Source: Desulfurellaceae bacterium (GTDB lineage: Bacteria; Desulfobacterota; Binatia; Bin18). Taken from it: 34,712 nucleotides of DNA. The translations under genes were made by a program, and so were the position numbers. Shown in pieces: positions 1 to 34,712 of this stretch. Numbering within the stretch: position 1 is the stretch's first letter; the number at the start of each line of letters is the position of its first letter. The notes beneath the pieces were generated by a model. That model did not search any database. It saw nothing but the letters and a program-made list of their open reading frames with translations, and had not been told where the DNA came from. Location: assembly GCA_021296095.1 (NCBI GenBank), contig JAGWBB010000019.1, positions 1 through 34,712 on the forward strand, given 5' to 3'.

Positions 1-50
1 AAGAAGCCCGCAGGTTTCCCCTCCTTTTTCCTGCGGGCTTCTTTATTTTG
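1..50 (+). terminator. Rho-independent terminator of an upstream gene
   Basis: A perfect 14-bp inverted repeat (1-14 with 30-43, core GCCCGCAGG/CCTGCGGGC) encloses a 15-base pyrimidine-rich loop and is followed by TATTTT. It probably ends a + strand gene lying before the window. The stem also begins with A residues, so it could work in both directions. Confidence 0.85.
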
Positions 51-99
51 GCTTGAAAGTTTACCAGCGTGTGTTGGCTTGAAAGTTTACCAGCGTGTG
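48..99 (+). repeat. Perfect tandem duplication of a 26-bp unit
   Basis: Two identical 26-base units lie head to tail (48-73 and 74-99), each starting TTGGCTTGAAAG and ending CAGCGTGTG. They sit between the terminator and the GAPDH start, where a promoter or operator would be expected. Function is unknown. A duplicated regulator site or simple slippage are both possible. Confidence 0.8.
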
Positions 100-185
100 A
101 CGCCCGTGTTTCAGGGGTGTGAAATTTTGCGCCTGGGCGCCAATTTGTGTGGACCATAATTGGTGACTTCGCTAATGGTATGGGC

Positions 186-1196
186 ATGCGGATCGGGATC
201 AACGGCTTCGGCCGCATGGGACGCCTCAGCCTGCGAGCCGCCTGGGAGTGGCCCGAGTTTGACATCGTCCACATCAACGAGATCAAGGGCGGCCCGCAGG
301 CTGCGGCTCATCTGCTCGAATTCGATACGGTTCACGGTCGCTGGCAACACGATATCCGGGCTGAAGCTGAGGCGATCCGCATCGACGACAAACGGGTGTC
401 GTTCAGCGCGTGCACCTCACCTGAGCAGGTAGGCTGGACAGCGTCCGATATTGGGGTCGATATCGTGGTCGAGTGCTCGGGGCAATTCCGCACGCCGGAA
501 CTGTTGCAGCCCTACTTTCGCGCCGGGGTGCGCAAGGTCGTGGTGTCGGCTCCGGTCGCCGAAGGAGCGCTCAACGTGGTCATGGGCTGCAATGACGACC
601 GCTACGACCCCCAGCGTCACCATCTGGTGACTGCGGCCTCGTGCACCACCAACTGTCTGGCCCCGGTTGTCAAGGTCGTGCATGAGCACATCGGCATTAC
701 CCACGGCCTGATCACCACCATCCACAATCCGACCAATACCCAGGTCGTTGTTGACGCGCCTCTGGCGGACCTGCGACGGGCGCGCTCAGGTCTGAACGCG
801 CTGATCCCGACGACCACCGGCTCGGCCAAGGCGATTACGCTGATCTACCCCGAGCTGCACGGTAAGCTGAACGGTCTGGCGGTACGCGTCCCACTGCTCA
901 ACGCGTCCTTGACCGACTGTGTGTTTGAGGTCACACGGCCGACAACGGTCGAAGAGGTCAACCGTCTGTTCAAAGAAGCGGCCGAGGGAGAACTCAGCGG
1001 CATCCTGGGTTTTGAAGAACGCCCGCTTGTGTCAGCCGACTACGTCAACGACCCCCGGTCGAGTATTGTGGACGGCCCGTCAACCCTGGTGCTTGACGAC
1101 ACCCAGGTCAAAATCCTGGCCTGGTATGATAACGAGTGGGGCTATGTCCACCGTTTGATGGAACTGACCAGAAAGCTGGCCACGGCCGCACAGTGA
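186..1196 (+). CDS. ArsJ-associated glyceraldehyde-3-phosphate dehydrogenase
   Basis: A 336-aa GAPDH. The N-terminal Rossmann motif INGFGRMGR and the catalytic stretch SCTTNC, with nucleophile Cys153, are intact, as is the C-terminal WYDNEWGY motif. In arsenate-resistance loci this enzyme forms 1-arseno-3-phosphoglycerate from glyceraldehyde-3-phosphate and arsenate, and ArsJ then exports the product. That role is assigned here because arsJ follows directly; a purely glycolytic enzyme would look similar. The frame stays open upstream to 147, but ATG at 186 places the Met immediately before the Rossmann motif as in the family, so I chose it. No strong SD is visible. No ArsR or ArsC gene is seen, although upstream sequence is missing. 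Confidence 0.9.
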
Positions 1197-1197
1197 G

Positions 1198-1222
1198 CGC
1201 TGCTCTCTTGCGAGCAGCAGCG
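1198..1222 (+). other. Short intercistronic hairpin
   Basis: GCTGCTC (1199-1205) pairs with GAGCAGC (1212-1218) across a 6-base loop, two bases after the GAPDH stop. There is no T-run, so it is more likely an mRNA-processing or stability element between the GAPDH gene and arsJ than a terminator. Confidence 0.35.
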
Positions 1223-1262
1223 TTGACCGTGTGGCCGACAGTGCCAGGCTGAGGACGACCGT

Positions 1263-2498
1263 ATGGATATACGCAGCTATAGCCTCGTCACCGCGGCCTA
1301 CTGGGGGTTCACCCTGACCGACGGAGCGCTGCGCATGTTGGTCCTGCTGCATTTCCACGCGCTGGGCTATACCCCTTTGCATCTGGCCTTTCTGTTCGTG
1401 CTGTACGAATGCTGCGGCATGGCGACCAACCTGCTCGGCGGCTGGATCGGCTCGCGGATGGGGGTGCGCGTCACGCTGTTTGCCGGCCTGGTCCTGCAAG
1501 TCGTCGCCCTGCTCATGCTATCCGGAGTGCAGGCCTCCTGGCTGACCTGGGTTTCGGTGGCGTATGTCATGGGTGCCCAGGCGCTGTCCGGCATTGCCAA
1601 AGACCTGACCAAGATGAGTTCCAAAAGCGCGGTCAAGCTGGTCGTAGCCGGCAGCCCGACAAGCGAACGACAGGCGACCTTGTTCCAGTGGGTGGCCGTT
1701 TTGACGGGCTCGAAAAATGCGCTCAAAGGCTGTGGTTTTCTGCTCGGCGGCGTTTTATTGAGTTGGCTGGGATTTGCGCTCGCCCTGTGGGCTATGGCCG
1801 CCGGCCTGGCCCTGATCCTGCTGCTGTCGGTAGCCAGTCTCAACCAGGACATGGGCAAGTCAAAGGAGAAGGTCAAGTTCAGCCAGCTGTTTTCCAAGTC
1901 CCGCGCCATTAACGTCTTATCCCTGGCCCGGCTTTTTCTGTTCGGCTCACGGGACGTCTGGTTTGTGGTCGGGCTGCCCATTTTTCTGTCCGATACTCTG
2001 GGCTGGAGCTTGAGCGGGGTCGGAGCGTTTCTGGCCGCCTGGGTGGTCGGCTATGGCGGGGTCCAGGCTGTCACGCCCCAATTTTTGGACAAAGACGGTG
2101 GGGCCGTGGCTGGTACCCGGGCTGCCCAGGTGTGGGGCTTTGGACTGGCCGGGCTGTCGGTCGGGCTGGCCCTGGTGCTGCAAGCCGGCTGGTATCCGGC
2201 GCTGTCGGTGATTGTCGGCCTGGCCGTATTCGGGCTGGTCTTTGCGGTCAATTCAGCGGTCCACTCGTATTTGATCCTGGCCTACAGCGACGCCGACCAG
2301 GTGACGCTGGACGTTGGCTTCTACTACATGGCAAACGCGGCCGGCCGGCTTGTCGGGACGCTGCTGTCGGGCGGTGTGTATCTTCTGGCCGGGCTGCCCG
2401 GCTGCCTCTGGACCTCAGCCGGGCTGGTCTTTGCCGCCGCCGGGCTGACACTGTTCCTGCCCGCCGAACGTGCACTCGAAGTGGAGGAACTGGCATGA
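1263..2498 (+). CDS. arsJ: Organoarsenical efflux MFS transporter ArsJ
   Basis: A 411-aa hydrophobic protein with about 12 predicted membrane helices of the major facilitator type. The N-terminus (YWGFTLTDGALRMLVLLHF) and the segment GIAKDLTKMSSKSAVK after helix 4 are the features by which I recognise ArsJ. In the known pathway ArsJ moves 1-arseno-3-phosphoglycerate out across the inner membrane. The adduct then breaks down to arsenate and 3-phosphoglycerate. The gene follows the GAPDH gene by 66 bp. Its stop overlaps the start of the next gene in an ATGA junction, which implies translational coupling to an exported phosphatase. Assignment rests on recalled family sequence and on context. Confidence 0.9.
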   Translation: MDIRSYSLVTAAYWGFTLTDGALRMLVLLHFHALGYTPLHLAFLFVLYECCGMATNLLGGWIGSRMGVRVTLFAGLVLQVVALLMLSGVQASWLTWVSVAYVMGAQALSGIAKDLTKMSSKSAVKLVVAGSPTSERQATLFQWVAVLTGSKNALKGCGFLLGGVLLSWLGFALALWAMAAGLALILLLSVASLNQDMGKSKEKVKFSQLFSKSRAINVLSLARLFLFGSRDVWFVVGLPIFLSDTLGWSLSGVGAFLAAWVVGYGGVQAVTPQFLDKDGGAVAGTRAAQVWGFGLAGLSVGLALVLQAGWYPALSVIVGLAVFGLVFAVNSAVHSYLILAYSDADQVTLDVGFYYMANAAGRLVGTLLSGGVYLLAGLPGCLWTSAGLVFAAAGLTLFLPAERALEVEELA

Positions 2499-4258
2499 CG
2501 CTGCCCCGCCGACAGTTTTTGCGCTATCTGGGGATCGGAACCTATGCGGCACTGCTCAATCCTCTGCGGCTCGCCGCCGCCGCACCACGGGCGAGAAGCT
2601 CAGCCTGGACGCCGTCTTTTTTTGAGCCCATCAATCCCAGTACCGCCGACCAGCTCAGGCTGCCGGCCGGCTATCGGACCGACCTGCTCGGCGTGTGGGG
2701 AGACGAGCTGGGCTTTCCCGACCCGACCCGTAACCGGGAGCTGAGCTTCGGCAACGATAACGATTTTTTGGCCTATTTCCCGCTCGCCTCTCAACACGAC
2801 AGTTCCCAAAAGACGGTTCATGATAACAGAGCGATTGGAAAACAGCATGAATCGTCTTTTACCGAGCAGGGCCTGCTATGGGTCAACCACGAGTCGCCCC
2901 ATCCGCTGTTTGTCAGCGGCTACAGCCGGGAAGACGCGCAGGCCGAGAAGCCCAAAACGGCGGAACAGATTCAGGCCGAAAAACGCAGCGTCGGCGGCAG
3001 CGTGCTCTACCTCAGGCGAGAGGCAGACGGGCGCTGGAGGCGCGAGTACCATCACCGCTACACCAGCCGCTACACCGCCTGCGGTCCGCGCTTTGGCTTT
3101 GACGGACCTGCGGCCGAAGCCGTCGCCAGCCTGAGCGGCCAGCCGGACTGCCCCGGCACGCTGGCCAACTGTTCGGGCGGCACCACGCCCTGGCACAGCG
3201 TGCTGTCGTGCGAAGAAAATTACCACCTCTACAATCCGCAAACCCCACGGACTCTGCGCTGGAGCGATCAGCCCGATGAAGCCATCGCCGAGACCCAGTT
3301 CGGCTGGGTGGTCGAGGTCGACCCCTTCGGCGAACTGCCGCCGGTCAAGCATACCAGCCTGGGCCGCTTCAGCCATGAGAATATCGCGCTGCGCTGCGAC
3401 GGACCGACCGGACGGCTGGTGGCGTATATGGGCGATGATAAGGCCGACGAGTATGTGTACAAGTTTGTCAGCGCCCAGCCGCTGCCGGCCTCGGCCTCAC
3501 GGCTTGAGCAGCGGACGGCGCTGAGCCAGGGGACCTTATACGCCGCCGATTTTCAACACGGCCGGTGGCTGGCGCTGGACTGGAATGTGCAGAAAAACCG
3601 TGAAAAGTGGCAGGCCTACAACGCTACAGCGCGGCAAACGGGCGGCCCGCTCATCACCTCCCAGGCCGATATTCTCATCCATGCCCGGATTGCGGCCCGG
3701 GTTTTGGGAGCGACGCCCCTGGATCGTCCCGAGGACTGTGAAATTCATCCGGCCGACGGGTCGGTGTATATTGCGCTCACCAATAATACGCGCCGGGCCA
3801 ACTTCTACGGACAGATCGTGCGGCTGATAGAGGACAACGACAATCCCGAGGGCGAGCGCTTCCGGTTTGAGCTGTTCCTGCTCGGTGGCCGCCACAGCGG
3901 CCTGGCCTGCCCCGACAATCTGGCCTTTGACCGCCGGGGCAATCTGTGGGTGGCGTGCGATATTGCCAGCTCGCGGCTGGGCCGCGATCCGTATCAGGCC
4001 TTCGGCAACAACGGGCTGTTCATGGTGCCGACCACCGGTCCCGGGGCGGGACAGGCCTACCAGTTTGCGTCCGGTCCCACGGACTGTGAGCTGACCGGAC
4101 CGTGGTTCAGCGGTAACGACCAGACGCTGTTCCTGTCGGTCCAGCATCCCGGCGGCAACAGTCCCAGCCTTGCGCGGCTGTCCAGCCACTGGCCGCACGG
4201 CGGCCGGGAACTGCCGCGACCGGGGGTGGTGGCGATTACCGGCTTTGATCGGGTCTGA
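2495..4258 (+). CDS. phoX: PhoX family (DUF839) Tat-exported alkaline phosphatase
   Basis: A 587-aa exported protein. The N-terminus carries a twin-arginine motif (RRQFLRYLG) and a hydrophobic stretch ending in an Ala-rich region, so Tat export is likely. PhoX signatures appear in order: SVLSCEENY with Cys239, a YMGDDKADEYVYKF segment, EIHPADGSVYIALTNN, and CPDNLAFDRRGNLWV. PhoX enzymes are Fe/Ca-dependent phosphatases that release Pi from organic phosphate monoesters under phosphate starvation. The Cys of the CEEN motif is an iron ligand in studied members. The start is the ATG that overlaps the arsJ stop; the longer open frame lies inside arsJ and is not used. The coupling suggests it may act on the phosphoglycerate exported by ArsJ, which is inference. 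Confidence 0.88.
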   Translation: MTLPRRQFLRYLGIGTYAALLNPLRLAAAAPRARSSAWTPSFFEPINPSTADQLRLPAGYRTDLLGVWGDELGFPDPTRNRELSFGNDNDFLAYFPLASQHDSSQKTVHDNRAIGKQHESSFTEQGLLWVNHESPHPLFVSGYSREDAQAEKPKTAEQIQAEKRSVGGSVLYLRREADGRWRREYHHRYTSRYTACGPRFGFDGPAAEAVASLSGQPDCPGTLANCSGGTTPWHSVLSCEENYHLYNPQTPRTLRWSDQPDEAIAETQFGWVVEVDPFGELPPVKHTSLGRFSHENIALRCDGPTGRLVAYMGDDKADEYVYKFVSAQPLPASASRLEQRTALSQGTLYAADFQHGRWLALDWNVQKNREKWQAYNATARQTGGPLITSQADILIHARIAARVLGATPLDRPEDCEIHPADGSVYIALTNNTRRANFYGQIVRLIEDNDNPEGERFRFELFLLGGRHSGLACPDNLAFDRRGNLWVACDIASSRLGRDPYQAFGNNGLFMVPTTGPGAGQAYQFASGPTDCELTGPWFSGNDQTLFLSVQHPGGNSPSLARLSSHWPHGGRELPRPGVVAITGFDRV

Positions 4259-4298
4259 GCCGCGGGCCGGCCGCGCTCGTCTCGCCTTTCGATACGCA

Positions 4299-4338
4299 GG
4301 GTAACGCATAAATAACTGCCCTGTCATTGTCTCGTAAC
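4299..4338 (+). promoter_or_regulatory. Candidate Pho-box array (PhoB binding)
   Basis: Four 7-base units recur at exactly 11-bp spacing: GGGTAAC (4299), AAATAAC (4310), CTGTCAT (4321) and TCGTAAC (4332). The third is a perfect half-site of the E. coli Pho-box consensus CTGTCAT, and 11-bp phasing is the known geometry of PhoB binding. A possible -10, TACCCT, starts 10 bases after the last unit (4349). The array lies about 55 bp before the porin gene, and phoB and phoR are downstream in the same block. The other units match the consensus only partly. Confidence 0.55.
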
Positions 4339-4392
4339 ACTGCGTTCTTACCCTCTGGCCCAACTATGTCTGTAGGGAAGGAGAAGAACAGT

Positions 4393-5772
4393 ATGAAGAG
4401 ACGAGGCAGCCTTCTGTGTGGCGGTCTGATCGCCGCAGGGCTCCTGTTGGCAAGTTCCGCGTTTGCCCAGGGGAAAAGTGTGGCGGTCGAGATCCTCGAC
4501 ATTCTCAAGGCCAACGGGCAAATCAGCGCTCAGCAGTACCGCGACCTGATGAGCAAGGCCCAGGCCGAAGGGGAAAAGGTCGAGGCTGCGGTCAGTGCCA
4601 GCGAGGCAAAAGAGCCCGATCCGAAAACGATGCGGGTGTACTGGTCATCGGGGCTGCGACTCAAGTCCAACGATGGCAATTACTCGCTCAAGATCGGTGG
4701 CCGGATCATGAACGACTGGGCCATCTACAGCACCGACAGCGACACCCCGGACGACTTTCGGAGCATTGGCGACGGCACCGAGTTCCGGCGGGCGCGGCTG
4801 TATATGGAAGGCGAGATCTACAAAAACATCAAGTACAAAGCCCAGTACGACTTTGGTGGCCAGGACGCCGATTTCAAAGATGTGTACATCGAGCTGAAAA
4901 AGATTCCGAGCCTGGGCAATCTCAGAATCGGTCACTTCAAGGAGCCGATGTCGCTCGAACAGCTGACCAGCAGTAAGTACATCACCTTCATGGAACGCTC
5001 GCTGGCAGACACGTTTGCCCAGGGCCGTAACACCGGCTTCCAGATTGCGAACACCTTTGCCGACAGGCGGGCGACTGCTGCGGTGGGCGTGTTTCGTGAC
5101 GTAGGCGACTCGGGCAACGGGTTTGGCAAGAACTCGGACTATAATCTGACCGCCCGTGTGACGGCCCTGCCGTGGTACGAGGACAAGGGCAAACGGCTCT
5201 TGCACCTGGGGTTCGGCTATACCCACGAGTTCCGCGACAAAGACAGCGACATCCGTTTTCGATCTCGGCCGGAAGCCCACCTGGGCCCCCGCTTTGTTGA
5301 CACCGGGAGGTTTAAGGCCGATAGCATTGATTACTTCAACCCCGAAGTGGCTGCGGTCTACGGACCGTTCTCCATCCAGGGTGAGTACATCTTCAGCGAG
5401 GTCCAGGACTCCAACAAGGGTGGTGACCTGAGCTTCGACGGTGCCTATATCTACGCCAGCGTGTTCCTGACCCCGGGTGACTATCGTCGCTACAAGACCT
5501 CCAGCGGAGCCTTTGACCGGGTCAAGCCGGCCAGGGATCTGAGCTGGAGCGGTGGCGGGTACGGGGCTGTTGAGGCGGCGGTTCGGTATTCCCACCTGGA
5601 TCTGACCGACGGCATGGTCCAGGGCGGGACACTCGGCAACTTCACCGCCGGCCTGAACTGGTACCTCAACCCCAATGTCCGTTTCATGCTGAACTATGTC
5701 CACGCCGACCAGCAGCATCCGCACGACTTTTCCGCCGATATTGTCCAGATGCGCGCTCAGGTCGATTTCTAA
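4393..5772 (+). CDS. OprP/OprO-like phosphate-selective porin
   Basis: A 459-aa outer-membrane protein. A Sec signal peptide (residues 1 to about 26, ending SSAFAQG) is followed by a helical, charged segment (about 30-65) and then a long beta-rich barrel beginning near the motif LKIGGRIMNDW. The barrel ends in VQMRAQVDF with a C-terminal Phe, as expected for an outer-membrane barrel. This layout is that of the phosphate-selective porin O/P family. The start ATG follows a GGAAGGAG SD; the upstream Met codons in the same frame are not used. It would bring phosphate, and unavoidably arsenate, across the outer membrane to PstS. Anion selectivity cannot be proved from sequence; a general porin of this fold is the alternative. 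Confidence 0.85.
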   Translation: MKRRGSLLCGGLIAAGLLLASSAFAQGKSVAVEILDILKANGQISAQQYRDLMSKAQAEGEKVEAAVSASEAKEPDPKTMRVYWSSGLRLKSNDGNYSLKIGGRIMNDWAIYSTDSDTPDDFRSIGDGTEFRRARLYMEGEIYKNIKYKAQYDFGGQDADFKDVYIELKKIPSLGNLRIGHFKEPMSLEQLTSSKYITFMERSLADTFAQGRNTGFQIANTFADRRATAAVGVFRDVGDSGNGFGKNSDYNLTARVTALPWYEDKGKRLLHLGFGYTHEFRDKDSDIRFRSRPEAHLGPRFVDTGRFKADSIDYFNPEVAAVYGPFSIQGEYIFSEVQDSNKGGDLSFDGAYIYASVFLTPGDYRRYKTSSGAFDRVKPARDLSWSGGGYGAVEAAVRYSHLDLTDGMVQGGTLGNFTAGLNWYLNPNVRFMLNYVHADQQHPHDFSADIVQMRAQVDF

Positions 5773-5851
5773 GCACTCGTCGCCGGTCGCGGGTCGTGGA
5801 AGCGGCTCACGGCCATGTGTCATCACCATATCCCAACGGGAGGAAGTCGTT

Positions 5852-6826
5852 ATGACAATGAAGAAGTTCTCAGCGCTTGTCGGTGGCTTGGCTCTGGGCC
5901 TGGCCGTCAGCGGTCCGGCTGTCGCCCAGGTCGAAGTCGATCCCAACCTGCCCGCCTATGAGAAGGTCAGCGGTATCTCGGGCAGCCTCAACAGCGTGGG
6001 TTCCGATACGCTGAACAACCTGATGACCCTGTGGGCCGAGGGTTTCAAAAAGGTCTATCCCAACGTGAACGTCCAGATCGAGGGCAAAGGTTCGAGCACC
6101 GCGCCGCCGGCCCTGATCGAGGCCACCGCTCAGCTGGGGCCCATGTCGCGGGCGATGAAGAGCAGCGAGATGGACGAATTTGAAAAGAAGTTTGGCTATA
6201 AGGCGACCCCGCTGCGGACCTCGCTCGACTCCCTGGCCGTGTTCGTCAACAAGGATAACCCGATCTCGGGCCTGTCGCTGGACCAGGTCGATGCCATGTT
6301 TTCCAAGACCCTGCGCTGCGGGGCTGCTGACGAAGTCTCGGTTTGGGGCGACCTGGGTCTGAGCGGAGGCTGGACCACCGCGCCGATCAGCCTGTACGGC
6401 CGGAACTCGGCCTCCGGCACTTACGGGTTTTTCAAACAGCAGGCCCTGTGCAAGGGAGACTACAAGGATACGGTCAAAGAACAGCCGGGTTCGGCCTCTG
6501 TCGTGCAGGGGGTGAGCGAGGATAAGAACGCCGCCGGCTACAGTGGGATCGGCTACACCACCTCCGGCGTCCGCGCCGTGCCGCTGGCCGAGAATGGCAG
6601 CAGCTACGTCGAGCCCAACCAGAAGACGGTCGGCTCGGGTCAGTATCCGCTGTCACGCTTCCTGTACATCTACATCAACAAGGCGCCCGGACAGCCGGTT
6701 GATCCCCTGGTCCAGGAATTTGCCAAGTATATCTTCAGCAAAGAAGGCCAGGAAGTTGTGGCGAAGGACGGCTACTATCCCGTCTCACCGCAAATCGCCA
6801 CCCAGGAACGGGCCAAGCTCAACTAG
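5852..6826 (+). CDS. pstS: Phosphate ABC transporter substrate-binding protein PstS
   Basis: A 324-aa periplasmic protein with a Sec signal peptide (MTMKKF start, cleavage near PAVAQV). Phosphate-binding loops typical of PstS are visible: SVGSDTL near residue 50, GKGSSTAPPAL, and GRNSASGTYGFF. It binds Pi in the periplasm and delivers it to PstC and PstA. The ATG follows a GGGAGG SD, and an alternative ATG lies two codons later. Whether the site discriminates strongly against arsenate cannot be read from sequence. A GC-rich hairpin directly downstream would allow pstS to be expressed above the membrane genes. Confidence 0.95.
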   Translation: MTMKKFSALVGGLALGLAVSGPAVAQVEVDPNLPAYEKVSGISGSLNSVGSDTLNNLMTLWAEGFKKVYPNVNVQIEGKGSSTAPPALIEATAQLGPMSRAMKSSEMDEFEKKFGYKATPLRTSLDSLAVFVNKDNPISGLSLDQVDAMFSKTLRCGAADEVSVWGDLGLSGGWTTAPISLYGRNSASGTYGFFKQQALCKGDYKDTVKEQPGSASVVQGVSEDKNAAGYSGIGYTTSGVRAVPLAENGSSYVEPNQKTVGSGQYPLSRFLYIYINKAPGQPVDPLVQEFAKYIFSKEGQEVVAKDGYYPVSPQIATQERAKLN

Positions 6827-6883
6827 GCTACGAGACGGGCTGCGTCTCAAGCTGAGTGCGTTATGCTCGGGCGCAAGCCCACG

Positions 6884-6913
6884 GAGGAGGGGCCTGCCCC
6901 CCCTCCTCTTATT
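6884..6913 (+). terminator. Attenuator-like hairpin between pstS and pstC
   Basis: GAGGAGGGG (6884-6892) pairs perfectly with CCCCTCCTC (6900-6908) across a 7-base loop and is followed by TTATT. The U-tract is weak, so partial termination or 3'-end protection of pstS mRNA is more likely than full termination. This would give more binding protein than permease. Confidence 0.55.
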
Positions 6914-6969
6914 CCCCCTCCTCACGACGGCGCTAGCGCCCCGTCCGTCACTTCGGTATTGAGAGTAGC

Positions 6970-9303
6970 ATGCCAGAACCACAATCCGCCGAAACCCAGC
7001 CGCCCGCCCCCTATCCCACTGACCGGGCCGGGGTTGATGTCCGGCTGTCGGCGACCGAGGACAGGGGGCGGCTGCGTCGCAAGAAGATCTACGATAAGGC
7101 CGTCGGCCTCATCATTACCTGTGGCGGCATTGCGATCATTCTGAGTATTGCCGCCATCCTGTTTGTGATTGTGGCCGAGACGCTGCCCCTGTGGTCGGCG
7201 CCCAAGACCGAATTCGGCGGGGCGGTGAGGCTGTCCGAGCTGCTCGACGGCCAAGCCGCCCGGCCGATTGCGTTTGGCGTTGAAGAATACCAGGAGATCG
7301 CTTATGTCGTGACCGAGGACGGCTGGCTCCATTTTGTCTCGCTTAAAGACAATACGCTCCTCCAGCGCTACGAGATACGCCAGCTCCAGGGACAGCGTCC
7401 GACTGCGGTGTATCAGAATGGATTCGACCACAACCTGGCCATTGCGACGGAAAACGGCACCGTCGTGCCGGTCTACGCCAGCTTTGTGATCAGCTATGAC
7501 GACCAGAGCCGCCGGATCATCACACCCCGTGCCGGTGAGGAGGACGCGATTATTGTCGATCCCCAGGGCCGGGCGATTCAGCAGCTCGTATACCGGACCG
7601 GGGAGGATGACGAGGGCATCCGCATTGCGGCCCTGCTCGGTCCGCGCTCCCTGGTGTTCTATTCTCAGGTCGAACAGGAATCGTTTTTGGGCCAGACCGA
7701 GACCCAGGTATCTCGGCGTGAGCTGTCCTCCGACTTGCCGGCCGATGTCACCGCCCTGGCCCTGGATACCTTCCTGACCAATCTCCTGGTCAGCACCGCC
7801 GACGGACAGCTGTTGCACTGGCAGGTCCAGGACCCGGCCGCGCCGCGTCTGATCCACGGCTTTCCCGTCAGCGACAGCCAGGGCGTCTCTGCCACGACCC
7901 TGGACTGGTTGCTGGGCGAACGCTCGCTGGTCGTCGGCGATAGCGCCGGGGGGGTGGGCGTCTGGTTTCAGGTCCGTGACCAGGGCCCGCCGCGCGACAG
8001 CCCGTACCGCAAAATTCATGTCCTCCAGTCTCATTCCGCCGCACTGACCGCGATGAAGCCGTCGGCCCGCAACAAAGGCTTCCTGACCGCAGACGCCGAC
8101 GGCCATATCCTGCTCCACCACGCCACCTCGGAGCAGACCCTGGTCGAACTGAGGACCGACCAGGGCGCGGCGGTTGAGCTGCTGTCCTTTGCGCCACGCG
8201 CCAACGGCATCTTCGCCGTGGACAACCAGGCGCGCCTGTTCGACTGGTCGCTCGATAACCCCCACCCTGAGATCAACCTCACCACCCTGTTCGGCAAGGT
8301 GTGGTACGAGGGGTATCGGGAGCCCGATTTTACCTGGCAGTCGAGCAGTGCGACCGATGATTTCGAGCCCAAGTTCAGCCTCACGCCGCTGGCCTACGGC
8401 ACGCTGAAGGGAACCTTTTATGCGCTCCTGCTGGCGATTCCGCTCAGCTTGTGCGGGGCGCTGTACACCTCGCAGTTCATGCATCCCAGCCTGCGCAACC
8501 TGGTCAAGCCGTCGGTCGAGGTGATGGCGGCCCTGCCCAGTGTTGTCCTGGGCTTTTTTGCCGGTCTGTGGCTGGCCCCGCTGGTGGCCGATATGGTGCC
8601 GGCCATTTTCATGATGCTGGTCGCCCTGCCGGGTGTCACCCTGCTGGCCGCCTTCGCCTGGCGGCTGGTTCCCCTGGCGGTCCGCAACAGCCTGAAGCCG
8701 GGGGTGGAATTGGTCTTTGTGGCCCCGCTGCTGTTGCTGACGGTGTACGCCTGTGTGGCCCTTAACGATTCCATCGAGGTCAGCCTGTTTGCCGGGAACT
8801 TTCCCCAGTGGCTGTACGACACGACGGGCTCGCGCTATGACCCGCGCAACTCGCTGATTGTCGGCTTTGCCATGGGCTTTGCCGTGATCCCGATCATCTA
8901 CACCATTTGTGAGGACGCCTTCTCCAACGTACCCCAGCACCTGGTGTCCGGCTCGCTGGCGCTGGGGGCCAACCGCTGGCAGACCGCAGTCCGGGTGGTC
9001 GTGCCGACGGCCAGCCCGGGGGTGTTTTCGGCGATTATGATCGGCTTTGGCCGGGCGGTCGGAGAAACCATGATCGTGCTGATGGCGACCGGCAACACGC
9101 CGGTCATGGACTTTAATCCGTTCAGCGGTTTTCGCGCCCTGTCGGCCAATATCGCGGTCGAGATTCCCGAGGCGCCCCACGGCGGCACCCTGTACCGGAC
9201 CCTGTTTCTGGCCGCCCTGCTGCTGTTTGTGTTGACCTTTGTGCTGAATACCGCAGCCGAGGTCGTGCGCCAGAATCTGCGCGAGCGCTACAGCAAAATC
9301 TAG
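6970..9303 (+). CDS. pstC: Phosphate ABC transporter permease PstC, long form
   Basis: A 777-aa protein. One membrane helix near residues 45-69 is followed by about 400 residues of soluble, beta-rich sequence predicted to lie in the periplasm. The permease domain starts near residue 478 and contains the EAA-type loop SGSLALGANRWQTAVRVVVP that contacts PstB. Classical PstC is only about 320 aa; similar long forms occur in Pseudomonas. The extension contains motifs reminiscent of beta-propeller blades (for example ADGQLLHWQVQD and TADADGHILLHH), but I do not assign it a ligand. With PstA it forms the inner-membrane Pi channel. The ATG at 6970 is preceded by a modest GAGAG. Confidence 0.92.
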   Translation: MPEPQSAETQPPAPYPTDRAGVDVRLSATEDRGRLRRKKIYDKAVGLIITCGGIAIILSIAAILFVIVAETLPLWSAPKTEFGGAVRLSELLDGQAARPIAFGVEEYQEIAYVVTEDGWLHFVSLKDNTLLQRYEIRQLQGQRPTAVYQNGFDHNLAIATENGTVVPVYASFVISYDDQSRRIITPRAGEEDAIIVDPQGRAIQQLVYRTGEDDEGIRIAALLGPRSLVFYSQVEQESFLGQTETQVSRRELSSDLPADVTALALDTFLTNLLVSTADGQLLHWQVQDPAAPRLIHGFPVSDSQGVSATTLDWLLGERSLVVGDSAGGVGVWFQVRDQGPPRDSPYRKIHVLQSHSAALTAMKPSARNKGFLTADADGHILLHHATSEQTLVELRTDQGAAVELLSFAPRANGIFAVDNQARLFDWSLDNPHPEINLTTLFGKVWYEGYREPDFTWQSSSATDDFEPKFSLTPLAYGTLKGTFYALLLAIPLSLCGALYTSQFMHPSLRNLVKPSVEVMAALPSVVLGFFAGLWLAPLVADMVPAIFMMLVALPGVTLLAAFAWRLVPLAVRNSLKPGVELVFVAPLLLLTVYACVALNDSIEVSLFAGNFPQWLYDTTGSRYDPRNSLIVGFAMGFAVIPIIYTICEDAFSNVPQHLVSGSLALGANRWQTAVRVVVPTASPGVFSAIMIGFGRAVGETMIVLMATGNTPVMDFNPFSGFRALSANIAVEIPEAPHGGTLYRTLFLAALLLFVLTFVLNTAAEVVRQNLRERYSKI

Positions 9304-9326
9304 CCGACCGGACTGAGGAAGGACCT

Positions 9327-10955
9327 GTGAATACGCGTTTTTGGAAGAGCGGTGATCCGTTTATCTGGCTGACCGGTGGAGCGCTGGGTTTCAGCCTGCT
9401 GATGATCGCTGCCCTGCTGTGGATTGTGGCGGTCAACGCCCTGGGCTTTTTCTGGCCGGATCGGCTGGTACTGGTCAGCCTCAGCGACGACACCGAGCTG
9501 CTGGGCCAGGTCCGTGACCACGAGCAAGCCCTCCAGACCGGAGACGAACAAGGCGTAACGTACCGGACCCAGTTTCAGGTCGGCAACCGCGACCTGTACG
9601 GAGCGGATTTCCGCTGGGTGGACGACGCCCGGATCCTCGACCGCGCATATCCGGAAGAGGCGGTCTACTTTGAGCGTCTGGAGTGGGGCGCCCTGTTCGG
9701 TTTTCTCAGCTCGGTCAGCGTCGACGGTCAGGTGGTGGCCGAGGGCTTCAGCCAGAGCTGGCAGGCGTTCCAGGCGTTCCACCCCAAAACGAGAGACATC
9801 CGGCATCAGATCGAGCGCATCGAACGCCAGGAAGTCGGGGATATCAACTACGAGATGGAACGGCTGCGTTTGCAGATCCGGGGTATTCAGCTACACGAAT
9901 CCGACCCCCAGCGCGCGGCCCAGGAGATTCGGGCACTCGAACAAGAAGTCGCCGGCTGGCAGCAGCGCTACGAGGAGATCACCGAGCGGCTGTCGGCCTT
10001 ATACCGGGAAAATGCACGCTACGAGATCGCCGTACAGGCCGCCGGCGGGAAGCACAAAAACCTGCCGATGGCCCAGGTCGTGCGGGCCTTTCTGCCTAAC
10101 CGGATGAGTTGGGCCGAGAAAGCCGGCCTGTACGTCACCCGATTCTGGGAGTTTTTCTGGGAAGATCCACGCGAGTCGAATACCGAAGGCGGGGTCTTCC
10201 CGGCCATTTTCGGCACGGTCATGATGGTCATCATCATGAGCCTCGTGGTCGTCCCGTTCGGGGTAGTGGCGGCCCTGTACTTACGCGAATACGCCAAACA
10301 GGGGCCGCTGGTGCGCGCGGTGCGAATTGCGGTCAATAACCTGGCCGGCGTGCCGTCCATCGTGTTTGGGGTGTTCGGCCTGGGCTTCTTCATCTATCTG
10401 ATTGGCGGATCGATCGATTCCTTTTTCTACGAAGAAGCCCTGCCGACGCCAACGTATGGGACCGGCGGGATTTTATGGGCCTCGCTGACCCTGGCGCTGC
10501 TGACCGTACCGGTTGTCATTGTCGCCACCGAAGAGTCCCTGTCGGCCATCCCGCGCGAGTGGCGCGAGGGCTCGCTGGCTCTGGGCGCGACCAAATGGGA
10601 AACCCTGCGTAAAATCGTCATTCCCGGAGCCTTGCCCGGCATTCTGACTGGGGCTATCCTGGCCATGGCGCGGGGAGCCGGGGAAGTGGCACCGCTGATG
10701 ATTACCGGCGTGGTCAAGCTGGCCCCGACCCTGCCGCTGGATGGCCACTGGCCGTTTTTTCACCTTGAGAGAAAGTTCATGCACCTGGGCTTTCATATCT
10801 ACGATGTCGGTTTTCAGTCGCCCAACGTCGAGGCCGCCAAGCCGATGGTCTTCATGACGACCCTGTTGCTGATCGGTATCGTGATTGCGCTCAACCTGAC
10901 CGCCATTGTGGTCCGCAATCGTCTGCGCAGTAAGCTCCGCTTTGGCACCTTCTGA
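9327..10955 (+). CDS. pstA: Phosphate ABC transporter permease PstA, long form
   Basis: A 542-aa permease starting at GTG after a GAGGAAGGA SD, 23 bp beyond the pstC stop. One N-terminal helix (about 12-40) precedes a predicted periplasmic insert of about 240 residues. The insert's second half (about 155-240) is rich in Glu, Gln, Arg and Leu and looks coiled-coil. The permease core starts near residue 291 and has the EAA-type loop [20 protein letters not shown]. Classical PstA is about 280-300 aa. PstC and PstA both carry extensions, so the two probably meet in the periplasm. Inference: they may help dock PstS or sense envelope state. Confidence 0.92.
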
Positions 10956-10972
10956 AAGAGAGGCACGCGAGC

Positions 10973-11827
10973 ATGGACAAAGATCTGTCAGCCTCGACCC
11001 CCGTCCTTGCTGTTCCGCAGCCGACCGGGAACGGCAATGGGACCGCTGCTCCGGTCGCTTCAACGGCTGCCGCGCCGGTTGAAATCCGTATCCGCAACCT
11101 GTGTCTGCACTACGGCAGCAGTCAGGCCCTGTACAACATCGACATGGATATTGAGCGGGGGAAGGTGACCGCCTATATCGGCCCGTCGGGGTGCGGCAAA
11201 TCGACCCTGATACGCTGTCTCAACCGGCTGAACGACCTCGTCGACGGGGTCCGGATCAGCGGCAGCATCACTATCGGCGGCACGGAAATCCTCGACACCG
11301 GCCTGGATGTGACCGAACTGCGCAAAAAAGTCGGCATGGTGTTCCAGAAACCCAACCCGTTTCCCAAAACGATTTACGAAAACATCGCCTACGGCCCACG
11401 CATTCTGGGCATCAGCCAGAAGTCGCGGCTGGACGAGATTGTGGAGAAAAGCCTCAAGGATGCTGCGCTGTGGGAAGAGGCCAAGGACCGCCTGCACGAC
11501 AACGCCCTGGACCTGTCGGGCGGTCAGCACCAGCGCTTGTGTATTGCCCGCACGATTGCGGTCGAGCCCGAGGTGGTGTTGATGGACGAACCCTGCTCGG
11601 CCCTGGACCCGATTGCCACCACAAAAATCGAAGAGCTGATCCACCAGCTCAAACGCAAGTACACGATTGTCATCGTCACCCATAATATGCAGCAGGCCGC
11701 GCGGGTGTCCGATTACACCGCGTTCATGTACCTGGGCAAACTGGTCGAGTTCGGCCCGACCGATAAACTGTTCACCACGCCCGAGAAAAAAGAGACCGAG
11801 GACTACATCACTGGCCGTTTCGGCTAG
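10973..11827 (+). CDS. pstB: Phosphate ABC transporter ATP-binding protein PstB
   Basis: A 284-aa ATPase with all ABC motifs: Walker [10 protein letters not shown] (residues 70-78), signature LSGGQHQR, Walker [12 protein letters not shown] and the switch His in [11 protein letters not shown]. It drives Pi import through PstCA and is part of the signalling complex with PhoU and PhoR. About 35 residues before the conserved core are Pro/Ala/Thr-rich and longer than in typical PstB. The ATG at 10973 has an upstream GAGAGG, so I keep this start. The gene begins 17 bp after the pstA stop. Confidence 0.95.
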
Positions 11828-11828
11828 A

Positions 11829-11878
11829 AAGGGGAACGACGATAACTATCTCATCAGGAAGAGATCATCGTTCCCCTT
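11829..11878 (+). other. Long inverted repeat between pstB and phoU
   Basis: Arms 11829-11843 and 11864-11878 are 15 bases each and complementary except for one position, with core GGGGAACGA/TCGTTCCCC and a 20-base loop. No T-run follows. It begins two bases after the pstB stop and ends 21 bases before the phoU start. An mRNA-stability or processing hairpin is the simplest reading. Confidence 0.6.
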
Positions 11879-11899
11879 GAACACGTACGCGAGGTGCCT

Positions 11900-12592
11900 A
11901 TGCCGTTACACACCGACCGACAGTACGAAGAAGAGTTGCAGGAGTTGCGGGCCAAGGTGTTGGAGATGGGCGGGCTGGTTGAAAAACAGATCGGCGATGC
12001 GATCACCTCGCTCACCCAGCGTGACTCCGAGTTGGCCACACAGACGATTGCCCGCGACCACATGGTCAACTACCTGGACGTGTCGATTGATGAGGCGTGT
12101 ACCCGCCTGCTGGCGCTCCACCAGCCTGCGGCGCGGGATTTACGCTTCATCATGACCAGCCTGAAGATCGGGACCGATCTGGAACGGATCGGCGATATCG
12201 CCCAAAACGTGTGCGAACGGGCGCTGGAACTCAACGAGGAGCCGCCCCTGCGGCCCTACGCCGACCTGCCGCGCATGGCCGAGTGGGCGCGCTCAATGCT
12301 GCGTGACAGTCTGGACGCCTTTGTCCGCGAGGACACCGGTCTGGCGCTGGACGTGTGTCAGCGTGACGATTTTATCGATGACCTGACGGCCGAGGTATTC
12401 GGCCGGATGTTGGGCCGGATGGCCGAAGAGCCCGAAACCGTGGTGCGTTCCACCCGAATCCTGTTTCTGGCGAAATATCTGGAACGCATCGCCGACCACG
12501 CCACCAACATCGCAGAAATGGTCATCTATATGGTGAAGGGCAAGAACATTCGGCATGTCTCGCCGGTCCCAAGCTCAGTCTCAGAGACCTAG
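11900..12592 (+). CDS. phoU: Phosphate signalling complex protein PhoU
   Basis: A 230-aa all-helical protein made of two similar three-helix halves. The metal-site motifs are visible in KIGTDLERIGDIAQNVCE in the first half and LERIADHATNIAEM in the second. PhoU links Pst transport to PhoR and keeps PhoR in its phosphatase state when Pi is plentiful. The ATG at 11900 sits 5 bases after GAGG; an in-frame GTG two codons earlier is less likely. Confidence 0.93.
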   Translation: MPLHTDRQYEEELQELRAKVLEMGGLVEKQIGDAITSLTQRDSELATQTIARDHMVNYLDVSIDEACTRLLALHQPAARDLRFIMTSLKIGTDLERIGDIAQNVCERALELNEEPPLRPYADLPRMAEWARSMLRDSLDAFVREDTGLALDVCQRDDFIDDLTAEVFGRMLGRMAEEPETVVRSTRILFLAKYLERIADHATNIAEMVIYMVKGKNIRHVSPVPSSVSET

Positions 12593-12632
12593 CGCCATGT
12601 CTGGAGGGGAGGAAGCTCTTGTGGAAGGCGCT

Positions 12633-13352
12633 ATGGCCGAGACCCCACGGAAAATCCTGATTGTTGAAGACGAAGAAGATATCCGCAGCCTGGTCCGCTA
12701 CAATCTGGAGGCCGAGGGGTTCGCGGTTGTCGATGCCAGTGACGGTGAGCGTGGCCTGCATCTGGCGGCCACACAGCGGCCGTCGTTGATTATCCTGGAT
12801 CTGATGATGCCGGGCCTGTCCGGCCTGGAAGTGTGTCGTCTGCTGCGCGCTCAGGAGGACACCGCCTCGGTGCCGATTCTGATTCTGACCGCCCGAGCCG
12901 CCGAGCTTGACAAGGTCCTGGGTTTGGAGATGGGCGCGGACGACTATGTCACCAAGCCGTTCAGCCCCCGTGAGCTGGTCGCCCGGGTCAAGGCGATCAT
13001 CCGCCGCGCGTACGGACCGGCCAATGAGCGACCCCACGAGTATTATGAAAAGGGCTGGTTGCGGATCGACTTCGATACCTACGAGGTCTACCGCGACGGC
13101 GAAGCGGTGGGCTTGGGTTTGCGCGAGTTCGATCTGTTGAAATTTTTTGTCCGCAACCCGCACCGCGTCTTTGGCCGCAGCCAGATTCTCGATCTGGTCT
13201 GGGGCCACAACGTGTACGTCGAGCCCCGCACGGTGGATGTCCACATCCGACGGCTGCGTCAACGCGTTGAGCGCGATGATACCAGACCGACGCTCATCCT
13301 GACCGTCCGTGGGGTCGGCTACAAGTTTAACCCCGATGCTTTGGAAGAATAG
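12633..13352 (+). CDS. phoB: Phosphate regulon response regulator PhoB
   Basis: A 239-aa OmpR/PhoB-type regulator. The receiver domain has the acidic pair ED near residues 12-13, the phospho-acceptor Asp56 (IILDLMMPG), a Thr in LTARA and a Lys in TKPFSP. The C-terminal winged helix contains VDVHIRRLRQRVE and the closing LTVRGVGYKF. It should bind Pho boxes such as the one proposed at 4299-4338. Start is uncertain: ATG 12633 has GGAAGG 4 bases upstream, while GTG 12621, four codons earlier, has the stronger GGAGGGGAGGA. Frames further upstream overlap phoU and are unlikely. Confidence 0.93.
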   Translation: MAETPRKILIVEDEEDIRSLVRYNLEAEGFAVVDASDGERGLHLAATQRPSLIILDLMMPGLSGLEVCRLLRAQEDTASVPILILTARAAELDKVLGLEMGADDYVTKPFSPRELVARVKAIIRRAYGPANERPHEYYEKGWLRIDFDTYEVYRDGEAVGLGLREFDLLKFFVRNPHRVFGRSQILDLVWGHNVYVEPRTVDVHIRRLRQRVERDDTRPTLILTVRGVGYKFNPDALEE

Positions 13353-14868
13353 GCTGGGCATCGCCATCGTTGGGTTTCCGAGTCTGGCCTGTGCAGGCCT
13401 GCTTGGCATGCTGGGCTTCTACGCCTTGCCCGACGCCGACCGCCCGGCCTGGTTGTGGTATGCGGCGTTCGGCCTGGGGCTGGGCGCGCCGTTCGGCGCT
13501 TGTGTCCTGAGCCGGAGTGTGGTGCGGCGCCTGGCCGATCTGCGGGCCTGTATCTCTCTCGCCTTGGAGCGCAGTCTGCCGCCCGGCCTGCCGATGCAAA
13601 GACCCGATGAACTCGGCCTCGTAGAAGACGGCCTGGGCCGGTTGCTGCACGCCCAGCACGAGCGGCTGCGGCGTTTACACGACGCCCGCCGGGAGCTCGA
13701 GGTGGTGCTCCAGAGCATGACCGAGGGGGTGATTGTCCTGGACGCGGACAGTCACATTCGCTTCTCCAACCGGGCCGCCCACAATTTCTTGGAGCTGTCT
13801 GAGGAGACGGACTTCCAGGCCAAGCCCCTGCTCGAATTCTCCCGCCATCCAGTGCTCCACGATCTGGTGCGGGCCGTGCTCGACAGCCCACCCGGGGCTG
13901 AGGCGCTGAGACAGGAAATCGAGCTTGAGGGCGAGCAGTCCCGCTCGGTCGCGGTCAGCGCGATCCAGGTGAACGTCTCGCCCCAGTCTCCGGTGTGGCA
14001 CGCGGAACACCCGGCTCTGAACGGACAGGCGGTCAGCGGGGTCATTCTGGTCCTGCACGACCTGACCGAACTCAGGCAGCTCGAAGCCATTCGGGCCGAC
14101 TTTGTGGCCAACGTCTCGCACGAGCTGCGCACGCCGCTGACCGCGATTAAGGGCTATGCCGAAACCCTGCTGAACGGCGCGCTCAACGACCCGCCCATGG
14201 TCACCCGTTTTCTGGCCATCATCGACCGTCACTCAGAGCGTCTCAGCCGTCTGATCGACGATCTGCTGACCCTGTCCGATCTTGAGTTGGGCAAGACCGA
14301 GCTGCGCCATGACCAGCTGGTGTTCGGCCAGCTGATTGACGAGGTATTCGAGCTGGTCAAGGACAAGGCGGCCAGCGGGCAGGTGCGGCTGAGTGCGGCG
14401 GTGCCGGAGTCGTTGCCGTCCCTGTCCGGCGACCCCGACCGGCTCCATCAGGTCTTGCTGAATCTGGTTGATAATGCCGTCAAATACACCCCCACGGGCG
14501 GACGGGTGGCGGTCTCCGCCCGTGTTGCGGCGGCTTCTTCGGTCCCGGATGGGAACGGGGACGGGACAGGCCAGGCCGACCACGGCTGGATGGAAGTCGC
14601 GGTTGCCGATACCGGCTGCGGCATCCCCGAGGCCGACATTCCACGCCTGACCCAGCGCTTTTACCGGGTCGATAAGGCGCGCTCGCGCGAACTCGGCGGA
14701 ACCGGGCTGGGTCTGGCGATTGTCAAACATATTGTGCAGGCCCACGGGGGGTTCCTGCATATCGAGAGCCAGCTCGACCGGGGGACGACGATGCGGGTCT
14801 TTTTACCGCTCGGCGCCCGGGCAGGGTGCGACGCGGTTCTTGAGGCCAGCCCGGACTCAGTGGGCTGA
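13336..14868 (+). CDS. phoR: Phosphate regulon sensor histidine kinase PhoR
   Basis: A 510-aa membrane kinase. Two N-terminal helices (about 6-27 and 35-58) are separated by a very short loop, so there is no real periplasmic sensor, as expected for PhoR. A PAS-like region follows (about 110-230). The HisKA domain has the phospho-accepting His262 (NVSHELRTPL). The ATPase domain has the N box LLNLVDNAVKYTP, G1 DTGCGIP and G2 GGTGLGLAIV. It phosphorylates PhoB when Pst and PhoU report low phosphate. The start overlaps the phoB end by 17 bp without a clear SD, which suggests coupled translation. The 3' end overlaps the opposite-strand gene by 12 bp. Confidence 0.92.
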   Translation: MLWKNRLGIAIVGFPSLACAGLLGMLGFYALPDADRPAWLWYAAFGLGLGAPFGACVLSRSVVRRLADLRACISLALERSLPPGLPMQRPDELGLVEDGLGRLLHAQHERLRRLHDARRELEVVLQSMTEGVIVLDADSHIRFSNRAAHNFLELSEETDFQAKPLLEFSRHPVLHDLVRAVLDSPPGAEALRQEIELEGEQSRSVAVSAIQVNVSPQSPVWHAEHPALNGQAVSGVILVLHDLTELRQLEAIRADFVANVSHELRTPLTAIKGYAETLLNGALNDPPMVTRFLAIIDRHSERLSRLIDDLLTLSDLELGKTELRHDQLVFGQLIDEVFELVKDKAASGQVRLSAAVPESLPSLSGDPDRLHQVLLNLVDNAVKYTPTGGRVAVSARVAAASSVPDGNGDGTGQADHGWMEVAVADTGCGIPEADIPRLTQRFYRVDKARSRELGGTGLGLAIVKHIVQAHGGFLHIESQLDRGTTMRVFLPLGARAGCDAVLEASPDSVG

Positions 14869-15483
14869 GCGCTCCAGCGCCCGCAGAATCAAATCCGTAG
14901 CGCCCGCTTCTCCCCACACGCTCGAATCAATCAGCAGGTGATAGCGGCTCGGGTCACGCCAGTCGTCGTGGTAGAAGGTGTGGACGTAGTCGGCGCGTAG
15001 GCGGTCCATGCCGGCGATCCGTTGGGCGGCTTCAGCGTGGGACAGGCTCTCGACTTCCATCACCCGTGCTATGCGCGCCTGGAGCGGAGCGGTCAGAAAG
15101 ACGTGCAGGGCGGCGGGTTGCTCGGCCAGCACATAATTGCCGCCCCGACCGACAATAATCGCCTGACCGCCCCCGGCCACCTCTTCGATCAGCGAGCGGG
15201 TCATGCGGACGAGCTGGGCGTCGTTGAGCCACAGCGGCGGCGGAATGTCGTAGGCCGATTCAAAGCCGCCCATGCCGAACAGGCCGACCATGCGCTCAAT
15301 AAAGGAATCGACCCGTTCGTCCTTGGCGTCGACATACTCTTCCGACACCTTGTACTGGGTAGCGATTTTACGAACGATTTCTTTTTCCCATACGGTCCAG
15401 CCCAGACGGCCACCGAGGTTGCGGGCGATACGGCTTCCGCCACTGCCGTACATGTGAGAAATGGTCAGGACTGACTTTGCCAT
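14857..15483 (-). CDS. Cytidylate-kinase-like family protein
   Basis: A 208-aa protein that matches my recollection of the cytidylate-kinase-like (Cytidylate_kin_2) family. The N-terminus has the P-loop-like ISHMYGSGGSRIARNLGGRL. IIVGRGGNYVLAEQPAALHV follows near residue 108, and TAPLQARIARV near 130. Family members resemble nucleoside-monophosphate kinases, but most have no tested substrate. The ATG has a strong AGGAGG SD. It is the last gene of a minus-strand run and converges with phoR. Confidence 0.8.
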   Translation of the reverse strand: MAKSVLTISHMYGSGGSRIARNLGGRLGWTVWEKEIVRKIATQYKVSEEYVDAKDERVDSFIERMVGLFGMGGFESAYDIPPPLWLNDAQLVRMTRSLIEEVAGGGQAIIVGRGGNYVLAEQPAALHVFLTAPLQARIARVMEVESLSHAEAAQRIAGMDRLRADYVHTFYHDDWRDPSRYHLLIDSSVWGEAGATDLILRALERSAH

Positions 15484-15540
15484 CGCGGCCTCCTTCGAAG
15501 CACAGCAATTGATGATCTCTCTGGCACGCTTGGCATCGTC

Positions 15541-16134
15541 TTAGCACGATACGAAGCCAGTGGCGATGATATAGGTCTCTGCCGAGCCCTTGCGCGTTGC
15601 CTGGGGTTTGGTGGTCTTGACCGTCGCAAAGTCGGCGCGCAGGGCTGCCAGCAGGGCTGGATAGCCGCTATCCATGAACGCCTTGAGGAGCAGGCTTCCG
15701 CCCGGCCTGAGCAGCTGGGCGGCGCAGGCCGCAGCCGCCCGGCTGAGTTCCTGCGCCCGCGCCTCGTCGCGCTCACGCACGCCGCTCAACTTGGGGGCCA
15801 TATCGGACAGCAGGATATCGGCCGGTCCGTCGAGCAGGCTGAGCAGCCGGCGCTGCTGGTCCGGGTCGGTGGCGTCGCCCTGAACCACAGTCACATTGCC
15901 CGTCTTCAGGGGGTCGATAGGGATCAGATCGATGCCGATGACCCTGCCCCGAGGACCGACCCGCTCGGCCGCTACCTGCAGCCAGCCGCCGGGCCAGGTG
16001 CCCAGGTCGATCACCCGCTGGCCGGGCCGCAGCAGCCCGAAGCTGCGGCTGAGTTCGAGCAGCTTATAGGCGGCCCGCGAACGATAGCCGGCCTGTTTGG
16101 CCTGCTTGTAAAAGGCGTCCTTGCGCTTGTACAC
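15541..16134 (-). CDS. rlmE: RlmE/FtsJ-type 23S rRNA 2'-O-methyltransferase
   Basis: A 197-aa methyltransferase. The catalytic K-D-K-E set is visible as Lys24 (RAAYKLLEL), Asp111 (LLSDMAP), Lys151 (LLLKAF) and Glu186 (GSAETYII). The SAM loop reads DLGTWPGGW, where most members have GAAPGGW. RlmE methylates U2552 of 23S rRNA and assists assembly of the large subunit. The GTG start lies only 4 bases after the stop of the upstream SDR gene, so translation is probably coupled. Confidence 0.9.
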   Translation of the reverse strand: MYKRKDAFYKQAKQAGYRSRAAYKLLELSRSFGLLRPGQRVIDLGTWPGGWLQVAAERVGPRGRVIGIDLIPIDPLKTGNVTVVQGDATDPDQQRRLLSLLDGPADILLSDMAPKLSGVRERDEARAQELSRAAAACAAQLLRPGGSLLLKAFMDSGYPALLAALRADFATVKTTKPQATRKGSAETYIIATGFVSC

Positions 16135-16138
16135 GGGC

Positions 16139-16906
16139 TTACTTTGGCGCCATCCGAATCGCTCCGTCGAGACGGATGGTCTCGCCGTTCAGCATCACGT
16201 TTTCCATAATATGGCAGGCCAGGGCGGCGTATTCGGTCGGGGTGCCCAGGCGCTGGGGAAACGGAATGCTGGCGGCCAGGGCCTGCCGGGCCGGTTCGGG
16301 CAAACCCATCAGCATCGGGGTTTCAAAGATGCCCGGGGCAATCGTGCAGCAGCGGATGCCGTCGCGGGACAGGTCGCGGGCAATCGGCAGGGTCATGCCC
16401 ACCACCCCGCCCTTTGAGGCCGAGTAGGCCGCCTGTCCGATCTGTCCGTCAAAGGCGGCCACCGAGGCGGTGTTGATGATCACTCCCCGTTCGCCGTCCG
16501 CGCTGGGTTCGTTTTTGACCATCTGGGCGGCGGCCAGGCGAATGGCGTTAAAGGTCCCGATCAGGTTGACCTCGATCGTGCGTTTGAACGGACCGAGGTC
16601 GAGCGGCGCGCCCTTGCCCAGGGTCCGGCCGGCGGTCGCAATCCCGGCGCAGTTGACCAGCGCATTGATGGCGCCAAAGGTGGCGACCGCCTTGTCGATG
16701 GCCGCTGCGGTGTGGTCTTCGTCGGTCACGTCGGCCTCAACAAAGACCGCCTTGTCGCCCAGCTCGTGGGCGATGTCCGCCCCGCGCGAACGGCCCAGAT
16801 CGAGGATGGCGACCCTGGCGCCTCTGGCAATCAGGGCGCGGCTGGTGCCCTCTCCCAGACCCGAACCACCGCCGGTCACAACGGCAACGGTTTTTTGAAT
16901 ATCCAT
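16139..16906 (-). CDS. SDR family 3-hydroxyacyl-CoA dehydrogenase (HSD10-like)
   Basis: A 255-aa short-chain dehydrogenase. The NAD-binding motif TGGGSGLG, the NCAG motif and the catalytic Ser with Tyr-x3-Lys (ASVAAF then AAYSASKGG) are present. The segments [29 protein letters not shown] and [13 protein letters not shown] closely resemble type-2 3-hydroxyacyl-CoA dehydrogenases, so NAD-dependent oxidation of 3-hydroxyacyl-CoA in fatty or branched-chain acid breakdown is likely. ATG 16906 follows a GAGGAGAG SD; the frame stays open upstream but without domain homology. The aminotransferase gene two genes upstream is compatible with branched-chain metabolism. Confidence 0.88.
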
Positions 16907-16968
16907 ACATCTCTCCTCTCGTTTCCAGTTTTGACCGCTGACTCGGCCCGGATTGGGCAGGACTCCTG

Positions 16969-19900
16969 CTAGAGCCCACGCGGTCGGATATAGCGCTGAT
17001 AGACTTTGGGCAGCTCGGTCGGCAGCGAGGCCACGTCCTCGAGCACCAGATAGCGCGACGGTTCGCACATCTCGCGCAAATAGTCGTGGCCGGCCTTATC
17101 GACCGTCAGGCAGAAGGTCAGCACGCCAGCCTCTTCGGCTTCGCGCAGGGCGACCATGGTATCCCGAATGCCGTACGTTGTGGAGCGCCGGTCCGGCCCA
17201 TAATCCATGTCTTGGGGAAAGCCGTCGCTCAGCAGGATCAACAGCTTGACCCGACACGTCAGGTCTTTGAGTTTTTCCAAGGCGTGGCGCACGGCCGGTC
17301 CCATGCGGGTCGAGCGCTTGGGCTCAATGGCGCCGATGCGCCCCTTGACGGTCGGGGATAGCGCCTCAACGAACGACTTGACATGGTAGAACTCGATGTT
17401 GTCCTTACCCTGGCCCGAGAAACCGTAGATGGCGTAGGAATCGCCAATCTCTTCGAGCGCCTCGGCCATGAGCACCAGGGTTTCTTTGGTGACGTCGATA
17501 ATACGGCGCGGTTTGGGCTGGGACAGGCGTTTCGCAGCCGAGCGTGCATTCCGGTCGGCTTTGTTCCACAGCGGCTGCCAGTCTTCGGGCTCGTCGTCGC
17601 TGTAGTCCCGTTCCACCGCAACCAGCGGTTCATCCGTCGAAGCGCTCATGTCGAGCAGAAACAGGGCGGCCACATCGCGCTCGGTCTGACGCCGTTCGGT
17701 GTACAGCTTGGCCGAGGGCGCGAGCCGGGCGCGCATATCGACCACTGCGGTGACTGCGGCGTTGAGATCAAACTCGTGGCCGTCTTCAAGACCGCGCACC
17801 AGCCGGTACTGTTCCGGTCGGATGCGCTGGAACTCGTGTTTGATAGCCGGGGTGAGGGCCGTGTAGTCGTTCAGCGTCTGGGCAAAGAACTCACCGGCGT
17901 CGCCGCTCAGCACGATCTCCCGCAAACGACACCAGCGGCTCCGATAGTCGGCGATCTGATAGTCCCACTCGTCGTAGTAAAAGGTCAGGCCCTCCTCGCG
18001 CTGAGCGCGGCCGTGGACGGCCGGAAGAGCCGGGTCATTGCCGGCGGCGATGTGCTCCGGGTCGCCCTGGCCCGGCAACTTGCCGTTCAAATCGCTGACG
18101 TACAGCCCCTGGGGAATCAGCCTGTCCTGCTTGCCCTGGCGAATCTGGAGATCGACCCCGGCCTCAATCAGGGCTTTGAGTTCTTCGGCCGACAGGGGGC
18201 TGCCGCCCTGTTCCTCATCCCGTTCGTCCTCCAGCTGTAGCTCGGGTATATCGATCGGCTCCTGGACCGGCGGCGGACTCTCGTCATCGTCCATGTCGGG
18301 ATCGATCAGCGCATCGCCGCTCAGTTTGTCAAACAGAAGGCCGAAGTCCGAGGCGTCATCCGGGTTGAGGCGGGTGGTGGTCAGGGAGGACAGCAGGCGC
18401 AGGTAGAGTTCGGCCGCGCGGGTGGCCGAGTCATACACGTCTGCTGCGGCTGGGTGGTCGGACGGCAGGAGGTCGGACCACAGCGCGCTCAGCGAGACCA
18501 GGGCTTCGGGCAGCAGCGAGGGCAGGGACGCCGCGTCCAGCCACGCCACGTCTGCGCTCAGGCCCCGGTAGGCTGCCGTCAGGCGGGCGTGAACCCGCTG
18601 GGTTTCAATCAATATGAACAGGGCCTCGACAATGTCGGGGTGCACAAAGCAGCGAAAATACTCGGCCAGCCCGCCCACCGGAGCCGCGTCCTCGCGCATG
18701 ACGTGACGGACTGCGGGCGGCAGGTCGGGCCACAGCCGGCTGAGCGAGAATTCGTAGGTGCCGAACTCGCGACGGCCGGCCTGCTGAGCGGCAAAGGCGC
18801 GAAACAGCCGAAAATTCTCGTCATAGGTCTCAAACACCTCGACCCGGCCCGGCAGGGGCAGGTGGCTCGGGGCTTCTTCAAGTGCGGGCGGGTAGGAGAA
18901 GAACTCCTGGCGCCGAATACTGACCGGGCTGCCGGTCAGCATCTGGACATACTTACGCAGCAGTTCCTGGACCTCTTCGAGATCAATGCCGGGAGAAGCC
19001 TGGCGCAGAACCTGAAAGCTGGTGCGCGACTCCAGGCCAAAATAGGCCAGTCCAGCCTCGGGATTGTCGGCGGCGATGCGGGCACCTTTTGTCAGCCAGT
19101 CCTGGAGACCCGTGGGGCCGGCTTCTTCATGTGCCCGGGGCAGGGTCCGAATCAGCGGCGGAATACCGGCCGGAAAGGTGTCGGCGAGGCCGATTAGGCG
19201 GTCTTGCAGGCCAGGCTGCTCAGCCAGGCCGACAGCCTTGGCCACCGGTCTCAGCAACGGCAGCAGGCTGGCAACCGCCGGCGGGTCCGAGCGAATCACC
19301 GGGCTCAGGATGGACAGATACCCAGACCGCAGGCTCGGACTGAGACCCGACAGGACCGGTGGCAGACCGAAAAAAATCTCGGTGGCTGCGGTGGCAGACT
19401 GACTGGCCGCGTGCTGGGCGGTATGCAGAAAGGCCAGGCGCTGGGTCTGATCCAAGGCCTGAAAACCGTCCGGCAAATGCGTATAAAACGTCCACGGTCC
19501 GGAATCCTGGACCAGAGCGCCGAGTCTTGCCCAGGCTGCTATTTCCTCGGGACTCAGCACCGGCAGGGCGGCCGCCGCCGCCGAGAAATACGATACGGCC
19601 AGAAACTCCCCCTTCCAGCCCTTGCAGCCCAACAGCAGCCGGCCCTGCTCGGCCCAGGCGCGCAGGTGTGACCCGGTGGGCAGCTGGCCAAAGAGCGGAG
19701 CCGAGGCTTGAAAAAACTGCGCCCCAAGCCGGCGCGAGACCCGCAGCACCTCACGTCCGATGGCGATCCATTCTGCGGCCCGGTCCAGACCCAGCCGCCC
19801 TACCGATTGGGGCGGAATCGTAAAATAGGCGACCGCCCCGTCGCGTGAGGCCGGTTCCTGGCCGGCCAGGCCCTCGCCAAGGGCTACCCAGCGTCCGAAG

Positions 19901-20112
19901 CCCGTCGCGCCAAACGCCCGCCAGGCGGCCGGGGCTTGCCGACAGAAGGCTTGGGCCAGCGTCAGCGATAGCTCGGCCAGCCGGTCTCCGGTCGTCAGAA
20001 TCGTCTCGCGTGCTTCAGAGGGCAGGGCTTGGAGTTCGGCCAACAGCGCCTGGCCCGGCTCGTCTCCAAGCAGATGGCGGGTATCGAACCACAGGTGACG
20101 GAGGGAAGACAT
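16969..20112 (-). CDS. NorD/CbbO-like VWA domain protein
   Basis: A 1047-aa cytoplasmic-looking protein without a signal peptide. The first 600 or so residues are helical and Leu/Ala-rich, HEAT-like in appearance. An acidic stretch follows ([14 protein letters not shown], then [11 protein letters not shown]). The C-terminal VWA domain has a complete MIDAS: Asp821-x-Ser-x-Ser (DMSAS), Thr in [12 protein letters not shown] and Asp in [13 protein letters not shown]. NorD and CbbO proteins work with a MoxR-type AAA+ ATPase to activate metalloenzymes (NO reductase, Rubisco). No such ATPase or target is in this window, so the client is unknown. It starts 29 bp after the aminotransferase; its own SD is weak. 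Confidence 0.8.
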
Positions 20113-20141
20113 CAGGGATACTGAGAGCGGTGCCGACCCGC

Positions 20142-21056
20142 TCAGACGTATGTCAGCCAGTGCGTATAGCTGTTGTCCTGTCCCTTGGTCAGGGCGAAGA
20201 ACCGCTGTTGCAGAAAACGGGTCACTTCTCCGGGGGTCTGGCCGCGAATGGGCCGGTCGTCGAGTTCGCGGATGGGGGTCACCTCGGCGGCCGTGCCGGT
20301 GAAGAACGCCTCGTCGGCAAGATAGATATCGTCGCGGGTGAGGGACTCTTCAGACAGGTCATAGCCGCCGTCACGCAGCAGGGTCATTACCGTGTCGCGG
20401 GTGATGCCGGGCAGCAGCGAGGTCGACAGGGGCGGGGTTCTGATTTTCCCCTTGCGCACCACAAAGATATTCTCTCCCGGCCCTTCGGCCACATGGCCGT
20501 CGGTATCCAACAACAGGGCTTCGTCATAGCCCAGAGACCACACTTCCTGGCCGGCTAGAATGGCGTTCAGATAGGTTCCGACCGCTTTGGCCTTGGTCAT
20601 CAGGGTATTGACGTGGAAGCGCTGGAAGGAGGAGGTTTTGACCCGAATCCCGTTTTTCAGTCCCTCTTCGCCCAGGTAGGCACCCCACGCCCAGGCGGCA
20701 ATCGCCACCCGAATAGGGTTGGTCCGGGCGTGCAACCCGCGGTCGCCTTCGCCGACAAACACCAGCGGGCGGATGTAGCACTCTTCGAGCTGATTGACCC
20801 GGACCGTTTCCAGGCAGGCTTGGCTGATGTGCTCGGGCGTAAACGGAATTTTGATATCCAGAATATGGGCCGAGTCAAACAGGCGCTCAATATGCTCGGC
20901 AAGACGGAAGACTGCCGAACGGCCGTCCTCGCCGGCGTAGCACCGAATGCCCTCGAATACGCCGACGCCGTAGTGGAGGGTATGGGTGAGCACATGTACC
21001 GTGGCCTCGGGCCAGGCGACAAACTCGCCGTCCATCCAGATTTTACCGTTTTCCAC
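20142..21056 (-). CDS. ilvE: Branched-chain amino acid aminotransferase
   Basis: A 304-aa class IV PLP enzyme. The N-terminal HTLHYGVGVFEGIRCY, the PLP lysine Lys157 (TKAKAVGTYLNA) and EGPGENIFVV, which lines the PLP phosphate site, are all present. It interconverts Leu, Ile and Val with their 2-oxo acids using glutamate/2-oxoglutarate. The start is GTG after an AAAGGAGG SD. It appears to head the minus-strand set that runs to 14857. Class IV also includes D-amino-acid aminotransferase, but the motifs favour IlvE. Confidence 0.92.
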   Translation of the reverse strand: MENGKIWMDGEFVAWPEATVHVLTHTLHYGVGVFEGIRCYAGEDGRSAVFRLAEHIERLFDSAHILDIKIPFTPEHISQACLETVRVNQLEECYIRPLVFVGEGDRGLHARTNPIRVAIAAWAWGAYLGEEGLKNGIRVKTSSFQRFHVNTLMTKAKAVGTYLNAILAGQEVWSLGYDEALLLDTDGHVAEGPGENIFVVRKGKIRTPPLSTSLLPGITRDTVMTLLRDGGYDLSEESLTRDDIYLADEAFFTGTAAEVTPIRELDDRPIRGQTPGEVTRFLQQRFFALTKGQDNSYTHWLTYV

Positions 21057-21241
21057 GCCGTCCTCCTTTGCGAGAAGCTCCCTGCAAACCAGAACACTTA
21101 GCGAAAGTCAATGGAGGGACAGACAAGCCTATGGGACTTACCGGACGTTCAATCAACAATGGGATCGTTTCCTCTCTCGTGTGCTTCATCTTCGTTGCTG
21201 AGGTGCCGTCTGATCTGTCCTTGAATGAAACTCCTGAGCGG

Positions 21242-22162
21242 TCAAGGCTGGTCCGTGTCGTGTAAAATCCGGCCAGTTTTGCCGGCGCTTGCCCGGCTGT
21301 CGCGTCCGCTGGCCAGCCGGCTGAGAGACAGGTGGCCCAGGAAGTGTTGCTCGACCAGGCTCAGGCGGGCCGAGAAGGCGGGTGCGGCGAGTGCGGCCAG
21401 CTCACCGCCGACGGCCACCACATTGCCCCCGAATACGGGAAACACGGCCGTGTGCGGCCAGGCCGTCTCAAAGGTCGCGCGGGCGGCCGCATAGCCGGGA
21501 ATGCCCGAGTGCAGGTTGGTGGCCAGCACGCCGCCCGGAGCCAGACAGGCGCGACATTCGGTATAAAACTCGTGGGTACTCAGGTGGCGCGGCACCCCCT
21601 CGACGCGGTAGGCGTCGAGCAGGATCAGGTCGTAAGACAGCCGGCCGGCAGCCCGACGCAGATAGTCCCGGCCGTCCTGGACGATGATCCGCTGGCGTTC
21701 GTCCTGGACAATGCCAAAGAAGCGTTCCGCCAGCGCAACAACAAGCGGGTCAAGCTCGACGGTATGCAGCGTCACCCGCTCCAGGTAGTGGTGGAGGACC
21801 ATTTGCAGGCGTCCCCCGCCCAGCCCGATGAGCAGAATACGCCGGGGCTGGGGCTGCCAGATCAGGGCCAGGAGCATGGCCTGGGTATAGGCCGAGGGCA
21901 GGACGAGGGGGTCATCGGGGTCAAGCCGTGATTCGGTTTCTTCGATCTGGCTGTCGGGATGGCGGTAGCACAGCAGGAGCTGCTGTGTCGTGCGACGCAC
22001 GACGATGTGGTTATAGGCCGAGACCTGCTCATGCACGATGCCGGGACGGGCGGCGCGGCCAGCGGCCAGACGGCGGCTGATGGCGGCCAGGTTTTGCTCT
22101 TGCCAGGCGGAGAGGGTCGGTGGTGTGGGGCGTGTCGAGCGTGTCTTTCGTATCCATCTCAT
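21242..22162 (-). CDS. Spermidine synthase-like protein
   Basis: A 306-aa protein with a Rossmann methyltransferase-type fold of the spermidine synthase family. The nucleotide-binding loop ILLIGLGGGRLQMVLH (near residue 109), the acidic strand-2 end VELDP, VQDGRDYL and the LLDAY motif near the expected catalytic Asp are visible. Family members transfer aminopropyl groups to amines; many of these shorter paralogs have no tested substrate, so polyamine synthesis is only likely. It is the last gene of the ExbB/ExbD cluster, 55 bp after the second exbD. Its Gly-rich core is intact. Confidence 0.75.
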   Translation of the reverse strand: MRWIRKTRSTRPTPPTLSAWQEQNLAAISRRLAAGRAARPGIVHEQVSAYNHIVVRRTTQQLLLCYRHPDSQIEETESRLDPDDPLVLPSAYTQAMLLALIWQPQPRRILLIGLGGGRLQMVLHHYLERVTLHTVELDPLVVALAERFFGIVQDERQRIIVQDGRDYLRRAAGRLSYDLILLDAYRVEGVPRHLSTHEFYTECRACLAPGGVLATNLHSGIPGYAAARATFETAWPHTAVFPVFGGNVVAVGGELAALAAPAFSARLSLVEQHFLGHLSLSRLASGRDSRASAGKTGRILHDTDQP

Positions 22163-22217
22163 TCAGGATGTCCGACCCGGGCGGTGGTTTCCCCCTCGGC
22201 CAGCCCTTGGGCCTGTG

Positions 22218-22634
22218 TCATTTGACGGTGGCGATGGCCAGGCGGTGCAGACCCTCGGTCCGGGCCAGATCCATCACGCCGACCACCCGGCCGTGCTGGA
22301 CTTCCTGGTCAGCGCGGACCACCAGGGTGACCTCGCTGCCCTTTTCCCGCTCGGCCTGGAACACGTTCTGGAGCTGCTCAAGGCTGGTCTCCTGTTCGTT
22401 CAGAAACAGGCCGCCGCCCTTGTCCAGACTCACCGTGAGGCGTGTCCGTTCCACCTGAGAGGCGGCTGACGACGCCTTGGGCAGGCTGACATCGACCCGG
22501 CCCTCTCTGGTCTGATTAAACGTGGCCAGAAAGCTGAACGTAATGAAGAAGAAGATGAACATGTTCATGATGATGTCGGTCAGCGCCACCGAGTCGAGGT
22601 TCGGGCTGGGCTGTGGGTGCTTGCTAAACTGCAT
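22218..22634 (-). CDS. ExbD/TolR family biopolymer transport protein (second copy)
   Basis: A 138-aa protein with a short cytoplasmic N-terminus, one membrane helix (about 20-42) and a periplasmic domain. The helix begins with the key proton-pathway Asp in VALTDIIMNMF, and unusually runs on as a Phe-rich stretch (FIFFFITFSF). ATG 22634 is chosen because it gives the usual N-terminal length; the gene overlaps the preceding exbB by 11 bp. It would be the rotor-side partner of the 22624-23286 ExbB protein. It differs clearly from the other ExbD in the cluster, so the two motors are not a recent duplication. Confidence 0.85.
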   Translation of the reverse strand: MQFSKHPQPSPNLDSVALTDIIMNMFIFFFITFSFLATFNQTREGRVDVSLPKASSAASQVERTRLTVSLDKGGGLFLNEQETSLEQLQNVFQAEREKGSEVTLVVRADQEVQHGRVVGVMDLARTEGLHRLAIATVK

Positions 22635-23286
22635 CGCTGAGGGGCTCCCGGGGCTGAGCTTGGGTGAGCATATCAATCAGGGTCTCGGTGTGCTCTTCGG
22701 TCAGCCGGGTCAGCCGTTTGACCCGGGCGGTGAGGTGATTATAGATCAGATAGTACGGAATCGTGACACTCAGACCGGCGGCGGTGGTGATCATGGCTTC
22801 GTAGATACCACCGGCCAGGATATTGATCGTGATCTGGTCGCCCATCATTTCCCAGCTCATGAAGGCGCGGATCAGACCGATGATGGTGCCCAGAAATCCA
22901 AGCATCGGGGCCACCCCAATCACCGCCGCCAGCACGCCCAGATAGGACTCCAGGGCAGCGACCACATCCCCACCTAAACGTTCCAGACGGCGGGTCAGCT
23001 CGCTGTGGCCGCGGTCCCGATACACAATGGCAGCCTCAAACAGCCGGCTGAGCGGGCTGGTGTATTCACGGCAGACGCCCAGGGCGACCGAGATATTGCC
23101 CTCAGCCAGCTGGGGTTCGATACGCTGGTTGAGCGTGCTGAGGTGGGTACGGAACCGCCACAGCGACCAGAACTTGGCCAGCACAATGGCAAAAGCAACG
23201 ACGGACAGGACGGCGATGATGAACAGCACCACGCCGCCCTTGGCCAGAAAGAGCCAGATTCCCTGATCTGTTGGTGAGACGGTGAT
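22624..23286 (-). CDS. ExbB/TolQ/MotA family proton channel (second copy)
   Basis: Three membrane helices are visible: one near the N-terminus (LFLAKGGVVLFIIAVLSVVA), one in GVLAAVIGVAPMLGFLGTIIGLI and one in EAMITTAAGLSVTIPYYLI, with a cytoplasmic helical domain after the first. With ExbD it forms a proton-driven motor. The start is unusual. The first ATG/GTG/TTG in frame is GTG 23232, which cuts into the first helix and removes the amphipathic segment (TDQGIWLFLAKGG) that family members have. The only sensible upstream candidate is ATC at 23286, seven bases after AAAGGA; this is the start I give, with 23232 as the conservative alternative. The frame closes at 23299-23301. Confidence 0.7.
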   Translation of the reverse strand: MTVSPTDQGIWLFLAKGGVVLFIIAVLSVVAFAIVLAKFWSLWRFRTHLSTLNQRIEPQLAEGNISVALGVCREYTSPLSRLFEAAIVYRDRGHSELTRRLERLGGDVVAALESYLGVLAAVIGVAPMLGFLGTIIGLIRAFMSWEMMGDQITINILAGGIYEAMITTAAGLSVTIPYYLIYNHLTARVKRLTRLTEEHTETLIDMLTQAQPREPLSDAV

Positions 23287-23429
23287 CGTGATATCCTTTC
23301 AGGCTCTTCTTGTTATCACGCTCACCTTTTTTGGCCTAGCCCGGTGTGGGTCGCCGAGCCAGCCCGGACGGTGGGGAAAGAGGAACGAGACGCTCGTCTT
23401 GACTCAGCCGATCCTCCTCGTCCGGTGTG

Positions 23430-25889
23430 TCAGACGCCGCAGTTCTTGTTCACAAAATCCTGGATCTGTTTTTTGAGTTGCTGGTCTCCCAGCCGGTTCA
23501 GCATGGTGCGGGTGCCCCGGGCGGTCCGACAGCCGGCCTGGGCGTTGCCCAGCGAAACGTTCAGCACGGCGACCTCGTACGAGCCGCGGAACCAGATCGG
23601 GTCCCCGGCCTGCGAGTCTCGGAGCATCTCCTCCCAGTAGGCCAGCGCCTGTTCCTTGTTCCCGTTGACCTCGGCGATACGGGCCAAGCCGGCCAATGAG
23701 ACCAGCGAATACGGCCCGTCCTGGAGCTGGGTGTACAGGGCGGCCGCCTGGCCGTAGTCTCTGACATCCAGATACAGCTGGGCCAGCTCGTATTTGAACT
23801 TGTCCTGGGACTCGTCTGCGGCAAAGTCCTGACGCGTAATCTTGTCGCTGTACAGGCGGGCCAGGGTGCGTTTGGCGGCCTGGAGGTTCTCCCTGTCGTT
23901 CTGTTTCTTCAGGGTCCGAATATCCCGCACCAGGACCTGATCGAGCGCTGTGAGCAACTCAAGACGTTTGTCGGTGTCATAGGTGGCAAAGATGGCCGCC
24001 ACATTCTTTTCCAGCTCCTCAAAGCGGCCGGCCTTCTCCAGCGTCACCAGACGGACGCGGGCCACGGTTTCAAAGGCGTCTTTATGGGCCGGGTAGTGTT
24101 GCTCGAAGTCGTGCAGCAGGTCGGCGATCTGGGTGGCGTTGGCGTCGGTGTCCTCGCTGAGCAGGACCGCGTGCATGAACTTGACCCGACCGCGATAATT
24201 CCTGAGATTCTCGCGTTTTTTGCCCTTGGGGTTCTGCTTTTCAAACGCGGCGCTGCTCTGCTCAAAGGCGACCAGGCCGTCTCTGATGCCTTGTTTGAGG
24301 TCGTCGGGGCTGATGCCCAGGTCTTTATCGGGCTCTTCTTCCCACTGTTCGTAGATCGAGAAATAGCTTTGCAGGGTGGCAAAATCGGCCCGGAAGCGAA
24401 ACTCGGTACTGCCGCGGACGCGCCGATACGAGTTCACGGCTTCGAGATAGTTTTCCTGGCCGTGCTGATACTCACCGAGTCGAAAATGCGCCTCGTGGAC
24501 GGCTTTTGAGCGGTTCTTGGGATCGCGTTTGATCAGGTCTCTGGCCGCGTTCACATACAGGCGGCCGTTGGTCTGGTTCTGCGACTGGGCGAACAGGGCC
24601 TCGGCAGCCTTGAAACGCAGGTAGGCGGCGTTGACCGCATTTTTGGACGATCCGCCGTTGAGGTAGCTGTCCAGGGTGGTGATTGCCTGGTGCAGCCTGC
24701 CGGTTCTGAGCAGCGCGTCGCCAAGGTAGTAGCGGGCGTCCTGTTTATGGCGCCGGGCGCGTGAATCGTCCGACTCCAGCACCGTCCGTAGGACGGGGAT
24801 GGCCTTGGCGTACTGGCCCTTGCGAATAAAAGCCGCCGCGTTGTGCCACGGCATATAGGGGTCGAGGGCCAGCTTTTCGTCTTCGTTCAGGACCTGGGCC
24901 AGCAGGGTGTCGGCCTTGGCTCTCCACGTATCGTCGGCGTTTTCTGACTCTTTGACCCCCAACACCAGGCCGATGGCCCGTTCCCGGGTCTTGCGGCGCT
25001 GCGTGCCGCGTTCCTGCTGGCTGCGCTCAAACAGACCGCTGGCTTCGGCCAGCTGTTGTTCGAGCAGGTCTTCGGGTGAGGGGCCGCTGCGTTTGCCGCG
25101 CTTGGCCAGACGCCGGGTCTCTGCCAGCGCGTTGGTGACCTTGGCGCGCATGCTGGGGCTGGTCGCCTTGTCTTTCAGCAGCGCCTCAAAGTCGTTGATC
25201 GCCCAGTCATACTCGCCCAGTTCGCGCTCGCTCAGGGCGCGGCCGAACAGGGTCTCGCGTTTGATGCTCGACGCCGGGCCGGAGGCAAACTCGGAGAAGC
25301 CGTTAATCGCGTCTTTGAGCAGCTGGGCCTGGCGCTCGCCCTCATACACGAACGAGCCGACATACTTGAGCCAGTTGAGAAAATACAGCGCACGGGCCGC
25401 CACATCCTGGGCGTCTCTCCACCGCGCCTCTTCGTACAGGGCCTCCAGGTCGCCGTCGACGGCCATGATGTCCTGCATCCAGCGTTCCATGACATCGGTG
25501 TTGGCCTTGTAGATGGCTTGCAGGGGCGCGCTCAGGTCGGTGTAAACCTGCCGCACGCTCGCGCGCTTGGTCTTGACCGCAGTGGCCAGATCCGAGGCGG
25601 CCACAAACTCCATGGCCAGCGGACCGATAACCCCGATGGCGTTGAGCTGGCCAGCCTTGCCGCCGGTCCTCAACTGGTTGGCCCGGTTTTTGGCCTGGGC
25701 GGCGCGGGGCGCCAAGTCCGATATCGTTGCCGCGTGGCCCGGGCCTGGGGCGGCCAGGCCGGACACCAGGCAACACGCGCCGATGAGGAGGGCGGCATAC
25801 GGAATGCGGAACCGAAAGGGACAGACAAGACGGAACGCGGAGCGCGTTGTGAGCCCACGGTTCATCGTGCCGACTTCTGCCTTCATCAT
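23430..25889 (-). CDS. Large exported tetratricopeptide-repeat protein
   Basis: An 819-aa protein with a signal peptide (hydrophobic core AALLIGACCLVSGLAA, cleavage near GHAA). The rest is almost entirely helical, with TPR-like repeats such as RHKQDARYYLGDALLRTGRL near residue 375 and KYELAQLYLDVRDYGQAAAL near 690. It should lie in the periplasm or on the outer membrane as a protein-binding scaffold. ATG 25889 has GAGGAG upstream. It sits between two ExbB/ExbD pairs and next to the VWA protein, which suggests it is the passive partner pulled or gated by one of the motors. No catalytic motif is seen. TonB2-type systems also include TPR proteins, but I see no close match. Confidence 0.75.
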   Translation of the reverse strand: MMKAEVGTMNRGLTTRSAFRLVCPFRFRIPYAALLIGACCLVSGLAAPGPGHAATISDLAPRAAQAKNRANQLRTGGKAGQLNAIGVIGPLAMEFVAASDLATAVKTKRASVRQVYTDLSAPLQAIYKANTDVMERWMQDIMAVDGDLEALYEEARWRDAQDVAARALYFLNWLKYVGSFVYEGERQAQLLKDAINGFSEFASGPASSIKRETLFGRALSERELGEYDWAINDFEALLKDKATSPSMRAKVTNALAETRRLAKRGKRSGPSPEDLLEQQLAEASGLFERSQQERGTQRRKTRERAIGLVLGVKESENADDTWRAKADTLLAQVLNEDEKLALDPYMPWHNAAAFIRKGQYAKAIPVLRTVLESDDSRARRHKQDARYYLGDALLRTGRLHQAITTLDSYLNGGSSKNAVNAAYLRFKAAEALFAQSQNQTNGRLYVNAARDLIKRDPKNRSKAVHEAHFRLGEYQHGQENYLEAVNSYRRVRGSTEFRFRADFATLQSYFSIYEQWEEEPDKDLGISPDDLKQGIRDGLVAFEQSSAAFEKQNPKGKKRENLRNYRGRVKFMHAVLLSEDTDANATQIADLLHDFEQHYPAHKDAFETVARVRLVTLEKAGRFEELEKNVAAIFATYDTDKRLELLTALDQVLVRDIRTLKKQNDRENLQAAKRTLARLYSDKITRQDFAADESQDKFKYELAQLYLDVRDYGQAAALYTQLQDGPYSLVSLAGLARIAEVNGNKEQALAYWEEMLRDSQAGDPIWFRGSYEVAVLNVSLGNAQAGCRTARGTRTMLNRLGDQQLKKQIQDFVNKNCGV

Positions 25890-25958
25890 TGGGGGTGCTC
25901 CTCGTGCTCGGGGAAAGGGAGGCGTGATCTCGTTGCATTCTCTATTACGGATGCCTTT

Positions 25959-27191
25959 TTAGCTCAGGTCTCGCAGGAAGCGTTCCATCTCCGTTTCCCA
26001 GCGCGTGCCAAAGGTCAGGACGATGATCTGCTTGGTCAGCTGTTTCTCGTCGGTCAAGGGGATGAACTCGCCGCCGCCGGCGGTGGCGATCGAGGCCATG
26101 GTGTCCCGGAACTCCTGGTAGAAGCCGGGCAGCGGAGATGGGCTAAAGGCGATATTGGTCAGATGCGCAGTCTGTTTCCACAGGGAGCGCTCAAAGTCTT
26201 CGTGCATCTTTTCGGCCAAGTCCAGGGCGCTCACATAGCCGCCCCCGGCCCGGAAGCTCTGAGCCAGATTCAGGATATTGCTGACCGACTCGGGGTGTGG
26301 AGACGAGCCCGACACGATGACCAGAATCCGGCGCGATTTCTTGCGCCAGCTGAGGTCGTGGATCGCCACATCAACGCCCTCGTACACCGCCTCGGGCCAG
26401 TCACCCCCACCGCCGGCTTCGAGGTTGGCCAGAAAACCCTGTAGCTTCGAGGTCGAGAAGCTGAAATCGACCCAGCGGGTGACGTAATCCTCACCCCGGT
26501 CCCGGTAGGCCACAATGCCGACCCGGGTCGTATCGACCATGGTTTGGAGGGACTCGATCATGTTGCTGAGCCGCTCGCGAACCGAGTCGATCACGAACTG
26601 CATGCTGTCGGTGGCGTCCACGACCAGGGCGACATCAATGCCGACCCGCCGCAGCCCGCCGACCCGGTCGCCGAAGTCGCCGCCGGCCACCCCGTCGAGC
26701 GAGCCGCTCAGATTGGTGATCTGGGTGGTGATACCCTTGAGATCGTCAGAAGTCCGGCCGACCTGAATGGTGACCGGGCTGAAGGAGTTACTCAGAATCG
26801 GCATGGCGGTCGGCTTGATGGCGGCCACCCGGCCGGCCAGCGGTGGTGGGCCGGACGACCATTTCTTGACTTGTCTGTGCGGTAGCATGTCCATCGACAA
26901 GGCGCCGGGCAGGTCTCTGAGGGACGGCTCGCCCTCCCAGTCGTCCGGGTCTTTCTGGTCCTCGGCCTGGGCGGCCGGGTCCTGGGCGAACGGCAGGGCG
27001 GTCACTTTGATGAGGTCCTGACCCTTCTGGATCACGGTCACCGCCGTGGTGGCAAACACCGACAGCAGCAGCAGGTGGGCGACGGTGGAGACGGCAAACC
27101 AGCGCGCGTTGGTGCCGAACCGGCCTCGGGACAACCACAGGTCTTCCTGGGGGTCGGTCACGCCGGTGCGTTCTTTTTCGGCGGAAGCCAT
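25959..27191 (-). CDS. Membrane-anchored VWA protein with TonB-like N-terminus
   Basis: A 410-aa protein. A cytoplasmic head (1-30) precedes one membrane helix (about 31-53) with Ser35-x3-His39 (VSTVAHLLLL). This is the same spacing as the Ser16/His20 pair that TonB uses to engage ExbB/ExbD. A Pro- and Asp-rich linker follows, then a VWA domain (about 185-390). The MIDAS start is Asp192-Ala-Thr-Asp-Ser196, followed by VAYRDRGEDYVTRW and GGGGDWPEAVYEG. The third MIDAS acid appears replaced in VSGSSPHPES, where relatives have GDAPPH. The start has an AAGGAGG SD. The gene directly follows exbD, where tonB would be expected. No classical TonB C-terminal domain is present. Confidence 0.8.
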   Translation of the reverse strand: MASAEKERTGVTDPQEDLWLSRGRFGTNARWFAVSTVAHLLLLSVFATTAVTVIQKGQDLIKVTALPFAQDPAAQAEDQKDPDDWEGEPSLRDLPGALSMDMLPHRQVKKWSSGPPPLAGRVAAIKPTAMPILSNSFSPVTIQVGRTSDDLKGITTQITNLSGSLDGVAGGDFGDRVGGLRRVGIDVALVVDATDSMQFVIDSVRERLSNMIESLQTMVDTTRVGIVAYRDRGEDYVTRWVDFSFSTSKLQGFLANLEAGGGGDWPEAVYEGVDVAIHDLSWRKKSRRILVIVSGSSPHPESVSNILNLAQSFRAGGGYVSALDLAEKMHEDFERSLWKQTAHLTNIAFSPSPLPGFYQEFRDTMASIATAGGGEFIPLTDEKQLTKQIIVLTFGTRWETEMERFLRDLS

Positions 27192-27236
27192 ACCTAGTCC
27201 TCCTTCTTTATCTCGCGTCTGTCAGAGCCGAAGGGC

Positions 27237-27656
27237 TTAGCCCGCCCCCTGCTGGGCGGCGATGGCAATCTGGGTTGCCCCGGCCCGCTGGGCCGCCGAC
27301 AGAATCTTGACCGCCTCGCCCAGGATCACCGATTGGTCGCCCTCCAGGACGACCGGGACATCCTGCATCGTTTCGATGATCGGCCGCAGATACAGTTCAA
27401 GCTCAGCCAGGGCGACCGGCTGATTGTTGACGAAAATTTCTTTCTGGGGGGTGACCGTGACGATGATCTGGCGCGGTTCGGACTCGGTTTCCTGGACCCG
27501 CGGCAGATCGATCGTGGCGCCCGACTGGACCATCGCCACGCTGGTCACCATGAAGATGATCAGCAGGACGAGAAAGATATCGGTCAGCGGGGTGATGTTG
27601 ATCTCGGACATGACCTCGTCACGCCCGCCCCTCTTTTTGGGACCACTCATGGCCAT
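27237..27656 (-). CDS. ExbD/TolR family biopolymer transport protein (first copy)
   Basis: A 139-aa protein with a cytoplasmic N-terminus (SGPKKRGGRDEVMSEINITP), one membrane helix with the conserved Asp at its start (PLTDIFLVLLIIFMV) and a periplasmic domain. The sequence is close to canonical ExbD. ATG 27656 follows AAGGAG, and a second ATG is two codons further. It lies 25 bp after exbB and 45 bp before the VWA gene, so the three are almost certainly one operon. It uses the proton gradient with ExbB to energise a TonB-like partner. Confidence 0.9.
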   Translation of the reverse strand: MAMSGPKKRGGRDEVMSEINITPLTDIFLVLLIIFMVTSVAMVQSGATIDLPRVQETESEPRQIIVTVTPQKEIFVNNQPVALAELELYLRPIIETMQDVPVVLEGDQSVILGEAVKILSAAQRAGATQIAIAAQQGAG

Positions 27657-27681
27657 GAGATTATCTCCTTTTTCCTGAGTC

Positions 27682-28329
27682 CTAAGCGGACTGGGCCGCT
27701 TCTCTCCTGCCGATGCGGATGGCGTCGATGATGCGGTCAGAACCAATCGTCATGGCCGTATCAATCCGTTCCAGCTTGGTATTGAAATAATTGTAGAAGA
27801 TAACGGCGATGATAGCGACCGCCAGACCGAGCGCCGTGGCCACCAATGCCTCGGAAATACCGCCGGCCACGACGGTAAACCCGCCGCTGCCCTCGACCGC
27901 CATGCTTTGGAAAGATTTGATAATCCCGACCACCGTCCCCAGCAGGCCGATGAACGGCGCGCTGACGCCGGTAGTGGCCAGAATCCAGATCGCGCCCTTG
28001 AGCCCTTCGGCCTCTTCCAGGCGACGCTCTTCGGCCAGGCTTGACAGCTGCTCGGTGGATTCGTCCTGCTGGCGGGCGATGATCTCGCGGAACACCCGTC
28101 CGGCGGGCAATTTGTTCTCGGCTTGGCTGGTCTCCAGGGCGGTGTTGAAATCACCCTGCTGCAAGGGACTCACCAGGTCTCTGGCCAGATGCAGGGTTTT
28201 TGTCATGATCCCGCCCAGGTTCCACAGCCGTTCCAGAATGATCGTGATACACACCACTGACATGATGATAAGCGGGTAGCTGACATACCACCCCTGGTGA
28301 ATCATATCCATGACGCTTAAACCTTCCAC
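27682..28329 (-). CDS. ExbB/TolQ family proton channel (first copy)
   Basis: A 215-aa protein with three membrane helices (about 17-33, 118-138 and 152-178) in the ExbB layout. Recognisable stretches are YPLIIMSVVCITIILERLW, IGLLGTVVGIIKSF and EALVATALGLAVAIIAVIFY. It forms the pentameric stator/rotor shell around ExbD. The start is GTG after AGGAGG; ATG 28311 is an internal alternative. It is the first gene of the cluster, about 20 bp downstream of a terminator-like hairpin. Confidence 0.9.
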   Translation of the reverse strand: MEGLSVMDMIHQGWYVSYPLIIMSVVCITIILERLWNLGGIMTKTLHLARDLVSPLQQGDFNTALETSQAENKLPAGRVFREIIARQQDESTEQLSSLAEERRLEEAEGLKGAIWILATTGVSAPFIGLLGTVVGIIKSFQSMAVEGSGGFTVVAGGISEALVATALGLAVAIIAVIFYNYFNTKLERIDTAMTIGSDRIIDAIRIGRREAAQSA

Positions 28330-28344
28330 AGTCTGTCCTCCTAT

Positions 28345-28392
28345 GGTTAAAAAGCGGATGCTTGGCTCAGCTGCTCATCCTCGTCCGCTTTT
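28345..28392 (-). terminator. Terminator-like hairpin between padR and exbB
   Basis: Read on the minus strand, AAAAGCGGA (28392-28384) pairs with TCCGCTTTT (28358-28350), and the second arm runs into T residues before AACC. The 25-base loop can also form an alternative stem (GGATG with CATCC), which could make it a conditional attenuator. It would separate padR from the ExbB operon. Confidence 0.5.
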
Positions 28393-28395
28393 GGG

Positions 28396-29001
28396 TTACT
28401 GACCCAGGTTTTCCTCCTCAGCCGAAGAGGCAGGGTGCTGTATTGGTTCACCGAAGCTGTCTTGCATATCAAGTTCGTGCAGAAATTGTTTGAGCCAGTC
28501 GATCTCGGCTTTGAAGTGGACCAGACCGTGTTCAATGATCTTGGCCTGGGTGAGGGTGGCCTTCTTCTGGTCTGTCCAGTAGCTGTGTTGTTCGACAACC
28601 CAGGCCAGCCGCTTTTCAGCCCACTCCAGGTGTGTGTTCAGGGCTGTGCGCAGTTCGTCGGGGCTGACGAAATGACCGAAGGCCAGGGCCGTGTTGATGG
28701 GGTCAAAGACCTTTTCTCTGCTCTCGGTGTCGAACAACAGGCGGCGCAGTTCGGTCTGCAGATACTCGCGACCGGTCGCCGTAATCTGGTACACCTGCCG
28801 TGTGGGGTAGCGCCCTTTTTGTTCGGCCCAGGCTTTCTCCACATAGCCGGAACGTTCGAGTTGGCCAAGGTTGTAGTATAAGGACCCCCCGCTCAGATTG
28901 ATGTAGGTCGCGAACAGCCGCCGTTCGACCTCCTGACGCAGTTCATAGCCGTGACACGGTCGCTCGGACAGAAGACCTAGGATGACGAGATGTACGCTCA
29001 C
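28396..29001 (-). CDS. PadR family transcriptional regulator
   Basis: A 201-aa regulator. The winged-helix domain has the PadR hallmarks VILGLLSERPCHGYELRQEV near the N-terminus and GGSLYYNLGQLERSGYVEK around residue 38, followed by GRYPTRQVYQITATGREYL. The C-terminal half is helical and would dimerise and bind an effector. GTG at 29001 has GAAAGG upstream. PadR proteins are usually local repressors that respond to small molecules. The paired operator-like repeats just upstream suggest it represses its own gene. Whether it also controls the downstream ExbB cluster is not known. Confidence 0.88.
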   Translation of the reverse strand: MSVHLVILGLLSERPCHGYELRQEVERRLFATYINLSGGSLYYNLGQLERSGYVEKAWAEQKGRYPTRQVYQITATGREYLQTELRRLLFDTESREKVFDPINTALAFGHFVSPDELRTALNTHLEWAEKRLAWVVEQHSYWTDQKKATLTQAKIIEHGLVHFKAEIDWLKQFLHELDMQDSFGEPIQHPASSAEEENLGQ

Positions 29002-29020
29002 AGAGTACCTTTCTCAGAAT

Positions 29021-29036
29021 AGTTTGCGCAGACTAT
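29021..29036 (-). promoter_or_regulatory. Operator-like repeat A, proximal to padR
   Basis: An imperfect palindrome, ATAGTTTGCGCAGACTAT (from 29019), with one mismatched pair. It lies 18 bp from the padR start codon and is the first copy of the 29-base repeat unit 29011-29039, which recurs at 29167-29195. It is a good candidate PadR site. Confidence 0.55.
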
Positions 29037-29166
29037 ATTGCTTGGGGATAATAAAAAGGCAGGCTCAAGACGCGATGCACAGAATAGACCTGATGGAGAA
29101 CGGTATTTGGTGATGAACGGGACCCGATATGGGAAGTCAGCACGACTTTGTAGCGAGGTTTTATCC

Positions 29167-29195
29167 TTCTCAAAGTAGTTTGCACAGACTATATA
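29167..29195 (-). promoter_or_regulatory. Operator-like repeat B, over the padR promoter
   Basis: This 29-base unit matches 29011-29039 at all but about four positions. It contains TAGTTTGCACAGACTA and overlaps the -10 element and the expected transcription start of the promoter at 29190-29218. A repressor bound here would block RNA polymerase. Confidence 0.55.
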
Positions 29196-29218
29196 GGGAA
29201 AACTTTGGCTTTTGTCAA
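29190..29218 (-). promoter_or_regulatory. Strong sigma-70-type promoter upstream of padR
   Basis: On the minus strand a perfect -35 TTGACA (29218-29213) and a -10 TATATA (29195-29190) are separated by 17 bases. Transcription would start near 29183, giving padR a leader of about 180 bases that includes repeat A. The AT-rich context contrasts with the GC-rich surroundings. Confidence 0.65.
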
Positions 29219-29271
29219 GCAAATTTTTGAAGAAAAATACAGGATGGCTTTCCCCGTCGTGCAGGCCCGGC

Positions 29272-29973
29272 TTATGGCAGACGGTCTTTCTGGATCACCC
29301 CCCGCTCGTGGAGGAGATTGAGGATGATATCGAGGCTGTGGTCCCACAGCTTGACCTTGAGCTGGTCGTACAGGGTGAAGTTGGCCAGCCGCAGCATGGG
29401 CCGGTCATCGACAAAGTCAATGATGTTGATGCAGCCAAAGTCTTGCTCGATGTTGAACACGCGCCCGTCGGTGATGCCCAGCACAGAGGCCAGCAGGGCA
29501 TTATTGCTGCCGCCGTGGGCGACGGCCAACAGCGTCCGCCAGTCGGCTTGGGCGAGGACGCCGCGCAGAAACCGCTCCGTGCGTTCCCGGACCTGACGGA
29601 AACTCTCGCCGCCCAGATACGGCTCGTCCCAGCCGGTGGTCGGACTGGTAAAGAAACGCTGAACGGCGCGAAAAATGTCGGTCAGATCCTGGCCGGCGGT
29701 CAGCTCCTCGCTCGGTGTGATCTCCGCCAAGTCAGGCTCCAGGCTGACCTCCAGGCCCGTCTCGTCGGCAATGATCCGGGCCGTTTCGTGGGAACGTGAC
29801 AGCGGGCTGGAGTAGATGCGGTCGAGCCGGACGGCGCGAAACAGCAGGGCGGCGGTGGCGATTTGTTCCCGGCCGCGCTCGGTCAGCGCCCCGTTGCCGA
29901 TCGCTCCCTCGTTGGCGACCCGCTGGTACAGGGTTTCCCCGTGGCGCATGAGATAGATTCGGCGGCGTTCCAT
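29272..29973 (-). CDS. Histidine phosphatase family protein
   Basis: A 233-aa protein of the phosphoglycerate-mutase-like superfamily. The catalytic motif Arg10-His11-Gly12 (LMRHGET), Arg60 in YSSPLSRSHETA and the second His153 (VAHGGSNNALL) are present. Family members remove phosphate from diverse small molecules, so the substrate cannot be named. ATG 29973 has an AAGGAGG SD. It lies 88 bp downstream of the TonB-dependent receptor on the same strand and may be co-transcribed with it. Confidence 0.88.
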   Translation of the reverse strand: MERRRIYLMRHGETLYQRVANEGAIGNGALTERGREQIATAALLFRAVRLDRIYSSPLSRSHETARIIADETGLEVSLEPDLAEITPSEELTAGQDLTDIFRAVQRFFTSPTTGWDEPYLGGESFRQVRERTERFLRGVLAQADWRTLLAVAHGGSNNALLASVLGITDGRVFNIEQDFGCINIIDFVDDRPMLRLANFTLYDQLKVKLWDHSLDIILNLLHERGVIQKDRLP

Positions 29974-30061
29974 GAGCGTGCCTCCTTAGGCATCCGGCAG
30001 TGGGCCAGGGTCGAGAGCTGGCGGATCGGGCGTCTCCGAAAAGACGGCCGTCCCAGGCCGA

Positions 30062-32503
30062 TCAGACACCCGTGAAGTGATAGGTCACCTCCAGGCCGAA
30101 GACCCGCCCTTTCATCAGCGGTGAGAAGGTGCCGGCGGGCAGCTGGATGTCGCTCCCGAACCGCGTGGAGTCCAGCAGGTTCTTGCCGTACAGGCCGACC
30201 ACCCACTGACCATCGTTGATGTGGATATCCAGCCCGGCCTGCAACATTTTCTGCTGGCGGTTGAACCCGGTGTTGTCGTCGTTGGCATACTCTTTGTCGC
30301 GGTAGGCGTAGGTGACGCGCGAGGCGAGCCGATAGCGGCTGCCGACCCGCAGCGTGTGCAGCAGACCCAGGCTGTAGGTCCAGCGCGCGGCCCGGGGCGG
30401 TTTGAGATCCTCGTCCTTTGCGTCCAGCCTGCCGTCGCGGTTGAGGTCGAACTTGACCGCGGTATAGTCCGGCTCGACGTAGCCGAGCGAGCCGAGCGCG
30501 ATCAAGCTGGGGGTGAGGGCAAACATCCCCTCCACTTCCAGGCCCCAGAATTCGGCGTCGGCCGTGTTCCGAATTACCTGCACGATGTTCTGCACGGTTT
30601 GGATGGTCGGCCTGCCGTCCACAAAAGTGATGACGGGCAGACCGGTGTCCGGGTCCGGGACGGGCAGGTTCTCGCCGAAACTCAGCTCCCGTTGCAGATC
30701 GTCGACGAAGTTATAGAAGAACGCCGCGTTGAGGCGGCCGCGGCTGCCGAAGGTTTTCTTGAAGCCGATCTCGAAACTGTCGATCCGTTCTTCGTCGAAC
30801 GCCTCGGCGTCAAGATCGCGGGCAGCCTTCAGGCCGAGCCGCTCGAGCAGGGCGATCTGGGCGTCCGGCAGACCCCTGGTCACATCGTAAAATGAGTCGC
30901 GCAGATTATAGCCGCCGGACCGGAAGCCGCGTGCCCAGTGGGTGTACAGCAGTGTCTCGTCATCAAACCGGTAGCTCAGCCCGATTTTGGGCGACAGATT
31001 ATTCCAGCTCGCCTCGTCTTTGAAATGGCTGGGGCAGTCGGGGCCGTCCACGATATGACACCGGGTGCCTCCGTTGCGGAGGATATTCGTAATCTCGGCG
31101 GCTTTCTCTTCATGGGTGTAGCGCAGTCCGGCGGTCAGCGTCAGCCGCTCGGTCAGATCGTAGTCTCCGGCCATGAACAGCCCAAAGGTCTCAACCGCAT
31201 AGATGCCGCCACCGTTGAATTCCGGCATGCCGCCAATATTGTCGCCGAAAAACCGCTGCTCATGATAGTCGAGATCGTTCTGAAAATAGTAGAAGCCGGT
31301 GGTCAGGAATAGGCGGTCGAGAAACACGCCGCTGTAGCGCAGCTCGTTGCTGAACTGCTCGGCGGCCTGGGCGCCGCCGCCGTGGAAGAAGGTGAGCGGC
31401 GTCGAGTCGGCATCGCTCAGCGCATCTCCCGCCCCCTCGCGCCAGCCGAAGATATTGGTCAGCGTCCCCTTGCCGAAGGGAATGTCCCAGTCGGCCCGGG
31501 CGTTGAAGAAGTTGATATAGGTCTTCAGGAAGCCGTCTTCGTTGACGGCGAAGTCGTGGCTGTCGCGGTCGAAGTTGAAAAGCGGATGGGACAGGCCGGA
31601 CCCGTTGGTATGGTTCTGGCCCGCCGGGCCGTCGCCGTCGAGGTCCTGATATTCGTAGCGCAGCGTCAACCGCAGGGTGTCCAGGGGCTGCCAGGTGACG
31701 ACTGGCCGCAGCATCAGCGTATCCTGGGCGCCGAACGCCTTGCCGTCGTACTCATTCTCAAACCAGCCCTGGTCCTGGTTGGAATAGACTGTGAAGCGGG
31801 CGCGCAAAGTCTTGGTCAGCGGGGCGTTGAGCGTGCCCGAGACGTACATGTTGGGCGCCTTGCCGCCGCCTTCGACCGTGCTGCGAACCGTGGCCTCATA
31901 GCGGTCGGTGGGGAGCTTGGTGTTGACCAGGATGGCCCCGCCTATCACATTGCGACCGAACAGAACGCCTTGCGGGCCGCGCAAGACCTCGATGCTCTCC
32001 AGGTCGAAGGCGTCGTACAGCACCCCCGCGTTCGTCCCCAGGTAGATGCCGTCAACGAAAACGCCGACCGTCGGATCGATGGACGGAATCGAGCTGTTGA
32101 TGCCCAGGCCGCGCATCGAGAAATTCGCGATACCCCGCCCCACACCAGCGTCTTCGAGAGCCACATTCGGCATGCTGATCGACAGGTCACTCAGGTCGCG
32201 CAGCTTGAGGGCGTCAATCTGTTCGGCGTCGAAGGCGGTGATCGACAGCGGTACGTCCTGACTCGGCTGAGATCGTTTCTGAGCGGTCACGACCACATCC
32301 TCCAACAGGAAGGTGGTGTCGGAGGCGGCCGCTTCAGCTTCCGATCCGGTGTCTGCCGGTCTGGGAGTCTGGGCCTTGGCCGGCAATGCAACAGCCCCCA
32401 GCACCAGGACGACGCTTAGCGCAAGCAGACCCAGGACGGCCGGCGCCGACATTGCACACAGGTCCGCCTGTTGGTTTGCAGCCGTCTTGGCCACAGGATG
32501 CAT
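30062..32503 (-). CDS. TonB-dependent outer-membrane receptor
   Basis: An 813-aa protein. A signal peptide (hydrophobic core VLGLLALSVVLVLG, cleavage near PAKAQ) is followed by a TonB-box-like LEDVVVTAQKR. The plug domain contains FSMRGLGINSS, VGVFVDGIYLG and ESIEVLRGPQGVLFGRNVIG, and a 22-strand-type barrel follows. Such receptors import chelated iron, cobalamin, sugars or other bulky ligands; the ligand here is unknown. The barrel ends in VTYHFTGV, so the usual final aromatic residue is three residues in. Start choice is uncertain: ATG 32503 and ATG 32452 both leave a usable signal peptide, and neither has a strong SD. No tonB gene is seen nearby. Confidence 0.88.
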   Translation of the reverse strand: MHPVAKTAANQQADLCAMSAPAVLGLLALSVVLVLGAVALPAKAQTPRPADTGSEAEAAASDTTFLLEDVVVTAQKRSQPSQDVPLSITAFDAEQIDALKLRDLSDLSISMPNVALEDAGVGRGIANFSMRGLGINSSIPSIDPTVGVFVDGIYLGTNAGVLYDAFDLESIEVLRGPQGVLFGRNVIGGAILVNTKLPTDRYEATVRSTVEGGGKAPNMYVSGTLNAPLTKTLRARFTVYSNQDQGWFENEYDGKAFGAQDTLMLRPVVTWQPLDTLRLTLRYEYQDLDGDGPAGQNHTNGSGLSHPLFNFDRDSHDFAVNEDGFLKTYINFFNARADWDIPFGKGTLTNIFGWREGAGDALSDADSTPLTFFHGGGAQAAEQFSNELRYSGVFLDRLFLTTGFYYFQNDLDYHEQRFFGDNIGGMPEFNGGGIYAVETFGLFMAGDYDLTERLTLTAGLRYTHEEKAAEITNILRNGGTRCHIVDGPDCPSHFKDEASWNNLSPKIGLSYRFDDETLLYTHWARGFRSGGYNLRDSFYDVTRGLPDAQIALLERLGLKAARDLDAEAFDEERIDSFEIGFKKTFGSRGRLNAAFFYNFVDDLQRELSFGENLPVPDPDTGLPVITFVDGRPTIQTVQNIVQVIRNTADAEFWGLEVEGMFALTPSLIALGSLGYVEPDYTAVKFDLNRDGRLDAKDEDLKPPRAARWTYSLGLLHTLRVGSRYRLASRVTYAYRDKEYANDDNTGFNRQQKMLQAGLDIHINDGQWVVGLYGKNLLDSTRFGSDIQLPAGTFSPLMKGRVFGLEVTYHFTGV

Positions 32504-32744
32504 GGTTCTTACTGTCGTATTCGTGGGTGTCCACACGCCCATAGGGCTATAGCGTGCGCTGCGCAGCCGGACAAGGGGGAAATGGATCGGGCGCGGCTCC
32601 TTCTGTTCCGCAGGGTGACGTAACCGACCGAGAGCATCTGCCAATTCGATTGATCACCGGGAGCAGCATGTTGCAAAGTCGTGTTGCTCTGCCACCTGCT
32701 GGGCTGTATCGTTCCTCTGAAACCCGTCTGATGGAGACACTCCA

Positions 32745-32830
32745 GTGATTACCATTATAAAAGACGCCAACGTCTATACGATGATCGTCCATTTTGAGAT
32801 AGAGCCGGCACACCAAAATGATGCTGCCCG
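32745..32830 (+). pseudogene. 5' fragment of an antibiotic-biosynthesis-monooxygenase-type gene
   Basis: From GTG 32745 the frame encodes MITIIKDANVYTMIVHFEIE followed by PAHQNDAA. This looks like the first beta strand and helix start of a small ABM-domain protein (normally about 95 aa). Afterwards the frame loses all resemblance and runs on without domain sense to a stop at 32966. An upstream GGAGA fits an original SD. I read it as a truncated remnant; similarity is by eye only. Confidence 0.4.
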
Positions 32831-32928
32831 AGAATGCCAAGCGTCTGCGGGCCGGGGGGTATGTCACCCTCAACTTCGACTACCGTATCGTTCGAGACAG
32901 CAGACAACGCTCTGCGCCGGAACTGTAG
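32818..32928 (+). pseudogene. Remnant resembling an alpha/beta-hydrolase gene
   Basis: In a different frame from the preceding remnant, a 36-codon stretch reads NAKRLRAGGYVTLNFDYR and ends in a stop. This resembles the strand and helix near the N-terminus of alpha/beta hydrolases (AKRLAAAGYAVLTFDYRGFG). The nucleophile elbow and everything after it are missing. The fragment appears to be fused to the ABM remnant, as expected from a deletion that joined two neighbouring genes. Confidence 0.35.
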
Positions 32929-32981
32929 GTCAGTGCAAATCCGGTCTGATAGGATCGTTTTCGTGAGGAGGGTGAATAGCG

Positions 32982-34088
32982 ATGTCTCGATTCAATGGTT
33001 CCGTATTACTCGTCGGCAGTATTCCGGGCAAGGATGCCCATGACACCATGTCCAGCTGCGCCGAGGGCTTGGGCAGCCTGCTGGGAACCCTGCCCGACGG
33101 CGAAACCGGCTTTCGGAGAGGCTGGATCAACTTCTTGGCCGCCAAAACCTACGCCGCGTGTGAGCAGCTGGCGACGGTGGCGCGGCCATTGCCGGTCGAT
33201 CCCAGCGCACCCGACGAATGGCGCACGGCCGATATGGACTGGATTCCTCGGGGTTTTCAGGATCACTGGCAGTTTAAGATCAAAGACCCGGGGTTGCCGC
33301 TGCGTTTTGAGACGCTCGGGTATGCGGACGACGCCAGGCAATCCTACCAGACGTTCTGCTCGCTCCGCGACCGGGGCGTGATTCCTCAGGGCGTACGCTT
33401 CCAGGTGTCCCTCCCCTTGACCGAAAGCGGCACCCGCCTCTTCATTGGACATTCTCCCGAATCGTTTCAGCCGCTGTGGGACGCGTACCAGGATGCCATG
33501 CGGCGCGAACTCGCCCAGCTCAGCCAGGAGATTCCTCCCGGCGATCTTGCCGTCCAGTGGGATATTGCGGTTGAGGTGGCCTGTATCGAGGCCAACGACC
33601 ATGATCCCATGATGGGCCTGCCGTGGGACGCACCGGGTGACCCGTTTGACCGATATGGCCAGGCGCTGGCGGACCTGAGTCCGTATATTCACGCGGACGC
33701 CCTGCTCGGGCTGCACCTGTGTTATGGCGACCTGGGGCATAAGCACTTCAAGGAGCCTGAAGACTTGGGCGTCGTCGTCCGCATGGCCAATGCCGGCGTC
33801 GCCGCGATTCGGCGGCCGGTTGATTTCGTGCATATGCCGGTGCCGAGAAATCGGCACGATGATGCCTACTTTGCGCCGCTGGCCGATCTCTCGATTGGGA
33901 CCACCAAACTGTTCCTGGGGCTCGTCCATCACACGGATGGCGTCGAGGGTACGCTGCGGCGCTTGGCAACGGCTCAGCAGCACGCCCGCGGCTTTGGCCT
34001 TGCCACCGAGTGTGGCTTTGGCCGCCGACCGCCCGAGACGATTCCTGAGCTGATGCGGATTCACCGCGAGGCGGCGACCCGCCTGTGA
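32982..34088 (+). CDS. Orphan protein with MetE/UROD-like fold
   Basis: A 368-aa soluble protein without a signal peptide. The N-terminus (GSIPGKDAHDTM, then LGTLPDGETGFRRGW) and the C-terminal half resemble the beta/alpha barrel of cobalamin-independent methionine synthase and uroporphyrinogen decarboxylase. His245-x-Cys247 (LGLHLCYGD) and Cys344 (ATECGFGRR) match the HxC and later Cys that bind zinc in MetE. It is far shorter than MetE (about 750 aa) and lacks the N-terminal domain, so methionine synthesis is unlikely. A zinc-dependent methyl transfer to some thiol or other nucleophile is possible. ATG 32982 has GAGGAGGG upstream. The substrate is not known. Confidence 0.65.
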   Translation: MSRFNGSVLLVGSIPGKDAHDTMSSCAEGLGSLLGTLPDGETGFRRGWINFLAAKTYAACEQLATVARPLPVDPSAPDEWRTADMDWIPRGFQDHWQFKIKDPGLPLRFETLGYADDARQSYQTFCSLRDRGVIPQGVRFQVSLPLTESGTRLFIGHSPESFQPLWDAYQDAMRRELAQLSQEIPPGDLAVQWDIAVEVACIEANDHDPMMGLPWDAPGDPFDRYGQALADLSPYIHADALLGLHLCYGDLGHKHFKEPEDLGVVVRMANAGVAAIRRPVDFVHMPVPRNRHDDAYFAPLADLSIGTTKLFLGLVHHTDGVEGTLRRLATAQQHARGFGLATECGFGRRPPETIPELMRIHREAATRL

Positions 34089-34240
34089 CGGACGGGCCGC
34101 CGTGCTCAGCCGCCAGCCGATCCGTATGGCAAATGTCGGGGCAGAGAAGACCGGACACAGTATGGTTTAAGCGGACCATTAGCAGGCGGCGCGCATAGCC
34201 CATGCCGCCCATAAGATCTGAACACGGAAAGGAGAGAGCC

Positions 34241-34684
34241 ATGGACGCGGAACAAAAACAAAAACTCGCCGACCTCTGTGCGCAGCAGCACGTGGGGGTA
34301 CTGACGACTCAGGGTGAGGAGTGGCCGACAGCCCATCTGCAGGCGTTCGGACAGACTGACGATCTCGATCTGATTGTTATCATGTTGGTTGACGCTGAAA
34401 AGTATCACAATCTCCTCAAACGCCCGCACGCGGCGGTGGTGATTGACAATAGAGACACGGGCGACGTTTCGACGCTACAAGTCGCCCGAGCCACAATTCA
34501 GGGACTGGCGAAAGAAGTCGTTCGGGACAGCGCGGAATGGAACGAGTTGAAAGACAGTTTTCTGAAAAAGAATCCGTTTGAAGAGCCGTTCTTTGGCTAC
34601 GCTACGCTACGCATGATGCGTATTACGCCGAAGCGTATCTCTTATGCCAATGGCTTGGCGGATACGTTCAAGCTTGCGTTGTAG
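34241..34684 (+). CDS. Pyridoxamine 5'-phosphate oxidase-like family protein
   Basis: A 147-aa protein with a split-barrel flavin-binding layout: HVGVLTTQGEEWPTAHLQAF near the N-terminus, LLKRPHAAVVID in the middle and TLRMMRITPKRISYANG near the C-terminus. Relatives bind FMN, F420 or haem and reduce varied substrates; true PNPOx activity is unlikely for this short form. ATG 34241 follows an AAAGGAGAG SD. It lies 152 bp after the MetE-like gene, in which I see no clear terminator or promoter. Confidence 0.75.
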   Translation: MDAEQKQKLADLCAQQHVGVLTTQGEEWPTAHLQAFGQTDDLDLIVIMLVDAEKYHNLLKRPHAAVVIDNRDTGDVSTLQVARATIQGLAKEVVRDSAEWNELKDSFLKKNPFEEPFFGYATLRMMRITPKRISYANGLADTFKLAL

Positions 34685-34712
34685 GAACCGCTCGGGCAAG
34701 CCGCAGATCGGA

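Follow-up and report, generated by a model that had tools for sequence, protein, structure and literature searches.

The locus described here probably encodes a machine of the vWA-transducer class that exerts force across the cell envelope, with a core of four proteins, ExbB1-ExbD1-VWA-TPR. The VWA protein itself is likely to be the force transducer, standing in for TonB or TolA, since its transmembrane helix carries an invariant Ser-x3-His and the core gene set is kept in relatives. The window, meaning the whole stretch of DNA that was analysed, is contig JAGWBB010000019.1 (34,712 nucleotides) from a Desulfurellaceae bacterium of the class Binatia, and corresponds to contig C19 of the genome searched (4.32 Mb, 185 contigs). 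The bacterium belongs to Candidatus Binatota, and among named records the nearest are Candidatus Binatota/Binatia MAGs, of which WTHE01000575.1 has 97% identity over the VWA protein.

Organization of the locus

Seven genes lie on the minus strand between 28329 and 21242 in the order ExbB1-ExbD1-VWA-TPR-ExbB2-ExbD2-SpeE-like, as the initial annotation had it, and Pfam agrees for each domain (MotA_ExbB twice, ExbD twice, VWA, TPR repeats and Spermine_synth). Motor 1 comprises the TolQ/ExbB-type pentamer subunit ExbB1 (27682..28329; GTG start; PF01618, E 3.6e-31) and the TolR/ExbD-type axle ExbD1 (27237..27656; PF02472, E 5.3e-26), for which ATG 27656, with the ribosome binding site AAGGAG, is the most likely start and would leave a 25-bp gap to ExbB1. 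The VWA gene (25959..27191; Pfam VWA) and the TPR gene (23430..25889; Pfam TPR families) come next. Motor 2 has its own pentamer subunit, ExbB2 (22624..23262; PF01618, E 5.2e-26), for which no ATG, GTG or TTG start is present at the homologous position, and its own axle, ExbD2 (22218..22634; PF02472, E 2.9e-24). The 11-bp overlap reported earlier is real and is exactly that of ExbB2 and ExbD2 (22624-22634). The last gene encodes a SpeE-like protein with a spermine/spermidine synthase domain (21242..22162; PF01564, E 2.8e-10).

The cluster is neither the organism's Tol-Pal system nor its Ton system. Profile searches of the genome returned seven MotA_ExbB, six ExbD and three TonB_C genes, and TonB_C is confined to three other contigs: C1 carries tolQ-tolR-tolA-tolB-pal-cpoB, C50 a TonB2-like TtpC-ExbB-ExbD-TonB-TPR set, and C104 an ExbB-ExbD-ExbD-TonB-receptor set. 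Because the Tol-Pal, TonB2 and Ton loci thus lie elsewhere, the cluster counts as a fourth ExbBD-powered system. The initial annotation was right that no TonB, TolA, TolB, Pal or OmpA-type partner is present in the cluster, and other parts of the genome encode all of them.

Architecture of the VWA protein

The VWA protein has three parts in the AlphaFold2 model: a helix at residues 25-60 with pLDDT about 90 in its transmembrane portion, a disordered linker at residues 61-171 in which nearly all positions fall below pLDDT 50, and a vWA domain (172-410) that is confidently predicted from about residue 180 onward. The N-terminus, which includes NARWFAVSTVAHLLLLSVFATT, forms a single membrane helix bearing Ser-x3-His (S35-x3-H39). 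In VWA homologues across the class, H39 is kept without exception (36/36) and S35 in 35 of 36, while the surrounding residues vary; TolA of the same genome shares the feature (VSVILHAG). In cryo-EM structures the Ser and His of the SHLS motif form a docking hub on TM1 of ExbB or TolQ (PMC12905483). The remaining SHLS positions of the window's protein are Phe46 for Leu (+7) and Ala50 for Ser (+11), and across the homologues the Leu occurs in 23/36 and Ser or Thr in 21/36, so the Ser and His are the better conserved pair. The Phe and Ala at the last two positions count against reading the protein as a vWA transducer.

Directly after the helix comes a D-box-like strand, IKVTALP. With the D-box of TonB defined by its hydrophobic and polar positions (PMC10907165), the full pattern lies 16-36 residues after the His in 9 of the 19 aligned VWA members that share the ExbB-ExbD-VWA-TPR order, compared with a mean of 1.0 and a maximum of 6 in 2000 shuffles. 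The head aligns with vWA structures (VIA-align: Z 19.3, rmsd 2.6, 171 residues), and the only match of the VWA profile in a PDB sequence search was a vWA domain of collagen VI. Its MIDAS-like loop, D192-x-T194-x-S196 (D-x-T-x-S), is nearly invariant among VWA homologues, and metal-dependent binding by the vWA domain is therefore possible.

The TPR protein

The TPR protein, called giant in the initial annotation, is 819 residues long, which makes that word an overstatement. It is predicted to be a secreted periplasmic scaffold, with a Sec signal peptide followed in the AlphaFold2 model by one long helical solenoid (53-819, mean pLDDT 85.6). Wherever its N-terminus is intact, a homologue carries a signal peptide but no additional transmembrane helix, which argues that the protein is a partner and not a transducer; as a candidate force transducer it was rejected on these grounds. 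The earlier proposal of a proton-driven envelope machine in which VWA and TPR proteins together replace the known transducers thus stands for the VWA protein and fails for the TPR protein. Two TPR entries (loci L055 and L058) show other hydrophobic stretches and look like wrongly started open reading frames. Fold searches returned generic solenoids alone with low TM-scores, including a periplasmic flagellar scaffold of Campylobacter (9hmf), and we claim no kinship with any one of them.

Conservation across Binatia and beyond

VWA homologues occur in 70 of 98 related genomes and 41 of 54 genera. In a survey of 40 wider loci from 37 genomes, VWA, motor and TPR genes stand together in 34, and VWA and motor genes in 38. 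The order ExbB-ExbD-VWA-TPR is found in 20 loci besides the window, and others read VWA-ExbB-ExbD(-ExbD)-TPR or VWA-TPR-ExbB-ExbD. The core unit across the class is ExbB, ExbD, VWA and TPR, in at least three gene orders; since 34 of the 40 loci keep the set in several orders, it is linkage that is maintained and not arrangement. One family (f9) has ExbB-ExbD-ExbD-VWA with no TPR gene detected, which counts against the proposed machine. The same core content recurs in other classes of the phylum (L162, and L161, which is cut by a contig end) and in Planctomycetota (L102). Neighbours were clustered on reduced open reading frames, and one cluster (c2) consists largely of antisense frames over ExbB.

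Flanking genes of the core unit vary between families, and the PadR, phosphatase and SpeE neighbours are limited to the window's family. The SpeE-like protein, which scores below all NCBIfam speE equivalog cut-offs, adjoins the TPR gene in that family only; it was rejected as a functional part for this reason, and is probably a family-level neighbour and not a component of the machine. The seven-gene set proposed earlier is accordingly divided in relatives: ExbB1-ExbD1-VWA-TPR is widely kept, and ExbB2-ExbD2 and SpeE occur in a single family.

Two different motors

The observation that the two motor pairs differ markedly, made when the sequence was first read, is borne out, with the two ExbBs only 28% identical and in different clades. 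Several long branches make the exact placements tentative, but ExbB1 falls within a large clade of mostly vWA-associated motors and ExbB2 belongs to a clade restricted to the family, next to the Ton-type ExbB of contig C104. The tree rejects an origin of ExbB2 as a duplicate of ExbB1, given their separate clades. Both motors keep the proton-path residues: equivalents of E. coli Thr148 and Thr181 are retained in both ExbBs, and the transmembrane Asp in ExbD1 (PLTDIFLVLL) and ExbD2 (ALTDIIMNMF).

The motors differ at the TM3 Pro, which is thought to relay the TonB/TolA signal (PMC12905483). It is replaced by Ile in ExbB1 and by Ile, Val or Leu in every sequence of the ExbB1 clade; TolQ, the Ton ExbBs, ExbB2 and the 'type B' vWA motors keep it. 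Its loss in the ExbB1 clade counts against the vWA-transducer reading, though type B vWA motors retain it. The loss is not specific to vWA systems, because two relatives in family f2 combine an ExbB1-clade motor, without a VWA protein, with a neighbouring transducer that is a TonB_C protein. Transducers thus seem to have been exchanged.

ExbB2-ExbD2 appears to be a lineage-specific, Ton-type motor that is accessory to the core. Relatives of ExbB2 with at least 60% identity are found in the window's family alone, in 13 of its 16 genomes. Within genus g2 a molybdopterin oxidoreductase gene separates TPR from ExbB2, and in G006 and L077 SpeE directly follows TPR, with no ExbB2 found anywhere in the G006 genome. 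This one-family range, together with the separation or absence of the pair in some members, indicates an accessory that was added or lost.

Proposed machine and alternative explanations

Five copies of ExbB1 and two of ExbD1 would assemble in the inner membrane as a 5:2 motor driven by protons. The Ser-x3-His helix of the VWA protein would dock on ExbB1 as the helices of TonB and TolA do on their motors, and ExbD1 would grip the D-box-like strand immediately beyond the membrane. The linker, being flexible, would then let the vWA head pull on a periplasmic partner. The likeliest first partner is the secreted TPR solenoid, as a scaffold that would connect the head with the cell wall or the outer membrane. 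We infer the complex, the contact between VWA and TPR, and the force itself from these features. That ExbB1D1 drives the VWA protein is held with good confidence; direct partnership of TPR with VWA has roughly even chances. It is rather unlikely that motor 2 acts on the same transducer, and we likewise give little weight to a fuller version in which ExbB1D1 and the Ton-derived ExbB2D2, as two 5:2 motors of distinct evolutionary origin, drive one vWA transducer and TPR scaffold in an arrangement with no described counterpart.

Several other explanations account for parts of the evidence. vWA folds often serve in adhesion. A motor for gliding or surface adhesion that moves vWA adhesin-like heads was suggested for the published class (PMC12204202, which also cites the vWA of CglB, a Myxococcus gliding adhesin), and the MIDAS-type D-x-T-x-S loop kept in the VWA protein suits this role; however, an inner-membrane tether is predicted for the protein, it has no obvious route to the surface, and GltJ (NF033761) has no match in the genome, so we regard such a motor as improbable. 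Slightly less probable still is a variant or duplicate of Tol-Pal that tethers the outer membrane, in which VWA would stand for TolA and TPR for CpoB. CpoB is likewise a periplasmic TPR protein, the Ser-x3-His helix is common to TolA and VWA, and ExbB1 and ExbD1 score higher with the TolQ and TolR models than with those for ExbB and ExbD, but both remain far below the equivalog cut-offs, the genome's tolQ-R-A-B-pal-cpoB genes are on C1, and TolB and Pal are missing from the cluster.

The TonB-dependent receptor just upstream (30062-32644) raises the alternative of a variant Ton uptake system, energised by both ExbBD pairs with VWA as an accessory, and the grouping of ExbB2 with the genome's Ton-type ExbB fits this as well. 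Yet the cluster lacks TonB_C, two TonB proteins have their own motors on C50 and C104, and the surroundings of the cluster in relatives showed an enoyl-CoA hydratase gene at this place and nothing homologous to the window's receptor; we consider this explanation very improbable. The least credible is a system of the Bat/MoxR type, where a MoxR ATPase has membrane vWA proteins and TPR proteins as its partners. BatB is among the top structural matches of the vWA domain (3ibs, Z 19.2) and the TPR protein weakly matches BatC, but no MoxR, DUF58 or BatA domain was found among the cluster genes scanned, nor MoxR or DUF58 among the neighbours scanned, and it is ExbB/ExbD genes that accompany VWA in 38 of the 40 loci.

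To our knowledge, uptake through TonB and envelope tethering through TolA are the only functions of ExbBD-type force transducers that are well understood. A further, widespread class, whose head differs and whose TPR partner is exported, would therefore point to a proton-driven envelope process that is still undescribed. Conservation across Binatia, reshuffled gene orders and apparent motor exchange mark the parts that belong together, namely the motor, VWA and TPR. H39, the D-box-like strand and the MIDAS loop offer targets for point mutation, and the family with an additional motor of Ton type provides a natural experiment on motor recruitment.

Comparison with known systems

The cluster shares with TonB-ExbBD the 5:2 motor genes, the Ser-x3-His helix and a D-box-like strand, but has neither a TonB C-terminal domain nor a conserved TonB-dependent receptor partner. 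Like Tol-Pal (TolQRA-TolB-Pal-CpoB) it combines a motor, a tethered transducer and a periplasmic TPR protein; unlike it, the cluster is without TolB and Pal and puts a vWA head where Tol-Pal has the TolA domain, and the genome's Tol-Pal locus is separate. TonB2 systems with TtpC and a TPR protein also bring two ExbB-like proteins and a TPR protein together in one locus, whereas here neither ExbB has a TtpC-type N-terminal extension, there are two ExbDs, and TonB is absent. The TPH-vWA proteins, the second class of PMC12204202 (Myxococcota loci L104-L111 in our survey), are likewise membrane-tethered vWA proteins with links to motors, but their helix bears an ExbD-like Asp (SLADILTTALGC) and no Ser-x3-His. 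For Zorya defence, which calls for ZorA with a long tail, ZorB, and ZorC/D or ZorE, weak ZorA2 matches were limited to ExbB2 (E 9.5e-5), and the seven proteins include no further part of that system.

The closest counterpart is the class of vWA force transducers with SHLS helices first predicted and described by Williams-Jones et al. 2025, encoded beside tolQ/tolR and a TPR gene and with function unknown (PMC12204202); the initial annotation, which knew of no described system of this composition, is superseded on this point. The likeness extends to the Ser-x3-His transmembrane helix, a disordered linker of ~100 residues, the vWA head and the adjacent tolQ-like, tolR-like and TPR genes. The SHLS, which 'many' members have (PMC12204202), is incomplete in the window's protein, with Leu (+7) and Ser (+11) replaced; these two positions are an auxiliary trait of the class and do not define it. 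Binatota are not among the phyla listed there, and motor 1 is without the TM3 Pro. The class-wide spread in Binatia, the variety of gene orders, the additional motor of Ton type and the change at the TM3 Pro would appear to be new here; a literature search did not find them, and they may still be noted elsewhere. The published PVC-group examples have the vWA gene downstream of the TPR gene, a single tolQ and two tolR genes, with one motor, whereas the core here reads ExbB-ExbD-VWA-TPR and in one family is joined by a second full ExbB/ExbD pair.

Discussion

Relatives in family f2 (L156 6230-7963 and L157 6351-8076) retain a motor of the ExbB1 clade and lack VWA, the likely force transducer of the main cluster; the motor is adjoined there by a TonB_C transducer. 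These loci suggest that one motor lineage has swapped transducers, VWA versus TonB_C. Two vWA transducer systems with motors from different clades occur together within single genomes, both in G071 (L043 and L044) and in G054 (L040 and L060). The genome under study also carries a separate Ton locus (L154, contig C104) with two ExbD genes, one of which (5552-5953) reads PLINIVLLLL, placing Asn at the expected position of the proton-binding Asp.

At the start position of its homologues, ExbB2 (window 23232-23277, - strand) has no ATG, GTG or TTG. Because the same absence recurs in L123, from a genome of the same genus, a rare start, for example ATC downstream of GAAAGGA, is the likely explanation, rather than a sequencing error.

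Elsewhere in the window, a 1047-aa protein (16969-20112, - strand) bears a C-terminal vWA domain with a weak Pfam VWA match; it matched no NCBIfam family, and no MoxR gene was found adjoining it. A phosphate-related run (2495-14868, + strand) comprises a PhoX phosphatase, a Porin_O_P porin, two permease-type proteins, of which the 777-aa one has weak beta-propeller matches, an ABC ATPase and a sensor histidine kinase.

The Myxococcota vWA proteins at L104-L111 have a helix with an ExbD-like Asp (SLADILTTALGCVLLLF) from which Ser-x3-His is absent, and correspond to the second class of vWA proteins described by Williams-Jones et al. 2025 (PMC12204202).

Follow-up and report, generated by a model that had tools for sequence, protein, structure and literature searches.

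Motors that use an SxxxH transducer carry energy from the inner membrane to the outer envelope, and of these only the Ton and Tol systems are well understood. Williams-Jones et al. (2025, PMC12204202) proposed force transducers with a vWA domain, the first class of which comes from Tichowtungia. As described in the text of that paper, proteins of the first class carry a transmembrane helix with Ser and His of the SHLS type, a predicted motor-box strand behind it, a disordered or proline-rich linker of about 100 residues and a vWA tip, and their genes lie adjacent to tolQ/tolR-like genes with a TPR gene nearby. The same text presents AF3 complexes of the vWA class, in which the helix is set on the motor via the His, and describes the motor box as the strand with which TonB and TolA presumably engage ExbD and TolR. 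It gives the function of the class as unknown and notes that a deletion phenotype has been reported for none of its members, which counts against the transducer reading proposed below.

The window, the whole stretch of 34,712 nucleotides analyzed here, carries on its minus strand the gene order PadR, ExbB1, ExbD1, VWA, TPR, ExbB2, ExbD2 and SpeE-like. The VWA gene (25959-27191, minus strand), recognized from its open reading frame and a Pfam VWA match, encodes 410 residues and starts from the ATG at 27191, with a GGAGG-like ribosome site ahead. It directly follows exbB and exbD, and thus occupies the tonB position assigned to it in the original prediction, which had been made from the sequence alone. 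We propose that its product is a force transducer driven by the proton motive force and similar to TonB and TolA in action, with a probability of about 0.8. Elsewhere in the window, the genes at 5696-14868 look, by reading, like a cluster for the uptake and sensing of phosphate (PstS, PstC, PstA, PstB, PhoU, PhoB and PhoR).

The AF2 model of the VWA protein consists of a transmembrane helix, a disordered stretch, a confident VWA domain at residues 172-395 and a last helix. The helix (27018-27110, minus strand; residues 28-58), which is the sole transmembrane segment as judged from AF2 and conservation, reaches a pLDDT of about 90 at residues 31-50, lacks acidic residues and contains both Ser35 (27089-27087) and His39 (27077-27075), as anticipated for a single helix with the Ser-x3-His spacing of TonB. 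The longer SHLS motif (S-x3-H-x6-L-x3-S) is half present, since Phe occupies position 46 and Ala position 50, and its Leu and last Ser are not retained among homologs, which counts against the transducer reading. The helix is followed by a putative short strand (26994-27014, minus strand; residues 60-66, LIKVTAL), which resembles a motor box by analogy with those of TonB and TolA; its alternating hydrophobic pattern is common to the homologs (alignment columns 63-66), and the AF2 monomer model has no strand there. Residues 68-171 (26679-26990, minus strand) make up a disordered linker of about 100-110 residues, with the pLDDT below 50 over most of residues 60-171. The VWA domain itself (26007-26678, minus strand) was assigned by Pfam, AF2 and Foldseek. 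The PF00092 match (E 1.7e-9) is above the cut-off, and a TonB match was not found in the Pfam scan of the protein, consistent with the predicted exchange of the TonB tip for a VWA fold. A Foldseek search with the VWA model returned BatB (3ibs, E 1.1e-9) as the best match, with integrin I domains next. An unrelated VWA protein of 1047 residues is encoded at 16969-20112, with a DMSAS site near its C-terminus and a weak Pfam VWA score; an NCBIfam match was not found for this protein, which we take to resemble the NorD/CoxE type.

One-helix VWA proteins are common and BatB is the best fold match, in favor of the SxxxH spacing being a coincidence in a common kind of tethered VWA protein, of which YfbK and BatA/B are examples. 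The Ser and His conservation, the clade structure and the motor linkage argue against this explanation. Searches detected homologs of the VWA protein in 32 of the 38 relatives and in 42 of the phylum's 297 genomes, the weakest matches being other VWA proteins. The distribution obtained by a collection scan with alignment A3 (A1 was too diverse) is a lower bound. The nearest relatives among the matches listed were from Candidatus Binatota MAGs, with 97% identity over 325 residues. When the helix was aligned in the 35 homologs that cover it, which include members only 23-30% identical to the window's protein, His39 was invariant and Ser35 was kept in 34, with one Ala, and these two were the only strongly conserved helix columns.

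The association of the motif with motor genes was then counted after removal of near-copies. All 32 motor-linked VWA proteins with a transmembrane segment have [S/A]-x3-H within it, versus 16 of the 46 VWA proteins without a linked motor, a difference whose Fisher p-value is not readable as a probability because the sequences are related. These 16 consist of 12 proteins of one Planctomycete clade, three incomplete loci (L022, L031 and L032) and one stray match (L106); a longer stretch for L022 (L145) carries TPR, ExbB and ExbD genes downstream. In the tree, all of the SxxxH-VWA domains except L106 fall in a single clade (support 96/83), and ExbB and ExbD adjoin every member with enough flanking DNA, apart from the FHA-containing Planctomycete branch. 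Hence, in the window's own branch, neither of the two outcomes named in the original prediction as refuting it was observed, neither a lack of Ser/His conservation nor a protein found mostly without ExbB/ExbD, and an ordinary tethered VWA protein is, with the His invariance and motor linkage found across the clade, effectively refuted there and highly improbable overall.

The Planctomycete clade (L071, L072, L074-L077, L082, L084-L087 and L108) has the SxxxH helix and the VWA domain in proteins of about 600-900 residues, and in L074 an FHA domain lies ahead of the transmembrane segment. Linked ExbB/ExbD genes were not found at the loci of these 12 members, which speaks against the transducer reading; ExbD is encoded elsewhere in all 10 of the genomes searched from this clade. 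Another Planctomycete relative, L069, has VWA, ExbB, two ExbD and TPR genes, corresponding to the PVC type.

The motor genes preceding the VWA gene encode ExbB1 (27682-28329, minus strand; MotA/TolQ/ExbB family, PF01618, E 3.6e-31), the putative subunit of the motor pentamer, and ExbD1 (27237-27656, minus strand; ExbD/TolR, PF02472, E 5.3e-26), that of the motor dimer. ExbD1 starts from the ATG at 27656, with an AGGAG site ahead, and has its transmembrane Asp within LTDIF. In the cryo-EM structures from E. coli, Ser16 and His20 of TonB contact Ser34 and Trp38 of ExbB, and Trp38 touches Pro190 (PMC12215075). Residue alignment of ExbB1 with E. coli ExbB equates these three ExbB positions with Ser24, Ile28 and Ile174, respectively. 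Among all VWA-linked ExbBs that cover the sites, the equivalent of Ser34 is kept and that of Trp38 is always replaced. ExbB1 and its Binatota-type relatives carry Ile, Val or Leu at the position of Pro190, where the other VWA-linked ExbBs and ExbB2 carry Pro. ExbB1 thus has neither of the two residues that connect TonB with the pore in E. coli, and the signaling route of the VWA motor cannot be identical to the E. coli one, which counts against the transducer reading. The window's own genome offers internal controls: the TolQ adjoining an SxxxH TolA has both the Ser and the Trp, and the ExbB adjoining a TonB with A-x3-H has Ser at the contact site. At a further locus, G000:C50 (L128, L133 and L136), the TonB lacks SxxxH and its two ExbBs have Gly and Thr instead of the contact Ser, and this combination makes a natural control.

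VWA domains often serve as scaffolds or co-chaperones, and the motor coupling of the VWA protein is a prediction; both points would fit a passive inner-membrane scaffold, or a regulator of the motor such as a plug or a stator control, that carries no force. The TonB-like helix contact, the disordered linker of about 110 residues and the ordered tip represent the layout of a transducer, however, and the ExbB contact Ser is conserved, which makes the passive role unlikely. The motor anchor of the original prediction, read here as one of TonB/TolA type, is supported by the conserved Ser and His, the linked ExbB/ExbD, the matching ExbB Ser and the motor-box-like strand, and we retain the force transducer as the preferred reading.

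The VWA domain has a predicted metal site. Of the MIDAS pattern (DxSxS, a loop-2 Thr and a loop-3 Asp), the first element is present in the form DxTxS, as DATDS in loop 1 (26604-26618, minus strand; residues 192-196), as had been noted earlier, and among the 37 homologs Asp192 and Ser196 are invariant and Thr194 is kept in 36. At the usual position of the third MIDAS Asp, in loop 3, the protein has Gly295 (26307-26309, minus strand). The altered third metal acid was therefore correctly anticipated, but it is not peculiar to this protein, as the position is Gly in 18, Asp in 14 and Ser in five of the 37 homologs. By comparison, Asp264 in loop 2 (26400-26402, minus strand) is always acidic, with Asp in 32 and Glu in five. 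Since Gly and Ser form the majority at position 295 and the acid at 264 is always kept, Gly295 is a trait of the family. Judging from these alignment columns, Asp264 may substitute for the lost loop-3 acid and complete the predicted metal site. After the VWA core, the C-terminal tail (25965-26012, minus strand) contains Phe394-Gly395-x2-Trp398, which is invariant in all 37 homologs.

The gene directly downstream of the VWA gene encodes an exported TPR protein of 819 residues (23430-25889, minus strand; Pfam TPR), modeled by AF2 as an all-helical superhelix with a pLDDT of 85. A TPR gene of about 800 codons adjoins nearly all of the motor-linked VWA members, either before or after the motor genes, and this co-occurrence spans at least Binatota, deltaproteobacterial lineages and a Planctomycete, in line with the suggestion that the TPR protein next door is the partner. 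Most of the TPR relatives have signal-peptide-like N-termini and many have two conserved C-terminal Cys residues, and a PDB fold search with the TPR model returned general TPR superhelices only. We give roughly even odds to the TPR protein being the direct load of the VWA domain. Alternatively, the load could belong to the outer membrane or the cell wall and be encoded at another locus, with the TPR protein acting as an adaptor, as TPR proteins often do, or independently. The partner of a VWA domain is not readable from sequence, which leaves room for such a load, whereas the presence of the TPR gene beside nearly all motor-linked members in differing gene orders argues for a closer connection; we consider the alternative possible, somewhat short of an even chance. 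A TonB-dependent receptor is also encoded near the module (30062-32644), and it was dropped as a candidate partner because it was not seen at the corresponding position in L049-L051, L055 or L056, the relatives compared.

A second motor pair follows the TPR gene, ExbB2 (22624-23232, minus strand; E 4.3e-26), which belongs to a separate ExbB lineage, and its partner ExbD2 (22218-22676, minus strand; E 2.9e-24), both from Pfam matches and both of uncertain membership in the module. The pair (22218-23232) lacks a transducer gene of its own and lies next to the spermidine-synthase-like gene. The ExbB2/ExbD2/SpeE arrangement is syntenic in several other Binatia, where a BisC/TorA-type molybdopterin oxidoreductase gene comes after the TPR gene, and outside those Binatia the pair is not part of the VWA module. 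Its place directly after the TPR gene in the window, its synteny and the Ser34 equivalent of ExbB2 would suit a role in powering the VWA protein, alone or alongside ExbB1/ExbD1. Such a role is quite unlikely, however, as VWA modules elsewhere have a single motor only, and the oxidoreductase gene separates TPR from ExbB2 in the other Binatia.

With ExbB1/ExbD1 as the motor, the transducer could work as follows. By homology, Ser35 and His39 would seat the transmembrane helix against the outside of the ExbB1 pentamer, and the strand after the helix would pair with the ExbD1 dimer. Proton flow would turn ExbD1, tension the linker of about 100 residues and thereby pull the VWA domain. While we infer this docking and energy coupling from sequence homology, the subsequent steps are more conjectural: the VWA domain might use its predicted Mg2+-type site to grip, reversibly in the original prediction, a periplasmic partner, most likely the co-encoded TPR superhelix, which perhaps links to the cell wall or the outer membrane in the process served.

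The VWA module does not stand in for TonB or TolA. The same genome contains a Tol locus on C1 (TolQ, a TolA-like protein and TolB) and two further TonB/ExbB loci, and its TonB_C proteins are encoded away from the VWA locus. Because both Ton and Tol are thus present, the module appears to be an additional energized system. We tentatively extend this to a widespread energized system that spans the envelope as a third alongside Ton and Tol, a conceivable reading but not the favored side of an even bet. In it, the motor of a four-gene module (ExbB, ExbD, VWA and a TPR protein of about 800 residues) would pull on a grip that holds a periplasmic scaffold in a metal-dependent way, and would signal without the Trp38-Pro190 contact of E. 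coli. If a module that combines a VWA tip with a conserved TPR partner is widespread and shares a genome with Ton and Tol, it would point to a further energized envelope process, and it offers specific residues and a partner for testing. The window's protein is a clear example from the little-studied phylum Binatota.

Among known systems, CglB of Myxococcus gliding motility reportedly has a VWA domain too and belongs to machinery that a TolQR-like motor powers (Islam et al. 2023, cited in PMC12204202). It differs from the window's VWA protein in being an adhesin of the cell surface, whereas the latter is predicted to be the transducer in the inner membrane. The idea of a motor-pulled VWA protein was already proposed in 2025 (PMC12204202), and the protein described here, matched by the compared features from the text of that paper apart from the motor-box strand, is a further member of the vWA transducer class, from Candidatus Binatota. 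Like the first-class proteins as described there, it has the Ser35/His39 helix, a disordered linker and a C-terminal vWA domain without the C-terminal domain of TolA or TonB, with adjacent motor genes and a TPR gene. Unlike the Tichowtungia class, it is preceded by one exbD instead of a tolR pair, and its TPR gene is followed by another exbB/exbD pair. Binatota is outside the phyla listed in that text, which does not state Binatota members, that one genome can have Ton and Tol as well, that ExbB Ser34 is invariant where Trp38 and Pro190 are lost, the D264/G295 pattern or the FHA-TM-VWA Planctomycete branch; its supplement may hold some of these. The second class of the paper (PMC12204202), the TPH-vWA proteins, also combines a transmembrane segment with a vWA domain beside a tolQ-like gene. 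As described, those proteins lack SHLS and tolR/exbD and have a transmembrane Asp, whereas the window's protein has SxxxH and an accompanying exbD but no transmembrane acid, and the TPH-vWA type was ruled out for it by the missing Asp. Finally, the protein resembles TonB and TolA in its helix motif, motor genes, motor-box-like strand, linker and periplasmic tip, and differs from them in that the tip is a VWA domain instead of TonB_C and that separate TonB and TolA proteins are present in its own genome.
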